Positions 1 to 64,000 of a DNA stretch of 64,000 bases are shown piece by piece; within the stretch, counting starts at the first letter, position 1; every line of letters starts with the position of its first letter. The stretch is from Methylomonas montana. GTDB lineage: Bacteria; Pseudomonadota; Gammaproteobacteria; Methylococcales; Methylomonadaceae. The position numbers and the translations under genes are program-made. The DNA lies in contig NZ_CP129884.1 in assembly GCF_030490285.1 (NCBI RefSeq), forward strand, positions 1,736,001 through 1,800,000. The letters run 5' to 3'. The notes under the pieces were generated by a model. It was given only the letters and a program-made list of their open reading frames with translations. It was not told the origin of the DNA and made no database searches.

Positions 1-1077
1 TCCGGCGGTTTTGGCTTGCAACCAGCCGCTCAGTTTGTCGATAGTGGTCAGCGAGGTCGCCAAGTCTTCCAGATAGACCAGCTTGACTTGTTTTGCCAAC
101 AATTCCGCATCATGGTCCAGATGTGCCAATTCGATGAATTTGCGAGAGCTCAAGACGATGTTGACTTGTCCGGTCCGGCAGGTTGCAACCATGCCGTTGG
201 CGCCTAGCGAATAATTCAGCATCGCCGGTACGCGTTGATAGAGCTGCAAGCCCAGAATCACGTTCAGAGTCTTGCAGCTATTGGGCAGCAACACGCCTAT
301 GTTTTCGCCGGGTTGGGTGATGGCTCTAATCAGCTTGCCGACGATGATGCTGCGGGTAATCAGCGCGTCGTAGCTCAACGGTTTACGCTCCAGGTCTTCG
401 GCGACCGTATAGTTTCCGCCGAGAATGGCGCGTGCTTCCAGTAAGGCCGAGAATATCGTCTGTTGGTAATGACTGGTGGCGAACATCATTTCGGTCATGA
501 TGTCGGACAGAATGTGGCCGCTGTGTTTGCGGCGGGCCTTGCCGGTCACGTCGCCGTGGGTTTCGATCAGCGTTGGCGGCAAGATATGAATGGTGATGCG
601 CGGGAACCAGCGCTTGCGCACGACAGCGCCGAGTTTGGAAAAGCGGCTGTATTCCGCGCCGTCGATGCGTACGGGCAATATCGTGGCGCCGGACTTATCG
701 GCGACCATGCCGGGACCATCGTAAATCTTCATCAGCGAACCGGTAACGGTGATGCGGCCTTCCGGGAAAATCACGGTCTTGGTGTCGTTTTGCATATGAT
801 GGATCAGCGCTTTTAAAGACAGCGGATGAGTCGGGTCCATCGGAAACACTTTCGATAAGCGCAAGAACGGTCTCAGCCACCAGCGTTCGGAAATTTGGGT
901 GTTGATCGCAAAGGTGATGTCGTCGGGCAAAAACACGCCCAGCAACAGTGGATCCAGAAAAGAAGTGTGATTTGATAGGATCAGCACCCGATCACCGGCC
1001 TTGTCGTAATTTTCCAGACCCTTGACTTTGACCCTGAAAGCCAGCGTCAGTAGCCAGCGTAATGCAATTTTTAACAT
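1..1077 (-). CDS. aas: Aas-like bifunctional acyltransferase / acyl-ACP synthetase, 5' part only
   Basis: This reading frame runs off the left edge: 359 codons are present and there is no stop. Residues 1-200 are a PlsC-type 1-acyl-glycerophosphate acyltransferase domain with the catalytic HX4D motif (NHTSFLDP) and the FPEGR substrate motif. After about residue 230 the sequence turns into the N terminus of an AMP-dependent acyl-acid synthetase (GVLLPNS, NYSLGANGM). This order is that of Aas (2-acyl-GPE acyltransferase/acyl-ACP synthetase), which re-acylates lysophospholipids at the inner membrane. The start ATG at 1075-1077 has a good GGAGG ribosome site six bases upstream. Because the C-terminal ligase half lies outside the window, a fusion with a different synthetase cannot be excluded. 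Confidence 0.85.
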   Translation of the reverse strand, partial: MLKIALRWLLTLAFRVKVKGLENYDKAGDRVLILSNHTSFLDPLLLGVFLPDDITFAINTQISERWWLRPFLRLSKVFPMDPTHPLSLKALIHHMQNDTKTVIFPEGRITVTGSLMKIYDGPGMVADKSGATILPVRIDGAEYSRFSKLGAVVRKRWFPRITIHILPPTLIETHGDVTGKARRKHSGHILSDIMTEMMFATSHYQQTIFSALLEARAILGGNYTVAEDLERKPLSYDALITRSIIVGKLIRAITQPGENIGVLLPNSCKTLNVILGLQLYQRVPAMLNYSLGANGMVATCRTGQVNIVLSSRKFIELAHLDHDAELLAKQVKLVYLEDLATSLTTIDKLSGWLQAKTAG

Positions 1078-1403
1078 AGAATTCCTCCCGTGCGCGCATA
1101 TTAACAGACAGTTTGCGATTTGCCGGAGAGCACTATAAACATAAATTAAACTACGTTCAATTATAATTTGTCCAAGTTGGACGGATGGCTGTTTTTGATC
1201 AGCTTAGATGATCGTTGGGCGCGGTCGTTGTGCTGGAGGGCTGGTTTGATCGGCGCTGCATGTGTCCGGAGCCAAAACAAAAAAGCCATCTCAGTTGAAG
1301 ATGGCTTTTTTGTCATTTAGAGTCGACCCTTAAGTATACGTTCGGGCAGCCTCTAAAGCTCAACAAGCGAAACACCTGTGAAAAGGTCGGGTAAAGCGGT
1401 ATT
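1078..1403. other. Intergenic region between purK and aas
   Basis: 326 bases without a gene. It holds the symmetrical hairpin at 1279-1311 and, nearer the aas start, an AT-rich stretch (about 1130-1170) where an aas promoter would be expected. No convincing promoter hexamer pair could be assigned. Confidence 0.4.
1279..1311 (-). terminator. Bidirectional rho-independent terminator downstream of purEK
   Basis: A perfect 13-bp stem (arms 1279-1291 and 1299-1311) with a 7-base loop. The GC-rich core GCCATCT/AGATGGC is flanked by A6 on one side and T6 on the other, so it can end transcription on either strand. Its position about 90 bases after the purK stop suggests it ends the purEK transcript before aas. 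Confidence 0.85.
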
Positions 1404-2498
1404 TTACGAATCGTCGACCGCAAGTGCTAGATTCGCCAATTGCTGCAATGCTTCGCGGTAATCACTTTCGTTATCGGCTCTGATAGTGGCGTGCGCCACT
1501 TTACGACCTTTGCGCGGGGTTTTGTCGTATAGATGTAAATGTGAGTTTGGGATGATTAACAATGTCGCATCGTCGGCCAGACCGCCGATGAAGTTGACCA
1601 TGCCGGTGTAACCGCGCGGCTGGGTAGAACCCAGCGGCAAATCCAGGATCGCCCGCAAATGATTTTCGAATTGGCTGGTCTCGGCGCCTTCTATGCTCCA
1701 ATGTCCGGAGTTATGCACGCGCGGCGCGAATTCATTGGCCAGTAGCTCGCCGTTCAGGTCAAATAATTCCAAAGCAATCACGCCGACGTAATCGAGCTTT
1801 TCCAGCAACAGGCTGACGTAATTTTCCGCGATAGCTTGTTCCGCATCGTTAGCGCAACATTCGGCCACGCGCAGAATGCCGCCGCGATGTTGGTTTTCCG
1901 ATAAAGGGTAATAAGCGATTTCGCCGGATGGGCTGCGAGCGGCGATGATCGATACTTCGCGCTGAAACGGCACGAAGCCTTCGACAATAGACGCTGCGCC
2001 TTGCATGCTTTGCCAGGCCGTTTCCAGCGCCTCGGCCGATTTTAAAACCACTTGGCCCTTGCCGTCGTAACCCATCCGCCGGCTTTTGAGAATCGCCGGA
2101 TAGCCGATTTCGCTCATCGCTTGCTGCAGGTCCGCCAAACTATCGATGGCTGCGAACGGCGCAGTGCGGATGCCTAAATCTTTGAAGAAATTTTTTTCCA
2201 GCAGTCTATCCTGGGCGACAGCCAATGCACCGGCCGGCGGATAGACTTTGGTATGACTGGATAAAAACTCGGCAACATGAGCCGGTACGTTTTCAAATTC
2301 GTAAGTCACGATGTCGGCTTTTTCGGCCAGTTCCGCCAACAAATCCGGATCGTCGTAAGCGCCCAATAAATGTTCGCTCAAACCGGCGGCGCCGGCATTG
2401 ACGTCAGGATCGAGCACGATGAATTTCAATCCCAGCGGATAACCGGCCAGAGCGATCATTCTGGCGAGTTGGCCGCCACCCAAAATGCCTATTTTCAT
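1404..2498 (-). CDS. purK: N5-carboxyaminoimidazole ribonucleotide synthase PurK
   Basis: PurK makes N5-CAIR from AIR, bicarbonate and ATP in purine biosynthesis. The 364-residue protein has the usual family length. It begins with the Rossmann-like [11 protein letters not shown] loop, has the ATP-grasp binding segment [10 protein letters not shown] near residue 140 and the C-terminal [14 protein letters not shown] block with metal and ATP ligands. Its ATG overlaps the purE stop by four bases, so the two are translationally coupled. PurE, its partner enzyme, precedes it in the operon. Nothing unusual was seen. Confidence 0.97.
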
Positions 2499-2992
2499 CC
2501 GGCCACCTGTCTTGGATCGGGGGTGGCGATCACACTGTCGGTTTGCTGTTGACGATAGGCATCCAGCGCCGGACGGTATTGCGGATGTTTATTGCTGACA
2601 ATCGCTGCGGCCAGCAGTGCGGCATTGATGGCGCCGGCCTTGCCGATCGCCAGCGTACCGACCGGAATGCCGGCCGGCATTTGCACGATGGATAATAAAG
2701 AGTCCATGCCGTTCAAGGCTTTTGACTGCACGGGTACGCCCAATACCGGTAATGCGGTCTTGGCGGCGGTCATGCCGGGCAAATGCGCGGCGCCGCCGGC
2801 ACCGGCGATGATCACTTCCAGACCCTTGCCTTCGGCGGTTTCCGCATATTGAAACAGCTTGTCGGGGGTACGGTGCGCCGATACCACTTCCACTTCATGC
2901 GGAATTTCAAGATGTTCTAGGGTTTGCGCTGCATGTTGCATGGTTTCCCAATCGGATGTGGAACCCATGATGATGCCTATCAATGCGGTCAT
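2495..2992 (-). CDS. purE: N5-CAIR mutase PurE (class I)
   Basis: PurE converts N5-CAIR to CAIR. Seen are GSTSDW at the N terminus, SAHRTP and [11 protein letters not shown], the three loops that build the active site of class I PurE; the 165-residue length fits. A longer reading frame starts at 3022, but the ATG at 2990-2992 is preceded by CCGGAG at 8 bases and begins the conserved [11 protein letters not shown], so that start is used. It is the first gene of the purEK unit and is divergent from ccmA, with 146 bases between the two starts. Confidence 0.96.
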
Positions 2993-3070
2993 GCAAAATC
3001 TCCGGTATCTGCAATAAATCAAAACGGGCTGGATTATCGCATAAATGTTCGGTTTTTCTCTGTCGGCAAG

Positions 3071-3099
3071 TTGGGAACAAGACCGGGCTTAGTGATAAG
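3071..3099 (+). promoter_or_regulatory. Candidate sigma-70 promoter for the ccm operon
   Basis: TTGGGA and GATAAG separated by exactly 17 bases, ending 40 bases before the ccmA start. Both hexamers match the consensus at four of six positions. It lies in the only intergenic space from which the overlapped ccm genes could be transcribed. No test beyond pattern matching was possible. Confidence 0.35.
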
Positions 3100-3138
3100 A
3101 TAGCGCCCCTCGTAATGTTTCAGCCTAAGGATGGATGA

Positions 3139-3771
3139 ATGAACCACTCGCAACACGCTTCGCTGCAGGCCAGTGAATTATCGTGTTTCCGCGATGAGCG
3201 CTTGTTGTTTTCCGATTTGAATTTCGGGCTGCATGCTGGCGAGACCTTGCTGCTGGAAGGCGCCAATGGCAGCGGCAAGACCTCGTTGTTGCGTATCCTG
3301 TGCGGATTTAGAGCAGCCGATGCCGGCGAGATATATTGGTGTGGCAGCAAAATCGCCGATAGCAGTTATTACAACGACATGGCTTATGTCGGTCATGCCG
3401 ACGGTACCAAGAAGGAATTGACGGTGCTGGAAAATCTGAAATTCGCGCTGGCCTTGGGCAGCGCCGGCAAATACGACATCGAGCAGGCTTTGGATAAGGT
3501 GCAATTGGCCGGGTTTGACGACAATCCGGTGCATACCTTGTCCGCCGGGCAAAAGCGACGACTATCGCTGGCGCGCTTGTTGATTACCCATAACTTGCTG
3601 TGGATACTCGACGAACCGTTTACCTCGCTGGATAGACAAGGCATCAAATTGATAGAATCGCTAATGGCCGAGCACATCGAGCACGGCGGCATGGCGGTTT
3701 TGACCTCCCATCACGATTTAAGCATGGCCGATCTCAATCTGAAACGCATCCATCTGCAAGCATGCCAATAA
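3139..3771 (+). CDS. ccmA: Haem exporter ATP-binding subunit CcmA
   Basis: ATPase of the CcmABCD complex that releases holo-CcmE in cytochrome c maturation system I. The 210 residues form one ABC domain: Walker A GANGSGKTS near residue 41, signature LSAGQKRR near 136, Walker B LLWILDEP near 154 and the switch histidine in LTSHHD. It has an AAGGA ribosome site and is the first gene of a nine-gene operon in which neighbours overlap or nearly touch; ccmB begins ten bases before its stop. Confidence 0.95.
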   Translation: MNHSQHASLQASELSCFRDERLLFSDLNFGLHAGETLLLEGANGSGKTSLLRILCGFRAADAGEIYWCGSKIADSSYYNDMAYVGHADGTKKELTVLENLKFALALGSAGKYDIEQALDKVQLAGFDDNPVHTLSAGQKRRLSLARLLITHNLLWILDEPFTSLDRQGIKLIESLMAEHIEHGGMAVLTSHHDLSMADLNLKRIHLQACQ

Positions 3772-4436
3772 TCCAGGCTTTCTGGGCGATCATTCGCCGC
3801 GATTTGTTGCTGGCGTTTCGGCGCCGCGCCGAAATGGCCAATCCGCTGTTTTTTTTCGTGCTGGTAGTGACCTTGTTCCCGCTGGCCGTCGGCGCGCAAC
3901 CTAATCTGTTGCGGGCGATGGCGCCGGGCGTGATCTGGGTGTCCGCGTTATTGGCGGCCTTGTTATCCTTGGATAGTTTATTCCGTAGCGATTTCGAGGA
4001 CGGTTCGTTGGAGCAAATGCTGCTCAGTCCGCATGCCTTATCGGTATTGGTGTTGGGCAAGATCATCGCTCACTGGCTAGTGACTGGCCTGCCATTGTTG
4101 TTAGTCGCACCCCTGCTGGCGATGTTTTTAGGGCTGCCCGAACAAGCGATGGGAACTTTGTGGCTGACATTGATCTTAGCTACTCCGCTGCTGAGCCTGA
4201 TCGGCGCCATCGGCGTGGCATTGACGGTCGGTTTGCGCCGGGGCGGCATGTTGTTGTCCTTATTGGTATTGCCTTTGTATGTACCGGTGTTGATCTTTGC
4301 TAGTGGAGCTGTCGATAGGGCTGCCAGCGGCTTGCCGGTCGGCGCCCAACTGTATATTTTATTGGCCATGTTGTTGTCGGCACTGGTATTGGTACCGTTG
4401 CCGACGGCGGCCGCGTTAAAAATGAGTGTTAATTGA
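3762..4436 (+). CDS. ccmB: Haem exporter permease CcmB
   Basis: Membrane subunit paired with CcmA. The 224 residues are strongly hydrophobic with about six predicted membrane segments. Characteristic features are the N-terminal IIRRDLLLAFRRRAE and the SLFRSDFEDGSLEQML segment, which is typical of CcmB. It overlaps ccmA by ten bases and touches ccmC, consistent with a stoichiometric inner-membrane complex. Confidence 0.94.
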   Translation: MPIIQAFWAIIRRDLLLAFRRRAEMANPLFFFVLVVTLFPLAVGAQPNLLRAMAPGVIWVSALLAALLSLDSLFRSDFEDGSLEQMLLSPHALSVLVLGKIIAHWLVTGLPLLLVAPLLAMFLGLPEQAMGTLWLTLILATPLLSLIGAIGVALTVGLRRGGMLLSLLVLPLYVPVLIFASGAVDRAASGLPVGAQLYILLAMLLSALVLVPLPTAAALKMSVN

Positions 4437-5197
4437 TGTCTTGGATACCTGCACCGGTTAGCCGGTTTTTTCATCGTACTTCGTCGCCGCCACATTTTTA
4501 TGCATTGGCGGATCGGTTTATTCCCTGGTTGACGATTATTTTTTTGATTTTGTTGGTTTCCGGCCTTTATCTGGGCTTATATCAGGCACCGACCGATTAT
4601 CAGCAAGGCGACAGTTACCGGATCATTTATATCCATGTGCCGGCGGCCTGGATGTCCTTGTTCATTTACGTGCTGATGGCGGTGATGGGTGGCATAGCGC
4701 TGGTCTGGCGCATGAAACTGGCGGAAGTGATGCTGATCGGCAGCGCGCCTATCGGCGCCGGCTTTACCTTCGTGGCCCTGGTGACCGGCTCCTTGTGGGG
4801 CAAGCCAATGTGGGGTACCTGGTGGGTGTGGGATGCGCGCTTGACCTTCGAGTTGATCCTGTTGTTTCAGTATCTGGGGGTCATCAGTTTGTACGGCGCG
4901 ATCGAAGACAAACGCTCGGCGGCGCGCGCGGTGTCGATATTGGCATTGGTTGGGGTGGTCAATGTACCCATCATCCATTATTCGGTGGAATGGTGGAACA
5001 CGCTGCATCAAGGTCCGACCGTCAGCAAGATGGATAAGCCTTCCATTCACCTCAGTATGCTGGTGCCATTGTTGCTGATGGCGGTGGCTTTCAAATTTTA
5101 TTACCTGATCGCGGTATTGCAGGCTGCGAAACTGGAATTATTGAAGCGCGAAACAAGCTCGCAATGGGTTAAAGCGCTGCTGGAGAAACAGGCATGA
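4436..5197 (+). CDS. ccmC: Haem delivery protein CcmC
   Basis: CcmC presents haem to the chaperone CcmE on the periplasmic face of the inner membrane. The 253-residue protein has six hydrophobic segments and the tryptophan-rich WWVWDARLT (WWD) haem-handling motif near residue 128, flanked by histidines in YIHVPAAW and IIHYSVEWW. The reading frame is open from a TTG at 4433, but the ATG at 4436, which overlaps the ccmB stop by one base, is the more likely start. Confidence 0.95.
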   Translation: MSWIPAPVSRFFHRTSSPPHFYALADRFIPWLTIIFLILLVSGLYLGLYQAPTDYQQGDSYRIIYIHVPAAWMSLFIYVLMAVMGGIALVWRMKLAEVMLIGSAPIGAGFTFVALVTGSLWGKPMWGTWWVWDARLTFELILLFQYLGVISLYGAIEDKRSAARAVSILALVGVVNVPIIHYSVEWWNTLHQGPTVSKMDKPSIHLSMLVPLLLMAVAFKFYYLIAVLQAAKLELLKRETSSQWVKALLEKQA

Positions 5198-5361
5198 GCT
5201 GGGAAAGCTTTTTATACATGGGCGGCTACGCCATCTACGTCTGGCCGGCTTACGGTGTGACCGCACTGGTATTGGTCGTCAACATCGTTTGGCCGGTGCT
5301 GCAACGCAAGCAGCTGCTGCGACAACTCACTATTAAACAAAAACGCACGCAAGCACGATGA
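5194..5361 (+). CDS. ccmD: Haem exporter small membrane protein CcmD
   Basis: A 55-residue protein that fits exactly between ccmC and ccmE, overlapping each by four bases. It starts MSWESFLYMGGYAIYVWPAYG, has one membrane helix (about residues 17-36) and a basic cytoplasmic tail (KQKRTQAR). This is the classical CcmD layout. CcmD is needed for release of holo-CcmE from CcmABC. It is identified by position and composition as much as by sequence, because the family is short. Confidence 0.9.
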   Translation: MSWESFLYMGGYAIYVWPAYGVTALVLVVNIVWPVLQRKQLLRQLTIKQKRTQAR

Positions 5362-5792
5362 AACCGATACGAAAACAGCGTTTGATATTGATCGTTTTAA
5401 TGTTGGTGGTGCTGGGATTGGCCGCGACGTTTGCGTTAAAAGCCTTTAACGAAAATCTGATGTATTTTTTCTCCACCAGCGATGTGGCGGCCGGTAAGGC
5501 GCCGAATAACGCGGTGTTTCGTTTGGGTGGTATGGTCGTCAAAGGCAGCGTGGAACGGCCGAATGCCGATTTATTGGTGCGTTTTAAACTTAGCGATTTC
5601 GAAAAGGAAGTGACGGTGGAATATTCAGGCATCTTGCCGGATTTGTTTAGGGAAGGGCAGGGCATCGTCGCCAAAGGCCAATTGGACAGCCGAGGCGTGT
5701 TCGTCGCCGAAGAAGTGCTGGCCAAACACGATGAAAACTACATGCCGCCGGAAGTGGCCGGCAGCCTGAAAAAACCGGCGGCGCAACCATGA
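5358..5792 (+). CDS. ccmE: Periplasmic haem chaperone CcmE
   Basis: CcmE carries haem covalently and passes it to CcmF/H. The 144-residue protein has an N-terminal membrane anchor (about residues 8-28), an OB-fold beta domain and the haem-attachment site LAKHDENYMPPE with His124 and Tyr128 in the HxxxY arrangement. A short Pro/Lys tail follows. It overlaps ccmD and ccmF by four bases each. Confidence 0.96.
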   Translation: MKPIRKQRLILIVLMLVVLGLAATFALKAFNENLMYFFSTSDVAAGKAPNNAVFRLGGMVVKGSVERPNADLLVRFKLSDFEKEVTVEYSGILPDLFREGQGIVAKGQLDSRGVFVAEEVLAKHDENYMPPEVAGSLKKPAAQP

Positions 5793-7726
5793 TCCCGGAA
5801 ATCGGTCATTTTGCATTGATCCTGGCCTTGTGCATGGCAGTAGTACAAGGCGTGTTGCCTATCATCGGCGCTGGAAAAGCTATCACCGGTTGGGTGCATG
5901 TCGCCAAACCCGCCGCGTTTGGGCAGTTGTTGTTCATGGCCTTAGCTTATGGTTGCTTGACCGCCAGTTTCATCAGCCACGATTTTTCGGTGGCGTATGT
6001 CGCGCAAAATTCCAATACCGCCTTGCCGTTGATTTACCTGATTTCCGGGGTGTGGGGCGCGCACGAAGGTTCCTTATTGCTGTGGGCGTTGACTTTATCG
6101 ATCTGGACCGGCTTGGTCGCTGCGTTTAGCGGGCATATCCCCGATGCCACCCGCGCTCGCGTGTTGGGGGTAATGGGTTTGGTCAGCATCGGCTTTATCC
6201 TGTTTTTATTGCTGACTTCCAATCCGTTTGAACGCTTGTTTCCGTACCCGCCCGAAGGCCGCGACTTGAATCCCTTATTGCAAGATCCAGGCTTGGCGAT
6301 TCACCCGCCGATGCTGTACATGGGTTATGTTGGTTTCTCGGTGGCGTTTGCATTTTCCATCGCGGCGTTGCTGGAAGGACGGCTGGACGCGGCCTGGGCG
6401 CGCTGGTCGCGGCCCTGGACCAATATCGCCTGGATGTTTTTGACGCTGGGAATCACGCTGGGCAGTTGGTGGGCCTATTACGAACTGGGCTGGGGTGGCT
6501 GGTGGTTCTGGGACCCGGTCGAAAACGCCTCGTTCATGCCTTGGTTGGTCAGCACTGCGTTGATACACTCGCTGGCAGCCACCGAAAAACGTGGTGTGTT
6601 CAAAACCTGGACGGTGTTGCTGGCGATTTTCGCGTTTTCCTTGAGTTTGCTCGGCACCTTCCTGGTCCGTTCCGGGGTATTGACTTCGGTACATGCCTTC
6701 GCCAGCGATCCTTCCCGTGGTCTGTTTATATTGATATTCCTGGCCGTAGTGGTCGGCGGCTCACTGCTGCTGTACGCGATTCGCGCACCGCAGGTGAAAA
6801 GCCACGCGCGTTTCGAGTTGGTGTCGCGGGAATCGGTATTGTTGGTCAACAATGTGTTGCTGGTGGTTACCGCCGCCAGCATCTTGCTGGGTACCTTGTA
6901 TCCGCTGGTGGTCGATGCGCTGGGATTGGGCAAATTGTCGGTCGGCCCACCGTATTTCAATGCGGTGTTCATTCCGTTGATGGCGCCGCTAGCGCTGGTG
7001 GTCGGGCTTGGTGTTTTGATGCGCTGGAAAAGTGACGATCTGAAGGCTTTAGGCATACGGGTACGTTGGCTGATTGCAGCTTCTGTGGGTCTGGCGTTAT
7101 TGACGCCGTTACTGATGCCGTTTTATTCCTGGGGTGCGGCCTTGGGTACTGGTTTGGCTTTATGGACCTTGGCCATCACCGGCCTGGCTTTCAAACAACG
7201 CCTGCAAAGCTGGTCCTGGCAGCGTCTGCGACAAATTCCTGCCGGCTTTTACGGCATGACTTTGGCGCATTTCGGTATCGCGGTGTTCGTGATCGGTATT
7301 ACTTTTACCTCGGTGTATAGCATCGAACGCGACGTGCGCTTGGCGCCGGAAGAAACCTTGGATTTATTCGGTTATGTGTTCCAGTTTCATGGCGTGAAAA
7401 GCACCGAAGGGCCGAATTACCGCGCCGAGCAGGGTTATCTAACCGTCAGCCACGACGGTATAACCGTCGCCGAGCTATCTCCGCAAAAACGGGTTTATCG
7501 GGTGCAAACCATGCCGATGACCGAGGCAGCCATCGACGCCGGCGTGTTCCGCGATCTGTTCGTGGCCTTGGGCGAACCCTTGGGTGAGCAGGGCGCCTGG
7601 AGTTTGCGAGTCTATTACAAAGCCTTCATCCGCTGGATCTGGATGGGCGGGGTGTTCATGGCCTTGGGTGGCCTGATTGCCGCCAGCGACCGCCGCTATC
7701 GTTTGCTTAACAAACCCATTTCGTAA
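5789..7726 (+). CDS. ccmF: Cytochrome c haem lyase subunit CcmF
   Basis: Core of the haem ligation complex CcmFHI, which attaches haem to CxxCH apocytochromes. The 645-residue length is typical. There are many hydrophobic segments and the WWD motif GWGGWWFWDPVENASFMPW near residue 230. Histidines flanking it and further ones near residues 172 and 490 are positioned as in the family. A large periplasmic loop lies near the C terminus. Translation is coupled to ccmE by a four-base overlap. Confidence 0.97.
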   Translation: MIPEIGHFALILALCMAVVQGVLPIIGAGKAITGWVHVAKPAAFGQLLFMALAYGCLTASFISHDFSVAYVAQNSNTALPLIYLISGVWGAHEGSLLLWALTLSIWTGLVAAFSGHIPDATRARVLGVMGLVSIGFILFLLLTSNPFERLFPYPPEGRDLNPLLQDPGLAIHPPMLYMGYVGFSVAFAFSIAALLEGRLDAAWARWSRPWTNIAWMFLTLGITLGSWWAYYELGWGGWWFWDPVENASFMPWLVSTALIHSLAATEKRGVFKTWTVLLAIFAFSLSLLGTFLVRSGVLTSVHAFASDPSRGLFILIFLAVVVGGSLLLYAIRAPQVKSHARFELVSRESVLLVNNVLLVVTAASILLGTLYPLVVDALGLGKLSVGPPYFNAVFIPLMAPLALVVGLGVLMRWKSDDLKALGIRVRWLIAASVGLALLTPLLMPFYSWGAALGTGLALWTLAITGLAFKQRLQSWSWQRLRQIPAGFYGMTLAHFGIAVFVIGITFTSVYSIERDVRLAPEETLDLFGYVFQFHGVKSTEGPNYRAEQGYLTVSHDGITVAELSPQKRVYRVQTMPMTEAAIDAGVFRDLFVALGEPLGEQGAWSLRVYYKAFIRWIWMGGVFMALGGLIAASDRRYRLLNKPIS

Positions 7727-7731
7727 CGTTA

Positions 7732-8262
7732 ATGAAATATTTGCTACCGCTGCTATTGTTCATCGCCTTGTCGATTTTTTTGGCGATCGGTTTAAAGCTC
7801 AATCCTAGGGAAATCCCGTCGCCGCTAATCGACAAACCGGCGCCGGCGTTTAATCTGCCGATTTTGGCAACCCCGGAGCAGCATCTGAGCCAGGCCGATT
7901 TTAAAGGTAAAGTCTGGCTGCTGAATGTCTGGGCGTCCTGGTGCGTATCCTGCCGCGAGGAGCATCCCTTATTGATCGAGCTTGCTAAGCAAAATAAGGT
8001 GATGCTGGTCGGTTTGAACTATAAAGACGAGGCTCAGGCTGCCAACGCCTGGCTGGGCAAACACGGCAATCCTTATAACGTCAGCGTGATGGACGCTGAC
8101 GGCCGCGTTGGCATCGATTACGGCGTCTATGGCGTGCCGGAAACCTTCGTGATCGATAAGCGCGGCGTGGTGCGTTACAAACATACCGGTCCGATCCAGC
8201 CCGGCGAACTGGAAAAAATCTTCCTGCCGCTGATCGAACAACTGGAGGCGGAAAGCGCATGA
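7732..8262 (+). CDS. ccmG: Thiol:disulfide interchange protein CcmG (DsbE)
   Basis: Membrane-tethered thioredoxin-like protein that keeps apocytochrome cysteines reduced for haem attachment. Residues 5-22 are the anchor; the active site is WASWCVSCREEHP, followed by the cis-proline segment YGVYGVPETFVID. The CVSC pair differs from the commoner CPTC/CVPC variants but keeps CxxC. It lies five bases after ccmF and overlaps ccmH by four bases. Confidence 0.94.
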   Translation: MKYLLPLLLFIALSIFLAIGLKLNPREIPSPLIDKPAPAFNLPILATPEQHLSQADFKGKVWLLNVWASWCVSCREEHPLLIELAKQNKVMLVGLNYKDEAQAANAWLGKHGNPYNVSVMDADGRVGIDYGVYGVPETFVIDKRGVVRYKHTGPIQPGELEKIFLPLIEQLEAESA

Positions 8263-8717
8263 AAACTCTCTACGCCTTGATCTTGTCGCTGTTTGTCTAC
8301 CAGGCTCAAGCCGAGATCGAATATCGCGACTTCAAACAACCGGAGCAAGAACAGGCTTATCAAACCCTGATTTCCGAGCTGCGTTGCCTGGTCTGCCAAA
8401 ACCAGACCATCGCCGATTCAAACGCCGACCTGGCCAAGGATCTGCGCCGGCAAGTTTACGAAATGCTGCAACAAGGTAAATCCCGGCAAGACATCGTCGA
8501 TTTCATGACCGACCGCTACGGCGATTTCGTGATGTACAAGCCGGCCTTGAAATTGAAAACCATGTTGCTCTGGTTGGGCCCCGTGCTGTTCCTGGTCATC
8601 GGCTTGGCCACGGTTTGGGTGTTACGCAGCAAAACCAGCACCAGCGAGGATCAATCGCTAACGAAAGAGCAACAGGCCAAGCTAAACAGCATTTTGGAAA
8701 AAGGTGACGACGCGTGA
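8259..8717 (+). CDS. ccmH: Cytochrome c maturation protein CcmH (CcmL type)
   Basis: Apocytochrome-binding thiol oxidoreductase. The 152-residue protein has a signal peptide (YALILSLFVYQAQA), the LRCLVCQNQTIADSNADLA motif with the LRCxxCQ active site, and one membrane helix near residues 105-123. It corresponds to the short N-terminal half of E. coli CcmH; the TPR half is the separate next gene. Confidence 0.94.
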   Translation: MKTLYALILSLFVYQAQAEIEYRDFKQPEQEQAYQTLISELRCLVCQNQTIADSNADLAKDLRRQVYEMLQQGKSRQDIVDFMTDRYGDFVMYKPALKLKTMLLWLGPVLFLVIGLATVWVLRSKTSTSEDQSLTKEQQAKLNSILEKGDDA

Positions 8718-9922
8718 ATATCGAGTTTTGGCTATTGATAGCCGGTTTAATAATGCTCGCGTTGTTGGTGTTGTTGCCGCCGCTGTTCAAAAAAACACCA
8801 TTACGCTATGCCGATGGCGAGCAGCGCAATACCGCTATCGCCCGCCAGCAGTTGGCCGAGCTTAAACTGCAATTACAAACTGGGGTGTTGTCGCAAGATC
8901 AATACGATGCGCAGTATCGGGAATTGCAACTCACTCTGCTGGACGATCTGGAAGTGGATGCGCCGGCGGTGCCAAGCGGCAAAACAGGTCGCTGGATAGT
9001 GTCTGTCCTTGTCATTGCCGTGCCGCTGCTCAGCGTATTTTTGTACATGCAGCTCGGCGAACCGCAAGCTTTGGTCAAGTCCGAATTGGCGGCTAGCAAT
9101 CAAAAAGCTGCCGACAATGTAAAAAACATGGTCAACAAGCTGATCCAACGGCTGAAACAACATCCGGAAGATTTGGAAGGCTGGATGATGCTGGGGCGTT
9201 CTTATGTTTATGCCGAGCAATATCAGGATGCCGCCGATGTGTTTGCCGAATTGAATCGGCGCAAGCCCAACGATCCGGCGGTGATGCTGCATTATGCCGA
9301 TGCCTTGTCGATGGCGCGTAACGGCCAAATGGGCGGCGAGCCGAGCGAACTGGTGGAACAAGCCTTAAAACTGGTGCCGGAAGATCACACAGCGTTATGG
9401 TTGGCTGGCATGGCCAAAGCCGAAGCCGGCGATTTTGCGCAAGCGATAGCGCATTGGAACAAATTATCCGCGCTGCTGCCGACCAATGACGAAACCCTGC
9501 CGCAGCTGCAAAAAATGATACAAATGGCCGAAGCGGAGCAGCAAAAGCCACAAGCAACAGCATCATCGGCGGCGTCAATCGACATTAATGTCAAGGTTGA
9601 ACTGGATGCGGCGGTCAAAGCCAATGTTGAGCCGCAACACACCGTATTCATTTATGCGCAGGCCGTGAACGGTCCGAAAATGCCGCTGGCCATTGTCCGT
9701 AAACAGGTAGCCGATTTGCCGGCCAGTGTGGTGCTGAACGACAGCGTGGCGATGCAACCGCAAACCCATCTGGCCGATTTCAAGCAATTGCGTATCGTCG
9801 CCCGGATTTCCAAAACCGGTAACGCGATGCCGCAAGCTGGCGATTTGATCGGCGTGGCGCAGCTGGATTCGGTATCGGGTAATCCCAGCGTCGGCATTAC
9901 CATCAATCAAGAAGTGCAGTAA
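8714..9922 (+). CDS. ccmI: Cytochrome c maturation TPR protein CcmI
   Basis: CcmI binds the C terminus of apocytochromes and hands them to CcmFH. The 402 residues contain two membrane segments (about 4-23 and 95-113) enclosing a cytoplasmic loop, then a periplasmic TPR region (about 150-270, with WMMLGRSYVYAEQYQDAADVF) and a C-terminal beta domain. It starts with GTG overlapping the ccmH stop by four bases. It closes the ccm operon. Confidence 0.9.
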   Translation: MNIEFWLLIAGLIMLALLVLLPPLFKKTPLRYADGEQRNTAIARQQLAELKLQLQTGVLSQDQYDAQYRELQLTLLDDLEVDAPAVPSGKTGRWIVSVLVIAVPLLSVFLYMQLGEPQALVKSELAASNQKAADNVKNMVNKLIQRLKQHPEDLEGWMMLGRSYVYAEQYQDAADVFAELNRRKPNDPAVMLHYADALSMARNGQMGGEPSELVEQALKLVPEDHTALWLAGMAKAEAGDFAQAIAHWNKLSALLPTNDETLPQLQKMIQMAEAEQQKPQATASSAASIDINVKVELDAAVKANVEPQHTVFIYAQAVNGPKMPLAIVRKQVADLPASVVLNDSVAMQPQTHLADFKQLRIVARISKTGNAMPQAGDLIGVAQLDSVSGNPSVGITINQEVQ

Positions 9923-11301
9923 TGGATCAATCAATCAAATTCGACCTGGACTTGATCAAACGTTACGACAAGTCCGGTCCTCGCTATACCTCTTATCCCA
10001 CCGCGCTGGAATTGCACGAAGGCTTCGGCGAGGCCGAGTATTTAAAACATATTGAAAAATCCAATGCTGCTGGCGGGCCGCTGTCGCTGTATTTTCATAT
10101 TCCGTTCTGCGACACCGTTTGCTTTTATTGCGCCTGCAACAAAATCGTCACCAAGAACCGTGCGCACGCGGTGCCGTATCTGGAAAACCTCTGCAAGGAA
10201 ATTGCGATGCAGGGCAAACTGTTCGATAACAGCCGCCCGGTGAATCAACTGCATTGGGGCGGTGGCACGCCGACTTTTTTGAGTGGCGAACAAATGCAGC
10301 GATTGATGGACACCACTCGTCAATATTTCAATTTGCGCGATGACGACAGTGGCGAATATTCCATCGAAGTCGATCCGCGCGAAACCAACGACAGAACCAT
10401 CGCTCAATTGCGCGAACTGGGCTTCAACCGCATCAGTCTGGGCTTGCAGGATTTCGATCCGGACGTGCAAAAAGCCGTCAACCGGCTGCAAAGCAAGGAA
10501 CAAACTTTTGCGGTTTTGGAAGCGGCACGCAAGGAAGGCTTTCGCTCGACCAATATCGATTTGATCTACGGCTTGCCGCTGCAAACCGAAAAAACCTTTG
10601 CTACCACGCTGGCGCAAGTGCTGGCTTACGCGCCGGATCGATTTTCGATCTTTAACTATGCGCACATGCCCAGCCGTTTCAAGACCCAGCGGCAAATCAA
10701 CGACAGCGATTTGCCGACACCGGCGGTGAAGCTGGAAATCCTGCAAATGGTCGGCAAAAAACTGACCGATGCCGGTTATGTGTACATCGGCATGGATCAC
10801 TTCGCCAAACCCGATGACGAACTGGCCGTGGCGCAACGTGAAGGCAAGCTGTATCGCAACTTCCAGGGCTATTCCACCCATTCCGATTGCGACTTGGTGG
10901 GCCTGGGCGTGACCTCCATCGGCCGGGTCGGCGATGCCTACATGCAAAATTATAAGGAACTGGACGAATACGACGCGGCGATCTCGCAAGGCAAATTGCC
11001 GGTGTTTCGCGGTGTGGACTTGGATGAAGACGATAAACTGCGCCGGGCGGTGATTACCCAGTTGATTTGCCACTTCGAGCTGAGCTTCGGCAAAATCGAA
11101 TCCGAGTTTAATATCGATTTTTCCGAGTATTTCGCGTCCGAACTGGAAAGTTTGCGTCTGATGAAGGAAGACGGTTTATTGGGTCTGGATGGACATGGCA
11201 TCAAAGTGTCTTCCGCCGGCCGCTTGCTGATCCGCAATATCTGCATGGTGTTTGACAAATATCTGGCCCAGAAACAGCAGCAGTTTTCTAAGGTGATTTA
11301 A
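9922..11301 (+). CDS. hemN: Oxygen-independent coproporphyrinogen III oxidase HemN
   Basis: Radical SAM enzyme that decarboxylates coproporphyrinogen III to protoporphyrinogen IX without oxygen. The 459-residue length and the N terminus (RYDKSGPRYTSYPTA) are those of true HemN rather than HemW. Cys63, Cys67, Cys70 and Cys72 form the CX3CX2CXC cluster motif, followed by GGGTPTFL and the YSIEVDPRE segment. Its ATG shares one base with the ccmI stop (TAATG), so it is probably cotranscribed with the ccm genes, coupling low-oxygen haem synthesis to cytochrome c assembly. Confidence 0.95.
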   Translation: MDQSIKFDLDLIKRYDKSGPRYTSYPTALELHEGFGEAEYLKHIEKSNAAGGPLSLYFHIPFCDTVCFYCACNKIVTKNRAHAVPYLENLCKEIAMQGKLFDNSRPVNQLHWGGGTPTFLSGEQMQRLMDTTRQYFNLRDDDSGEYSIEVDPRETNDRTIAQLRELGFNRISLGLQDFDPDVQKAVNRLQSKEQTFAVLEAARKEGFRSTNIDLIYGLPLQTEKTFATTLAQVLAYAPDRFSIFNYAHMPSRFKTQRQINDSDLPTPAVKLEILQMVGKKLTDAGYVYIGMDHFAKPDDELAVAQREGKLYRNFQGYSTHSDCDLVGLGVTSIGRVGDAYMQNYKELDEYDAAISQGKLPVFRGVDLDEDDKLRRAVITQLICHFELSFGKIESEFNIDFSEYFASELESLRLMKEDGLLGLDGHGIKVSSAGRLLIRNICMVFDKYLAQKQQQFSKVI

Positions 11302-11979
11302 TCCTAAGCGGAAGATAGCATGGGCAGAATGTCACTGTTAAAGTGTACGTTCATGCTAAAAAGAGCAGTTGACGACCTTACAACGCTGGTGCCGAATTCT
11401 CTGTTTGGCGACGATGAAATATCTGCGAGGCCGACAGTTGACCACTCCGCCATGGCTGCCGGCTCCAGCATATAATGGGCAACTGCTCTTTTAGGATGAA
11501 GGATCTGCAGGCCGATTTCGGGCCGGGCGCCTGTAGCCTGCCGGCTTTCTGGGCGACTGAAGTGGCGCTGGGTTTTGCAATGCTGGTCAGAATCGGCTGA
11601 TGATTTCCGTGTCTCGCCGAAAATGTGCCTGGTTCGCGGGTCTTTGCAGTTAAACGGTTTCCAGGTTACGCGCCATTCTATTTTGCTCTGCCGCCCGTTC
11701 TAATGTTGACAGGGATTCTTGACGCATATGATAAAGCCACGCTTTCTAAGTTCTTTGGGATTAATCGAAACAGAATTGTCGCCATTCCTATTGGCCCAAA
11801 GGTAATGGAATTTGATAGCTATTGTTTGCCGTCAAAAACTAAAATTTCTTAATTGGCCTATGTTAGATGGCGCATAGACCGCACTCTCTCAATGTATACG
11901 CTGAATTTAGGATCAATCGGCGTTAGAATCCCTATAAAAGGCGCGCGACGATAAATTCGAGAGTAGGCACCGCAAATAC
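11302..11979. other. Intergenic region after hemN, start of an accessory patch
   Basis: 678 bases without a convincing gene. It holds the inverted repeat described at 11356-11494. A 75-codon frame at 11625-11852 has no ribosome site and no recognisable features and is not called. A promoter for the downstream GGDEF gene should lie here, but no clear hexamers were found. Confidence 0.4.
11356..11494. repeat. Imperfect 16-bp inverted repeat bounding a 139-bp segment
   Basis: The arms are 11356-11371 (CTAAAAAGAGCAGTTG) and 11480-11494 (CAACTGCTCTTTTAG), identical apart from one missing T. The 108 bases between contain no gene. The arrangement resembles a small non-autonomous element (MITE-like) or a large stem-loop. 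No target duplication was evident. Confidence 0.5.
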
Positions 11980-12813
11980 ATGACAGATAACCCACAATCA
12001 AAATCTCCAGTTGAGGTATCACAGGCCAAACCTCTTACTAAGGTTCTTGAGCAAAGTAGGCGCGCAAAAGATATGGTTGCGGCGTGCGCCGAACAATTGT
12101 CGTCGGTCAACACGGTGCTCAAAGACGAACTCGCGGGTCAAAATCAACCTTCAGGCCTTGAAGAAGCGCTTGAAAAGAGTGAGTCGATCGAGTGCGAGGT
12201 ACAGGCAGTGGACGACCAGTTGTCAGCCGTGAACCACGCACTGGAGATAGAGGCCGACTTGCGCCAGAGACTGGAGCAGCAACTGGTCACAGTCACGCAT
12301 GAAAAAGCAGCGGCCGATCATGCCGCCGTTCACGATCCTTTGACTGGTTTGCCTAATCGGGCACTGTTCGACGAGCGACTGAAACAGGAAATCGCACAAG
12401 TTAAACATCAGGGTGTGACTTTGGCAGTGATGTTCATGGACCTTGATGGTTTCAAGAAGATCAATGATACGCATGGACACGATATCGGCGATGCCGTACT
12501 GAAAATCGTGGCTGAACGATTGAAACAGACTACTCGCGAAGGCGACACGGTCAGTCGTCAGGGCGGCGACGAGTTTTTGTACCTAATGGTGGGCATCGGA
12601 GATAATCAAGACACCATTCTTCTTGCAAAAAATATCTTGAATGCCATTCAAGAGCCCTGTCAGCTCAGCGTAGGTGAACTCATTATCAAGTTGAGCATTG
12701 GCATCTCAATATATCCGAAAGACGGCACTACCGGTCCCGACCTGATCAAGAGTGCCGACAAGGCAATGTACGAAGCTAAACAAAAAAAGTCTGGCTACGC
12801 ATTTGTCCAATGA
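11980..12813 (+). CDS. GGDEF diguanylate cyclase
   Basis: It makes c-di-GMP from two GTP. Residues 1-110 are a charged, coiled-coil-like region without membrane segments. The GGDEF domain starts at about 117 (DPLTGLPNRALFDERL) and has an intact GGDEF at 195-199 and an intact RxxD inhibitory site (REGD, 186-189), so product inhibition is expected. The N-terminal coil probably controls dimerisation; there is no receiver or PAS domain. It is monocistronic. It may serve the c-di-GMP-responsive surface genes far downstream, which is inference only. Confidence 0.92.
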   Translation: MTDNPQSKSPVEVSQAKPLTKVLEQSRRAKDMVAACAEQLSSVNTVLKDELAGQNQPSGLEEALEKSESIECEVQAVDDQLSAVNHALEIEADLRQRLEQQLVTVTHEKAAADHAAVHDPLTGLPNRALFDERLKQEIAQVKHQGVTLAVMFMDLDGFKKINDTHGHDIGDAVLKIVAERLKQTTREGDTVSRQGGDEFLYLMVGIGDNQDTILLAKNILNAIQEPCQLSVGELIIKLSIGISIYPKDGTTGPDLIKSADKAMYEAKQKKSGYAFVQ

Positions 12814-13008
12814 GTCCTGTTTTATTTGGTATTTTAAGTGTTCAGGGTAGCATCGTTAAAGCCCAGCCAAACCTCTGGAGATACTCAATACATCCCAACG
12901 GGCAGAGGTAGTGCAGGCATTGGAAGGCAATACCGTCGGTACGATCATGAATGAGGCAGCATCGGACTGATCGAAGATCCGAAATTGGCAATGCGGCTTA
13001 ACCGGCTG

Positions 13009-13584
13009 TCACAACACCTCATTCCTGGCAACGCAGGCAAGTTTTTCAGCGATATTTTCCGGTGACAGGACAAAATCGATACAACCACTCGCGATTGCTG
13101 ACTCCGGCATGTCTGGCTGAATAGCGGTATCAAGCTTTTGAGCAATGGTGATGCCGCCGACTTCCTTGATGCCGCAAAGCGCATCTGCTCCGTCGCCATC
13201 ATAGCCAGAGACAATCACAGCAATCAGCTTACCGTCCCAGTGCTTAGTTAATGAGCGTAGGAAGACCGTGATGACATCGGGCCAGCCACGAGGTTTCGAT
13301 ATTGGCTTTAGATGAAACTGTCCGTCGGTGACGTGTAAGTCTCGATTGGCGGGAATGATAAACACGCAGTTTGGTTTAATTAACAAATTTTCCGTGATTA
13401 GCTCGACCGGCATGCTGGTGAAGCGCGGCAGCACTTCATGCAGCATGGTCGGCATTTCGGTGATGTGATTAACAATAACTATAGCCACACCTAGGTTAGC
13501 CGGTAGATTTTGTAATAACCGAATGTAAGCGTCGAGCCCGCCAGCCGAACCACCCACACAAACGATAGGGAAATCGTTCACCAA
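13009..13584 (-). CDS. Stand-alone CheB-type protein methylesterase/deamidase
   Basis: A 191-residue catalytic domain of the CheB family, which demethylates or deamidates chemoreceptor glutamates. The triad is visible: Ser13 in VGGSAGG, His40 in IVNHITEMP and Asp131 in SGYDGDGAD. The N-terminal response-regulator domain of classical CheB is absent, and no receptor, CheR or CheA is near. Such orphan domains occur in hybrid or accessory signalling systems. The interval 12814-13008 before it (on the plus strand) carries no recognisable gene. Confidence 0.88.
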   Translation of the reverse strand: MVNDFPIVCVGGSAGGLDAYIRLLQNLPANLGVAIVIVNHITEMPTMLHEVLPRFTSMPVELITENLLIKPNCVFIIPANRDLHVTDGQFHLKPISKPRGWPDVITVFLRSLTKHWDGKLIAVIVSGYDGDGADALCGIKEVGGITIAQKLDTAIQPDMPESAIASGCIDFVLSPENIAEKLACVARNEVL

Positions 13585-13820
13585 GGCACCGTTCTATTTA
13601 GTCGACTGTGGTTTTCCACCCCTGGACTTGCTGATTTATGTATGGCTCCTAATATCTCATGGATCATTCGCGCCCCTATAAATTTCAGTAAACAAGCATC
13701 CTATACCCGCCAAATCATTACAACCGTACGCTAGAGAACATTGCTATGTTTTGGCAAATGCCCAGGATAGTACATAGTCGTACAGACTGATTCTAAAGGG
13801 TAGAAGTATAGTGAACCTAA

Positions 13821-14039
13821 ATCAGAAAACCACAATCCGCCATTACCGTTAGCCGTAATGAAATCATCGATGGTCTCAATCGAAGCGATCAATTCATTTT
13901 GGCCATCGTCATTGTCGATGGCGATAGCCACCAAGGCCCGTATTACCTGAAAAATCCGTTTAGCCAGGTGCCTGAATTCGGCGTCGCCAGCATTAACGAC
14001 AATTTGGAAAACTTACTTTCCAGAGCCGAAAGCCTATAA
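13821..14039 (+). pseudogene. Decayed C-terminal fragment of a DUF3883-domain protein
   Basis: An open frame without a start, preceded by an in-frame stop at 13818-13820 and ending in TAA at 14037-14039. It encodes SAITVSRNEIIDGL, a hydrophobic strand FILAIVIVDGD, and YYLKNPFSQVPEFGV. This order (T/SRNE, strand, Y-x-(I/L)-x-NP) is that of the C-terminal nuclease-like DUF3883 domain, found at the end of helicases and restriction-like proteins. The catalytic N-terminal part is missing, so this is a remnant. The rest of 13585-14072 shows nothing else. Confidence 0.6.
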
Positions 14040-14072
14040 TGCACAGAACGACTGTACAGAATTGGAGTGTGT

Positions 14073-14318
14073 ATGAACTCCGTTAATGTCACTGAACTAC
14101 GCCAACACTTGCCCGATTACCTTAAGCAAGTGCAACAAGGCGAAGAAATTGCGATTACGCTGCATGGCAAAACTATTGCTCGTATCGTACCCGATCGCCA
14201 AGAAAACAAACGCGAAGCCGCATTAAAACGCCTAGAAGCTCTGCGTGGGACAGTCATTGTCGGTGATATTCTGGCTCCGTTAGATGAAGAATGGACCGCC
14301 GATGCTGACAATCTGTGA
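14073..14318 (+). CDS. Antitoxin of the Phd/YefM family
   Basis: An 81-residue protein beginning MNSVNVTELRQHLPDYLKQVQQGEEIAITLHGKTIARIVP in outline, the classic Phd/YefM fold that binds the operon promoter and, through its C-terminal tail, the toxin. The frame is open from a GTG at 14067, but the ATG at 14073 is correctly spaced from GGAG and is preferred. The toxin gene overlaps its end by 17 bases. Confidence 0.9.
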   Translation: MNSVNVTELRQHLPDYLKQVQQGEEIAITLHGKTIARIVPDRQENKREAALKRLEALRGTVIVGDILAPLDEEWTADADNL

Positions 14319-14703
14319 TACCAACGTCTTATTGTTCTGGGCGGATAATCGAGATCGCTTGACCGTTGCCGCTCAACAAGCTTTAGATCAAGGACGGGAA
14401 CGAGGCACACTCGCCTGTGCCGCAATCAGTTTCTGGGAAATAGCCATGCTGTTTCGTAAAAATCGCTTGGCACTGCCCGCACACCATACCCCAACGTCGT
14501 ACATGGACGACATCGTAGAATCGCTCGGCCTGAATATTCTGCAACTGACGCCTTCGATTGCCGCTCTGGCCGAAAGCGGCATTGTCACTCATGGTAATCC
14601 GGGCGATAGATTGATTGCGGCCACCGCTATTGCGCATCAAGCGCCGCTGATCACGGCGGATGAAAAACTTCGAGCCAATCCTGGCTTGCAATGTATTTGG
14701 TAA
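14302..14703 (+). CDS. vapC: VapC-type PIN-domain toxin ribonuclease
   Basis: A 133-residue PIN-domain endoribonuclease, toxin partner of the preceding antitoxin. The acidic metal ligands are all present: Asp6 (CDTNVLL), Glu46 (SFWEIAML), Asp102 (GDRLIAATA) and Asp120 (ITADEKL). The frame is open from 14284, but the ATG at 14302 puts the conserved LTICDTN at the N terminus and is preferred. With an intact antitoxin and catalytic residues the module looks functional. Confidence 0.92.
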   Translation: MLTICDTNVLLFWADNRDRLTVAAQQALDQGRERGTLACAAISFWEIAMLFRKNRLALPAHHTPTSYMDDIVESLGLNILQLTPSIAALAESGIVTHGNPGDRLIAATAIAHQAPLITADEKLRANPGLQCIW

Positions 14704-14905
14704 GTAGGTCTTTAAACTCATGGGTACTTACTGCAAATTATCTGGAAAACCCAAAAGCATGGATACGTTTAAACAAACAACAAAAAATCCCATAGGATTT
14801 AGCTGAGTAGAAAGCGCACCCTCGCTAAGGGGCTACGCATATTTTTAAATTCCTTCGGTACATGTTTACCGAATGAGCTTTGACAGCTTTCTGCAAAAGA
14901 GAACT

Positions 14906-17900
14906 ATGAACCAGACAAAATCCAACGATATAAAAGAACCCCAGGTGGATTTCGCGCAATGGATGGGAGACCCGCTTTGGTATAAAGATGCCGTCATTTA
15001 CGAGCTGCATATCAAAGCTTTTTATGACAGCGACAATAATGGCACCGGGGATTTTCCCGGGTTAATCCAGAAGCTCGATTATATCCAGGATTTAGGTGTA
15101 AACACACTTTGGTTGCTACCCTTCTATCCTTCTCCAATGCGAGATGACGGTTATGATATTGCTGATTATCGCAACGTTCATCCCGACTACGGCACCATGG
15201 CCGATTTCAAACTGTTCGTAAAGGAAGCGCACCGTCGTGGCCTTAAAATTATCACTGAACTAGTCATCAATCACACCTCCGATCAGCATCCTTGGTTTCA
15301 AGCTGCGCGCCGGGCCCCCGCTGGTTCAAGCAAGCGAGATTTTTATGTATGGAGTCATTCCAACCAGAAATTTCCAGAGACACGGATTATCTTCAAAGAT
15401 GCCGAGAGATCGAACTGGACCTGGGACGAAGAAGCCCACGCCTATTACTGGCATCGTTTCTTCTATCATCAACCGGACCTCAATTTCAATAATCCAATGG
15501 TGGTAAAAGCGGTCATAAAACTGATGCGTTTTTGGTTAGATCTTGGTGTGGACGGCATGCGTCTGGACGCAATTCCCTATCTGTGCGTGCGCGAGGGCAC
15601 CCAAAACGAAAATCTGCCGGGGACGCATGCCGTGATCAAACAAATGCGTGCGGTGCTTGATGCGCATTATCCGCACTGCGTTTTTCTCGCCGAAGTTAAT
15701 CAGTGGCCGGAAGATGTTCATGACTACTTCAGTGATGGCGATGAATGTCACATGGCGTACCATTTTCCCCTGATGCCTCGAATGTACATGGCCATTGCTC
15801 AGGAAGATCGTCATCCTATCGTCGATATCATGCGGCAGACCCCAAATATTCCAGATTCCTGCCAATGGGCTATTTTTCTGCGCAATCATGATGAGCTTAC
15901 CTTGGAGATGGTCACTGACAAAGAACGTGACTATATGTACCAGATGTATGTTGTCGATCAACGCGCACGCTTGAACGTCGGGATTCGGCGCCGACTGGCC
16001 CCGCTGATGGACAACGAAATCGATAAAATCAAGCTGATGAATAGCTTGCTGCTCTCCATGCCGGGCTCGCCCAGTCTCTATTACGGCGACGAAATTGGTA
16101 TGGGAGACAATTTTTTCCTGGGCGATCGCAATGGCGTACGCACCCCCATGCAATGGAGTCCGGACCGTAATGCCGGGTTCTCGCGCGCCGATCCACAACG
16201 CTTATACCTACCGCCTATCATGGATCCGGTCTATGGCTTCGGGTCAGTCAATGTAGAGGCGCAGCAACGCGAACGCGGTTCACTGCTGAACTGGATGCAG
16301 CGTGTGCTGGCGCTACGCAAAAACCATCAGGCATTTGGTCGCGGGAAACTGGTTTTTTTACACCCCAGAAATCGCAAGATACTGGCCTATTTCAGACTAT
16401 ATCAAGACGATATTATATTGTGCGTAGCCAACCTGTCGCGTGCCGCTCAGGCGGTTGAGCTTGATCTTTCTGCGTATAGGGGATGCGTGCCTGTGGAATT
16501 AATGGGGCGTGCATTTTTTCCGCCAATTGGTGAGTTACCCTATCTCCTTACCTTACCCGGCCATAATTATTATTGGTTCCGACTGGCCAGTGGCGAAGAG
16601 GTTACAGCCTGGCACGAGGAGCACTTACCGCCCGAGGAATTGCCGACATTGGTGCTGTTCGATGGTTGGAACAGCTTCTTCAGTGATCGAGTTGTACCTT
16701 CGCGTATTGCCATCGCCGAGAAAGTCCGCAATCAGCTCGAAGAAGAGGTATTACCGAGTTTTGTCGCTACGAGATACTGGTCTTGCGCTAAAGGTAATGT
16801 GCGACGTGTTGTGATTAAGGATTATGCCGAGTGGGGGCGTGATGGTAAAAAGTGGCTGGTAGCATTATGCAGCGTTGAAGGTGATTTAGATGAGCCATAT
16901 TTCTGCTTTTTGCCACTTGCCCTGGCGTGGGAAAATGGCGACGAGAAACACCTGCATGCCATGTTATCAAGCACTGTCGCCAAAGTGCGCCAACAGGCTC
17001 AAATTGGCAAACTGGCTGATGCCTTTGCCGACGAGTCGTTTTGTCACGCGTTGGAAGAGGCCATTGGCTCACGAGAAACGCTAACTTGCGCAACAGGCAC
17101 TATCCGTTTTTTACCTACCGATGCTTTTGTTTTACTTAGCAAGGGATTTGCCGACCTTTCAATAAGATCGCTTGGCATACAGGGCAGTAATACTACCGTC
17201 GTATTGGCTGAGCAATATTTTCTGAAAGGCTATCGGCATCTGGCAATCGGCATCAACCCGGAGTTCGAGATTGGGCGTTTTTTAACCGAGGTGGTCAAAT
17301 TTCCCAATATAGCACCAGTATTTGGCATAGTTGAGTATGAGGACAGCGAACGTCGAAAAATGACACTGGCTTTGTTGCAGGGATATTTAAGAAATCAGGG
17401 TGACTGTTGGAATTATACGTTGGATTATCTTGGGCGATTCCTTGAGGAATGCCGTACAACAGTCGAGCCACCCAAATCAGCGGGACAAGCACATGCTGCT
17501 TATCTGGTTCTAGTACACACGCTTGGTCAACGGACTGGCGAACTACACAACGCGCTAGGACAAATAACCGGCGATTCCGCCTTTGATCCAGAGCCTGTTA
17601 ACGACTCCGATCTCTCGGACTGGATCCAGCACGGGCAAGCCGAAGCGCAAGCGACGCTGGATCTGCTCAAAAGGCGGGGGGCAGGCCTTACGGTATCTGT
17701 TCTAGAGCTAGCACAAACATTGCTCGCGCGACGCAATGCACTAGTAGAACGTCTCCAGACCTGTATTTCCGGACAGTTTAATACGGTCAAGACACGTTAC
17801 CACGGCAATTATCATCTGGGGAACGTACTACTCAGCCAGAATGATTTCGTGATTACCGATTTTAAGGGTGATCCTACTCGCACTTTCGTCGATCGCCAGC

Positions 17901-18223
17901 ATAAACACTCGCCATTGAGGGATGTCGCCGACATGCTGAGATCCTTCAATTATGCCGCCGATACTGCACTCGCGCACGCCAGTATAGAACAGCCCAAGGA
18001 TATGGCAAAGTTTGAGCCGTTTGTACGTGACTGGGAAGCAGAAGTTGGCCGCGTTTTCTTAGCAGCCTACAGTCAAGCAGTGGGCAATTCAGTGGTTATA
18101 TCGGACGCACCGCTACTCGATCTATTTATACTGGAAAAGGCGCTTTTCGATGTGCGCAACGAACTTGATCAGCGCCCGGATTGGGTAGTGATCCCGCTGC
18201 GCTGCATACTGTCTCGATTGTAA
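14906..18223 (+). CDS. treS: Trehalose synthase-maltokinase fusion (TreS-Mak)
   Basis: TreS interconverts trehalose and maltose; the fused maltokinase makes maltose 1-phosphate. The preferred ATG at 14906 follows AAAGAGA; an ATG at 14873 lacks a ribosome site. Of 1105 residues, about 15-560 form a GH13 domain with Asp221 (GMRLDAIPY), Glu263 (LAEVNQWP) and Asp329 (RNHDELTLE). The C-terminal half is an aminoglycoside-kinase-like maltokinase. Oddly, its catalytic loop reads HGNYHLGN (966-973) where the kinase family normally has HGD, and the metal motif reads DFKGDP (985-990) instead of DFEGEP. TreS activity looks intact; kinase activity is doubtful. It heads a trehalose/alpha-glucan gene block. 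Confidence 0.93.
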   Translation: MNQTKSNDIKEPQVDFAQWMGDPLWYKDAVIYELHIKAFYDSDNNGTGDFPGLIQKLDYIQDLGVNTLWLLPFYPSPMRDDGYDIADYRNVHPDYGTMADFKLFVKEAHRRGLKIITELVINHTSDQHPWFQAARRAPAGSSKRDFYVWSHSNQKFPETRIIFKDAERSNWTWDEEAHAYYWHRFFYHQPDLNFNNPMVVKAVIKLMRFWLDLGVDGMRLDAIPYLCVREGTQNENLPGTHAVIKQMRAVLDAHYPHCVFLAEVNQWPEDVHDYFSDGDECHMAYHFPLMPRMYMAIAQEDRHPIVDIMRQTPNIPDSCQWAIFLRNHDELTLEMVTDKERDYMYQMYVVDQRARLNVGIRRRLAPLMDNEIDKIKLMNSLLLSMPGSPSLYYGDEIGMGDNFFLGDRNGVRTPMQWSPDRNAGFSRADPQRLYLPPIMDPVYGFGSVNVEAQQRERGSLLNWMQRVLALRKNHQAFGRGKLVFLHPRNRKILAYFRLYQDDIILCVANLSRAAQAVELDLSAYRGCVPVELMGRAFFPPIGELPYLLTLPGHNYYWFRLASGEEVTAWHEEHLPPEELPTLVLFDGWNSFFSDRVVPSRIAIAEKVRNQLEEEVLPSFVATRYWSCAKGNVRRVVIKDYAEWGRDGKKWLVALCSVEGDLDEPYFCFLPLALAWENGDEKHLHAMLSSTVAKVRQQAQIGKLADAFADESFCHALEEAIGSRETLTCATGTIRFLPTDAFVLLSKGFADLSIRSLGIQGSNTTVVLAEQYFLKGYRHLAIGINPEFEIGRFLTEVVKFPNIAPVFGIVEYEDSERRKMTLALLQGYLRNQGDCWNYTLDYLGRFLEECRTTVEPPKSAGQAHAAYLVLVHTLGQRTGELHNALGQITGDSAFDPEPVNDSDLSDWIQHGQAEAQATLDLLKRRGAGLTVSVLELAQTLLARRNALVERLQTCISGQFNTVKTRYHGNYHLGNVLLSQNDFVITDFKGDPTRTFVDRQHKHSPLRDVADMLRSFNYAADTALAHASIEQPKDMAKFEPFVRDWEAEVGRVFLAAYSQAVGNSVVISDAPLLDLFILEKALFDVRNELDQRPDWVVIPLRCILSRL

Positions 18224-18338
18224 TCCGCGATCTGATCTAAGGATTGCAGGGTAGCCAGCAGACGGCTCAACCAGGCGCGCAATCGTGGCCATGACCAATA
18301 CAATTAAACCCGAATAATTCAGACGGGAGGTTAGCAAG

Positions 18339-20459
18339 ATGTCTAAGACGATAACGGCGGTATGGCCGGGGCGCCCCTATCCGCGCGGCGCATTTTGGGA
18401 CGGCGAAGGGGTGAATTTTGCCATTTTTTCCGAGCATGCCGAAAAGGTCGAATTGTGCTTGTTCGATGCCAAGGGCAAGGACGAAGTCCAGCGCGTCGAA
18501 CTCAAAGAACGTAGCGATTTAGTCTGGCACTGCTATCTGCCCGAGGCCCGTCCCGGACTGCTTTATGGTTTCCGGGTGCATGGGCATTACCGTCCGCAAG
18601 ACGGGCATAGGTTCAATCCGAACAAGCTGCTGATAGAACCCTATGCAAAAGATATAGTGGGGACGCCGCTCTGGAGCGACGCCCATTTCGGCTATCGGAT
18701 AGGCGCCAAGGACGACGATCTTTCCTTCAGTCGTCGCGACAATGCCAATGTGATGCCGAAGTGCCGGGTGATCGATCAGGCCTTCGCCTGGGGAAATGAT
18801 CATCCCCCCGACATCCAATGGTGCGATATGGTGATTTATGAGCTGCACGTCAAAGGCTTTACCATGCAGCATCCTGATATTCTGCCCAAGTTGCGCGGCA
18901 CTTATGCCGGATTGGCGATGGACCCGGTCATCGAGCATCTCCAACGGTTAGGCGTGACGACCGTTGAACTGATGCCGGTGCATGCTTTTCTCGATGATCG
19001 CTATCTGGTGGAACGAGGCATGCGCAATTACTGGGGATATAACTCCATAGGCTTTCTGGCGCCCGATTCCCGTTATTCGGCCAGCGGTCAGGTCAGTGAA
19101 TTTAAAACCATGGTAAAGACACTGCATAAAGCCGGTATTGAGGTGATTCTGGATGTGGTTTACAACCATACCGCCGAAGGCAATCAACTGGGGCCGACGC
19201 TGTCCTTCCGCGGTATCGACAATGCATCCTACTATCGGCTGCTGGGCGATAATCCACGCTTTTACATGGACTACACCGGCTGCGGCAATACCCTGGACAT
19301 GCAACAATCCTGCGTGCTGCAATTGATGATGGACAGCTTGCGTTACTGGGTGCTGGAAATGCATGTAGACGGCTTCCGGTTCGATCTGGCGTCCTCACTG
19401 GCAAGAGAGTTACACGAAGTAAACCAGCTTGGCACCTTCTTCAATACCATCCGTCAGGACCCTGTGCTGAGCACCATCAAGCTGATTGCCGAACCCTGGG
19501 ATCTGGGCGAAGGCGGCTATCAAGTGGGAAATTTCCCGCTGGGCTGGTCGGAATGGAACGATAAGTATCGCGATTGTATTCGTGCCTACTGGAAAGGCGA
19601 TGAAGGCTTGATCGGGGAACTGGCGCAACGCTTGACCGGATCCAGCGACCTCTACGAACGCAGTGGGCGGTCCCATGCCAGCATCAATTTCATCAGTGCC
19701 CACGACGGCTTTACCTTGCATGACCTGGTGACCTACGATGCTAAACACAACGAGGCCAATCAAGAAGAGAATGCCAGTGGTAACGACAATAACCATTCCT
19801 GGAATTGCGGCATCGAAGGAGAAACCGACGATTCGGCGATTAACGCCTTGCGTGCTCGGCAAAAGCGCAATCTGCTCGCTACTCTGCTGTTTTCACAAGG
19901 GGTTCCGATGCTGCAGGCAGGCGATGAGATCGGGCGTAGCCAGCAGGGTAATAACAATGCCTATTGTCAGGATAACGCGATTAGCTGGCTGTCGTGGGAG
20001 CTGAAGAAACAGGATCAGGATTTGCTTGCATTCACTCGGCGTATTATCAGCCTGCGCAACCAACATCCCTTGTTTCGGCGACGTTATTTTTTTCAGGGAA
20101 GCCCCAATTACGGCGGCGAGATAAAAGATATCGTCTGGCTCAATTCCGATGGCTCCGAAACCCGAGATGACGACTGGAATCAGGCGTCTTCGCATTGTCT
20201 GGGCCTATATTTTGCCGGCGGTAAACTGATCGAAACCGACGGGCGTGGACGGCGTTTACAGGACAATAATCTGTTGTTGCTGCTGAATGCTTATCATGAG
20301 GAGATCGCATTTATGTTGCCGCAATTTGAGGATCATGAGTATTGGGAAGTGCTACTCGACACGCGGGATGCTGTTGGTACGCCGGATGTTTCGCGTTACA
20401 AGACGGAGCAAGCTTATCCATTGGGCGGACGCTCGCTGGTGCTGCTGAAACAGGCGTAG
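18339..20459 (+). CDS. glgX: Glycogen debranching enzyme GlgX (TreX-like)
   Basis: Isoamylase-type enzyme that hydrolyses alpha-1,6 branches of glycogen or limit dextrin. The 706 residues comprise an N-terminal CBM48 (GVNFAIFSEHAEKVELCLFD), then a GH13 barrel with catalytic Asp in VDGFRFDLAS, Glu in IAEPWDLGEGGYQVG and the third acid in SAHDGFTLHDLV. Length and motifs fit GlgX/TreX. An AGGAG-like GACGGGAGG site precedes the ATG. It would supply linear maltodextrins to TreY downstream. Confidence 0.94.
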   Translation: MSKTITAVWPGRPYPRGAFWDGEGVNFAIFSEHAEKVELCLFDAKGKDEVQRVELKERSDLVWHCYLPEARPGLLYGFRVHGHYRPQDGHRFNPNKLLIEPYAKDIVGTPLWSDAHFGYRIGAKDDDLSFSRRDNANVMPKCRVIDQAFAWGNDHPPDIQWCDMVIYELHVKGFTMQHPDILPKLRGTYAGLAMDPVIEHLQRLGVTTVELMPVHAFLDDRYLVERGMRNYWGYNSIGFLAPDSRYSASGQVSEFKTMVKTLHKAGIEVILDVVYNHTAEGNQLGPTLSFRGIDNASYYRLLGDNPRFYMDYTGCGNTLDMQQSCVLQLMMDSLRYWVLEMHVDGFRFDLASSLARELHEVNQLGTFFNTIRQDPVLSTIKLIAEPWDLGEGGYQVGNFPLGWSEWNDKYRDCIRAYWKGDEGLIGELAQRLTGSSDLYERSGRSHASINFISAHDGFTLHDLVTYDAKHNEANQEENASGNDNNHSWNCGIEGETDDSAINALRARQKRNLLATLLFSQGVPMLQAGDEIGRSQQGNNNAYCQDNAISWLSWELKKQDQDLLAFTRRIISLRNQHPLFRRRYFFQGSPNYGGEIKDIVWLNSDGSETRDDDWNQASSHCLGLYFAGGKLIETDGRGRRLQDNNLLLLLNAYHEEIAFMLPQFEDHEYWEVLLDTRDAVGTPDVSRYKTEQAYPLGGRSLVLLKQA

Positions 20460-20510
20460 ACCACATGAAACGCGTGCATGACATGCTATTTGGGGTGAGG
20501 ATGGGCGGGC

Positions 20511-23507
20511 ATGAAATATAATGTGAAGCGCTTTATTGAGGATATTACCGCCCAACATGCTAAAACCGGCCAGGCACAGTCTCGACAAACCGACTTGCCA
20601 CCGTTGCCTGAACCGCGTATTCCATTGGCCACCTATCGTCTGCAATTCAACGGCGACTTCGCTTTTAATCAAGCGCGCGAAATTGTTCCCTATCTGAGTG
20701 CGCTGGGCATTTCCCACCTGTATGCCTCACCCTATCTCAAGGCACGGCCAGGCAGTCGGCACGGTTACGACATCATCGATCACAACATGCTGAATCCCGA
20801 GATTGGCTCGGACGAGGAATTTGAGCGGCTTTGCGAAACGCTCGCCCAGCACGGCATGGGGCAAGTGTTGGATGTGGTGCCTAATCATATGGGCGTGTTG
20901 GGCGGCGATAATGCCTGGTGGCTGGACGTGCTGGAAAATGGTCAGACCGCCGCGCATGCCGGGTTTTTCGATATTGACTGGGCGCCGATAAAGCCTAAGT
21001 TGCATGGCAAGGTGCTATTGCCGGTGCTGGGCAAGCATTATGGTGCGGCGCTGGACAATGCCGAATTACAACTGCGTTTTGATGCGGAACACGGCGAATT
21101 CGGCATCTATTACTTCGAACACCACTTTCCGGTAGATCCGGCGGAATACCCGCATATTCTGGCGTTTCGCATGGATGCCTTGAGTGTTCGCTTAGGGGAA
21201 GACAATCGGTTATTGATGGAATACCAGAGTCTGGTGACCGCATTCCATAATCTGCCGTCCCGTGGTGAAGTGTCGCCTGAACGCCAGCTTGAGCGCAGGC
21301 GCGACAAGGAAGTACATAAGCGCCAACTAGCCGGTCTGGTTGCCTATTCCGCCGAGATTGCCCGGTTTCTGGACGAGAACTTGTACATCTTAAACGGTAA
21401 GACTGGCGAATCATCCAGCTTCGATCAACTCCACCGATTGATCGAGGCGCAAGCTTACCGGCTGGCGTTTTGGCGGGTAGCCTCGGACGAGATTAATTAC
21501 CGGCGGTTTTTCGACATCAACGATCTTGCCGGCTTGCGCATGGAGAACGACGAGGTCTTCGATGCGACCCACCAGCTATTGTTGCGCCTGATTCAGGAAG
21601 GCAAGCTGGATGGCCTGCGCCTGGATCATCCTGATGGCTTGTACGATCCGGAAGCGTATTTTTTCAAGCTGGTCGAACACTGCAAGCGTGCCGGGCGTGC
21701 ACCTTATCTGGTGGTCGAAAAAATTCTGGCGGCAGACGAGGATTTGCGCAGTAGCTGGCCGGTGCAGGGTACGACGGGTTACGAATTCACCAATCTTCTC
21801 AACGGGCTATTTGTGGCTACCAGCGCTGCCAAACGTATGCAGCGCGTCTATCACAGCTTCATCGGCGAGCATGTCAATTTCGATGATCTGCTCTACCGTT
21901 CCAAAAAGCTGATCATGAAATCCGCGCTATCGGGGGAATTGAATGTGTTGGCCAACCTGCTCTCGAAAATCGCCGAAGCCGACCGCCATACTTGCGATTA
22001 CACGCTGAACGGATTGCGTACGGCATTGGCGGAAATCGTTGCCTGCTTCCCGGTTTATCGTGGCTACATCAACGCCTACGAAGTAGCACCGGAAGATCGC
22101 CGTAATATCGAACAGGCAACCGTAGCGGCAAAACGCAGAAGCACGACAGCAGACGCCAGTATTTTCGATTTTTTGCGTGAGGTACTTACGCTTGCCGCAG
22201 CAGATGGCAAATCGCCTGCGTACGCTGAGCAGGTGCTGGCCTTTGCCATGAAATTCCAGCAATTCACCAGCCCGGTGATGGCAAAAGGCCTGGAGGACAC
22301 CAGCGCCTACATCTACCACCGCTTGCTGTCGCTCAATGAAGTCGGCGGCGACCCTCGCCGATTCGGCGTGACCCGTAGCGCATTTCACCGCGCCAATCAA
22401 CTGCGCGCTGAGCGCAGCCCACATTCCATGTTGGCCACTTCCAGTCACGACACCAAACGTAGCGAGGATATGCGCGCCCGCCTCAATGTGTTGTCTGAAA
22501 TACCGGCGGCTTGGCGGTTGGTGCTTCGACAGTGGCGCCGCACCAATCGAAGTCTTAAACACATCGTGGACGGTATGCTGGTACCCACCCGCAACGATGA
22601 ATATTTCATCTATCAGACCTTGCTGGGGATTTGGCCGGCAGGTGAACCCGACGGCAATGAAATGGCGCGTTTTTCTGCCCGGATCAAAGAATATCTGGTC
22701 AAGGCCTTGCGCGAAGCCAAGGTTTATACCAGTTGGATAAACCCTAATGTAGCCTATGAAGATGCTGTAACGGGGTTTGCCGAAGCCCTGATCACTTCGC
22801 CGGTAGAGAGTGCGTTCCTGGCGGATTTTCGGCCTTTTCAGCGGCGGATTGCGCGGCTCGGGATGTTCAACAGCCTGTCGCAGACATTGATCAAGCTCAC
22901 CGTGCCGGGTGTACCGGATATTTATCAAGGTTGCGAATGTTGGGATTTCAGTCTGGTGGACCCCGACAACCGGCGGCCGGTTGATTTCGACTGCCGCCGA
23001 ACCATGCTGGTTGGATTACAAACGCTTGTCGCCCAAGCATCGCTGCAACGTGTTGCTGGGGTAAGAGCGTTATGCGAGACGCTGGAAGACGGCCGGGCCA
23101 AACTGCTGATTGTTTGGTTGGGGCTGATGTTGCGAGAACGCTGGCCGGAGGTGTTTCAGCAAGGAAGCTATTTACCGTTGGCAATCAGGGGAGAACAAGC
23201 GGCTCATCTGTGCGCCTATGCGCGCAGATTCGGTGATCGCACCGTCATCACCGTGGCGCCGCGTTTCTTTGTGCGGTTGCTGGGTGACGCCGAAATGCCG
23301 CCTCTGGGAGAAAAAATTTGGGGGAATACCTCAGTGGAACTGCCTTCTGGTCTGGGCGATAAGCAATATACCTGCGTGTTCACCGGGAAGGAGCTCAAAC
23401 CTCAGAAGCGGCAGTCTCGTTGGAATATCTCAGTCGCACAAATCCTGACGGAATTTCCCGTGGGGCTGGTTATCGGTGAGAACGGCCTCGCCGCCGAGGA
23501 GCTATGA
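20511..23507 (+). CDS. treY: Maltooligosyltrehalose synthase TreY
   Basis: TreY turns the reducing-end alpha-1,4 bond of a maltodextrin into an alpha,alpha-1,1 bond. The 998 residues are long for the family, as in other proteobacterial forms. Conserved blocks are TYRLQFN, YLSALGISHLYASPYLKARPGS, DVVPNHMG, DGLRLDHPDGL (catalytic Asp), VVEKIL (catalytic Glu), a SSHDTKRSEDMRAR block and PGVPDIYQG near the C terminus. A 40-residue N-terminal extension precedes the barrel. It works with TreZ, 450 bases downstream. Confidence 0.95.
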   Translation: MKYNVKRFIEDITAQHAKTGQAQSRQTDLPPLPEPRIPLATYRLQFNGDFAFNQAREIVPYLSALGISHLYASPYLKARPGSRHGYDIIDHNMLNPEIGSDEEFERLCETLAQHGMGQVLDVVPNHMGVLGGDNAWWLDVLENGQTAAHAGFFDIDWAPIKPKLHGKVLLPVLGKHYGAALDNAELQLRFDAEHGEFGIYYFEHHFPVDPAEYPHILAFRMDALSVRLGEDNRLLMEYQSLVTAFHNLPSRGEVSPERQLERRRDKEVHKRQLAGLVAYSAEIARFLDENLYILNGKTGESSSFDQLHRLIEAQAYRLAFWRVASDEINYRRFFDINDLAGLRMENDEVFDATHQLLLRLIQEGKLDGLRLDHPDGLYDPEAYFFKLVEHCKRAGRAPYLVVEKILAADEDLRSSWPVQGTTGYEFTNLLNGLFVATSAAKRMQRVYHSFIGEHVNFDDLLYRSKKLIMKSALSGELNVLANLLSKIAEADRHTCDYTLNGLRTALAEIVACFPVYRGYINAYEVAPEDRRNIEQATVAAKRRSTTADASIFDFLREVLTLAAADGKSPAYAEQVLAFAMKFQQFTSPVMAKGLEDTSAYIYHRLLSLNEVGGDPRRFGVTRSAFHRANQLRAERSPHSMLATSSHDTKRSEDMRARLNVLSEIPAAWRLVLRQWRRTNRSLKHIVDGMLVPTRNDEYFIYQTLLGIWPAGEPDGNEMARFSARIKEYLVKALREAKVYTSWINPNVAYEDAVTGFAEALITSPVESAFLADFRPFQRRIARLGMFNSLSQTLIKLTVPGVPDIYQGCECWDFSLVDPDNRRPVDFDCRRTMLVGLQTLVAQASLQRVAGVRALCETLEDGRAKLLIVWLGLMLRERWPEVFQQGSYLPLAIRGEQAAHLCAYARRFGDRTVITVAPRFFVRLLGDAEMPPLGEKIWGNTSVELPSGLGDKQYTCVFTGKELKPQKRQSRWNISVAQILTEFPVGLVIGENGLAAEEL

Positions 23508-23955
23508 AATGGTGGATTGCAGCTTTTGAAATCGGGTGCGATTCAAACAGAGGCGGAATTCTTATGTCTGCAAAAATACCGCGAAGCGGAAATATGCCGA
23601 AGGCATGGGGTTAATCCCCTTATACCGCCCCGAGCATCACAGCATTTGGCGAGAATAGCCCGATAGGGGAGCGGCATGGATGCCGCTCGTTTTCGGAGGG
23701 CTAAGGATAGCCCTTCCGAAAACCCTCGCCAAATGCGAGAAGCGCAGGATCCAGGCGGTATCAGGGTGGCCTTTTCTTTGGTTGCTTTCTTTTGGCCGAG
23801 CAAAAGAAAGCAACTCGGCTGTCGGTCCGAGAACCGACTTTAAATTGGGTTCGCGTAGCGTTTCGTTAATTTACGCCTCAGTTTGAATCGCGCCCTTTGA
23901 AATTTTGAAATCGCAATATTTGACTTTTTGAACGGCGTACTTTGGAGTAACAATC
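23508..23955. other. Intergenic region between treY and treZ, mostly a dispersed repeat
   Basis: 448 bases without a gene. Most of it is the repeat at 23614-23843; short frames on the minus strand fall inside that repeat and are not credible. The last 60 bases before treZ are AT-rich and end in TGGAGTAAC, the treZ ribosome site. Confidence 0.6.
23614..23843 (+). repeat. Dispersed intergenic repeat, copy 1
   Basis: It shares long, nearly identical blocks with the reverse complement of 50608-50912: CCGCCCCGAGCATC, GGATGCCGC, GTTTTCGGAGGGC, CCCTTCCGAAAACCCTCGCC, GTGGCCTTTTCTTT and CTTTCTTTTGGCC, in the same order. Inverted pairs such as TTTTCGGAGGGC/GCCCTTCCGAAAA can form a stem. Copy 1 is shorter because it lacks an internal block of about 70 bases present in copy 2. 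It probably represents a genome-wide repeat family of this lineage. Confidence 0.85.
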
Positions 23956-25905
23956 ATGAGCGAACAGATTACTAACGAATTAGTCAATGGCCGCCGATTC
24001 CCGATCGGGGCAGAGCGCGTGCCTGAAAAAGGCATGCATTTTCGAGTCTGGGCGCCCGAAAGAAAGACCGTGAAACTGGTCATGAATACTCCGGGTGAAG
24101 AGCGTGACCCTCCCCGTCCTCAGACCGAAATCGAACTGCAAAGCGAAGGCAACGGTTATTTTTCGGTCATTGTGCAAGAGGCTTGTGCAGGAAGCTTGTA
24201 CCGCTACCTGCTGGACGATGACCCGCAACCATACCCTGATCCTGCTTCGCGTTTTCAACCCCAGGGTCCGCACGGACCCTCGCAAGTAATCGATGCCTTA
24301 ACGTTCGACTGGACGGACGCCACCTGGCCGGGAATCGCAGCCCAAGGCCAGGTCATTTACGAGATGCATATCGGCACGTTTACGCATGAAGGCAATTGGT
24401 TCGCAGCGGCCAAGGAACTGCCCGAGCTGGCGGCATTGGGCGTGACGATGTTGGAGATCATGCCGGTGGCCGACTTTCCGGGCCGGTTTGGCTGGGGTTA
24501 CGACGGCGTCAATTTGTTCGCGCCGACACGGCTTTACGGAACCCCGGACGAATTTCGCTATTTCGTTGACCAGGCGCATGCCGTGGGTCTCGGCGTGATT
24601 CTGGATGTGGTATTCAATCATTTGGGCCCGGATGGCAATTATCTATCGAAGTTCTCCAGCGATTACATTTCCGCCCGCTATCAGTCAGACTGGGGCGATG
24701 CACTGAATTTTGACGGGCCGCACTCAGATGCAGTGCGTGAGTATGTGCTCGCCAATAGTGAGTATTGGATTAAAGAGTTCCACCTTGACGGCCTGCGGCT
24801 TGATGCAACCCAGCAAATCTTCGACAGCTCCGCTGAACATATTATTGCCGCCATCGTGCAGGCAGCGCGTCGCGCCGGGGCGCCGCGCAAGACCTTTATC
24901 GTCGGCGAGAATGAGCCGCAGGATGCAAAATTGTTTTTGCCTCTCGAATATGGAGGCTTCGGCCTGGACGCGTTATGGAACGACGATTTCCACCATACCG
25001 CGATGGTCGCGATGACAGGGCGAGCGGATGCTTACTATAGCGACTACCGGGGTGTCGCTCAGGAATTTATATCCACGTTCAAGCGAGGTTTCTTGTATCA
25101 AGGTCAATGGTACTCGTGGCAAAACAAAACACGCGGAACCCCAGGTCTGCACATGCCGCCAGGCAAATTCGTCAACTTCATCCAAAATCACGATCAATTG
25201 GCCAATTCCGGCAGTGGCAAACGTGTACACACAATGACCAGTCCTAACCGCTACCGGGCTTTGACAACCCTGTTTTTATTGGCTCCGCAGACACCCATGT
25301 TGTTTCAAGGCCAGGAGTTTGCCGCCACCAGTCCGTTCTTTTATTTTGCCGACCACAAAGATGAAATCGCCCATTTGGTGGCGCGAGGACGCTCCGGTTT
25401 TCTGGCCCAATTTCGTGCCTTGGCAACTCCCGAAATGCAGGCCCGGCTGCCGGATCCGGGCGACCCGCAAACCTTTACCGCTTCAAAACTGGACTTGAAT
25501 GACCGCAACCAGCATCAGGAAGAATATGCCTTGCACCGCGATTTATTAAGCTTGCGCCGTAACGATCCGGTGTTTCAGGCCAGCGAGCATAGCCACCGTA
25601 TCGATGGCGCAGTGTTAAGCCAGGACGCATGGTTGATACGTTTTTTCGGAGAAAGTCCGGGTGACGATCGGCTTTTATTGGTTAACCTGAGCCGGGATCT
25701 TCATCTGGTTCCGGCGCCGGAACCGTTATTGGCCCCGCCGAAGGACTGTGTTTGGGATGCCATATGGTTCAGCGACGATCCTCGTTACGGTGGTATGGGC
25801 ATGCCGCCCTGGCCCACGAAAGGCAATTGGTATCTTCAGGGCGAATCCGCTGTGGTGCTACGGCCGATTAAGCAGGCAAAGGAGAGCGTGGATCATGAAC
25901 AGTGA
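23956..25905 (+). CDS. treZ: Malto-oligosyltrehalose trehalohydrolase TreZ
   Basis: TreZ cleaves trehalose from maltooligosyltrehalose made by TreY. The 649-residue protein has an N-terminal carbohydrate-binding domain (MHFRVWAPERKTVKLVM), then a GH13 barrel with GWGYDGVNLFAPTRLYG, catalytic Asp in FHLDGLRLDATQ, Glu in IVGENEPQD, and the NFIQNHDQLANSGSG block; WNDDFHHTA is a TreZ signature. Its last 11 bases overlap the next gene, so the two are translationally coupled. Confidence 0.95.
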   Translation: MSEQITNELVNGRRFPIGAERVPEKGMHFRVWAPERKTVKLVMNTPGEERDPPRPQTEIELQSEGNGYFSVIVQEACAGSLYRYLLDDDPQPYPDPASRFQPQGPHGPSQVIDALTFDWTDATWPGIAAQGQVIYEMHIGTFTHEGNWFAAAKELPELAALGVTMLEIMPVADFPGRFGWGYDGVNLFAPTRLYGTPDEFRYFVDQAHAVGLGVILDVVFNHLGPDGNYLSKFSSDYISARYQSDWGDALNFDGPHSDAVREYVLANSEYWIKEFHLDGLRLDATQQIFDSSAEHIIAAIVQAARRAGAPRKTFIVGENEPQDAKLFLPLEYGGFGLDALWNDDFHHTAMVAMTGRADAYYSDYRGVAQEFISTFKRGFLYQGQWYSWQNKTRGTPGLHMPPGKFVNFIQNHDQLANSGSGKRVHTMTSPNRYRALTTLFLLAPQTPMLFQGQEFAATSPFFYFADHKDEIAHLVARGRSGFLAQFRALATPEMQARLPDPGDPQTFTASKLDLNDRNQHQEEYALHRDLLSLRRNDPVFQASEHSHRIDGAVLSQDAWLIRFFGESPGDDRLLLVNLSRDLHLVPAPEPLLAPPKDCVWDAIWFSDDPRYGGMGMPPWPTKGNWYLQGESAVVLRPIKQAKESVDHEQ

Positions 25906-27952
25906 TATGGTTATTCGAACCCATTGGACTGGGGATCTTGCTGAACAGGAAGCGTTGCTAACACGCGAATGGTTAGTCACGAATGGTCTGGGCGGCTATG
26001 CCTCCGGAACCATATCAGGCGTACCCACCCGCCGTTTTCATAGCCTACTAACCGCCGCGCTTCCCGACCCTCGAGGCCGCTACGTGATGCTTAATCAACT
26101 CAGTGAGATGGTTCGGTTTCCCGATGGCAGCAGCCAGAAAATAGGCGGCATCGAATTGGCGGGCGGAGCGCTTGATCTATACGGCATGTCCAGTCTGCGC
26201 GAATTTCGCCTGGAATCCGGCTTGCCGATATGGCGCTATGAACTGGCAGACCATGTGATTGAAAAATCGATCATGATGCCTTATATGAGCAATACGGTTC
26301 TGGTGAGGTATCGCCTGGTTTCAGGTACAGGGCCGTTACGGCTCAAAATTCGCCTAGCCGTGCATTTTCGTCGCCATGAGGCTTCTTTGGCGGAAGGCTT
26401 TCCGATTGATTCCTACGATCTTAAAGCCTCTGCCGGGCGCCTTGAAATTCATGGGCATTTAATTCCGCCCTTACGGCTTTATGTCGATGGCGAAAACCCG
26501 GCATTCACGATTGAAACCAAACGCTTCAGCGATATTCTTTACCGTGTAGAAGGACAAAGAGGCTACGAGGCCCAGGGTAATCTGTGGAGCCCCGGTTATT
26601 TTCGAGTTGATCTGGCTGTCGGCAAAGATGTCACCTTGATCGCTTCTGCGGAAAGCCGGGAAAGCACTTTGGCGCTGACGCCAGAGGAAACCTTTCAGAC
26701 CGAACTGGAACGGCGTCGAGGTTTGCTGGCGGCGGCGCGTCCGGAATTGGTTAAAGGCTTGGCCAGGCAGCTGGTACTGGCGGCCGATCAGTTTATTATC
26801 GCGCCGGTCGAACGGGGTACCGAAACGCCTCGCATCTGTGCAACCGGCGGCGATGTGCGCACCATCATTGCCGGTTACCACTGGTTTACCGATTGGGGAC
26901 GGGACACCATGATCAGCCTCGAAGGCCTGACGCTGATGACAGGACGGCATATCGAGGCGGGACATATCCTGCGTACTTTTGCCCATCATCTGCGTGACGG
27001 CCTGATTCCCAACCTGTTCCCGGAAGGTGAAAGCGAGGGCGTCTATTACACCGCCGATGCGACGCTGTGGTTTTTCCATGCGCTGGATCGTTATATCGAG
27101 CATACCGGCGACCGGGCTTTGCTCAAGGAATTGCTGCCCAAGCTGTTGAATGTTATCGAACATCATATTCGGGGTACTCGCTTCGGCATCCATTGCGATC
27201 CTGCCGACGGTCTGCTGGTCCAGGGCGATCCGCGTTACGCGTTGACCTGGATGGACGCCAAATTAGGCGATTGGGTCGTTACCCCGCGTCGCGGCAAGGC
27301 GGTTGAAATCAATGCCTTGTGGTACAACGCGCTACGCCTGCTGGAAAAATGGATGCGGGAGGAAAACTCAGGCCCAGGCGTGAGTGAGTTTGCAACGCTA
27401 GCCGATTTCACCCGGCTTAGCTTTAATCAACGCTTTTGGAATGCCCAGACTGAGCATTTGTATGATGTGGTCGACGGTGAAAACGCTGAAAACGACCCGG
27501 CATGTCGGCCTAATCAAGTGTTTGCTTTATCGCTAGCCCATCCGGTATTGGAGCAGGCGCATTGGCAATCCGTATTTCAGACTATCAAAGACCGGCTGTT
27601 GACGCCGGTGGGGCTTAGGACATTGTCCCCGGATCATCCCGATTATAAATCCCATTACCATGGCGACCTGCGCGCCCGGGATGCCTCTTATCATCAAGGT
27701 ACGGTCTGGCCCTGGCTGCTGGGACCCTACATTGATGCCTGGTTACGCGTTTATCCCGACCAGCGCAAAGATGCGCGCGACTTTCTGGATAAATTATTGG
27801 AGAGACATTTGCATGAGGCCTGTATTGGCTCCGTCAGCGAAGTTTTCGATGCCGAAGGTTTATTCGCCCCGCGAGGCTGTATCGCTCAGGCTTGGAGCGT
27901 AGCGGAGATCCTTCGCGTCTGGGTGAAGGCCGCGGAAAACCAGGATGGTTAA
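25895..27952 (+). CDS. Amylo-alpha-1,6-glucosidase (archaeal/bacterial GDE type)
   Basis: A 685-residue debranching glucosidase that is unrelated to GlgX and removes single glucose stubs at alpha-1,6 points. The N-terminal domain (residues 1-270; TREWLVTNGLGGYASGTISG, TRRFHSLL) is typical, and the C-terminal (alpha/alpha)6 barrel has YHWFTDWGRDTMISLEGL with the catalytic acid and SYHQGTVWPWLLGPY. The frame is open from 25748 inside treZ, but the ATG at 25895, preceded by GGAGAG and matching the family N terminus, is used. Together with GlgX it gives this locus two debranching activities. Confidence 0.92.
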   Translation: MNSDMVIRTHWTGDLAEQEALLTREWLVTNGLGGYASGTISGVPTRRFHSLLTAALPDPRGRYVMLNQLSEMVRFPDGSSQKIGGIELAGGALDLYGMSSLREFRLESGLPIWRYELADHVIEKSIMMPYMSNTVLVRYRLVSGTGPLRLKIRLAVHFRRHEASLAEGFPIDSYDLKASAGRLEIHGHLIPPLRLYVDGENPAFTIETKRFSDILYRVEGQRGYEAQGNLWSPGYFRVDLAVGKDVTLIASAESRESTLALTPEETFQTELERRRGLLAAARPELVKGLARQLVLAADQFIIAPVERGTETPRICATGGDVRTIIAGYHWFTDWGRDTMISLEGLTLMTGRHIEAGHILRTFAHHLRDGLIPNLFPEGESEGVYYTADATLWFFHALDRYIEHTGDRALLKELLPKLLNVIEHHIRGTRFGIHCDPADGLLVQGDPRYALTWMDAKLGDWVVTPRRGKAVEINALWYNALRLLEKWMREENSGPGVSEFATLADFTRLSFNQRFWNAQTEHLYDVVDGENAENDPACRPNQVFALSLAHPVLEQAHWQSVFQTIKDRLLTPVGLRTLSPDHPDYKSHYHGDLRARDASYHQGTVWPWLLGPYIDAWLRVYPDQRKDARDFLDKLLERHLHEACIGSVSEVFDAEGLFAPRGCIAQAWSVAEILRVWVKAAENQDG

Positions 27953-28073
27953 TTAAAATTGGTTAGATGGGAGACTGGTTCCAGTCGCTTGATATTAAGC
28001 GGTCAGATATAGCAGTTACCTTTTTTGTTGGCCGCTGCCGCTGCAACTTTTCTTGGTTAAAAATCGCAGACAT

Positions 28074-28096
28074 AAAAAAGCCCACGTGAAGTGGGC
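28074..28096 (-). terminator. Hairpin with terminator shape on the minus strand
   Basis: A 6-bp stem GCCCAC/GTGGGC (28080-28085 and 28091-28096) with loop GTGAA. Read on the minus strand it is followed by six T, as in an intrinsic terminator; on the plus strand there is no T run. No minus-strand gene lies to its right before 28537, so what it would terminate is unknown. Confidence 0.5.
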
Positions 28097-28233
28097 CTCG
28101 TCCGGTGTTATTTTTATGTTTTGTTGGACGCCTACCTTCAGTGACAGCAGGTTAATGGCTTGCGCTCTTATTATTGTTGTACCGCATACACGGTCGCTTC
28201 CCCCCTCAATAGATACGAAGCTTGCAGCTCGTA

Positions 28234-28247
28234 TTGACCTAAGTCAA
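28234..28247. promoter_or_regulatory. FNR/CRP-type dyad box 1
   Basis: TTGACCTAAGTCAA, a perfect TTGAC-N4-GTCAA dyad. It resembles FNR/Dnr-family sites (TTGAT-N4-ATCAA). It lies 290 bases before the next gene, so it is more distant than usual for an activator. Confidence 0.4.
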
Positions 28248-28443
28248 GGTGGGCGCATTCTATTGAATTAAAGGTTCTGTGTCCAGAAAAAGTGTGACAA
28301 TTTGTCGCATAGAAATTTTATGGAATTCGCCGAATTTTTAGATTCAATGATGTCGGCATACAAGTTCTGTATCTTCAGATTTGATAACTGCAGGCGTCAG
28401 TATAAGATTTGGTCCCCTATAAAAGATTCTTTGGTAGCAGGTA

Positions 28444-28457
28444 TTGATCTGGGTCAA
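28444..28457. promoter_or_regulatory. FNR/Dnr-type dyad box 2
   Basis: TTGATCTGGGTCAA matches the TTGAT-N4-(A/G)TCAA pattern of oxygen- or nitric-oxide-responsive FNR/Anr/Dnr regulators. It is centred about 86 bases before the start codon of the next gene; a TATATT at 28494-28499 could serve as -10. Regulation by low oxygen or NO is inferred only from this match. Confidence 0.5.
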
Positions 28458-28536
28458 AAAAGTTGTAAGCTTTGACTGACAGATGTTTGCCGATATATTT
28501 CTGTGTATTGATTGATTTACTTACAACGGGGGCTAT

Positions 28537-29001
28537 ATGTATGTAATTATCAAAAACTTACTGCCAAGTGTTTCAATAGATGATCTTGAGGAATTTGTTA
28601 TTCCAGCCGCAAAAGGACGCTTTTTTCAAAGAAAAGGCGCTATAAAGTCACTAAAAATTATCGAGCTCGTTTGTGCTAAAAGTGGAGTTTCTGTTGAGCG
28701 ACATGGTTTAGTGATAGTCGATTCTGATGCGATAAAAAAGCGTCTGATAAAGTCGCTTAATGGTCAGTCGATTAGCAATGTCAAGCAGTCTGTTGGCGAG
28801 TATGTAATCAGGCATTGGAGTGTCGATAGTCGGTCCAGTGGCTTACCGTTCAAGCGGCCAACTCTTGATCGTAGAAAGTCTGATCGTCGTAGGTCTGGCT
28901 TAAATATGATTGCGGTGAGCCAAAAATCATATTCAATTCCAGCCTCACGGTCATTACCTACTCAAGTATCCAAACAAGCTCATAGGGTGATATGGGGATA
29001 A
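28537..29001 (+). CDS. Small protein of unknown function with an RRM-like N terminus
   Basis: A 154-residue protein that I do not recognise with confidence. Residues 1-90 alternate beta and alpha segments (MYVIIKNLLPSVSIDDLEEFV), which recalls an RNA-recognition-motif start, with a central KKRLIKSLNGQSI. The C-terminal half is basic and contains RRKSDRRRSG, a disordered nucleic-acid-binding-like tail. No signal peptide or membrane segment. An ACGGGGG site precedes the ATG. The upstream FNR/Dnr-like boxes suggest expression at low oxygen. RNA binding is a guess. Confidence 0.65.
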   Translation: MYVIIKNLLPSVSIDDLEEFVIPAAKGRFFQRKGAIKSLKIIELVCAKSGVSVERHGLVIVDSDAIKKRLIKSLNGQSISNVKQSVGEYVIRHWSVDSRSSGLPFKRPTLDRRKSDRRRSGLNMIAVSQKSYSIPASRSLPTQVSKQAHRVIWG

Positions 29002-29661
29002 TTGGTCTATGTTTTTATCAGGCAAAGGCCTTCCTTTGCATATTGAGGTGGCCCGGGAAAGTTGAACAGCCGGTTAAGTGTAAGGCCTGCTACTCTTGAA
29101 TGTCCGAAAGGAAGATGAAACGGAGCAGAAGACGACTAACTAATCTTGAAGAAAACACTCACCGGCTTTCAGCGTCAGGTGGCATTGCCTGGCGATAAAA
29201 ACCTGGCACAGCCAACCCAGGAATTTGAAATCTATCGTCGTCATCAGATAGCGACTGGAAACGATAGCTGGTGCAGCGAACTGCTGGAGTATTTGGCAAA
29301 CCGGGCGAATCCGCTCAACCTCTGGTGATTTGCAAGCCCAGCATGCCAAAACCGGTCACTGACGCTGGAATATGATGTGGTGCCTGAAGGAGCATAATTT
29401 CTGCCGCGGACATCGGATGTTGGTAAGCGCCGTTTCGTCTCCCTAGTGGATTTCGCTGCCTTCGGACTTGGCCCGCGCCGCGACGGCGGGATAACTTCTA
29501 AGGAACCATTTTTCTAAAAACACCGTTACGTTTCGGATGGTTTGGTCTTAGTTTAATCCGTTGCATACAATAGTAAATAACGAAATTTAAACGGAGCTTA
29601 TTTCAGCCAAGGAAGTAATGTTCAAATGCCTTTCGTTGGTATTTAACGGCATATAGGTTAT
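29002..29661. other. Intergenic region with no recognised feature
   Basis: 660 bases. A 60-codon frame at 29146-29328 starts with TTG, lacks a ribosome site and matches nothing I know; the surrounding sequence reads like decayed coding DNA, with several short open stretches in different frames. No repeat, tRNA or hairpin terminator was found. Confidence 0.4.
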
Positions 29662-30468
29662 TCATTGTTCTTGCTGGCTCAATCGCCATATTTTTATCGC
29701 CGATATCACCAGAATGCTCGCTAACAACGGTGATAGGGTCGTGATGGTGACAAGAGTTAACAATTGGCCGCCGAGAAAGGCGCCGGCTATCGATCCGATT
29801 GCCATCAACACGATAAAACGTCGTTGCCGACCCAATACCGAAAAACTTTGATGGCGGCTATAGCGGCCGAAACCTGCCAACATGGTCGGCAGGCTAACCG
29901 CCAGCGATAGACTACCGGCGATTTTGATATCAACACCAAACAGCAAGACGATAGTCGGGATTAGCAATTCGCCGCCGGCCACGCCCAGTAGCGCGGCGAC
30001 GATGCCGATGCCATAACCGGCAACACAACCGGCCGCCGTTTGTTGCCAGCCTGTCAACCAGGCCGAGGCCGCCGAGGCGCCGTGACTGCTTAGCAAAGCG
30101 GCGGCTATGCCCAGCAAGGCTAGAGAGATGGTCCGATATAACAATTTGGAATTCAGCCGGCTAGCCCAGCCCGCGCCATGCCAGGCGCCGATCAGGCTGC
30201 CGGATAGCAGGGTGGCTATCACGCCGACGTGAGCCGCCAGCTCGCGCCATGGCACGCCGGAGTTACGGAACGGCAGCGCGGCGGCGACAACGACCAGACT
30301 CATCGCCTTATTCAGAATCACCGCTTCCAGTGCGCCGAATCTAAACAGGCCGATCAGCAAGGGCAAACGAAATTCGGCGCCGCCCAGCCCGATCAATCCG
30401 CCTAGCGTGCCTATCGCCGCGCCGCCGGCGAAGATAGAGAAATGGCGTGGTTTTTCTAGGGAGCGCAT
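29662..30468 (-). CDS. TSUP (TauE/SafE) family membrane permease
   Basis: A 268-residue inner-membrane protein with about eight hydrophobic segments in two related halves, each with the family's glycine-rich motif (GGLIGLGGAEFRLPLL near residue 17 and ALLGVAGGELLIPT in the second half). TSUP proteins export small anions or sulfur compounds such as sulfite or sulfoacetate; the substrate here is unknown. The frame is open up to 30732, but that extension overlaps the upstream gene; the ATG at 30468, 25 bases after the haemagglutinin stop, is chosen. It is probably cotranscribed with that gene, without an obvious functional link. Confidence 0.88.
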   Translation of the reverse strand: MRSLEKPRHFSIFAGGAAIGTLGGLIGLGGAEFRLPLLIGLFRFGALEAVILNKAMSLVVVAAALPFRNSGVPWRELAAHVGVIATLLSGSLIGAWHGAGWASRLNSKLLYRTISLALLGIAAALLSSHGASAASAWLTGWQQTAAGCVAGYGIGIVAALLGVAGGELLIPTIVLLFGVDIKIAGSLSLAVSLPTMLAGFGRYSRHQSFSVLGRQRRFIVLMAIGSIAGAFLGGQLLTLVTITTLSPLLASILVISAIKIWRLSQQEQ

Positions 30469-30493
30469 GGTGTGGCCTGTTTTGAAAGAATGA

Positions 30494-33400
30494 TTAACCG
30501 CATCCTGGTGTGCCGTTTTTGACATCGGACACGCTGCATTTGCCGAAGCCGACGACTTGCGTATCGAGGATGGCGACTTTTGCGGATTTTTTAGCGGATG
30601 TTTCAGAGTTATTGGAATCCTGGTCTGCGGCGGACACGTCGGCGGCCGTTTTCGCCGCCGCTGTTGCGGCGGCATCGCCGGCGGCCGTTGGACTGCCGAC
30701 CGGCGTCGGCGGGGGCGGTGCGGGATTCGCAATTTGGATATTATCGATGCCTCTCACCGGGCCGGGCAGGATAACTTTGCCGCCGCCGATACCGGCTTCG
30801 CCGGCATCGACATAGCCGTTTGGCGCCAGCAAATACACATTGCCGATCCGGTCGCTGTTATATCCGGACTGGGCGCGAATGCCACTGCCCGATACCGTGG
30901 CCGGAAATATCACTACCAGATTGCCGTTGGCATCCAGGCGGACTTTAGGGCGCGGCGTGGCAATCGCCGATTTGGCGCCGCGGCCGGCATCGATATTGCC
31001 TGCCGACGACCAAATCGTGATGTCGCCTGCATCCAGGGTAAATATGCGGGACTGATTGACCAGCAAATCGCCCTTGACCAGAATGTTAACGTTGCCTTCA
31101 CGCTGTGCCACCACGCCCAGTTCATTGGCGTTTTTCTGCCCGGTAAACGCCGAGGCCAGGCCGACGTTGATCATGCCGCCAGGCGCCAGCAGATCGATGT
31201 CGCCACCATATAGAGTCTGGATGCGGCTGAAGAATAGCTTAATGTCGCCGGCCGGACTATCCGGAAACAATCGGGCGATGGCATCATAGCCACGCCGGTA
31301 GGCGGCTGCCTTTGCCGAATCCGGCAAGGCCACGGCAGTCTCGGCGGTGGCTCGAATTTCCGTAAATAAAATATCCAGAGCGAGCGCCAGACGGCCGGCC
31401 GTCGTGGTTTGTCGGTTCAGTTCCGCCAAACGGTCGGCGTAGGCGCCGTTGCCGACGTAGAAATTCAGTAAATCTTCCAATGGCCGGGTATCGCGCTGCA
31501 AACGGTTACCGGCCAGCACGACGATGTCGGCGCCGGTTTGCGGTAAGGCCGAGTTCAGCAGCGGGCCGACCGTGGTAATCCCTTCGGAGCTACCCAGATC
31601 GATGTCGCGACCGGCCCAGACATTCAATAAACCGGGGCCGGCCAGTTGGATGCCGCCGGCCGAGCCCTGAACCGCGCCGGTGGTGGGATCTCGCAAGATC
31701 GGAAACACAACGTCGCGACCGACGCTGATGCTGCTGACGTCATCGGCATTGATGTTCTGGATCATCAGTCCCAGATTGAACAAATCCAGTCCGGCTGAGA
31801 TTTCGCTGGCCTTGGCGGCCGCCACCAAGGCATCGCCGATACCGACGATGCTGCCGTTGGCCGAGACGATGCGGTTGCGTCGGGTGTCGTAACGATGCAC
31901 CGGTTGAGCGGCATGCACGGTGGATTCGTCGCCGCCGAAAGGCGTGGTGTACAGATACTGGGTAGCTCCAAGCGCGCTAGTGGCTGGCTGCATGGCCGAT
32001 AGCAAGCGGGCCGGGTCGACATCCAGCTGATTGACGCGGGTGCCGCCGTTGTCGTTGCCTATATTGATGTCGTCAGCCGCCAGCAATTCCAGGCTGCCAT
32101 CGGCCGTCGGATAAAGCGTCATGGAATTGGCGATGCTCAGGCCGCCGCTCAGCGCCTGTGCCGTCAGATCGCCCGGATATAAAGTCAACAACGGATAATC
32201 GGTGCTTTTCAATACCGCGCGGCCCTTGGGCGACGCCTGGTCGAAGATTTTGTAAGACTGAGCAATCGGCTGCACGTCGTTATTCAGGATCGCGTCGCCG
32301 GCCAGCGTTTGCAAGCTGATGGCGCTGCCTTGGCTGTAACTGGTGAAATAAGAAGTTTTGTCCAGAAATTTGCTGGGTGCGACCGAAAAAGGATTCAGCA
32401 CCGTGCCGACTTCGATACCGTTGCCGGCCTGGACCTGGAATTGGGCATCGCCCAGCGCGAAAACCGGACCGGCGCTGTACTGGCTGCCGCCCTTGATCGC
32501 GCCGCCGGCCTGGATCTCGGCTTTGCCTTTGTCGACGTAAAATACCCCGCCAGCGATGTCGCCGCCAGCGCGCACCTCCAGATCGCCGCCGCCCAGACGT
32601 TGCCAGACGTTTTCGGTGATTGTGCCGTTGGCCGCTTGGCCGACCGGTTTGGCCGAGGTCGGCAGCATCACCGACAGATTTTGAATATCGTCGCCGGCCT
32701 TGATGCGGACACTACCGCCACCCAAGGCGCCCAGGTTTTCCCTAAAGCCGAATTTCAGGTTTTGCAGCTTGGCGTTGCTGCTGTTTTGCACGACCAGACC
32801 GTCGAACATAATGCCCCAAGCAGTGGCTCTATCCTTACTGGTGATACCGTCGCTGCTATCCCAGTTACCCGTGCGTTGCAGCCAGTCGGACATAAACTGC
32901 GGGCTGGCGGTGCCGACGATGTTACCGCCGGCATTGAGACTGATATCGCCGCCGTCGAACGGATAATCCACAAAAAAGGCGGCGGCGACCAATGCGTTGC
33001 TGAAACTGCCCCAGCGTTGGTCGGTGCTGGCATGGCCAGCCGTGTAAATGGTCGAAGTCGAATCGCTCAGTACGATATCGCCGGCCGCGGCAACATCGAT
33101 ATTGCCGGTACCGGTGCGGACGCTGGTGTTGGCGGCCACGGTGAGCGAGCCCGCGGCGGACGATTGCACGGCGAGCGGATCGGCGCTGCTTAGGTCGGCG
33201 CCGGCGACCAATTGGTAATTCCAAGACTGGCCGGTCTGCAACACCAGGGTGCGCAGCCAGTTGCCGCTGACGCCCAACAAACCGGCCAGCTGTTTAGAGT
33301 CGTACAAGGCAAAGCCGTCGCTGAGCGTTTGGCCAACCATCAAGTCGCCGACCGCTCGCAGGCTGAGTACGCCGACGCTGTCGTTATCAAAATGCCAGCT

Positions 33401-36400
33401 TTGGCCCTGCCGATCCGGAAAAGCCAAGTCCCAGCCATTGTGGGAGATCAGGCTGCCGTTGATTTTGGTCGGATTGTATTTGACGCTGGCCGAGCCCGAA
33501 TTGGGGTATATCCGCACGAACAGGGTGCGGAAGGTTGCGGACTGCGGATTGGCATCGAAATAATAGGTGCCGTCCACGGTCAGCGAACTGCTGGCCGCCT
33601 CGGTCAGTTTGTGGACCACGCCGTTGCCGCCGATTTGATGCAAGGCATTGATCGCGCCCGCGACATCGTTGAGCCGGGTTTTCCAGATCGAGCTGGTTTG
33701 CTGAGTCCAGGCGAGTTTATTGGCGGATTCGCTCAGATCCAGCGTCAAATCGCCGCTGCTGAGGATACTGATGCCCGGTTGCAGTTGAAAACCGCCCAGC
33801 CGGCCTTGCAAGCCGCTGTTTTCAGCGGCGGCTTGCAGATAAGTCTGAGTTTCGCCGCGCCATTGTTGGATTTGGGCATTGCCGAGCGGCGTATCTCGAT
33901 ACTGGGCCATCGCGGTGACTTTCATCGTCTCGGCGCCGTGCACGCTGCCGTCGGCTATCGATACCGCCGCGTCGTCGCTGCCGATCCGGTTGACGACGGC
34001 TTCGACGCTGCCGCCCTTGCCAGCCTGGCCGCCAGATACATCGAGCGTAGCGCCGGCGGCGACCGTCACGCCCTGGTTACCGTCGCCGTCGGCATCCAGC
34101 GAGGTCAGTATCGCCGAGCCGCCGGTCTTGCCGGCACCGGTGGACACCGCCCGGAGTTTGGCGCCGGACAGCACATCGACGCTATCCCCGGCCGACAAGC
34201 GAATGATCCCTGCCTGCTCGCCGCCGGCATCCAGCTCGCCCAGCAGCGTCAGCTTGCCGCTATCGACGCTGAGAGCAATGCTTGAGGCCTTGACGGTGTC
34301 GCCGGCGGCGACGGTCAGATCGCCGCTCCGGTGACGGATGCTCAGATTGCCGCTAAAGCCGCCGCGATACAGATACGCATTCAATGCCGAGAAATCGGCC
34401 GGCGAGGCCGTGTTGGCATCCAGACTAAAATCGCCACCCACGGCGCCCTGGTAGCCCTTGCCCAGCAAATCCCCGGCTAGGGTCAAATTCCCCGCCGCCG
34501 CGGACAGCGATAGCCCGCCGGCGTCGCCGCCCCAATGGCTGCCGGACACATCCAATAATGAGCCGGCTGCCAGCGTCAGTTCGCCGGCCGAGGATTTCAG
34601 AAAAATACTGCCGCCGCCGGTATACACATGTTGGCCGGCCAGATCGACATCGCGCCCCGAGGTATCGATGCCGCCGGATACCCGCATATCGCCGGCGGCA
34701 TTCAATTTAACGATGCCGGCGGCCAATTCGATGCGGCCGCCGTGATCGATGCGATTGGCATTGATACTGAGTCTGGCGCCCAAAGCGTCCTGGGGCGCGG
34801 CGTTACCGGAGGCCAGCGTGGTCAGGTTATGCGTGCCCAGGTTCAAGGTGGTGTCGGCGCCAGCCGTGGCGGTCCAAACCGGCGCGGTGAGTGTGACATC
34901 GCTATCGGCGTTAATGGTGCCGGTGCCGCTGTCGACGATGGCGCTTAGGCCGGTCAACGCCACTCTTTCGAAGCCCGACCAGGCATAATCGCCGGCCCCC
35001 AGAATCAAGGTGTTGGCGGTTAGATTCAGCAGACCGCTGCCGTCGGCGGTCGAGGCGGCGGGTGGATTGCCGCGATTGGTCAGGGTAAGGCGATCAGCGG
35101 AGATTGCGGCAAGTTGGCCGGCGCTGCCGTGGCCGCGGACGCCGGAGGCGTTCAGCGTCAGGTCTTTTAATTGCAGATTCAGCGCGCCGGCGATGTCGAT
35201 AGCGCCGTCGCTATTCAATACCAATTTATCGGCACGTAGGCTGTTGAGGGTTGCCTCGGACAGGATCAGGCCACCGCCGGCGCTAGCGTCGCCCAGCGCG
35301 ATTCGGCTGGAACTCAGCGCCAGTTCGCCTTGGCTCATATCGATATTGCCCGAGAACAGGCTGTCCTTGCTGGCGTCCAGCAGTATCGAACCGGCGCTGG
35401 ACAGCGTAGCGCCCACGGCGATGTCCAGCGTGCCGGTCAGGCCGGTCAAGGCCTCGGCGGCGCGCTGAATGTCGGCCTGAGCGCCGGCCGAGACTCTGAG
35501 CAGGGCGCCGTCGCTGCTGGCATCGGCGTTGACGATTTCGAGATCGGTGTCGGTGCGGCTCAGGCTGCCCTCGGCGACGATAGCGGCGCCGCCGGCCATG
35601 GATACTTTGTCGCTGGCCGCCAGCAGGATTTCCGGCGCCCGCAAATAGGTATCGGCGCCGATGGAAACCGTTTGCGCGCCAACCGTTAGTTGGGTGTGGC
35701 TATTGCTACGGCTGCGCCTACCGCCCAGCAGCAGACTATCGACGCTTAGCCGATTCAGTTCGCTGGCCAGCAATACCACCGTATCCGTGTCCTGAATGGC
35801 GCTGCGATTGTTGACGACAGCCAGTCGGTTGGCGGCAATGTCGAGCATGCCGCCCTGGCCGCCGACCACGGCGGTGGCGCTGATTTGCGCGGCCAGTTGC
35901 AGACTTTGTCCAGCCAGCAGGCTCAGGTTGCCGGCGTCTTGCGGTAGGTTGGCCGAGTGTTCGGCGAAGAAGCTGGCGGCCGTGGTTTCCTGGTATTCGG
36001 AGCGGGTACGGGCGAGGGTACCCGATTCGACCGCAAATCCGGACCAGCGGCTGTCGCCCGCGCTGGTACCGGCCGTATAGCGATAACCGGCGACAATAGT
36101 TGCGCCGTCGTTGCGTAGCGTGGTGGTGCCGGCCGCCATATCGGCCGTGCCGGTTTGCGGGGTGATCAGGTAGGCGCCGGGCAGCAAGGCATAATGGGCT
36201 GGCAGCAGCGTGTAGAAACCGGCCGCCAGGCCGGCGGCGGCACCAAGGTACACGCTGTCGCCCGGCGTCAGACCGGATTTGGCGAATTCCAGCGGGTCGT
36301 AGGCGGCGTAATCGGCCTGATAAGCGGGCAGGATGGCGAAGGCGCTGTCGGTATCCAAAACGTCGGCACTCCCGCCAGGGCCGGCGATAAATTCGAATGC

Positions 36401-39400
36401 CGACAAATCGCCGCCGCCGTTCAGATTGACTACCGCACTGGCGGCCAGGTCGATGTCCGGCCCGGACAAGACGATGGATTTTTCCGGGCTACCGGTTTGG
36501 ATGTTGCTGTAGTTGCCCAGTGGATAGATCCAGTCCAGGCCGCCCTGGGTGCGGCCGAACGGAATCAGTAGGCCGTCGTCGTCGCTGACCGAGGTGATGC
36601 TGCCGCTTGCCAGTGTCAATGCCTTGCCGGCATTCAGTTCTATGCCGCCAAAGGGCGCCAGCAGTACGCCATGGCTGACGATGTTGGGGGCGTCGATCCG
36701 CAAATGTCCCGCCGCCGACAGCGGCGTCGCCCAGTCGGCATTCGCCGGCAGGATTTCGATCAGGCCATCCGGATTGAGGCTGGCATCCAGCGTCAGGCTG
36801 TAGCGGCTGAAGGTAGTCGGGTAGATTTGCCGGGCGCTCAGGCTTAAATCGCCCGCTAGCGACAGATTGCCGAGCAAGTCCGCTTCGCCGTTCGGGCGGA
36901 TGCCTGTCATACGGATGTCGCCGGTGCTATTTAGCCGGGTTTGCCCGAAGCCGGCGATTTTGCTGGCGCCGACTAGATCGATTAGCCGGGCGTCGACGCT
37001 GAGAACGGCGTCGGGATCTGTGGCGTATAGATCGCTGTGGGCGGCGCGGTTCCAGCTAGACCCCAGACTGAAGGTATTGCTGTGCAACTGCACAAGTCCG
37101 TCGCCGGAAATTAGCGGTGCGTCCAGTTGCAAATAATGGCTCAGCGTCAGATTGAGATTGCCGTCGAAGCGGATTTCGCCACGTTCGGGTTGAGTGGGAG
37201 TGTCCGAATATTGATCCGGCTCTATCATCGCCGCCGTCAGCGTCAACGAACCAAAGCCGCCTTGTTCGATCTGTTGGTTCGAAATATAAGCTTGACCGTT
37301 CAATGCGTTGGGGATGCCATGGGCGGCCATTAGCTCGACATCGGCCAGATTCGGCCAGTCGGAACCGATATGAATGACGCGGTTGCCGGTGGTGAAGATC
37401 TGATCTTCGGGTTCGCCGCGATGTTGGGCGTTAAGTGTCAGGTTCAGGCTGCCGCCCGACACGCTCCAACCTGGACCGGCGGCACTGCTGCCCAGGCCGG
37501 CTTTGGCGAGCAACTGGCCTTGCAGTACCATGCCTTCGGCGGCGGTCAGCGTAATCGCGCCGCCGGCGGACGCGAGGGTTTGCCGACTTAGCCCCTTGGC
37601 GTTGACAATATCTACGCTCGCTTGTCCGCCGGAAACGTCGATGCTGCTACCGGCTGCGGCCAGGATATAGCCGCGCTCGGCGCTCATCTCTATCGTGCCG
37701 CCGGCCAACACCTCGCCCAGCGCCAGGCCTTGAGAATTGGTTTTCCAAACCGTGGTGCCGGCGGCGTTCAGCCGGGCGTTACCGCCCAACACAATGGCCT
37801 GATTCGGGTTATAGCCTTTGTCCAGCGCGCTGGGCGGCGTAGTCAGTTGCAAGGCTATCGTGCCGGCCGGCGCGGTCAGCGAGCCGTCGATGCGGATGTT
37901 GGCGTCGGATGTTAACGAGAAAACAGCGCGGGGATCGCCGACGACGGCGACATGGTCGGCGATCGTGATCGCCCGTTCGGCCAGGTAGCCGCCGGCTATT
38001 GCGGCATTGTGTGCCAGATTCAGGCTTAGACCGACCGCCTGGCGCATGTCATCCGGCAATACCGTTAACGACACCAACTGGCTGAGATCGCTACCGCTGA
38101 CGGCCTGGGCTGCGGCGGATTTCAATTGCCAGTTGCTTTGCCGCAAGCGGATGGAGGTGCCGGCGGCGATGCTCAAATTGCCGGCGTTGGCGGTCAGGCG
38201 GTAGCTGCCGAATCCGCCGGACTGCAATAGCGCTGCAGGCAGATTGAGCGTGGATGGGTCGGTAGCTGTGCTAGTACCGATCTGGACGGTGTTGGCGGTC
38301 AGGCTCAGGGCGCCGCCATATTGCAAGGCATAGGAGGACAGCGATGCGCCGAGATCGAAACGGCTGGGCTCCAAGCCGGCGCTGATCAAACGAATGTCGC
38401 CGCCGTTACCGCCGGTAGCCTGGAGTTTGCCGTTCAGCGCGGCGCCGCCGTTGGCACTGATTTTCGCGCCGCTGTCCAGCAACAAATCACCCTGGGCTTG
38501 CAGCACGATATCGCCGCCGTCTATCGTCAAGGGTTTTAAGATTTGCGCCCTTTGGCTGTCGCTTAGGTCGTTGATCCAGCTGCCGCTGCTGTCGACGCTA
38601 CTTCCGGCCGTTAGATGAATTCGGCCGTTCAGGTCGCGGGTCGGGTCCAGTCCGCGTCGGGTTTTCAACTCAATGCTGCCGGCCGGCGCGGTGATTCGGC
38701 CTTGCACCTCTATTTCCCCGGCTTGCAGGTTGAGACTGCCAGCCGCAGCCAGGTTTAAGTGCGCGTCTTGCGGGAGCGTCAGTTTGCCGCCGCTAGTGAT
38801 GGCCAGGCGATTGACGCCTTGGGCGAATAAGGCATTACTCAAATAGATGGGTACAGCGGAGGAAATCGAATCGCCGCTGCCGGCCGTGAATACGATGTCT
38901 TGCTGAGCTTGGTTAGACCAGGCCGTGTCTATGCTCAACGTGCCGCCTTTGCTCATGGAATTGGCCGTACGCTGGTAGAGACTGTTGACGGTATTGGCGT
39001 TTAGGTTGCCGGACAAGTTCAGGTCGCGGGTACGGATATTCAAACCGCCGGCATTGCCGCCTTGGACATACTCGCTCTGGTAGTAGCTATTGCTAACGAT
39101 CTGCTGGTAAGTAAGATTGGGATCGGCCGAGGCCATATCGTAGAGCCGGCCGTGCGAAAGCAGTTTGGTCGTCGTCACTTTGCCGGCCAGATAATGTAGC
39201 GAGCCGCCGGACAGATCGATCTCGGCGCCGCGGTCGACCTGCACCAAGCCTTCGGAAGCCAGATTGACGGTGCCAGCGTCGATGTTGCGTTCTTCGATAC
39301 CGTGTTGAACTTTTTCCAGCGCACCGGAAATATCGGCCAGTTTGGTGCCGGTACGGGTATCCACCTTAACGGTTTTGCCGTGCAGGATGCCGGCTTTCTG

Positions 39401-40825
39401 AATCGGCGCATCGCGCAGTTCGTAGTTGCGTAGTTCCACGTCCACGATATTGGCGGACATTGGCATGGTTACGTTCTTGACGCCGGAAACGTCGATTTTA
39501 CTGCCGTTCTCCAGCAGGATGCGGCTGGCATTGTCGGCCGATGTGCCTTGCAGCGGCCGGCTTGGCGCGCTGCTGGCCCTGAGGTTGACGTTGCCGCCGT
39601 GGGCGACGATCCGCGCGCCGGCCTTCATTCGTATTTGACCGGCTTCCAAATCAATTTGCGATTTTGGTTGAACCTGGCCCTTGACGGCGCTGCCGGCGTC
39701 CAAGGTCACCGTGGTCAGGCTGCCCGATTCCAGCGTCACGCTGGCTTGAGTGCCCAAGCCGTCGTCGGCGGCGCTGGCTCTGGATGTGCTGACCGGTTTC
39801 AGCCGGTACCCGTCGCCGCTGGCTTCCAATTGCGCGCCTTCGCGGGCCAGCAGCCGGACGCTGCCGTTCAATGCCACCGAGGTGCTGGCCGAGACGATGC
39901 CTTGTTGCGACACCGCGAACCCCATCAGCGTGGTGTTGCCGCGCTCGGTCAAAACCTTGCCGACGTTTTTGACGTCGCCGCCGGTTTGTACTTCCACTAA
40001 CAAGCCGCGCAGATTGTCGTCGTCGGTCTCTTGCAAATACACCTTGTCGGTGGCTGCCGCCAGGATCACCTGACCGTCCGGCGCGCTGATCGTCCCCTGA
40101 TTTTCCACTTGTGGCGCGGCCATGATTATTCGGCCGCCGTTTGCGGCGGCGATGCGGGCGTCACGTTCCACCAATATCCGAATCTTTTCGCGATTGCCGT
40201 TGCCGGTGTTGCGGTACACCGTGCCGTCGCCGGCCAATGCGGCCACCGGCTCCTGGTTGTTGGCACTGGCATTGGCGTCCACGATTTTGCCGATGCCTTG
40301 CGCGAACACCGCGTCGTCAATCTTCAGATTGGTGGCTACCAGCGAATTGGTGTTGACCGAGGAGCCGTTGCCGAATACGAAACCGTTGGCGTTGACCAAA
40401 TACACCTGACCATTGGCGCTGAGGTTCCCGTAAATCTTGCTGGCATCGAGTTGATGGATGTTGTTCAGCGCCACCGACGAACTGGCGGGTTGCTCGAATT
40501 GCACGCTCTTGCCGGGGTCGATGTCAAATTTCTGCCAATCCAAAATGGTTTTATCGGTGGCTTGCCGGATAGTCAATTTTTGACCGTCGGCGCTGTAGCT
40601 GGCTGAGGCATGGCCAACATCGACACCGGGATGCAGTGCCGGAGCGGTTAGGTCGGGTATGGCCGTCCCGGCACTGGCGCCGGCGTTAATCGATACCGGT
40701 AGCCCGTTATCGGCCAAGGTATCGGTGGCGCCGGACATGGCAAATACGCCGCCGGTCAAGATGCGGCGTATGGATAGTCCGAGCAATTTTTTTGGGGCGA
40801 TAAACGGGCTGCGCTGTTTGTTCAT
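30494..40825 (-). CDS. Giant filamentous-haemagglutinin-like TpsA exoprotein
   Basis: A 3443-residue two-partner-secretion exoprotein. After a signal peptide (about residues 1-38, basic n-region MNKQRSPFIAPKK) comes the TPS domain (about 40-330) with the NPNG-like VNANGFVFG. The body is a long beta-helix of short G/N/D-rich repeats (IDVSGG, LTLAAGS, GDISLNAGG). Near the C terminus is a segment like DUF3739 (IFTLDAGDITIWSSAGNIDAGRG, PNGYVDAGEAGIGG), then a Pro/Ala-rich linker. The only cysteines, Cys3430 and Cys3442, lie in the last 14 residues, recalling the HMW1 adhesin anchor. The frame is open to 40939; the ATG at 40825 gives the better signal peptide. The likely transporter is the TpsB at 54610-56223. 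Confidence 0.92.
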   Translation of the reverse strand: MNKQRSPFIAPKKLLGLSIRRILTGGVFAMSGATDTLADNGLPVSINAGASAGTAIPDLTAPALHPGVDVGHASASYSADGQKLTIRQATDKTILDWQKFDIDPGKSVQFEQPASSSVALNNIHQLDASKIYGNLSANGQVYLVNANGFVFGNGSSVNTNSLVATNLKIDDAVFAQGIGKIVDANASANNQEPVAALAGDGTVYRNTGNGNREKIRILVERDARIAAANGGRIIMAAPQVENQGTISAPDGQVILAAATDKVYLQETDDDNLRGLLVEVQTGGDVKNVGKVLTERGNTTLMGFAVSQQGIVSASTSVALNGSVRLLAREGAQLEASGDGYRLKPVSTSRASAADDGLGTQASVTLESGSLTTVTLDAGSAVKGQVQPKSQIDLEAGQIRMKAGARIVAHGGNVNLRASSAPSRPLQGTSADNASRILLENGSKIDVSGVKNVTMPMSANIVDVELRNYELRDAPIQKAGILHGKTVKVDTRTGTKLADISGALEKVQHGIEERNIDAGTVNLASEGLVQVDRGAEIDLSGGSLHYLAGKVTTTKLLSHGRLYDMASADPNLTYQQIVSNSYYQSEYVQGGNAGGLNIRTRDLNLSGNLNANTVNSLYQRTANSMSKGGTLSIDTAWSNQAQQDIVFTAGSGDSISSAVPIYLSNALFAQGVNRLAITSGGKLTLPQDAHLNLAAAGSLNLQAGEIEVQGRITAPAGSIELKTRRGLDPTRDLNGRIHLTAGSSVDSSGSWINDLSDSQRAQILKPLTIDGGDIVLQAQGDLLLDSGAKISANGGAALNGKLQATGGNGGDIRLISAGLEPSRFDLGASLSSYALQYGGALSLTANTVQIGTSTATDPSTLNLPAALLQSGGFGSYRLTANAGNLSIAAGTSIRLRQSNWQLKSAAAQAVSGSDLSQLVSLTVLPDDMRQAVGLSLNLAHNAAIAGGYLAERAITIADHVAVVGDPRAVFSLTSDANIRIDGSLTAPAGTIALQLTTPPSALDKGYNPNQAIVLGGNARLNAAGTTVWKTNSQGLALGEVLAGGTIEMSAERGYILAAAGSSIDVSGGQASVDIVNAKGLSRQTLASAGGAITLTAAEGMVLQGQLLAKAGLGSSAAGPGWSVSGGSLNLTLNAQHRGEPEDQIFTTGNRVIHIGSDWPNLADVELMAAHGIPNALNGQAYISNQQIEQGGFGSLTLTAAMIEPDQYSDTPTQPERGEIRFDGNLNLTLSHYLQLDAPLISGDGLVQLHSNTFSLGSSWNRAAHSDLYATDPDAVLSVDARLIDLVGASKIAGFGQTRLNSTGDIRMTGIRPNGEADLLGNLSLAGDLSLSARQIYPTTFSRYSLTLDASLNPDGLIEILPANADWATPLSAAGHLRIDAPNIVSHGVLLAPFGGIELNAGKALTLASGSITSVSDDDGLLIPFGRTQGGLDWIYPLGNYSNIQTGSPEKSIVLSGPDIDLAASAVVNLNGGGDLSAFEFIAGPGGSADVLDTDSAFAILPAYQADYAAYDPLEFAKSGLTPGDSVYLGAAAGLAAGFYTLLPAHYALLPGAYLITPQTGTADMAAGTTTLRNDGATIVAGYRYTAGTSAGDSRWSGFAVESGTLARTRSEYQETTAASFFAEHSANLPQDAGNLSLLAGQSLQLAAQISATAVVGGQGGMLDIAANRLAVVNNRSAIQDTDTVVLLASELNRLSVDSLLLGGRRSRSNSHTQLTVGAQTVSIGADTYLRAPEILLAASDKVSMAGGAAIVAEGSLSRTDTDLEIVNADASSDGALLRVSAGAQADIQRAAEALTGLTGTLDIAVGATLSSAGSILLDASKDSLFSGNIDMSQGELALSSSRIALGDASAGGGLILSEATLNSLRADKLVLNSDGAIDIAGALNLQLKDLTLNASGVRGHGSAGQLAAISADRLTLTNRGNPPAASTADGSGLLNLTANTLILGAGDYAWSGFERVALTGLSAIVDSGTGTINADSDVTLTAPVWTATAGADTTLNLGTHNLTTLASGNAAPQDALGARLSINANRIDHGGRIELAAGIVKLNAAGDMRVSGGIDTSGRDVDLAGQHVYTGGGSIFLKSSAGELTLAAGSLLDVSGSHWGGDAGGLSLSAAAGNLTLAGDLLGKGYQGAVGGDFSLDANTASPADFSALNAYLYRGGFSGNLSIRHRSGDLTVAAGDTVKASSIALSVDSGKLTLLGELDAGGEQAGIIRLSAGDSVDVLSGAKLRAVSTGAGKTGGSAILTSLDADGDGNQGVTVAAGATLDVSGGQAGKGGSVEAVVNRIGSDDAAVSIADGSVHGAETMKVTAMAQYRDTPLGNAQIQQWRGETQTYLQAAAENSGLQGRLGGFQLQPGISILSSGDLTLDLSESANKLAWTQQTSSIWKTRLNDVAGAINALHQIGGNGVVHKLTEAASSSLTVDGTYYFDANPQSATFRTLFVRIYPNSGSASVKYNPTKINGSLISHNGWDLAFPDRQGQSWHFDNDSVGVLSLRAVGDLMVGQTLSDGFALYDSKQLAGLLGVSGNWLRTLVLQTGQSWNYQLVAGADLSSADPLAVQSSAAGSLTVAANTSVRTGTGNIDVAAAGDIVLSDSTSTIYTAGHASTDQRWGSFSNALVAAAFFVDYPFDGGDISLNAGGNIVGTASPQFMSDWLQRTGNWDSSDGITSKDRATAWGIMFDGLVVQNSSNAKLQNLKFGFRENLGALGGGSVRIKAGDDIQNLSVMLPTSAKPVGQAANGTITENVWQRLGGGDLEVRAGGDIAGGVFYVDKGKAEIQAGGAIKGGSQYSAGPVFALGDAQFQVQAGNGIEVGTVLNPFSVAPSKFLDKTSYFTSYSQGSAISLQTLAGDAILNNDVQPIAQSYKIFDQASPKGRAVLKSTDYPLLTLYPGDLTAQALSGGLSIANSMTLYPTADGSLELLAADDINIGNDNGGTRVNQLDVDPARLLSAMQPATSALGATQYLYTTPFGGDESTVHAAQPVHRYDTRRNRIVSANGSIVGIGDALVAAAKASEISAGLDLFNLGLMIQNINADDVSSISVGRDVVFPILRDPTTGAVQGSAGGIQLAGPGLLNVWAGRDIDLGSSEGITTVGPLLNSALPQTGADIVVLAGNRLQRDTRPLEDLLNFYVGNGAYADRLAELNRQTTTAGRLALALDILFTEIRATAETAVALPDSAKAAAYRRGYDAIARLFPDSPAGDIKLFFSRIQTLYGGDIDLLAPGGMINVGLASAFTGQKNANELGVVAQREGNVNILVKGDLLVNQSRIFTLDAGDITIWSSAGNIDAGRGAKSAIATPRPKVRLDANGNLVVIFPATVSGSGIRAQSGYNSDRIGNVYLLAPNGYVDAGEAGIGGGKVILPGPVRGIDNIQIANPAPPPPTPVGSPTAAGDAAATAAAKTAADVSAADQDSNNSETSAKKSAKVAILDTQVVGFGKCSVSDVKNGTPGCG

Positions 40826-41184
40826 CCTGTCTGACCGAAACGCTTTGATGTTTTTATATATTTGCTTGTTTATATCGAATATGCAACAGCCGATACGAGT
40901 CTCGAGCGAGAGATGCCGGAAAAAAAGCCCGTGAATCATTGTAAATCCAGCGAATACGCTGAATTAGTCGCGATAATTTCCTTATATGAAATAAGTTATT
41001 TGCCTAATTAGATTTGACCGAGTTCGCATTTTTAGAATACGTTATAGCCGTCAGGACATAACGAAGACCGATCACTCCTGACCGAGAGGGCTGTATTCGG
41101 TACGGATAGATTGATGCCGGCACGACTTTGCGGCCATGGGTAGGTAACGGGACTACGGTCTCATCATATTTGACGAGGTAATTT
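40826..41184. other. Divergent regulatory region between the TpsA gene and a VPxPA-CTERM gene
   Basis: 359 bases between two divergent starts, so it must hold the promoters of both. The TpsA-side 115 bases could be coding if translation began at 40939. The right side holds consecutive hairpins at 41050-41160, described separately. No clear promoter hexamers were assigned. Confidence 0.45.
41050..41160 (+). promoter_or_regulatory. Structured 5' leader of a VPxPA-CTERM gene
   Basis: Three successive small stems can form: GTCAGGA (41050-41056) with TCCTGAC (41076-41082), CCGA with TCGG (about 41082-41100), and GCCG (41116-41119) with CGGC (41131-41134), followed by GGGAC/GTCTC close to the ribosome site. 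It does not carry the motifs of the two GEMM-like elements in this window. Whether it is a regulatory RNA or chance is open. Confidence 0.3.
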
Positions 41185-42042
41185 ATGAAAACGGTAAAGC
41201 GGCAAGGTTATCAATGGGCGGCAGCTATTTGTGTCGTGGCTAGTATCAACACCGCGCAGGCGGCGATCAACAATGGAGGATTGGCGATTCAGGCTCTGGG
41301 TAGCGGTTCGGCGGGTGAAATGTTTCTGAACGTATGGGACCAGGCGGCAGCAACTTCATACAGTATCGATCTAGGCACCACGGTTGAAAGCTTTCTGGCT
41401 GGCAAGCAAGCATCTACTTCCTGGAATTTGGATCAACGTTTTGTGGACTGGGCATCGCTTACCAGCGATCCGCTGACCTTCAATGTAGCTGGCAATAACT
41501 CTTATGTCGGGGTCAACGACGCGGACTTTGGTGTCTTGATGAGCCGCAGAACGGGGTCTTCCGCGCCGGGTGGTATCGCGATGACCACACTCGCAACCTG
41601 GGGTAACAAGGTCATGGCTAGAGCCAATGCCTTGAACATCAACCAGGATGCACAAAACGGTGATGCATCCAATACAGACTTTCCTTTGAATTTGAGCGAA
41701 GTGACAACCAACAACATATCGTCTTATTTCAACAACACTTGGGGCGCATCGATGAATATCGCGGGTTGGGTTGGCAGTGCGGTGGTCAGGAATGGTGAAA
41801 CACCTGACCAGACAGTGAATTTTTTCTTCGTCCATTCTCCCGGTGGCGCAGTTGCCGGAGGTACCCCAGCCGTTTTCGATAAGCTGGGCGGCTTTTTGAG
41901 TCTGGATGTCGCCAACGCCAAACTGAACTGGACTTCCACTGCAGCACCGGTGCCCGTTCCTGGTGCTGTCTGGTTGTTTTTGAGCGGTATGTTGGCTGTT
42001 TTAAGAGTTCAAAAACGCTCCGGCTTCTCCTCGGCAGTTTGA
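41185..42042 (+). CDS. VPxPA-CTERM secreted surface protein 1
   Basis: A 285-residue exported protein. Signal peptide about residues 1-27 (WAAAICVVASINTAQA); mature domain unrecognised, rich in Asn, Ser and Trp; C terminus VPVPGAVWLFLSG followed by a hydrophobic helix and a basic tail (RVQKRS). That tripartite end is the VPLPA/PEP-CTERM sorting signal, processed by an exosortase in the inner membrane. A GACGAGG ribosome site precedes the ATG. The PstS-like gene follows after 25 bases and is probably cotranscribed. Function unknown. Confidence 0.85.
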   Translation: MKTVKRQGYQWAAAICVVASINTAQAAINNGGLAIQALGSGSAGEMFLNVWDQAAATSYSIDLGTTVESFLAGKQASTSWNLDQRFVDWASLTSDPLTFNVAGNNSYVGVNDADFGVLMSRRTGSSAPGGIAMTTLATWGNKVMARANALNINQDAQNGDASNTDFPLNLSEVTTNNISSYFNNTWGASMNIAGWVGSAVVRNGETPDQTVNFFFVHSPGGAVAGGTPAVFDKLGGFLSLDVANAKLNWTSTAAPVPVPGAVWLFLSGMLAVLRVQKRSGFSSAV

Positions 42043-42067
42043 TTGACTACTACTTTTTGGAGCATTT

Positions 42068-43693
42068 ATGTTTATTTCTTTATCGCGCAAATTGGCAGCC
42101 GCCGGCTTGCTGATGGCCGCCGTCAGCAATGTCTGGGCGCTGACACCGGCCGCCGGTGCCCCGCAGTTGACGCTTTATATTCCGGGTTCGCAATCCAACG
42201 ATCCGGCTTTCGGCTTCATGATCAACGGTCTCACACCGACCAATGCCTTGTGTCTGGATGACCCGACACCTAGTGGCGCCGGCACTACCGCGCATGTCTA
42301 TTTTTATACCGCCAGTACCGCCGATAAAGCGACCAACGACAATTATTCGGCGATTTATTGCAATACAGACGACACCAAGATACCCGGCTTGACCGGCGGC
42401 ACCGGTGCGCACCATACCACCCGCTTATGGATTTCCCGGCGTAGGCTAGGTGCTTCTTATGTCGGTTTGGATGCTGTCGCCAATGGCACTTTACTGACTT
42501 ATCTGAAAGACCCAACTGCGGCGGTATGCAGTGCCTTCAACGGTTCTTATTCGTCTAGCGGCGCCACCTATCAATGGAACTATTCCTGTACCACTGCTAC
42601 GGCCGGCATAGCGGCAACTGCCGCGACATCTGACGTAACGCCGGATGTGTTTCGGGGTACGGACAATGTCACGCCCGGCAAACCGGAAATTGATGCCACC
42701 ACGCTAGACAATAAATATGCCTTGGGCGGCCATATCATCGGTACGCCGGTGACCTTGAAATTACGTAATGCTTTGCAGTACGCGCAAATCCAGAATGGTT
42801 CCTTGCCCGCCAGTTGTACGGTAGGTAACGAAAGCGCGGCTTGCGTCCCCAGTTTGTCCAAGGAAATACTGGTCAGTTTGTTTTCCGGACAGATTCCCGA
42901 TTGGAGTACGTTCAGGGTGAAAGTCGGCAGTGTCGAAAAAACCTTGCCGGAGGTGGTTGCCGATGGCGTCACGGCGGGTGTGGCCGGGCTCTCCAATCCC
43001 CTGGATACCGCGGTGCATATTTGCCGCCGCGAAAATGGCGCAGGCCAGCAGGTGGCCTTGCTGGCTAGCGTGATGCAAAGCCCTTGTCTAGGTGAATCCT
43101 CGCCTAACTTGGCTCAACCGGGCGGATTTGCCGATGTGCAATATGCCACCAGTTTGGGCGCGGTGGAAAAATGTCTGGGCGACTATAACGACGGCACTAA
43201 CGGCTGGTTCGGCACCAGCAATCCGGCGCCGTTTCCCAATCCGCCTGCTACCGGTGTTCCGCACGGCAACCAATGGGCGATCAGTATTCAAACGACCGAA
43301 CGTAATGCGGGCAATACCGCTAAATACCGCTTCATTAAAATCAACGGTGCGCTGCCGACCGGCGAGCAAGTTTATCTGGGTCATTATCCCTTGGTTGGCG
43401 AGTACGCGATTTCCTGGAAAAACAATGTGAACGGTAACCAGGACAGCGCATTGAATGCCTTGGTGGCATATAGCAGTCTGCCCAGCACGATTGCCTCTCG
43501 CAACGGTACTTTGAGTAATCATAGCTGGGGTCAGGCCGGTTACATTGCGCTGAGCGCGAACGGCCATGCGCCGCCGGCCACTTGGGATCCGGCCAACCCA
43601 GTGACGCCGTTCACACGTTCCCTGAGTGGCACTCCCGATGCCTGCGCGGTCCCTGTCGTCAATCCGGACTTCGGCAGCGTGGAACTGCGTTAG
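42068..43693 (+). CDS. Secreted PstS-like (type II periplasmic-binding-fold) protein
   Basis: A 541-residue exported protein with a signal peptide ending near VWA (residue 24). Parts resemble phosphate-binding proteins: an opening beta strand LTLYIPGSQSNDP, KEILVSLFSGQIPDWSTF (compare PstS I-FSG-I-xxW) and HICRRENGAGQQ in the place of the PstS ligand loop. Length and extra cysteines (about ten) set it apart from true PstS. It has no C-terminal sorting signal. It follows the VPxPA-CTERM gene closely. A role in binding a ligand at the surface is inference; the ligand is unknown. Confidence 0.55.
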   Translation: MFISLSRKLAAAGLLMAAVSNVWALTPAAGAPQLTLYIPGSQSNDPAFGFMINGLTPTNALCLDDPTPSGAGTTAHVYFYTASTADKATNDNYSAIYCNTDDTKIPGLTGGTGAHHTTRLWISRRRLGASYVGLDAVANGTLLTYLKDPTAAVCSAFNGSYSSSGATYQWNYSCTTATAGIAATAATSDVTPDVFRGTDNVTPGKPEIDATTLDNKYALGGHIIGTPVTLKLRNALQYAQIQNGSLPASCTVGNESAACVPSLSKEILVSLFSGQIPDWSTFRVKVGSVEKTLPEVVADGVTAGVAGLSNPLDTAVHICRRENGAGQQVALLASVMQSPCLGESSPNLAQPGGFADVQYATSLGAVEKCLGDYNDGTNGWFGTSNPAPFPNPPATGVPHGNQWAISIQTTERNAGNTAKYRFIKINGALPTGEQVYLGHYPLVGEYAISWKNNVNGNQDSALNALVAYSSLPSTIASRNGTLSNHSWGQAGYIALSANGHAPPATWDPANPVTPFTRSLSGTPDACAVPVVNPDFGSVELR

Positions 43694-43731
43694 GGATATT
43701 AACGCGGCGATCGCAACGATAGATTCGGAAA

Positions 43732-43808
43732 TTCAAGTTGATTCCATAAGGATTTGGCGGGCTTGAATGGCACGAGGATGTGCACCTTTCTTCGATAGGC
43801 AGGTTTGC
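43732..43808 (+). repeat. Tandem leader repeat, unit 1
   Basis: About 77 bases, roughly three-quarters identical to 43903-43980. Shared blocks are TTCAAG, AGGATTTGGC, GGCTTGAA and GGCAC...GTGC, the last forming a small hairpin with a 6-base loop. Covariation-like changes occur in the loop flanks. Confidence 0.65.
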
Positions 43809-43902
43809 GAGACCTGCCAACCAGTTTCATGCCGCCGAGCACAGGATGTCGGGGCGGTTGTCGGAGCTATCGAAAATACCAGATAGCGTTAACAAGCAAC
43901 AC

Positions 43903-43980
43903 TTCAAGCTGTTGCCATAGGATTTGGCTGGCTTGAACGGCACAAGGACGTGCCGCCTTCCGCCGATATGCGTGGTTTGA
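43903..43980 (+). repeat. Tandem leader repeat, unit 2
   Basis: Second unit of the repeat that starts at 43732, offset by about 171 bases. Its hairpin arm is GGCAC/GTGCC, a perfect version of the unit 1 hairpin. It ends 47 bases before the ATG of the downstream gene, so it would lie in the 5' leader. Confidence 0.65.
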
Positions 43981-44027
43981 CCAGATCGCTATCGGCAATT
44001 GTTCATTTAACCCAAGGCGTCTCATTG

Positions 44028-45101
44028 ATGTTGGACACTAAAATTTTTCTTAGCCGCGCGGCTGCTTTGGTCTGGCTGTCGCTAGCCATATTACTCGCCA
44101 ATCCAGTCTTCGCGGCGATTCCATCAAGCCAGTTTAGTCTGGGCGGCTATCTTAACGCTGGCAGCCCCGCCAGTTTCGACCTGGCCGCCTTGCAAAGCTA
44201 TGCAGAGGCCAATCCCGGCGCCCAGAAAACCGTTACCTTGAGCAATGGCGATGTTTACACCGGCGTATCGCTGAGCGGTTTTCTCGGTAGTTATTTAAAG
44301 ACCGATCCTACCGTACCGAAGAACGACATCTTGCGCGATTATGTGGTCGCCACCGGTACGGACGGTTATAAGGCAGTATTTTCGTTGGCGGAAATGAATG
44401 CCTCCTTTGGCAATCATAACGACATCCTTGCCTATAAACTCAACGGCGCGGATTTGACCAGCAACGGCTTCGCCCGCATCGTGTCGCCCGATGACGTCAA
44501 AGCTGGGCGTTGGGTATCGAATCTGTCCAGTCTGCACGTCGGCCATGTCGACTACACACCCGCCGCCTCCGGCGTGTCGGGACAATTTACCGTCAATGGC
44601 GCGGTCGCCAATGCCGCGACTTACGGCCTGACCAGCCTGGCGGCCGCGCTGCCGGCGCAGACCGTCACTGTGAATACGCCACCGCTGACTGGATCGTCGT
44701 TTACCGGCGTATCGCTTTGGGATTTAGTAAATCTGTCCGGCATTAATGCTAATCCCGCCGTCAAAAACGACATTCTCGGTAAATACGTAGTTGCTACCGG
44801 CAGCGACGGCTATCAGGCGGTGTTTGCGCTGGGCGAACTGAATCCCAATTTCGGCAATATCTCGGTACTGGTGGCCTATGCCGACGGCTTAGGCAATTCG
44901 CTAGGTAACAAAGGTTTTGCCGAATTGGTGGTGCCGGGCGATGTCGCCAAGGGCGGCCGTTATGTTTCCAATCTGACCAGTCTGACCGTGGTCAGCGTGG
45001 CGTCGGTTCCTTTGCCGGCTAGCGCTATTTTCATGCTCAGCGGTTTGTTTGCGTTCGGTTTCAATAGTTACCGTAATCGTTTACATGGAACAGCCCGATA
45101 A
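44028..45101 (+). CDS. Exported protein with duplicated sulfite-oxidase-like fold and CTERM-like anchor
   Basis: A 357-residue protein. The ATG at 44028 begins a clear signal peptide (ALVWLSLAILLANPVFA). Two homologous units follow (about 32-170 and 178-330), each with GVSLxxxL, YVVATGxDGYxAVFxLxELN and a GxRYVSNLxSL end. This pattern matches the molybdopterin-binding domain of sulfite-oxidase-fold proteins; the cofactor cysteine is absent in both, so binding rather than catalysis is likely. The C terminus VPLPASAIFMLSGLFAFG plus a basic tail is a VPLPA-type sorting signal. Function unknown. Confidence 0.7.
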   Translation: MLDTKIFLSRAAALVWLSLAILLANPVFAAIPSSQFSLGGYLNAGSPASFDLAALQSYAEANPGAQKTVTLSNGDVYTGVSLSGFLGSYLKTDPTVPKNDILRDYVVATGTDGYKAVFSLAEMNASFGNHNDILAYKLNGADLTSNGFARIVSPDDVKAGRWVSNLSSLHVGHVDYTPAASGVSGQFTVNGAVANAATYGLTSLAAALPAQTVTVNTPPLTGSSFTGVSLWDLVNLSGINANPAVKNDILGKYVVATGSDGYQAVFALGELNPNFGNISVLVAYADGLGNSLGNKGFAELVVPGDVAKGGRYVSNLTSLTVVSVASVPLPASAIFMLSGLFAFGFNSYRNRLHGTAR

Positions 45102-45215
45102 CATTTAAAGGAGAGCGGCTCCTGAAAATATCCGACGAGGATGTAAAGCCGTTTCGCTGTTCGATCTTGATGGCCTTACCCATCCGTACCAGATTCACTA
45201 TAACTCAAGAGAAAT

Positions 45216-46373
45216 ATGATGCGAGCCATACCCAAAATACTGATGTTTAGCAGCCTTGTTCTGAGCTCGATCGTCCATGCCGATAAACTCAAAGCGGAGA
45301 CTATCGACAAACTGGGCGAAAAACTGTTTTTCGACCCGGATCTTTCTAAACCCAGCGGCCAGAGTTGCTCCACCTGTCATAGTCCGGCGGCCGGATTCGC
45401 CGATCCGAACAAGGCCCTCCCGGTGTCAAGAGGCGTTCTCAAGGACCGCTTAGGTAGCAGAAACGCGATGACCACGGCCTACACGGCTTACACCCCGCCG
45501 CTCCATTTCGATCCAACCGTGCGTCCGGCCTTCCCGCAGGGCGGGTATGTGGGTGGCTTGTTCTGGGACGGTCGGTCGCAGACGGGAACGCTGGAAGAAC
45601 AGGCGAAACAGCCTTTCCTGAACCCGTTGGAGATGCATAACCAGGACAAGTCAGACGTGGTGCGTTCCGTCCGCCGCTCGTCCTACGCCCATCTTTTCCG
45701 CAAGGTATTCGGGCCGCAATCCCTAAACGATGTCGATACGGCCTTTCAGCATATCGCCGAAGCTTTGGCGGCTTATGAACGCTCGGACGATATGAATCGG
45801 TTCAGCGCCAAATACGACTACTTCCTGGCCGGCCTGGCTACGCTGACGCCCGCGGAAGAAAGGGGCCGGCTTCTGTTCATGGGCAAGGCGCGCTGTTCCA
45901 ACTGTCATACGCCCAAGGGTGGGCCGGACGGCAGACCGCTGTTTACCAGCTTCGGTTTTCAAAACCTGGGCGTACCGAAAAATCCCGAAAACCCCTACTA
46001 CGACCTCCCGCCGGAGCTGAATCCAGATGGGGCGGATTTTGTCGATGTCGGTTTGGGCGCGGTGGTTAACGATCCGCTGCAAAGAGGTAAATTCAAGATT
46101 CCGACGCTGCGCAACGTAGAGGTCACTGCCCCTTACATGCATAACGGCGTGTTCAAGACGCTGCACGAAGTGGTGATGTTCGACAACACCCGCGACGTCG
46201 CCAGTTGGCCGCCCGCCGAGGTGCCGGAAACCGTCCATCGCAACGCTCAGTTGTTGCCAGGCACTTTAGGCCGGCTGGGTCTTAGCGCCCAGGAAGTCGA
46301 CGACATCGTGACGTTTTTGACGACGCTGACCGACGGCTTCCGCCCGGAAACCAGCCCTGTTCCCCTTCCTTAG
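45216..46373 (+). CDS. MauG/CcpA-type di-haem cytochrome c peroxidase family protein
   Basis: A 385-residue periplasmic protein with signal peptide (about 1-22) and two haem c sites: CSTCH at 51-55 and CSNCH at 227-231. FWDGR and NPLEMHN, and the C-terminal PYMHNGVFKTLHEVV with a likely distal haem ligand, are family hallmarks. Members reduce peroxide or oxidise residues of partner proteins (MauG, MbnH, CorB). Haem attachment would need the Ccm system encoded at the left of the window. The following gene, on the same strand, is the disrupted frame at 46516. The physiological partner is unknown. Confidence 0.9.
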   Translation: MMRAIPKILMFSSLVLSSIVHADKLKAETIDKLGEKLFFDPDLSKPSGQSCSTCHSPAAGFADPNKALPVSRGVLKDRLGSRNAMTTAYTAYTPPLHFDPTVRPAFPQGGYVGGLFWDGRSQTGTLEEQAKQPFLNPLEMHNQDKSDVVRSVRRSSYAHLFRKVFGPQSLNDVDTAFQHIAEALAAYERSDDMNRFSAKYDYFLAGLATLTPAEERGRLLFMGKARCSNCHTPKGGPDGRPLFTSFGFQNLGVPKNPENPYYDLPPELNPDGADFVDVGLGAVVNDPLQRGKFKIPTLRNVEVTAPYMHNGVFKTLHEVVMFDNTRDVASWPPAEVPETVHRNAQLLPGTLGRLGLSAQEVDDIVTFLTTLTDGFRPETSPVPLP

Positions 46374-46515
46374 AACATTGGAATGGCAATTAAGGAACCG
46401 CGCTGAAAGGTGGGTAGGTAGCTTGGACTGGCTGCCTACCCTTTCCGAGGCACTTGGTATGATTTTCCCAGTATTGGTTTTCGTCCTGTTGAGAAAACTT
46501 GAAGGAGGTTTATTA

Positions 46516-46982
46516 GTGAATAACACTTGCACCATCAATCCTGCATTGCGCGCTCGCTTTGCATGCCTTTGCCAATTGATGGCATCGGCACTGTTAAGTC
46601 ATCCTGCTTCGGCCGAAGATCTTGCCAGACAGGCGGAAGTCGCCCGTCGCGGCGCCGAAGTGACGCCGATTTCCCTGGCCCGGACTCAGCATCAATTTCT
46701 AAAGACAGCCGACGGCGGCGTGCAGCGGATCGTTGCCCGCGACGATATGGATCTGGAGCAGGTTTGGTCGATTCGCCGCCATTTGGAGGAACTGGCACAA
46801 CGTTTCGGGCGTGGCGACTTTTCCGCCCCGGCCTTCATTCATGGCGCCGATATGCCGGGCTTGGCGCAGTTGCGCGCTGCCTACCAGGCCAATTACAGAT
46901 CGGTTATACAGCCGAGGCGGGAGGCGCCAGCCTAAGCTTCCGAACCAAGCACGCAGCGCTGTTCAATGCGGTGCATGAATGG
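46516..46982 (+). pseudogene. 5' part of an interrupted small exported protein gene (often annotated 'aspartate carbamoyltransferase')
   Basis: Starts with GTG after a strong GGAGG (46503-46508). It has a signal peptide and DLARQAEVARRGAEVTPISL, then RRHLEELAQRFGRGDFSAPAFIHGADMPGLAQL, which I recognise from a periplasmic family wrongly labelled aspartate carbamoyltransferase in many genomes. At about 46880 the homology changes frame (a missing base or two extra): the other frame continues with PGQLQIGYTAEAGGASLSF and NAVHEW. It then breaks off at 46982; the missing end lies at 48272-48352. The gene is therefore both frameshifted and split. Confidence 0.75.
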
Positions 46983-47081
46983 GATGGCATGGCATGGCAT
47001 GGATAGGGACTGAGCCGAGGTTTTAGTCATCGCTGGAAGCGCAGGGCATGTTGTACCTATGTTGTGTTAATTCAAAATCAG

Positions 47082-47171
47082 AAGTGTGTAAAAGCTAAAC
47101 CGATCGTGAGGTCGGGGCGGAAAACTGCGGGTCTGAGGGTTCGATACATCACGATAGCCGGATTGCCACTT
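47082..47171 (+). promoter_or_regulatory. GEMM-like (c-di-GMP-I) riboswitch candidate A
   Basis: A P1 stem AAGTG (47082-47086)/CACTT (47167-47171) encloses GCTAAACC, a 6-bp stem CCGATC/GGTCGG capped by the GNRA loop GTGA, then GGCGGAAAAC, GCGGGTCT and finally GATAGCCGGATTGCC. The order and these blocks match the GEMM-I class, which binds c-di-GMP (or cGAMP in variants). The VPxPA-CTERM gene starts 22 bases later with AAGGAG between. The central GCAAA of the consensus reads GGAAA here. Confidence 0.65.
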
Positions 47172-47192
47172 TAATTAATTAAGGAGATTTAA

Positions 47193-48032
47193 ATGAAAGT
47201 CGTTAAATATGCACGCTGGGCCTTCGCCCTGTTGTTACCGCTGGCAGCCACCACGGGTAACGCTGTGGCCGATGCGGTGCCATACTCATATAACGCCACT
47301 GGCGTCGGCGCGCCAAGCTGGCCTTTGTTCCTGGATGTCAACGAAACGATCAAGATCGAGAGAAAAGGTTCTGGCTCAAGCACTTATTGGCAATTGAAAG
47401 GCACCGGTTCCACTGCTTCATTCTGGGGCGATGTGGACAATTATGTTAATTTGGGTAGCGATAGCGTGAAATATCAGGCTAACTTCAACTCGGCCGGCAA
47501 ATTGATCACATCAATCGGTTCTACGAGCTTGAGCAACTATTTGGAAATCAAGGGCAGCCTGCCTGCCGGCACCTTTGGCAACACCTCATGGTCCGCGCAA
47601 CCCGAGCAATTGTTGCTGAGCGCCAAACTACTGGATATCAACCCTGACAACAATACTCCCGACTATGTCGGCACCTATGGCGGTTTCGCTGTGGGTTTCA
47701 AAACTAAATTCACCGGTGGCTGGGCTGCGAATAACCCTGGTTTGACCGGCGGTTCTACTGGCGAAAACCTCTGGTTGGCGGGTCTGAGCAACGGCTTTTT
47801 AGATCTGGTCAACGCATTGGATGGTAATAACGGCAACGGCTCATTTAGCTCCTTGATCGGCTCATCCAAAACCATTAAAAATGTCGTATCCGTCGCTTCC
47901 GTTCCCGTCCCTGGCGCGGTTTGGCTGTTCGGTACTGGTCTGTTAGGCCTGCTGGCTGGCCGGCGCAAAGCCGCTGGCTCAAGGCAACCGCTGCGAAACC
48001 TTGGAAACGAAGCGCTAGCGAGTGAAGGTTGA
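47193..48032 (+). CDS. VPxPA-CTERM secreted surface protein 2
   Basis: A 279-residue exported protein with a signal peptide (about 1-27, FALLLPLAATTGNAVADA). The mature part is Asn/Gly/Ser-rich and unrecognised. The sorting signal VPVPGAVWLFGTGLLGLL and RRK follows near residue 240; the final 20 residues (SRQPLRNLGNEALASEG) extend unusually far beyond the basic cluster and may be acquired readthrough. It is preceded by an AAGGAG site and a GEMM-like element, and lies inside the segment that interrupts another gene. Confidence 0.85.
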   Translation: MKVVKYARWAFALLLPLAATTGNAVADAVPYSYNATGVGAPSWPLFLDVNETIKIERKGSGSSTYWQLKGTGSTASFWGDVDNYVNLGSDSVKYQANFNSAGKLITSIGSTSLSNYLEIKGSLPAGTFGNTSWSAQPEQLLLSAKLLDINPDNNTPDYVGTYGGFAVGFKTKFTGGWAANNPGLTGGSTGENLWLAGLSNGFLDLVNALDGNNGNGSFSSLIGSSKTIKNVVSVASVPVPGAVWLFGTGLLGLLAGRRKAAGSRQPLRNLGNEALASEG

Positions 48033-48366
48033 GTAGTCCCTGGAAGCCGCAGCGCCGGGCGGTTTTTCGACTAGAAAAACTGCAAGGCATCGCGAAACGG
48101 CGTGGAGTCATGCGAGAGCCAAGGCTTTGATCCCCTGGTTGGGTCAAAGCCGAGGTGACGCGGACGGCCAGGGCCGCCGCAGGCAATCACCGTGACAGTG
48201 TAGGCGCGATTATTCACTCAGGGATGATGAATAATCTTTACCGCCGGAAGCCGTCACTCGCCGATGAATGGTTCGACGCGCAACTACACGACCATGGAGC
48301 CGATGCGATGAATATGAATTGCCCCATGCATAGCCAACATCAACCGAACTAATTCCGCTAACACTC
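48033..48366. other. Intergenic region with two hairpins and the 3' end of the split gene
   Basis: 334 bases. A 7-bp stem GTTTTTC/GAAAAAC (48062-48080) and a 9-bp stem GATTATTCA/TGAATAATC (48208-48236) are perfect. The first may be the terminator of the VPxPA-CTERM gene, though no T run follows. The region ends with the fragment at 48264-48352. Confidence 0.55.
48264..48352 (+). pseudogene. 3' fragment of the interrupted gene that begins at 46516
   Basis: Encodes EWFDAQLHDHGADAMNMNCPMH and a short tail, ending in TAA. WFDAQ(L/V)xDHG followed by a His/Met-rich end is the usual C terminus of the family whose N-terminal part ends at 46982. The histidines, methionines and cysteine suggest a metal-binding tail. 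It has no start of its own in a sensible context. Confidence 0.7.
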
Positions 48367-50148
48367 ATGACGCACAATGCACTGAAGTGGGCCTTGAGCC
48401 TGTTTTTGTTACCTTCTCTATGCCTGGCTTGGTGGAACGACGACTGGTCGTCGCGCCGGCAACTGGCGGTGGACGCAGCGGCGACCGGCGCCGACATTCA
48501 GGAGACGCTGAGCGATGTGCCGATACTGGTGCGGCTACATGCCGGCAACTTCGGCTACTTCGTCGAACTGGCCGAGAACGGCCGCGATTTTCGATTTTTA
48601 AAAGACGACAAAACCCCGCTGGTGTACGACGTCGAGCAAGTCGACCTGTTGAGCGAGATCGGTCTGATCTGGGTGAAACTGCCGCAAGTGCGCGGCGGCG
48701 TGAGCAGCGACGACTTCTGGCTGTACTACGGCAACGCCAATGCACCGGATGGTTCCGACCCGAAAAACCTCTACGACGTGGCGCAAGGTTTGGTCTACCA
48801 CTTCAAGGACGGCGAAGCGCTGCCGCAGGACGCCACCGCCTACGCCAGCCACGCCGCCGACTCCAAAGCCACGATTCAGCCGGCCGGTTGGATAGGTGCT
48901 GCGGCTCAATTCACCGGCACCGGACCATTGTCGATTAATCCCGCGCCGCAGTTGGTCATGGCGCCCGCCAAAGGCTGGACTTTTTCTACCTGGCTGAAGC
49001 TTGATCAGCCGCAGAACGCCGCCAGCCTGCTGGAAGCCCGCGAAGGCGCGAATGGTCTGGAATTGAGCATTCAAGGCACGGTGTTGAGCGCTAAGTGGTT
49101 AGCTGGCGCGAGCACCGCCTCGGTCAACCTGACCCTGGGCCGCTGGCAACATATTGCTGTGACCGCCAAGAGCGACAAACTAGAACTGTATGTCGATGGC
49201 GTATTGGCCGGCAATGCCGCCATTACGTTAGCCGCCGTTAACCCGACGATCAGCATCGGCCGCAACCTGGTGGGCCTACTCGACGAAGTGCAAATCGCCG
49301 CCACCGCCCGCAGTGCCGATTGGGTCAAGTTTGGCTTTCGCAGCCAAAGCCCGGACTTTTCGGTGTTGAGCTACGGCCAGGACGAAGCCGTTAGCAGCGG
49401 CGATGCCGGCCACTTCATGGTCATCGTCCAAAACGTCACCGTCGACGGCTGGGTGGTGATAGGTCTGACCCTGATCATGCTGATCGTTGCCGTGATCGTC
49501 ATGGTCACCAAAACATTGGTCATTACTCGTGTCACGAAAGATAACAGAGCCTTCCTGGAAAAATATCGCCGGCTGGACTCGAACAAACTCGGCGAACTGG
49601 ATCAGGACGAAACCAGCGACGAACAGGAATTGGCCGACTCGGACTTGTTGACCGCGCTGGTCGGCAAACACGACCATTTCCAAAGCTCGACCTTGTATCA
49701 CCTGTACCACACGGCGATCCACGAGCTGAACAAGCTGCAAGGCGGTGCCGATCAGGTGGTGACCCGAGAAGCCTGGGATTACCTGCGCGTCAAGCTGGAT
49801 AGCCAGATCGTCAGCGAAAGCCAACGCCTGAACAGCAACATGGTGTTACTGACCATCGCCATCGCCGGAGGGCCTTTCCTGGGGCTGCTCGGCACGGTGG
49901 TCGGGGTGATGATTACCTTTGCGGCGATCGCCGCCAGCGGCGACGTCAATATTAACGCCATCGCTCCCGGTATCGCCGCCGCGTTGCTGGCTACCGTCGC
50001 CGGTCTGGCCGTGGCGATCCCAGCCTTGTTTGCCTACAACTACCTGTTGACTCGGATTAAGGACATCACCGCCAGTATGCGGATGTTCGCCGACGAGTTT
50101 TTGGCCGTGTTGTCGATGCGCGCCGCCCGACAACAGCGCAGAGCCTAA
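48367..50148 (+). CDS. DUF2341-LamG-ExbB fusion: proton channel with a periplasmic sensor/binding head
   Basis: A 593-residue protein. After a signal peptide (about 1-21) comes a DUF2341 domain (AWWNDDWSSRRQL to DDFWLYYGN, about 22-125), then a LamG/concanavalin-like domain (about 135-320; WTFSTWLKL, GRWQHIAVTAKSDKLELYVDGVLAG, GLLDEVQI). A membrane helix near 357-380 leads to a MotA/TolQ/ExbB domain (about 430-585; GGPFLGLLGTVVGVMITF, IAPGIAAALLATVAGLAVAIPALFAYN). It thus combines the proton channel of a TonB-like motor with a lectin-like periplasmic head. ExbD follows after three bases. A carbohydrate ligand is inference. Confidence 0.9.
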   Translation: MTHNALKWALSLFLLPSLCLAWWNDDWSSRRQLAVDAAATGADIQETLSDVPILVRLHAGNFGYFVELAENGRDFRFLKDDKTPLVYDVEQVDLLSEIGLIWVKLPQVRGGVSSDDFWLYYGNANAPDGSDPKNLYDVAQGLVYHFKDGEALPQDATAYASHAADSKATIQPAGWIGAAAQFTGTGPLSINPAPQLVMAPAKGWTFSTWLKLDQPQNAASLLEAREGANGLELSIQGTVLSAKWLAGASTASVNLTLGRWQHIAVTAKSDKLELYVDGVLAGNAAITLAAVNPTISIGRNLVGLLDEVQIAATARSADWVKFGFRSQSPDFSVLSYGQDEAVSSGDAGHFMVIVQNVTVDGWVVIGLTLIMLIVAVIVMVTKTLVITRVTKDNRAFLEKYRRLDSNKLGELDQDETSDEQELADSDLLTALVGKHDHFQSSTLYHLYHTAIHELNKLQGGADQVVTREAWDYLRVKLDSQIVSESQRLNSNMVLLTIAIAGGPFLGLLGTVVGVMITFAAIAASGDVNINAIAPGIAAALLATVAGLAVAIPALFAYNYLLTRIKDITASMRMFADEFLAVLSMRAARQQRRA

Positions 50149-50151
50149 GTC

Positions 50152-50556
50152 ATGAAAGTCGAGGAAGAAGGCAAAATCTACGACGACATCAACATCACAC
50201 CGATGCTGGACGTGGCCTATGTGCTGTTGCTGATTTTTATCATCATGACCACCGCCACCGTACAGGGCATCACCGTCAGTCTGCCCAAGGCCAGCAGCAC
50301 GCCGTCCTTGTCCAAACCCAAAACCAAGGCCATCTCGATTACCCCGGACGGCAGCATCTATCTGGATACCTACCCGGTGTCGCTCCAGGAACTGGAAACC
50401 CGCCTGGCCCAATACAAAGCCGCCACCCCGGACTTACCGGTGGTGGTGAAAGCCGATGCCAGCGTGCAGTACCAGAAAGTCATCGAAGTGTTGGACGTGG
50501 TGACTCGGTTGCAGATTAGTCAGTTGGGGTTGGTGACGCAGAAGTTGGTGAAGTGA
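50152..50556 (+). CDS. exbD: ExbD/TolR-family biopolymer transport protein
   Basis: A 134-residue partner of the preceding ExbB fusion. A short cytoplasmic stretch is followed by one membrane helix starting INITPMLDVAYVLLLIFII, with the essential proton-carrying Asp20, then a periplasmic domain (PVVVKADASVQYQKVIEVLDVV). Spacing of three bases from the ExbB fusion implies cotranslation. A dispersed repeat separates it from tonB. Confidence 0.94.
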   Translation: MKVEEEGKIYDDINITPMLDVAYVLLLIFIIMTTATVQGITVSLPKASSTPSLSKPKTKAISITPDGSIYLDTYPVSLQELETRLAQYKAATPDLPVVVKADASVQYQKVIEVLDVVTRLQISQLGLVTQKLVK

Positions 50557-51081
50557 GGATGTTTTTGATTGCTACAGGTGTTGGAAGAAGTGTCGCTGAC
50601 GCGAGGATGATTTTGAAGTCGGGTCTCGGCCCGACAGCCGAAATACTTTCGCTACGAAAACCATCCATGGTTTTCGCCCTTCGGGCCAGCCTTTGGCTGT
50701 TCAAATTCGTTCCTGACGAATTTGTGCGTGGCCAAAAGAAAGTATTCAAAGAAAAGGCCACCCGACATTCCGCCTTAATCCTGCGCGTCTCGCTTTTGGC
50801 GAGGGTTTTCGGAAGGGCCATCCCTGGCCCTCCGAAAACGCGCGGCATCCTTGCCGCGCCCCTGGCGGGCTGATCTTGCCAAAAGCTGCGATGCTCGGGG
50901 CGGAATAACGGGAAGCACCCTGTCCCGACACTTGAAAATATTGGGGATTTAGATGCGTACGGTGGGCACGATGAGTGCCCATGCGGCAGGCAGCCGAAGT
51001 GAAACAACAGCAGATATTGGGCTAGGACTGAATTGAGACCACGGGCGTTTGGGTCCCGTGACCACGAATGAACATAACGAG
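50557..51081. other. Intergenic region inside the ExbB-ExbD-TonB cluster
   Basis: 525 bases, 300 of them a dispersed repeat (50608-50912). No gene is credible; minus-strand frames run through the repeat. The repeat interrupts what is probably one operon, so tonB may need its own promoter in 50930-51081, where none could be assigned. Confidence 0.5.
50608..50912 (-). repeat. Dispersed intergenic repeat, copy 2
   Basis: Reverse-oriented copy of the element at 23614-23843, with the same ordered blocks (for example CCTTCCGAAAACCCTCGCC on the minus strand). It carries an extra inner block of about 70 bases, itself palindromic (AAATTCGTTCCTGACGAATTT). Both copies end near GTCGG(G/T)(C/T)CGAGA. Confidence 0.85.
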
Positions 51082-51753
51082 ATGAAAAACAAATATGCCT
51101 GGCTGCGCCGATTGCCCTTGTTATTGGGGATTGGCTTGGGCCTCTTGATAGCGCTGGGAGTGTGGTGGTTGACGGAAAAGTTCGAGAAACCGCCGCAAAC
51201 CAAGAAAGTGGCGCAACGGATCACGATGATCCAGCCGCCGCCGCTGCCGCCACCACCGCCCGAGCAAAAGCCGCCGCCGGAAGAAGTGAAAGAGGAAAAG
51301 ATCGAAGAACCGGAGCCCGAGCCCGAACCGGAACCCGCGCCGGAGCAGGACCAGGCGCCGCCCGCGGAAGAGCTTGGGCTGGATGCCGACGGCGCAGCCG
51401 GCAGCGACGGCTTTGGTCTGGCGGCGCGCAAGGGCGGTCGATCGATATTAGGCGGCGGTGGCGGCAACGCCATTCTCTGGTACGGCGGCCAAATTCAGCG
51501 CCAGGTGGAGAACGGTTTGCAAAGTCTGCTGGCCGACAGCGCCGCGGGCAAGGCCGGTTACAGCGTCATTGTCGATGTCTGGATAGGCGCCGACGGCCGT
51601 GTCGACCGCAGCGAATTATCGTCCGGCAGCGGTAAGGCCGATGTCGATCAGGCCTTGCGCGCCGCGCTGCTAAGGCTAACAGCTAGCGTTGGCCGTCCGC
51701 CGCCGGAGAACATGCCGCAGCCGATTCGGATTCGGCTCATCTCAAGGGTGTAG
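51082..51753 (+). CDS. tonB: TonB-family energy transducer
   Basis: A 223-residue protein with an N-terminal membrane helix (LLLGIGLGLLIALGVWWL), a PPPLPPPPPEQK and Glu-Pro-rich periplasmic spacer (about 50-95), and a C-terminal TonB domain (GYSVIVDVWIGADGRVDRSEL). It transmits the proton motive force from ExbB/ExbD to an outer-membrane partner. The ATG at 51082 is preferred over TTG/GTG codons upstream. No TonB-dependent receptor is encoded nearby, so the partner may be the porin or the TpsB of the same cluster. Confidence 0.9.
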   Translation: MKNKYAWLRRLPLLLGIGLGLLIALGVWWLTEKFEKPPQTKKVAQRITMIQPPPLPPPPPEQKPPPEEVKEEKIEEPEPEPEPEPAPEQDQAPPAEELGLDADGAAGSDGFGLAARKGGRSILGGGGGNAILWYGGQIQRQVENGLQSLLADSAAGKAGYSVIVDVWIGADGRVDRSELSSGSGKADVDQALRAALLRLTASVGRPPPENMPQPIRIRLISRV

Positions 51754-51832
51754 GGGCTTCCTGGTTCCATGTGAGTATTGCCATGACAAACACTCCGGAT
51801 TTTTAAGACTATTGATTAAGCGATAAACCACA

Positions 51833-53734
51833 ATGAATACCGCAACGAAAAACCTGGTCCTGCTGCTGACCGGCAGCCTGGCTGTCACGACCGGCGCGGC
51901 GCAAGCCGCCGACGAGATAATCCCGGTCAAAAAATCCACCTTGATCAATCTGGTCGATTTGTTGGTGCAACGCGGCGTGATCAACAAAGACGAAGGGAAT
52001 GGTCTGGTTAGCGCCGCCGAGCGGGAAGCCGCGGAAGCAGCCAGAACCGCGCAAGCCAGCGCGGCTCGCGGCAATGGCGGTAAAGCCGCGCCGGTCAGTG
52101 AGTTGTCCTCTGTCAATACCCCGGCGGGCGATGCTGCCGTCAATGCCGAGTGGGGCGGCGAGCCGGCCAGCGGCAAAACCAAGGCCGGTAAGATCAAGCA
52201 TGTCGGCTATGTGCCGGAGTTCGTCAAAAAGGAAATTCGCGACCAGGTCCGTGCCGAGTTGAAAGCCGAGGTGTTGCAAGACGTCAAACAGGACGCCAAA
52301 ACCGAAGGTTGGGGTATCCCCGGCGCCTTGCCGGAGTGGGTGGCGGCGATTCATCCCAGTTTCGATATGCGTGTGCGTTTTGCCGACGATTTCTACGCCA
52401 AGGATAACGAAGGCGGTGTCGATAATGTCGGCATCGATGCCGACGGCAATTTTTTCGGCCCCTACAACTGGCTTTCGATCAACCGGGCCGGCAATACCCC
52501 GCAAGGCGGCTTGAACCGGCAGGTGGCGTTAAACCCGAACGAAGCGATCCTGAATAATCAAAAAGACCGTTTGCGACTGCGGGAACGCTTTCGTCTGGGC
52601 TTTGAAGCCAATCTGGCCGAGGGTTTGAAGGCCGGCATTCGTTTCGCCACCAGCAATATCAACAACCCGGTGTCCAACGATCAGACCCTGGGCAATACCG
52701 GCCAGTCTTACCAGTTTGCGATCGACCGTTCTTATCTGCAATACGATTTCCTGGACGAGCGAAAAACCAACTGGTTCAGTCTGTACGCCGGGCGGATTAT
52801 CAATCCCTTCGTCTCCACCGACGTGGTTTTCGACCCCGATCTGAGTTTCGAAGGGGTGGCCGGCAGTGTCCGCCTGCCGTTCAACCGGGGCAGTAATCAA
52901 TTGGCCGGCTATCACGCGCCTAATCCGACCGCGCGTTTCGGCATCAATCAGGGGCAACAAACCCCCGACAGCCTGTTCCTGACCTTGGGTGTATTTCCGT
53001 TGCAGGACATCGACGTCTCGGTCAACGATAAATGGCTGTATGCCGGACAGCTCGGCGTCGACTGGTTGCTGTTCGACGATTCGCGGTTCAATGTCGCCGC
53101 GTCGTACTACGAATTCCAAAACGTCAACGCCCGCCCTAATCCGATCGGCAGCCATGCTTACGACTGGACCGCGCCGCAGTTCGTGCAGAAGGGCAATTCG
53201 ATGGTGGCGATCACCGATGTCAACACCTTGAACGGCGTCTGCGACGATACGGTTGGCTGTTTGTTCGGCCTAGCCTCGGAGTTCAAAGTCTTCAATGCCA
53301 CGGCAATGCTCGATTACGCCGGTTTCGCGCCGGCCCATGTGTTGCTGACCGCCGATTACGCCAAGAACTTGGGCTTCGACAGACAACGGATTGCCGCCGA
53401 GTTTCAGAACGGCATCGTTAACTACACCGATTCCGATCCCCGCACCACGGCTTATCAAATACGGGTCGATATCGGCCGGCCGGAGGTCCGGCGTTGGGCC
53501 GATTGGAGCGTCAATCTGGCCTATCGCTACGTGCAGCGCGATGCGGTGCTGGATGCCTTCACCGACTCGATCTTTCATTTGGGCGGTACCAACGCCAAGG
53601 GTTGGGTGGCTGGCGTGCAATACGGCTTGGCGCGCAATACCTGGCTGAACCTGCGTTGGTTAAGCTCCGATAGCATCGACGGTCCCAAATACAGTATCGA
53701 CACCTTGAATGTCGATCTGAATGCCAGGTTTTAG
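51833..53734 (+). CDS. Putative outer-membrane porin of the ExbB-TonB-TpsB cluster
   Basis: A 633-residue protein. Signal peptide (about 1-25, ending AQA), an alpha-helical N-terminal region with a charged coiled stretch (KKEIRDQVRAELKAEVLQDVKQDAKTE, about 125-155), then from about 175 amphipathic beta strands typical of a 'putative porin' family, ending in the aromatic C-terminal residue Phe (LNVDLNARF) needed for Bam assembly. The next gene starts ten bases later. The solute is unknown. Confidence 0.85.
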   Translation: MNTATKNLVLLLTGSLAVTTGAAQAADEIIPVKKSTLINLVDLLVQRGVINKDEGNGLVSAAEREAAEAARTAQASAARGNGGKAAPVSELSSVNTPAGDAAVNAEWGGEPASGKTKAGKIKHVGYVPEFVKKEIRDQVRAELKAEVLQDVKQDAKTEGWGIPGALPEWVAAIHPSFDMRVRFADDFYAKDNEGGVDNVGIDADGNFFGPYNWLSINRAGNTPQGGLNRQVALNPNEAILNNQKDRLRLRERFRLGFEANLAEGLKAGIRFATSNINNPVSNDQTLGNTGQSYQFAIDRSYLQYDFLDERKTNWFSLYAGRIINPFVSTDVVFDPDLSFEGVAGSVRLPFNRGSNQLAGYHAPNPTARFGINQGQQTPDSLFLTLGVFPLQDIDVSVNDKWLYAGQLGVDWLLFDDSRFNVAASYYEFQNVNARPNPIGSHAYDWTAPQFVQKGNSMVAITDVNTLNGVCDDTVGCLFGLASEFKVFNATAMLDYAGFAPAHVLLTADYAKNLGFDRQRIAAEFQNGIVNYTDSDPRTTAYQIRVDIGRPEVRRWADWSVNLAYRYVQRDAVLDAFTDSIFHLGGTNAKGWVAGVQYGLARNTWLNLRWLSSDSIDGPKYSIDTLNVDLNARF

Positions 53735-53743
53735 GAGGCGGCG

Positions 53744-54613
53744 ATGTTTAAACGAGTACCTTCCATGCCGATCTGTTTATCCTGTCTGATACTGGCGGCG
53801 TTGCTGGCGGGGGTGGAAAACAGCCGGGCCGAAGCCAAGGCGCCTGGCGGCGAGGCGATCAAGAAAGCGCAAGGCATCATCCGCCAACTGAGCCAGGAGA
53901 AAAGCATGCTGGAAGCCGAAAAAGCCGTCTGGCTGACGGAAAAAGCCACATTGGACGCCAAAGTCAAAAGTCTGGAAGCGGCGGTCGCCCGCTTGCAACG
54001 CTTACAGGCCGAAGTGGAACGCTATAAATCCGGCTTGGAAGCGGTCCGCGGCAATCTGGAAACGCAACTGGGCCAACAGCGCCAGCGCGAGCAGGCTTTG
54101 CTGCAAAAGCATAACGAGGTGGTGAGTAAGGCTCGCGACAGTAGCGACGACAACAATCTATTGGTGCAGGCCGTCAAGGAGCGCGAGCAATGGATCGCGC
54201 AATGCGGAGCGCTAAATCAAAAGCTGCGCAACGCCAATCTGGAGATCGTCAATCAATATAAGGAAAAAGGCTTGTGGCAGCAGTTAGCCGAGTTGGAGCC
54301 TTTAACCGGCATCGGCCAAGTGCAAACCGAGACGGCGGCGGAAGACTATCGCTATCGCTTGCAACAACTCAAGATTACGCCGTTCCAGGCTGGCACGGCC
54401 GGTGTGCAGGCGATTTCTCCGGCGAGCGACGGGGCCGAAGAGCCGGATCAGTCCGTGCCCGCCGTCGACGTGATTGCCGGTAAGCAGCCGCCGGAACAGG
54501 GTGGGTTGACGTCGGATAGCAGCGAGTCAGTGATGGCCGAGGAATCGGTCGAAACTGCTGTTGAGGCGGCTAGTCGTCGCCGTACCGCGCCCGGTGCCGG
54601 GACGCCGCGATGA
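53744..54613 (+). CDS. Periplasmic coiled-coil protein of the cluster
   Basis: A 289-residue protein with a signal peptide (about 1-28) and a long coiled coil (about 35-170; heptads in IIRQLSQEKSMLEAEKAVW, KVKSLEAAVARLQRLQAEVE). The C-terminal 90 residues are acidic and disordered. I do not recognise a named family; it is reminiscent of the DUF3450-type helpers found with TonB2-like systems, but the resemblance is only in shape. It lies between the porin and TpsB and overlaps the latter by four bases, so it is probably a periplasmic connector. Confidence 0.75.
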   Translation: MFKRVPSMPICLSCLILAALLAGVENSRAEAKAPGGEAIKKAQGIIRQLSQEKSMLEAEKAVWLTEKATLDAKVKSLEAAVARLQRLQAEVERYKSGLEAVRGNLETQLGQQRQREQALLQKHNEVVSKARDSSDDNNLLVQAVKEREQWIAQCGALNQKLRNANLEIVNQYKEKGLWQQLAELEPLTGIGQVQTETAAEDYRYRLQQLKITPFQAGTAGVQAISPASDGAEEPDQSVPAVDVIAGKQPPEQGGLTSDSSESVMAEESVETAVEAASRRRTAPGAGTPR

Positions 54614-56223
54614 CGCGCAATGCTTTAACGGCTGCGATCGGCTTGATTCTGCACGGTGTTGTCGTTCAAGCGGCCGAACCGCCAGCGCAATCGGCTGACA
54701 TTGCCGAGCAAAGGGCTCGCGAGCAGCAGCCGCGTTTCGATGTGCTGGATTACCAGATCGAAGGCAACAGCGTGCTGGATGACGAAGCGCTGGAGCGGGC
54801 CGTTTATCCGCATTTAGGGCCGGACAAAACCGTCGAGGACGTGGAAAAAGCCCGCGTTTCTTTGGAAGAAGCCTACCGCAATGCCGGCTATCCAACCGTG
54901 GTAGTGGCAATTCCCGAACAAGATGTCGACGGCGGCGCGGTGCGCTTGAGCGTGGTGGAAGGCACCATCGAGACCTTGCATGTCAGCGGTTCGCGCTATT
55001 ATGCGCTGGGCAAGATCCGCGACGGTGTGCCGGCCCTGGCGGAGGGCCTGGTGCCGCATATGCCCAAAGTGCAGGAGCAGATGAATACGTTGGCCCAGCA
55101 GTCGGCCGACCGCAATGTCACGCCGATTTTTCGGGCCGGATCGACGCCAGGCAGAATGGAAGTGGAGCTGAAAGTCAAGGACGAATTGCCGCTGCACGGC
55201 AATCTCGAAATGAACAGCCGTAATTCCGAAAATACCAGTTATACCCGTTTATTGGGCTCGGTCCGCTACGATAACTTGTGGCAGCGTTTTCATAGCGTAT
55301 CGCTGCAATACCAGGTGTCGCCGGAGCTTAGCGACGAAGTCAGCGTCTGGTCTGGCACCTATGTGTTGCCGACCGGTTGGGCCGATACCCGCCTGGCTCT
55401 ATACGGTATCGGCATCAGCTCCAATACCCAACTCGGCGTCAGCGTCGGCGGCCTGTCGGTGGTCGGCGCCGGTTCGATCTACGGTGCTAGGCTGGTCAAA
55501 CCTTTGGCCGCTTCGTCGGATAACATTCTGCATAGTCTGAGTTTGGGCTTCGATTACAAAAGCTTCGACCAACAGATCGCCAGCTTCACTGAAAATGCGC
55601 CGATCAGCTATGCCTCGTTCATGACCGGTTATGACGGCAGCCGGCGCAACGAGACCAGCGTGACGTCGCTGAGCTTGGCGGCTCACTTTTCGATTCGCGG
55701 TTTGGGTAACGACGCGCAACAGTTTGCCAACAAGCGTCTCGATGCCGAACCGAATTTTCTCTATCTGACCGGCGATCTCAAGCATCAGCAGCGCTTGCCA
55801 TGGGATTTCCGGCTGTTGACCAGGGCAGGGGGGCAGGCCAGCATGTCATCCTTGATCAGCAACGAGCAGTTCTCGGCGGGCGGGCCGCTCAGCGTGCGCG
55901 GTTATCATCAAACCCAGCTGCTCGGTGACCACGGCGTCAACCTGTCGGTCGAATTGCAATCGCCGCATCTGCTGCCGGGGAAGTGGGAAGACAGCCAGAA
56001 CCTGCGGTTGTTGAGCTTTTTTGATTGGGCCAATATCTGGACCAACAATCCCATTGCCCCCACCCCTGCCACGGCGCACCTGGCCTCCGCCGGCATCGGC
56101 TTGCGTACGCAATGGTTCAAGCATTTATTGGCCGAACTTGACTGGAGTTATCCGTTTTACCGGCAAAGTACGATCGATCAAGGTCAGCAACGTGTGGATT
56201 TTAGAATGGTGTATGAATTTTGA
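54610..56223 (+). CDS. TpsB transporter (ShlB/FhaC/HecB family)
   Basis: A 537-residue outer-membrane protein that exports a TpsA partner. Signal peptide (about 1-22), POTRA domains (about 38-190; YQIEGNSVLDDEALERAVYP, VRLSVVEGTIETLHVSG), and a 16-strand barrel with the loop-6 motif SVRGYHQTQ near 425 and a C-terminal Phe (FRMVYEF). It is the only TpsB in the window; the 3443-residue TpsA 14 kb to the left is its likely substrate. Being last in an ExbB-ExbD-TonB cluster is unusual, since TPS export normally needs no energy transducer. Confidence 0.92.
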   Translation: MTRNALTAAIGLILHGVVVQAAEPPAQSADIAEQRAREQQPRFDVLDYQIEGNSVLDDEALERAVYPHLGPDKTVEDVEKARVSLEEAYRNAGYPTVVVAIPEQDVDGGAVRLSVVEGTIETLHVSGSRYYALGKIRDGVPALAEGLVPHMPKVQEQMNTLAQQSADRNVTPIFRAGSTPGRMEVELKVKDELPLHGNLEMNSRNSENTSYTRLLGSVRYDNLWQRFHSVSLQYQVSPELSDEVSVWSGTYVLPTGWADTRLALYGIGISSNTQLGVSVGGLSVVGAGSIYGARLVKPLAASSDNILHSLSLGFDYKSFDQQIASFTENAPISYASFMTGYDGSRRNETSVTSLSLAAHFSIRGLGNDAQQFANKRLDAEPNFLYLTGDLKHQQRLPWDFRLLTRAGGQASMSSLISNEQFSAGGPLSVRGYHQTQLLGDHGVNLSVELQSPHLLPGKWEDSQNLRLLSFFDWANIWTNNPIAPTPATAHLASAGIGLRTQWFKHLLAELDWSYPFYRQSTIDQGQQRVDFRMVYEF

Positions 56224-56334
56224 AGATCGAGCGCGGTCAACAAGAAAGTTTGCGCCTCTTGCCTAGTTAACTTGAGCCTACCGTAAATTCGTTATTTCCT
56301 GACGTATCCAGCCGTTTTCAAACGCCAATCACCC

Positions 56335-56368
56335 GCAAACGATATATTTTTTTTGATATATCGTTTGC
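56335..56368. repeat. Perfect 13-bp inverted repeat after the TpsB gene
   Basis: Arms GCAAACGATATAT (56335-56347) and ATATATCGTTTGC (56356-56368) with an 8-base T-rich loop. It lies 112 bases after the TpsB stop. No T run follows on either strand, so it is not a canonical terminator; it may stabilise the 3' end of the transcript or be a protein-binding site. Confidence 0.6.
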
Positions 56369-56814
56369 AGATCAAAAAAACATTATTTCCTAAATCCATA
56401 CAAATCACGCGGAAAAAATCAGATCGAGCACACATAGCCGGAATGTAGCTAATTGAAATTAAAGTCTGATCCTGTATCAGGAAAACCGTGCAAAAAGGCA
56501 AACGGTTGTACGGATCAATAATGGAAACCACAAACAGCCTCTATAGCCGGTAGACATGGGTTGACGATTGCTTTCGTTATGTCCTATTGTACATATCGTA
56601 TTGTTATGGCCGTATTACATATCGATACTGCTCTCGCTCCTTGCGTCCAATTGGGAGCCGTTATTGCATTTTGCAGCAACCTGAGCAAGCAAGGATGCTG
56701 TGACAGGGAAATGTTTTGCCTTTATCCCGCCCTCTTTGGCGGGCGGGATAGGCAGAGCGGTCATGTCGACGGGGAAGAAGCCGTAAGAAGGGAAAACGGC
56801 CAGGGAAACCCAAA

Positions 56815-56883
56815 CTGCCACACCAGCCGCAAGGCCGGGCCGGAAAGTCACGGGACTCTTATCAGAGTTGGCCGGATTGCCTC
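56815..56883 (+). promoter_or_regulatory. GEMM-like (c-di-GMP-I) riboswitch candidate B
   Basis: Aligns with candidate A block by block: GCCACACC, stem CAGCC/GGCCGG around the GNRA loop GCAA, CCGGAAAG, CACGGGACT, then a shorter P3 and TTGGCCGGATTGCC. The stem bases differ from candidate A but still pair, which supports a conserved structure. The VPxPA-CTERM gene follows 110 bases later. Confidence 0.6.
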
Positions 56884-56992
56884 ATTCGAGCACAGAGAGC
56901 CTTTAAACAAGGCTGAGTGATCGAACTAATGACCTTAATTTCATTTAACAGTTGCGCATGCGGAGCTTAGCCCAACTATAAGAGGATTCCAG

Positions 56993-57877
56993 ATGAACCA
57001 ATCGAAATTTACCCCATCCACCTTGGCGGCAGCAGTTGCCGCAGCACTGATGAGCCAGACGGATCTGGCAACGGCGGCGTCCACTCTGAGCGTAGAAGCC
57101 ATCTCCGATACCTTTCTGACCAGCTATTCAGCTCAGGCCAACTCCAACATGTCCAGCTATGGGGCGATGATGATTTCCTCGCCGCAAGCCGATCTGGTAC
57201 AGGGCATCAGCGAAGTTCGCACGATGGAAAATCTGGTGGCCTATAACACGGCGGCCATCAAATCCGGGTTCGATGCTCAGTACGGTGCGGGCAACTGGCA
57301 TGTCACCGACGTACAGCTCAAGTGGTACACCAATTTCGACATACAAGGCGTGCCGGCCAACAATAACCAGTTCAACGTGCCTCATGCCGGTTTTTTCGGC
57401 GTTTCCTATTTCAGCGACGACAGTTGGTTCAATCCAGCAACAGCGGGACCAACAGGCCTGACCAATGCCAACCTGACCTGGACTTCGGTGTACGGCGCCG
57501 GCGGCGTATACAGCAACCTGTTTGCCGGCCAACAGGCCGCTGGAACCTTCTTTTATCCAACCGGCACCGTCAACGGCACCACCGATTGTTTTTCCGTGCC
57601 TGATTCATGCGCGCCGCGTTTTTGGGATTTGAGCCTGGCTTCCGGCTTGGTGAATGACATTCTGGCCGGCGACTATTTATCCTTCCACGGCTACGCGGCC
57701 GATGATCAAGTCGTTTATCTAATTAACCAACTCACTAAACCAGGCGCCCATCCGCAGATATTTGTCAGTGCCGAAGCCGGCCCGGCGGCCGTGCCGCTGC
57801 CTGGAGCCGTCTGGCTATTCCTGAGCGCCTTCCTGTCCGTCCTGGGCATTCCAAAACGACGCAGTGCGCTTAAGTAG
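56993..57877 (+). CDS. VPxPA-CTERM secreted surface protein 3
   Basis: A 294-residue exported protein with a signal peptide (about 1-29) and an unrecognised aromatic-rich mature domain containing one Cys pair (DCFSVPDSCAP). The C terminus VPLPGAVWLFLSAFLSVLG plus PKRR is the VPLPA-type sorting signal. Start chosen at the ATG after AAGAGG. It is led by a GEMM-like element, so c-di-GMP control is likely. No close sequence similarity to the other VPxPA proteins here beyond the sorting signal. Confidence 0.83.
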   Translation: MNQSKFTPSTLAAAVAAALMSQTDLATAASTLSVEAISDTFLTSYSAQANSNMSSYGAMMISSPQADLVQGISEVRTMENLVAYNTAAIKSGFDAQYGAGNWHVTDVQLKWYTNFDIQGVPANNNQFNVPHAGFFGVSYFSDDSWFNPATAGPTGLTNANLTWTSVYGAGGVYSNLFAGQQAAGTFFYPTGTVNGTTDCFSVPDSCAPRFWDLSLASGLVNDILAGDYLSFHGYAADDQVVYLINQLTKPGAHPQIFVSAEAGPAAVPLPGAVWLFLSAFLSVLGIPKRRSALK

Positions 57878-57920
57878 TCTCGCTGCCTCGTTCTATCGAT
57901 AACAGACCAGGATCACCGTC

Positions 57921-58052
57921 ATGGGCTCCAATCCGGAAATTTCAGCATTTTTTGAAAAATCGACAATTGCGATCAGCCGAATTCCGGAATCTCAAAAGGC
58001 GTTGTGTTTGCCATCGGTAGCCCACTGTCGTCTTCCCGCGCCGCAATCCTGA
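57921..58052 (+). CDS. Possible 43-residue small protein
   Basis: An ATG after CAGGATCACC opens a 43-residue frame (MGSNPEISAFFEKST...). It resembles nothing I know and has no membrane segment. It may equally be leader sequence of the globin gene downstream. Confidence 0.2.
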   Translation: MGSNPEISAFFEKSTIAISRIPESQKALCLPSVAHCRLPAPQS

Positions 58053-58130
58053 TGTTGCTGATTGCGGTACGGCCCATTTCCCAAGTATCAGTCTTGGCCA
58101 ATCGCTTAAATTGCTTGTTATGAAGAGGTA

Positions 58131-58541
58131 ATGATGAACATGGAAAGCACCGAAGTCACCGAACAGACGATAGCCGAACTGGTGCGCCGCTTCTACGAAA
58201 ACGCAGCGGCCGATGAAAGGCTAAAGGCCATTTTCGACGGGGCCATCCATGATTGGGACCATCACCATCGCGTCGTCGAAAACTTTTGGTCGCGGACGCT
58301 GCTGAATACCGACCGCTATCAGGGCAGTCCTTACCCCATCCATACCCGTTTGCCGTTGCAGATCGAACACTTCGACATCTGGTTGGAATATTTTCGGCAA
58401 ACGGCCAGGGAAGTATTGCCTGGGGAAGCCGCCGACCGCGCCATCGGCCGCGCCGAACATATGGCGGAAAGTTTCAAGGTCGGCATGTTCTTCGACTACA
58501 GCCCGGCGTCGACAACGTCTTGCGCCAAACCCGGCGATTGA
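58131..58541 (+). CDS. Group III truncated haemoglobin
   Basis: A 136-residue globin. The helices VTEQTIAELVRRFYENAAAD, DHHHRVVENFWSRTLL and the IEHFDIWLEYFRQTA segment with the likely proximal histidine match the TrHb3 class. Such proteins bind O2, NO or handle peroxides; the role here is unknown. Start at tandem ATGs after AAGAGG. The methyltransferase gene starts 15 bases after its stop, so they may be cotranscribed. Confidence 0.85.
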   Translation: MMNMESTEVTEQTIAELVRRFYENAAADERLKAIFDGAIHDWDHHHRVVENFWSRTLLNTDRYQGSPYPIHTRLPLQIEHFDIWLEYFRQTAREVLPGEAADRAIGRAEHMAESFKVGMFFDYSPASTTSCAKPGD

Positions 58542-58556
58542 GGCCTGCAGTAGTCT

Positions 58557-60425
58557 ATGGGCCAGAACCCGCAATTTCCCGTTTTGAACCGGTTGCTCAG
58601 CGAAAGCATGCTAGCTATGCGCCAGCAGCGCTATAGCCAGGCGACGGTTTTGCTGCGGCAAATAGTCGGCGACGATTCTCGTAAAGTCAGGCTATGGCCC
58701 CATTACCGGCAAGCATTGGCCGGCTACGCGTTGGCCTTGTACCGCAATGGCAATATCGGCGAAGCGCTGGCGCAGCAAACCAGGCTATTGATGATTGCGC
58801 CTAACGATCCGGAAGTTCGCGGCAATTTTCTGCTGTTGCTGCAAGCCGGCGACGTGCATTTGCCTGATTCCGCCGAATTTCGGCGGGTATTGCATAGTGT
58901 GCTGGCGCAAACCGATATAAGTGCCTATGCGGTGGTGATTGCCCGCTCGCTACGCAATGATGCGGCATTTAACGAGGCGTTAGAATTGCTATTGTCCGGC
59001 GATCAGCAGCTGGCTGTTAAAGCCCTGCGCCAAGGCAAGCTGCGGGCAATGATGCAAACGCCCTTGTTTTTGTTGCTATTACGCGGCAGTCTGATTCCAC
59101 TGCCGGAATTCGAAGCAGCGCTGCGCTGTTTGCGCAAGGCGCTGCTGCTGACCTACGCCGCATCGGCCAAGACCGTTGAAAGCGCTCGTCCGGGCAAGGC
59201 GGGATGGGAATGCATCGGCGCATTGGCCCATTACAATTGGCTGACCGAATACGCCATCGCCGAGGACGAACAGGAAACCGCCATTGTCGGGTTGTTGCGG
59301 CGGCAATTGGAAGATGGCTTGAGTTTGCCGTCCGAACCGTCCTGGCAAGCAGCGCTGGCCTACCACTCGCTATATCGCTCCGGCCTGGATTTGGCCGATT
59401 GCCGTTCGCTATTCCTGCCGGCTTCCGGCAGTTGGAAACCCTATTTACAGCCGCTGATCCGTGAATGGCAAGCCTGCCTGGCGGAACGCACCCAGACTGC
59501 GGAAATCGAAAGCCTCACCACCACCGGCGGCGAAGTCTCCGAACAAGTGCGCCGGCAATACGAAGAAAACCCGTTTCCGCGCTGGCAGCACGACCCTATC
59601 GCTCATCGGCGTTTGACGGCCAATCAGTGGCTGGCAAGTTTCGCTCCCGGCCTGCATCTGCCGGACGGATTCGATGGCCCGGTCAATGTGCTGACCGCCG
59701 GCTGCGGCACCGGCCTGGAACCGATTTCCCTGGTTCGGCAAATTCAAACCGGCCGCTATCTGGCGCTGGATCTAAGCCGTGCCAGTCTGGCTTATGCCAA
59801 ACGCATGGCAAGGCAATTTGGGCTGGCCGAGGCCATCGACTTCAAACAAGCCGACATCACCCGATTGGATGGCTTTGCCGAGCGTTTCGACCTGATCACC
59901 GCCAGCGGCGTGTTGCATCACCTGGAAGACCCCGTGGCCGGCTGGCGAATTTTGACCGATTTATTAAAACCCGGCGGCATCATGCTGGTGAGTTTGTACA
60001 GCGAAGCGGCGCGGCAGACCGTGGTCCGCGCCAGGCGGCTGATCGCCGACAACGCCTGGCAGCCCACGCCGCGACGGATGCGGCAATTCCGGCAAGCCAT
60101 CCTGGCCGGCGAGCATGAAGAGCTACGGCCGCTGCTGCAATGGCGGGATTTCTATAACCTGAGCATGTTCCGCGACCTGGTATTCCACGCCAACGAACAT
60201 CGCTACACCTTGCCGCAAATCGAGCGGCATCTGGCAGAACTGGATTTACGTTTCATCACCATGCGCGGCCTGCCGGCGCCGTTACAAGCGCTATACCGGG
60301 CAAATTTTTCGCAAGATCCTAACGGCACCGATCTCGCCAATTGGGCACAGTTCGAGGAACAGTACCCGGCCGCCTTTGTGTCCATGTATGGGCTGGTGCT
60401 GCAAAAACCGTGGGAGGCTGACTAA
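58557..60425 (+). CDS. TPR-containing class I SAM-dependent methyltransferase
   Basis: A 622-residue protein. Residues 1-110 resemble TPR helices (RQALAGYALALYRNGNIGEALAQ), a long helical middle follows, then a class I methyltransferase domain (about 340-520) with motif I VLTAGCGTGLEP near 378, acidic loop LALDLSRASLAYAKRMA and motif IV LITASGVLHHLEDP. The QYEENPFPRW segment before motif I is typical of a family fused to TPRs. No signal peptide; the substrate is unknown. Confidence 0.85.
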   Translation: MGQNPQFPVLNRLLSESMLAMRQQRYSQATVLLRQIVGDDSRKVRLWPHYRQALAGYALALYRNGNIGEALAQQTRLLMIAPNDPEVRGNFLLLLQAGDVHLPDSAEFRRVLHSVLAQTDISAYAVVIARSLRNDAAFNEALELLLSGDQQLAVKALRQGKLRAMMQTPLFLLLLRGSLIPLPEFEAALRCLRKALLLTYAASAKTVESARPGKAGWECIGALAHYNWLTEYAIAEDEQETAIVGLLRRQLEDGLSLPSEPSWQAALAYHSLYRSGLDLADCRSLFLPASGSWKPYLQPLIREWQACLAERTQTAEIESLTTTGGEVSEQVRRQYEENPFPRWQHDPIAHRRLTANQWLASFAPGLHLPDGFDGPVNVLTAGCGTGLEPISLVRQIQTGRYLALDLSRASLAYAKRMARQFGLAEAIDFKQADITRLDGFAERFDLITASGVLHHLEDPVAGWRILTDLLKPGGIMLVSLYSEAARQTVVRARRLIADNAWQPTPRRMRQFRQAILAGEHEELRPLLQWRDFYNLSMFRDLVFHANEHRYTLPQIERHLAELDLRFITMRGLPAPLQALYRANFSQDPNGTDLANWAQFEEQYPAAFVSMYGLVLQKPWEAD

Positions 60426-60496
60426 TGGCGGCGACACCGTTTCGGTCAATGCCGCTCGGCGGGCCGACAAGGTTAATCCCTGAAAGGACAATTAAG

Positions 60497-60530
60497 CCCC
60501 TCTCCAGCAGGAGGGTTAGGGTGAGGGGAA
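60497..60530. repeat. Small CT-rich stem-loop repeat
   Basis: CCTCTCC-AGCA-GGAGGG forms a 6-bp hairpin and is followed by GGTGAGGGG. Such CCCTCTCC/GGAGAGGG units are common extragenic repeats; only one copy is present here. It may act as a terminator after the methyltransferase gene, although no T run follows. Confidence 0.4.
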
Positions 60531-60602
60531 TTCGCACGAGACTTTGCTGCTTTCGATTCCATTGAATTTATTGAACAAATGCCCTAGGGCGAGGAGTTTT
60601 TC

Positions 60603-62778
60603 GTGCATAAGTTTTCCAATCCAATAACTGGATTATTACCTATTGCTGCGGTGGTGATGGGGGCGTTGGCAGATTCATCTGCTCATGCGGCCCTGACCTA
60701 CAGTGGCGATATTTCCCCCACCATTGCACCTACGACCTGGACCAGTTCAACCATCGCCTATATTGGGTACAACACCGGCGATGGCCTCCTGAATATCGAT
60801 GGCGGAAGCAGTTTGACCGTCAACAAGACCTATCTAGGCTACGCTTCCGGCAAAACCGGGACACTCAGTGTCGACGGCGCAGGCTCGCAGCTGACAAGCA
60901 GCACTTTTTATGTTGGGACTTCCGGCAACGGGACTCTCGCCATCACCAATGGCGGTGCGGTCAGCAGTTTCAGCACTATTCTCGGCAATAGCGCCGGCTC
61001 TGTCGGCAGCGTAAGTGTCAGCGGTGCCCATTCGACCTGGACCAGCAACAGCAGCGGGCTTCTCAATATCGGCAACCTCGGCAGCGGCATTTTGACCATC
61101 GCGAACGGCGGCACGGTCAATAGCGGCACCACGTCCGGCACGATTCTCGGCGCATCGATAGGTTCCACCGGCAGCGCTAGCGTCGACGGCGCAGATTCGG
61201 CATGGATCGTTGGCAACAATCTGACCGTCGGCAATTCCGGTAGCGGAACGCTCGCCATCACCAATGGTGCCAAAGTCACGGCGGCAAGCGGCTCGCTAGG
61301 CAGTACCGTAACAGGTAAAGGTAACCTTAGTGTCGATGGCGCCGGCTCGCAGTGGATTGGCAATAGCCTTTCAGTCGGTGGAGCTGGCATCGGAAAGCTC
61401 TTCATTGGCAACGGCGGGTCTGTAACCGTTACCGGCCTCAGCAATCTCGGCGGCTTCGGCACATTGGATTTTGGCGCGAACGGCGGCACTCTTAACACCG
61501 GCGGCTTCTATGCCGCTGGCTCCCAATTATCTGGTGCAGGTACCATCAATACCTCCGGGATCGTCAGCGACCTGAATCTGGTCTTTGATGCATCTCACGG
61601 CACCGCACAATCCTTCGCATTAAATGGGGTAAGCGTAAACCTGAGCCTGACCGGCGCCAACGCATTGGGTGTCGGCTATCTCGGCGCCGGCACTTTGCTC
61701 ATCACGGATGGTGTCAACATTGCCTCCAATGGCGGCTTTCTTGGCTCCAAGGTGGGTGCCAATGGCGCGGCCACTGTGACCGGCGCGAATTCGAAATGGA
61801 CCAACAGCGGGGTTATCACGGTAGGCAACGCTGGCAAGGGCTCCCTAGGCATCACGGACGGCGCAATCGTCACCAATACCAGCGCCACACTCGGCAACGT
61901 CGTCGGTTCCAGCGGTATGGTCAGCGTCGACGGCGCAGGCTCACAATGGATCAATAGTAGCAGTCTCACCGTCGGCAAAAACGGCACAGGAATACTCAAC
62001 GTCAGTGACGGAGGGGCTGTTTCGGCTTCCTCTCTGATCATCAATACGTCGTCACGAATGACGGCCGATCTTGGCGCCGGCAGTTCCCTTACCGTCGGTA
62101 ATGGCAGCGGAGCAATCACCAACAACGGCACCATCCGTCTTGCGGCCGGAGCCGACGCCGCCAACGGCAGCTACACCCCGATGGCTTACGGCACACTAAC
62201 CGGCACAGGCAGCGTTCAAGCCCTGGGCGGTGTCTGGAATGGCAGCGCCCACACCGTCACCGTTTCCGATGCGGCCACGGCTTTGGCAGACGAAAGCAAA
62301 ACGATAGATTTGTCCGTCAACCAGCGCTTGCTGGTCACCGATGCCGCCAGCGGCGACAGTGTCGGCCTGGGCTTTAAAGGCAGCACCACTCCCACCAGGC
62401 CTGACAATCTCGGCCAGCGAAGCCACCAGCGGCGAGCGCAGCCTGTTGCAAAGCGGTCTGGTATCCGGTCAAGGCGTGGTCAGTGCTTGGGACTTTACGC
62501 CTGGTGCCGGTTACGCTTCCGGCGACCCGGTTTATCTATCCATGCTGATCGGTGCCGGCTTCAAGCTGTCCGACCTGGCGGTCTGGCACTTCGACGGTTC
62601 AGCCTGGGCCAAATTCGCGGCCAACGATTTGGCCTATGACAACCACTACGCCAGCTTCACCGTTAACGGCTTCAGCGGCTACGCCGTTACCGCGCCGGTC
62701 CCTGTGCCTGCGGCGGTTTGGCTGTTCGCCAGTGCGTTGGCGGGGTTGGGGGCAGTGAGTCGGCGTAGCGTGGCTTAG
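60603..62778 (+). pseudogene. T5SS/PEP-CTERM-repeat surface protein with a frameshift before its sorting signal
   Basis: The first frame (60603 onward, GTG start after GAGGAG) has a signal peptide and about ten repeats of the 'T5SS/PEP-CTERM-associated' type, e.g. LTVGNSGSGTLAITNGAKV and GSVSVDGAGSQW. At about 62385-62400 (ACTCCCACCAGG) coding potential jumps to the +1 frame, which continues GLTISASEATSGERSLL, FDGSAWAKF and the sorting signal VPVPAAVWLFASALAGLG with RRS, ending at 62778. The first frame otherwise ends at 62639 in an Arg-rich nonsense tail. Together they would give about 725 residues. One extra base, real or a sequencing error, explains it; otherwise +1 frameshifting. Confidence 0.8.
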
Positions 62779-62795
62779 TTCGACAGGAATCGATT

Positions 62796-62885
62796 ATGAA
62801 CGAAACCGAGAGTTTGGAATTTTTTACCGCGCAAGCGCAGGCTTTCGCTGAGACCCTGGCGAGCCGCCGGGGCCGCGACGATTTA
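62796..62885 (+). pseudogene. 5' fragment of a YkgJ-type cysteine-cluster protein gene, split by an IS element
   Basis: Thirty codons from the ATG at 62796 (after a CAGGAA site) up to the target site TTA. They continue without a frame change at 63815 once the IS element and one TTA are removed. Encodes FFTAQAQAFAETLASRRG. Inactivated by the insertion. Confidence 0.8.
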
Positions 62886-63811
62886 GAGGATATCCGGCAC
62901 AACTTGTGCTATATGTTATGAATATTGAATAATCTACTGATTTATAAATACTTTTTGTGGGTTATGAGTTATCAGGAAATTTCGGATGATTTTTGGGATC
63001 TTGTTGCGCCTTTATTGGAGCGGTTCAAACGCCGAAAGCCGGGTGGTTCCAAACCGCTGGAGTTCCGAGTTCTATTGAACGGCATCTTCTACCTCCTCAA
63101 AACGGGCTGCCAGTGGGCGTTTTTGCCGAGCTTCTACGGATCGAAAAGCACACTTCACGAACATTTTCAGCGTTGGGCGAGCGCCGGTATTTTCGCCGAA
63201 ATGTTCAGACTGGGGGCGGCCAGGTATGAAGAACTCCAAGGATTCAAGTGGGACTGGCAGTCCATGGATGGCAGTCTGGTGCAAGCCCCTACGCGCCAAT
63301 CGACAAGTCTGTCGGAGGAAGGGGTGGGCAGAAACCCCACGGATCGCGGCAAGAGTGGTAGCAAAATTCATCTCTTGACGGATCAGGAAGGCATGCCTTG
63401 TGGCGTGGCGCTGGCGGGTGCCAATGTTCACGACAGCCGGTTAGTGACGGCCACCGTCGAAGGTCTCGCCTTGTCCGCACCGAAAATCAAGCCTATGGAG
63501 GAAAGGCCTCACCTCTGTTTGGATAAAGCGTACGACATGAAACGCGTTGAGATCGAGGTGCTAAACCATGGCTACACACCGCATATCCGTCGGATTGGCG
63601 AGGAAAAACAGCATGTGACTCAGGACAGTCATCCCGCCAGACGCTGGGTAGTCGAGCGCACCTTTGCATGGTTGAAAGGATTTCGGGCTATCAGGACCCG
63701 CTACACCTGCAGGGGAGCCAACTATTTGGCATTGCTCCATCTGGCCTGCACTCTTGTACTCACTCGGCGGCTAGAGGCTATCGCCTAGCATCTTATGTGC
63801 CGGATATCCTC
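62886..63811 (+). mobile_element. IS5-family insertion sequence, complete, 926 bp
   Basis: Perfect 16-bp terminal inverted repeats GAGGATATCCGGCACA (62886-62901) and its complement (63796-63811). The flanking TTA (62883-62885 and 63812-63814) is a 3-bp target duplication; the TNA type fits the IS1031-like branch of IS5. It holds one intact transposase gene. Confidence 0.93.
62964..63788 (+). CDS. IS5-family DDE transposase
   Basis: A 274-residue transposase. N-terminal helix-turn-helix-like region (ISDDFWDLVAPLLERFKRR, FRVLLNGIFYLLKTGCQWAFLP) is followed by the DDE acids in SMDGSLVQAP, LCLDKAYDMKRV and WVVERTFAWLKGFRAIRTRY. The frame is open from a TTG at 62925, but the ATG at 62964 begins the conserved MSYQEISDDFW. 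It is intact, in a single frame and between perfect TIRs, so the element may be active. Confidence 0.93.
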   Translation: MSYQEISDDFWDLVAPLLERFKRRKPGGSKPLEFRVLLNGIFYLLKTGCQWAFLPSFYGSKSTLHEHFQRWASAGIFAEMFRLGAARYEELQGFKWDWQSMDGSLVQAPTRQSTSLSEEGVGRNPTDRGKSGSKIHLLTDQEGMPCGVALAGANVHDSRLVTATVEGLALSAPKIKPMEERPHLCLDKAYDMKRVEIEVLNHGYTPHIRRIGEEKQHVTQDSHPARRWVVERTFAWLKGFRAIRTRYTCRGANYLALLHLACTLVLTRRLEAIA

Positions 63812-63814
63812 TTA

Positions 63815-64000
63815 ATCGACGGCTTGTTGTCGCAGGCCTTCAGCAGTTTCGAAGGCAACGTGGAGAGGGAAGCCCAGGATTATCCGGCCATCGCTTGTCA
63901 CAAGGGCTGCGCCACCTGCTGTACCTTGCGGGTGACCGCGACGGCGCCGGAAGTGTTGTTGATTGCCCGGTACATCGCCTGGGCTAAGTTTGCGGACGGC
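63815..64000 (+). pseudogene. 3' continuation of the split YkgJ-type gene, running off the window
   Basis: Continues the frame of 62796-62885. CHKGCATCCTLRVTATAPEV is the cysteine cluster of the YkgJ (zinc/iron-chelating) family, followed by LLIARYIAWAK. The cluster Cys residues are intact. The gene's end lies outside the window. Confidence 0.8.

What the first reader, a model, noticed from the sequence alone, without database searches (positions are those of the whole stretch)
48367..56223. Candidate undescribed system: lectin-headed ExbB motor, ExbD, TonB, porin, coiled coil and a TpsB transporter in one cluster
Seen: an ExbB whose periplasmic N terminus is a DUF2341 plus LamG module, followed by ExbD, TonB, a porin-like protein, a periplasmic coiled-coil protein overlapping a TpsB gene by four bases. 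Known: ExbB/ExbD/TonB energise outer-membrane receptors, while two-partner secretion is thought to need no energy transducer. Inference: the motor may be gated by a glycan or surface protein bound by the LamG head and may power or open the TpsB/porin, or retrieve material from the TpsA filament.
Basis: partly seen in the sequence, partly recalled or inferred. Interest (0 to 1): 0.85.

Follow-up and report, generated by a model that had tools for sequence, protein, structure and literature searches.

The report
Motor-linked giant-protein secretion gene cluster
A bacterium, probably a methane-eater, carries a complete copy of a widespread but uncharacterised gene set in which a very large protein of the secreted surface type and its exporter travel with their own proton-driven motor and a dedicated outer-membrane pore, although such exporters are thought to need no motor.

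Summary
48367-56223 encodes a DUF2341-LamG-MotA/ExbB fusion (ExbB*), ExbD, TonB, a Porin_5 barrel, a coiled-coil protein (CC) and TpsB; a 3481-aa TpsA lies 7.4 kb upstream. The gene set is not new: by content it is the PUMA3/Pdt cluster of Pseudomonas aeruginosa (PA0690-PA0701), whose Ton genes are called uncharacterised in print. New, as far as my literature searches reach, is how tight the link is. In 274 class genomes ExbB*, DUF3739-type TpsA and full-length Porin_5 mark one set of 19 genomes, with three misses, all in draft assemblies. In a second draw 12 of 12 new DUF3739 genomes have both partners; 16 tested negatives have neither. Of 80 other TpsB loci one has operon-like motor genes. 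Motor residues are invariant. The head is periplasmic by its place in the chain and most conserved in DUF2341, not LamG, so a surface-sensing lectin is unlikely. Porin_5 models as a 16-strand barrel without a plug domain but with periplasmic helices, closest to the attachment porin OmpM1. Most likely: a trans-envelope motor, acting through Porin_5/CC, that serves export, anchoring or release of giant TpsA. That TonB acts here at all is untested.

The parts
48367..50148 (+). ExbB*: signal peptide (about 1-20), DUF2341 (71-151), LamG/ConA-like domain (196-320), then TolQ/ExbB-like motor body (MotA_ExbB 463-572)
   Evidence: AlphaFold2 mean pLDDT 87.5; Thr510 and Thr543 in 93 of 93 aligned
50152..50556 (+). 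ExbD/TolR-like partner of the motor; membrane Asp20
   Evidence: Asp20 in 91 of 91 aligned
50590..50913 (.). copy of a genome-dispersed repeat between exbD and tonB (not part of the system)
   Evidence: 63 matches in the own genome, the query itself and partial copies included
51082..51753 (+). TonB: N-terminal hydrophobic helix, proline-rich span, TonB_2 C-terminal domain (the ORF as listed opens at 51049)
51833..53734 (+). Porin_5: N-terminal helices (34-158), then a 16-strand barrel; no plug domain
   Evidence: Pfam E 7.5e-173; AlphaFold2 mean pLDDT 81.6; best PDB match OmpM1
53744..54613 (+). coiled-coil protein with N-terminal signal-like stretch (CC), conserved C-terminal module and nearly invariant Cys154
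   Evidence: 44 sequences
54610..56223 (+). TpsB exporter (POTRA_2 + ShlB)
30494..40939 (-). giant TpsA, 3481 aa: TPS domain 113-336, DUF3739 3305-3403; likely cargo of the system

Best explanation
This is a motor-linked two-partner secretion module of the Pdt/PUMA3 type. Shown: TpsB, giant DUF3739 TpsA, ExbB*, ExbD, TonB, Porin_5 and CC form one conserved gene set; the proton-channel residues are intact; the ExbB* head precedes the first membrane helix. Inferred: TpsB exports TpsA by the usual folding-driven route. ExbB* (a pentamer, as in known ExbB), ExbD and TonB form a proton-driven trans-envelope arm whose outer-membrane partner is Porin_5, whose helical extension, with CC, makes the bridge. 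The arm does work on TpsA at the outer membrane: it drives its last stretch (the conserved DUF3739 end) out, anchors it, or releases it. The DUF2341-LamG ring steadies or gates the motor in the periplasm, perhaps on peptidoglycan or on polysaccharide in transit.
For: Co-occurrence: in 274 class genomes ExbB* 17, DUF3739 over cut-off 18, full-length Porin_5 19, all within one set of 19 (Fisher p about 8e-23 for ExbB* vs DUF3739, not corrected for relatedness). Second draw: ExbB* and Porin_5 in 12 of 12 new DUF3739 genomes and in 0 of 16 tested negatives. Full set in 55 of 63 loci with both flanks, five genes collinear in all 55; TpsA within 3 kb upstream on the same strand in 67 of 85. Other TpsB loci: operon-like motor genes in 1 of 80. 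ExbB* of these clusters form one group of 73 rows, SH-aLRT 98. In the second draw ExbB* and Porin_5 counts agree in 12 of 12 genomes, while TpsA outnumbers both in 3 (3:1:1, 3:1:1, 2:1:1), which fits one machine with several cargos. Porin_5 fold nearest OmpM1. In PAO1 one promoter transcribes phdA, pdtB, exbB2D2, tonB4 and PA0696-PA0701 (PMC4971064, passage).
Against: No experiment shows that the motor affects TpsA. [quoted passage not shown] No TonB contact site is known; I made no systematic search for a TonB box. Porin_5 also fits an uptake pore. A Methylomagnum plasmid has ExbB*-ExbD-TonB-CC with neither Porin_5 nor TPS in 27 kb, so motor and CC can occur without the porin. The own genome has another TPS-Ton cluster with plain ExbB and no Porin_5. 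Copy numbers do not always match in the class draw: G136, G150 and G119 have an extra ExbB*, G200 two Porin_5 and no ExbB* found. OmpM1's SLH domain is not found in Porin_5.
Confidence: 0.45

Rival explanations
1. Uptake: TpsA is a long surface catcher of a nutrient or polymer; Porin_5, energised or gated by the Ton motor, brings the catch or its fragments into the periplasm, as the TPS pair HxuBA with the TonB-dependent HxuC does for haem.
For: HxuABC couples a TPS pair to a TonB-dependent transporter (PMC5422565, passages). Pdt production in P. aeruginosa is under PhoBR and PUMA3 control on phosphate starvation. Porin_5 is a barrel. A Methylomagnum plasmid has ExbB*-ExbD-TonB-CC within 10 kb of PhoX and another alkaline phosphatase.
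Against: Porin_5 has no plug domain and is no TonB-dependent receptor by Pfam. The phosphate link is weak in my loci: PstS in 3. No ligand-binding domain was found in TpsA by Pfam.
Confidence: 0.27
2. The motor acts directly on TpsB or on TpsA in its pore and supplies energy for secretion; Porin_5 and CC are accessories.
For: In the window TpsB follows CC in the same run of genes, overlapping it by 4 bases. A second, plain-ExbB cluster in the own genome is tpsA-tpsB-tonB-exbB-exbD without Porin_5.
Against: Type V secretion is held to need no energy source (PMC5422565). TpsB is seen in the locus in only 15 of 75 loci with 4.5 kb or more downstream, though next to TpsA in 14 of 16 fetched TpsA stretches.
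Confidence: 0.13
3. A Tol-Pal-like envelope tether: the TolQ/R-like motor and Porin_5 brace or constrict the outer membrane where giant TpsA filaments pull on it; no transport.
For: Body nearest TolQ/TolR by sequence and close to TolQ and ExbB by fold; Porin_5 nearest the outer-membrane attachment porin OmpM1.
Against: TonB here is proline-rich like TonB, not helical like TolA (TolA recalled). No peptidoglycan-binding domain was seen in Porin_5 or CC by Pfam.
Confidence: 0.1
4. Co-regulation only: the genes share a regulon but do not work together.
For: In PAO1 the cluster sits in a larger sigma-VreI regulon with a type II secretion system (PMC7035377, passages).
Against: Near-perfect co-occurrence over many families and one group of ExbB*.
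Confidence: 0.05

Closest known systems
PUMA3/Pdt cluster of Pseudomonas aeruginosa PAO1 (pdtA-phdA-pdtB-exbB2-exbD2-tonB4-PA0696-PA0697-...-PA0701)
   Same: TpsA, TpsB, ExbB, ExbD, TonB, putative porin and further genes in one regulon. A Klebsiella quasipneumoniae plasmid has FHA-ShlB-ExbB*-ExbD-TonB-porin-CC-YbjN-PPIase-hypothetical-LysR, the PAO1 order but for phdA, with the DUF2341-LamG head.
   Different: In the window TpsB follows CC, TpsA is divergent and 7.4 kb away, and no YbjN or PPIase gene was seen among the window ORFs scanned. The PAO1 sequence was not read; that PA0693 has the head is inferred from gene order.
HxuCBA of Haemophilus influenzae
   Same: TPS pair with a TonB-linked outer-membrane protein
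   Different: HxuC is a TonB-dependent transporter; the window has a porin without a plug domain and its own motor genes
TolQRA-Pal
   Same: motor body and ExbD score best against TolQ/TolR
   Different: below the TolQ/TolR cut-offs; proline-rich TonB; N-terminal head
OmpM1 of Veillonella parvula
   Same: porin barrel fold (Foldseek E 1.1e-14, TMt 0.75)
   Different: 13% identity; no SLH domain found in Porin_5
MotA/ExbB homologues with N-terminal DUF2341 ('generic ion transporters')
   Same: DUF2341 appendage noted in PMC12505986 (passages)
   Different: no TPS link in the passages seen

Membership tests
Two-partner secretion (type Vb) | TpsA with N-terminal TPS domain | tested here: met
   PF05860 E 2.4e-21, 30494-40939
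Two-partner secretion (type Vb) | TpsB with POTRA and ShlB-type barrel | tested here: met
Two-partner secretion (type Vb) | TpsB exports that TpsA without an energy source | not testable with these tools
   needs secretion assays
Pdt/PUMA3-type cluster | TpsA, TpsB, ExbB, ExbD, TonB and a PA0696-type porin together | tested here: met
   window content; PAO1 content from papers
Pdt/PUMA3-type cluster | control by a VreAIR-type cell-surface signalling system | not tested
   no such gene among the window ORFs scanned, but not all ORFs were scanned; annotated beside a Methylosinus copy
Pdt/PUMA3-type cluster | sequence homology to PA0693 itself | not tested
   PAO1 DNA was not fetched; same gene order in a Klebsiella plasmid
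Ton motor | ExbB Thr pair and ExbD membrane Asp | tested here: met
   93 of 93 and 91 of 91 aligned; the equivalence to E. coli Thr148/Thr181/Asp25 is recalled
Ton motor | TonB with TonB C-terminal domain | tested here: met
   PF13103 36.5 bits, cut-off 22
ExbB, TolQ (NCBIfam equivalogs) | score over the family cut-off | tested here: not met
   exbB 71.7 of 206.2 needed, tolQ 120.9 of 221
TonB-dependent transporter | plug domain and 22-strand barrel | tested here: not met
   Pfam Porin_5 only; 16 strands and N-terminal helices in the model
OmpM attachment porin | N-terminal SLH domain (recalled) | tested here: not met
   no SLH match by Pfam

The most novel reading that the evidence does not exclude
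Proton-motor-driven type V secretion: a whole TPS subfamily (DUF3739 TpsA) uses a dedicated ExbB*-ExbD-TonB arm, working through Porin_5 and CC, to complete, anchor or release a surface protein of some 3,300 to 5,100 residues, against the rule that type V export uses no cellular energy source.
Probability: 0.35. Interest if true: 0.87.

Novelty: new variant of a known kind. Interest (0 to 1): 0.62.

Why it matters
Type V export is the textbook case of secretion without an energy source. In the genomes drawn here one TPS subfamily is, assembly gaps apart, never found without its own proton motor and pore. The cluster itself is seen in Gammaproteobacteria (beta included), an alphaproteobacterial plasmid, Desulfuromonadales, Nitrospirota and a conjugative Klebsiella plasmid. 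That makes the question 'can two-partner secretion be energised, and for which step?' testable with a few gene deletions, suggests a role to test for the uncharacterised exbB2-exbD2-tonB4 and PA0696 genes of P. aeruginosa, and offers a context for DUF3739, Porin_5 and DUF2341 motor heads.

Tried and rejected
Phosphate neighbourhood: a neighbour cluster first looked like PstS in 11 loci; checked with one PstS query it is 3, and its window member is a GGDEF protein. The claim was dropped.

Constant TpsA length: 16 complete class-sample TpsA have mean 3485, sd 69, against 1855, sd 515 for 19 complete control TpsA, but open frames in the phylum draw run from 3295 to 5122. The constancy is a feature of the first draw, not of the family.

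Mirror-tree test: Spearman 0.30-0.57 between all part pairs in 56 loci; it does not tell partners apart.

TpsB control: the 80 were taken from the best-scoring rows of a longer, capped list, not at random; 11 of the 80 stretches are under 12 kb, and windows of about 8.5 kb each side do not reach past a giant TpsA, so the two Fisher tests on this control are not used. 20 of the 80 were extended beyond TpsA; one more (G137) had ExbB/ExbD, about 7 kb off. Final: a motor gene somewhere nearby in 7 of 80, operon-like in 1 (L197: TonB, ExbD and two ExbB on TpsB's strand, 1.6 kb away). The own genome's other two TpsB loci are not among the 80: L163 has the plain Ton set, L164 has none.

XrtA/PEP-CTERM polysaccharide genes lie near 17 of 64 loci with 8.5 kb or more downstream and 0 of 80 controls, but 6 of the 17 are Methylomonas-type and the controls are other genomes; kept as a lead only.

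'ExbB* copies without TPS': on recount L056 has a short TPS-domain ORF on the other strand and L136 has Porin_5 and CC 8 kb upstream, so the claim is limited to the missing adjacent TpsA-Porin_5-CC set. The Methylomagnum plasmid, first taken as bare ExbB*-ExbD-TonB, also has CC.

Clostridial neurotoxin binding domains top the fold list of ExbB*: a generic match of the beta domains, not a functional hint.

Full report
Observation. The fusion protein has a signal peptide, DUF2341, a LamG/ConA-like domain, then a motor body. TonB probably starts at 51082. The likely cargo, a 3481-aa TpsA with TPS and DUF3739 domains, lies 7.4 kb upstream on the other strand. The nearest named relatives are Methylomonas (ExbB* 85% identical to M. 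fluvii), so the host is probably a Methylomonas-like methanotroph (inference). The window's genome is one 4.63 Mb contig.

Two copies. The same genome has a second complete set near 2.944-2.963 Mb: TpsB, TpsA (3616 aa), ExbB*, ExbD, TonB, Porin_5, CC in line.

Co-occurrence. I counted ExbB* as a match covering head and body (query about 6-20 to 580-593, also when split in two rows). In 274 class genomes, G000 included, 17 qualify. DUF3739 is over its cut-off in 18: 16 of those 17, plus G101, whose ExbB* match is a piece at a contig end, and G200, 64% complete, where no ExbB* was found. The one ExbB* genome without DUF3739, G104, has its cluster on an 8.6 kb contig that begins 0.4 kb before ExbB*. 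Full-length Porin_5 (466 bits or more) is in exactly these 19; 18 other genomes have only partial matches of 118.5 bits or less. A phylum draw of 398 genomes had 14 with DUF3739, 12 of them new; all 12 have ExbB* (in G543 cut at a contig end) and Porin_5. Of the 384 negatives I tested 16, picked from the 20 that the tool listed, all of the window's class and 5 of them already in the first draw; none has either.

Gene order. ExbD and TonB are present in 75 of 75 loci with 4.5 kb or more downstream, Porin_5 in 71, CC in 69; TpsA in 69 of 74 with 8 kb or more upstream; the full set in 55 of 63 with both flanks, with ExbB*-ExbD-TonB-Porin_5-CC collinear in all 55. Of the 8 exceptions, L040 and L046 have their missing parts 18-27 kb away; L041, L049, L056 and L136 are ExbB* copies without the adjacent set; in L123 and L138 no CC was detected. 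TpsB is next to TpsA in 14 of 16 fetched TpsA stretches; in G010 it is 3 kb off and in G036 13.7 kb off.

Control. Of 80 TpsB loci outside these clusters, motor genes lay nearby in 7 and in operon-like order in 1 (limits in Tried and rejected). The own genome has one more: tpsA (1153 aa)-tpsB-tonB-exbB-exbD with plain ExbB and no Porin_5. So in these samples two-partner systems mostly have no motor beside them, the DUF3739 type has one wherever the assembly allows a view, and a second kind of TPS-Ton pairing exists.

Tree. Of 77 ExbB*, 73 form one group (SH-aLRT 98), with L041, L049, L056 and L136 outside. TPS or Porin_5 is seen in the locus of 70 of the 73; the other 3 have under 4 kb of flank on either side. 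The method was quick, the outgroup branch very long; the root is unsure.

Structure. The ExbB* model (pLDDT 87.5) has beta domains before the first membrane helix; the body matches E. coli TolQ/ExbB (TMt 0.72-0.77 in the rows shown). The head is therefore periplasmic and, at this size, too short to reach the surface (inference). Porin_5 (pLDDT 81.6; strand count mine from the listed elements) is a 16-strand barrel with helices at 34-158 and a low-confidence stretch at 80-121; its best match in the PDB is OmpM1, an outer-membrane attachment porin. No solved sequence matches it below E 0.1. CC has only coiled-coil relatives among the best 60 of 327 listed.

Known counterparts. [quoted passage not shown] PMC2729926 noted in R. 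palustris and Janthinobacterium four copies of the PUMA3 genes, three followed by tpsA and one by tpsB with exbBD and PA0696 homologues. PMC4971064: one promoter for phdA to PA0701. PMC5422565: no energy source powers type V; HxuABC. PMC12505986: DUF2341 on MotA homologues. Not found in print, in the library held: DUF3739 in 0 papers; DUF2341 with ExbB in 2, neither on TPS in what I saw (one by passages, one listing only); DUF2341 with TonB in 1, the same; TPS with ExbB terms in 9 and 17, where by the listings only the PUMA3 papers seemed to join TPS to exbBD genes; PA0692-PA0696 in 3. A subscription paper of 2014 on PdtA that I recall is not held.

Plasmid relatives. ExbB* on a K. quasipneumoniae conjugative plasmid has DUF2341, LamG and MotA_ExbB in a cluster ordered as in PAO1 but for phdA. 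A Methylosinus plasmid has an STN-domain protein, a sigma factor and a FecR-domain protein upstream, the parts of a PUMA3-like system. A Cupriavidus plasmid has type II secretion genes close by. All five plasmid ExbB* have the head by profile.

Mechanism. Steps shown: gene set, order, co-occurrence, intact motor residues, head before the first membrane helix. Steps inferred: assembly into one machine; TonB acting on Porin_5; work done on TpsA. Motor and Porin_5 counts agree in all 12 second-draw genomes, while one motor can accompany two or three TpsA (G543, G461, G638). That fits one machine serving several cargos better than one motor per filament, and speaks somewhat for Porin_5 as TonB's target; the Methylomagnum plasmid, with motor and CC but no Porin_5, speaks against it. 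I put export or display at 0.45, uptake at 0.27, direct drive of TpsB at 0.13, a mere tether at 0.1. The recount changed details, not these odds.

Verdict. The gene set is a further member of the Pdt/PUMA3 type; I rate it a new variant of two-partner secretion because the obligate motor link is not stated in the papers found.

Noticed in passing
window 50590-50913: A repeat of about 325 bases, mosaic, with 63 matches in the own genome (query and partial copies included), sits between exbD and tonB; Methylomonas sp. SURF-1 (L066) has a gap of the same size there, not checked for the repeat.
   Followed up: partly
L163 6631-14142 (own genome, about 3.447-3.454 Mb): A second kind of TPS-Ton cluster, tpsA (1153 aa)-tpsB-tonB-exbB-exbD, without head or Porin_5, beside a nuclease/phosphatase-domain protein and a 5'-nucleotidase.
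   Followed up: partly
L039, L046, L057, L081, L094, L095, L103, L107, L108, L109, L110, L113, L115, L119, L124, L131, L134: XrtA/PEP-CTERM-type polysaccharide genes (chain length, tyrosine kinase or export) lie near 17 of 64 clusters and near none of 80 control TpsB loci.
   Followed up: partly
L041, L049, L056, L136 and L158 (plasmid NZ_AP019784.1): ExbB*-ExbD-TonB without the adjacent TpsA-Porin_5 pair; L056 is beside a DsbC-like gene, type II secretion genes and a short TPS-domain ORF, L158 keeps CC and lies near PhoX. The motor may have another partner there.
   Followed up: partly
L159 (plasmid NZ_CP084804.1): The cluster rides on a conjugative Klebsiella quasipneumoniae plasmid with predicted arsenic resistance genes.
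   Followed up: no
window 42068-43693: 541-aa protein without Pfam match; relatives near ExbB* in 8 other loci by BLAST clustering.
   Followed up: no
L052, L097, L111, L119, L120, L125, L128, L135: A gene between Porin_5 and CC in 8 loci; its L119 member has ankyrin repeats by Pfam, the others were grouped by BLAST only.
   Followed up: partly
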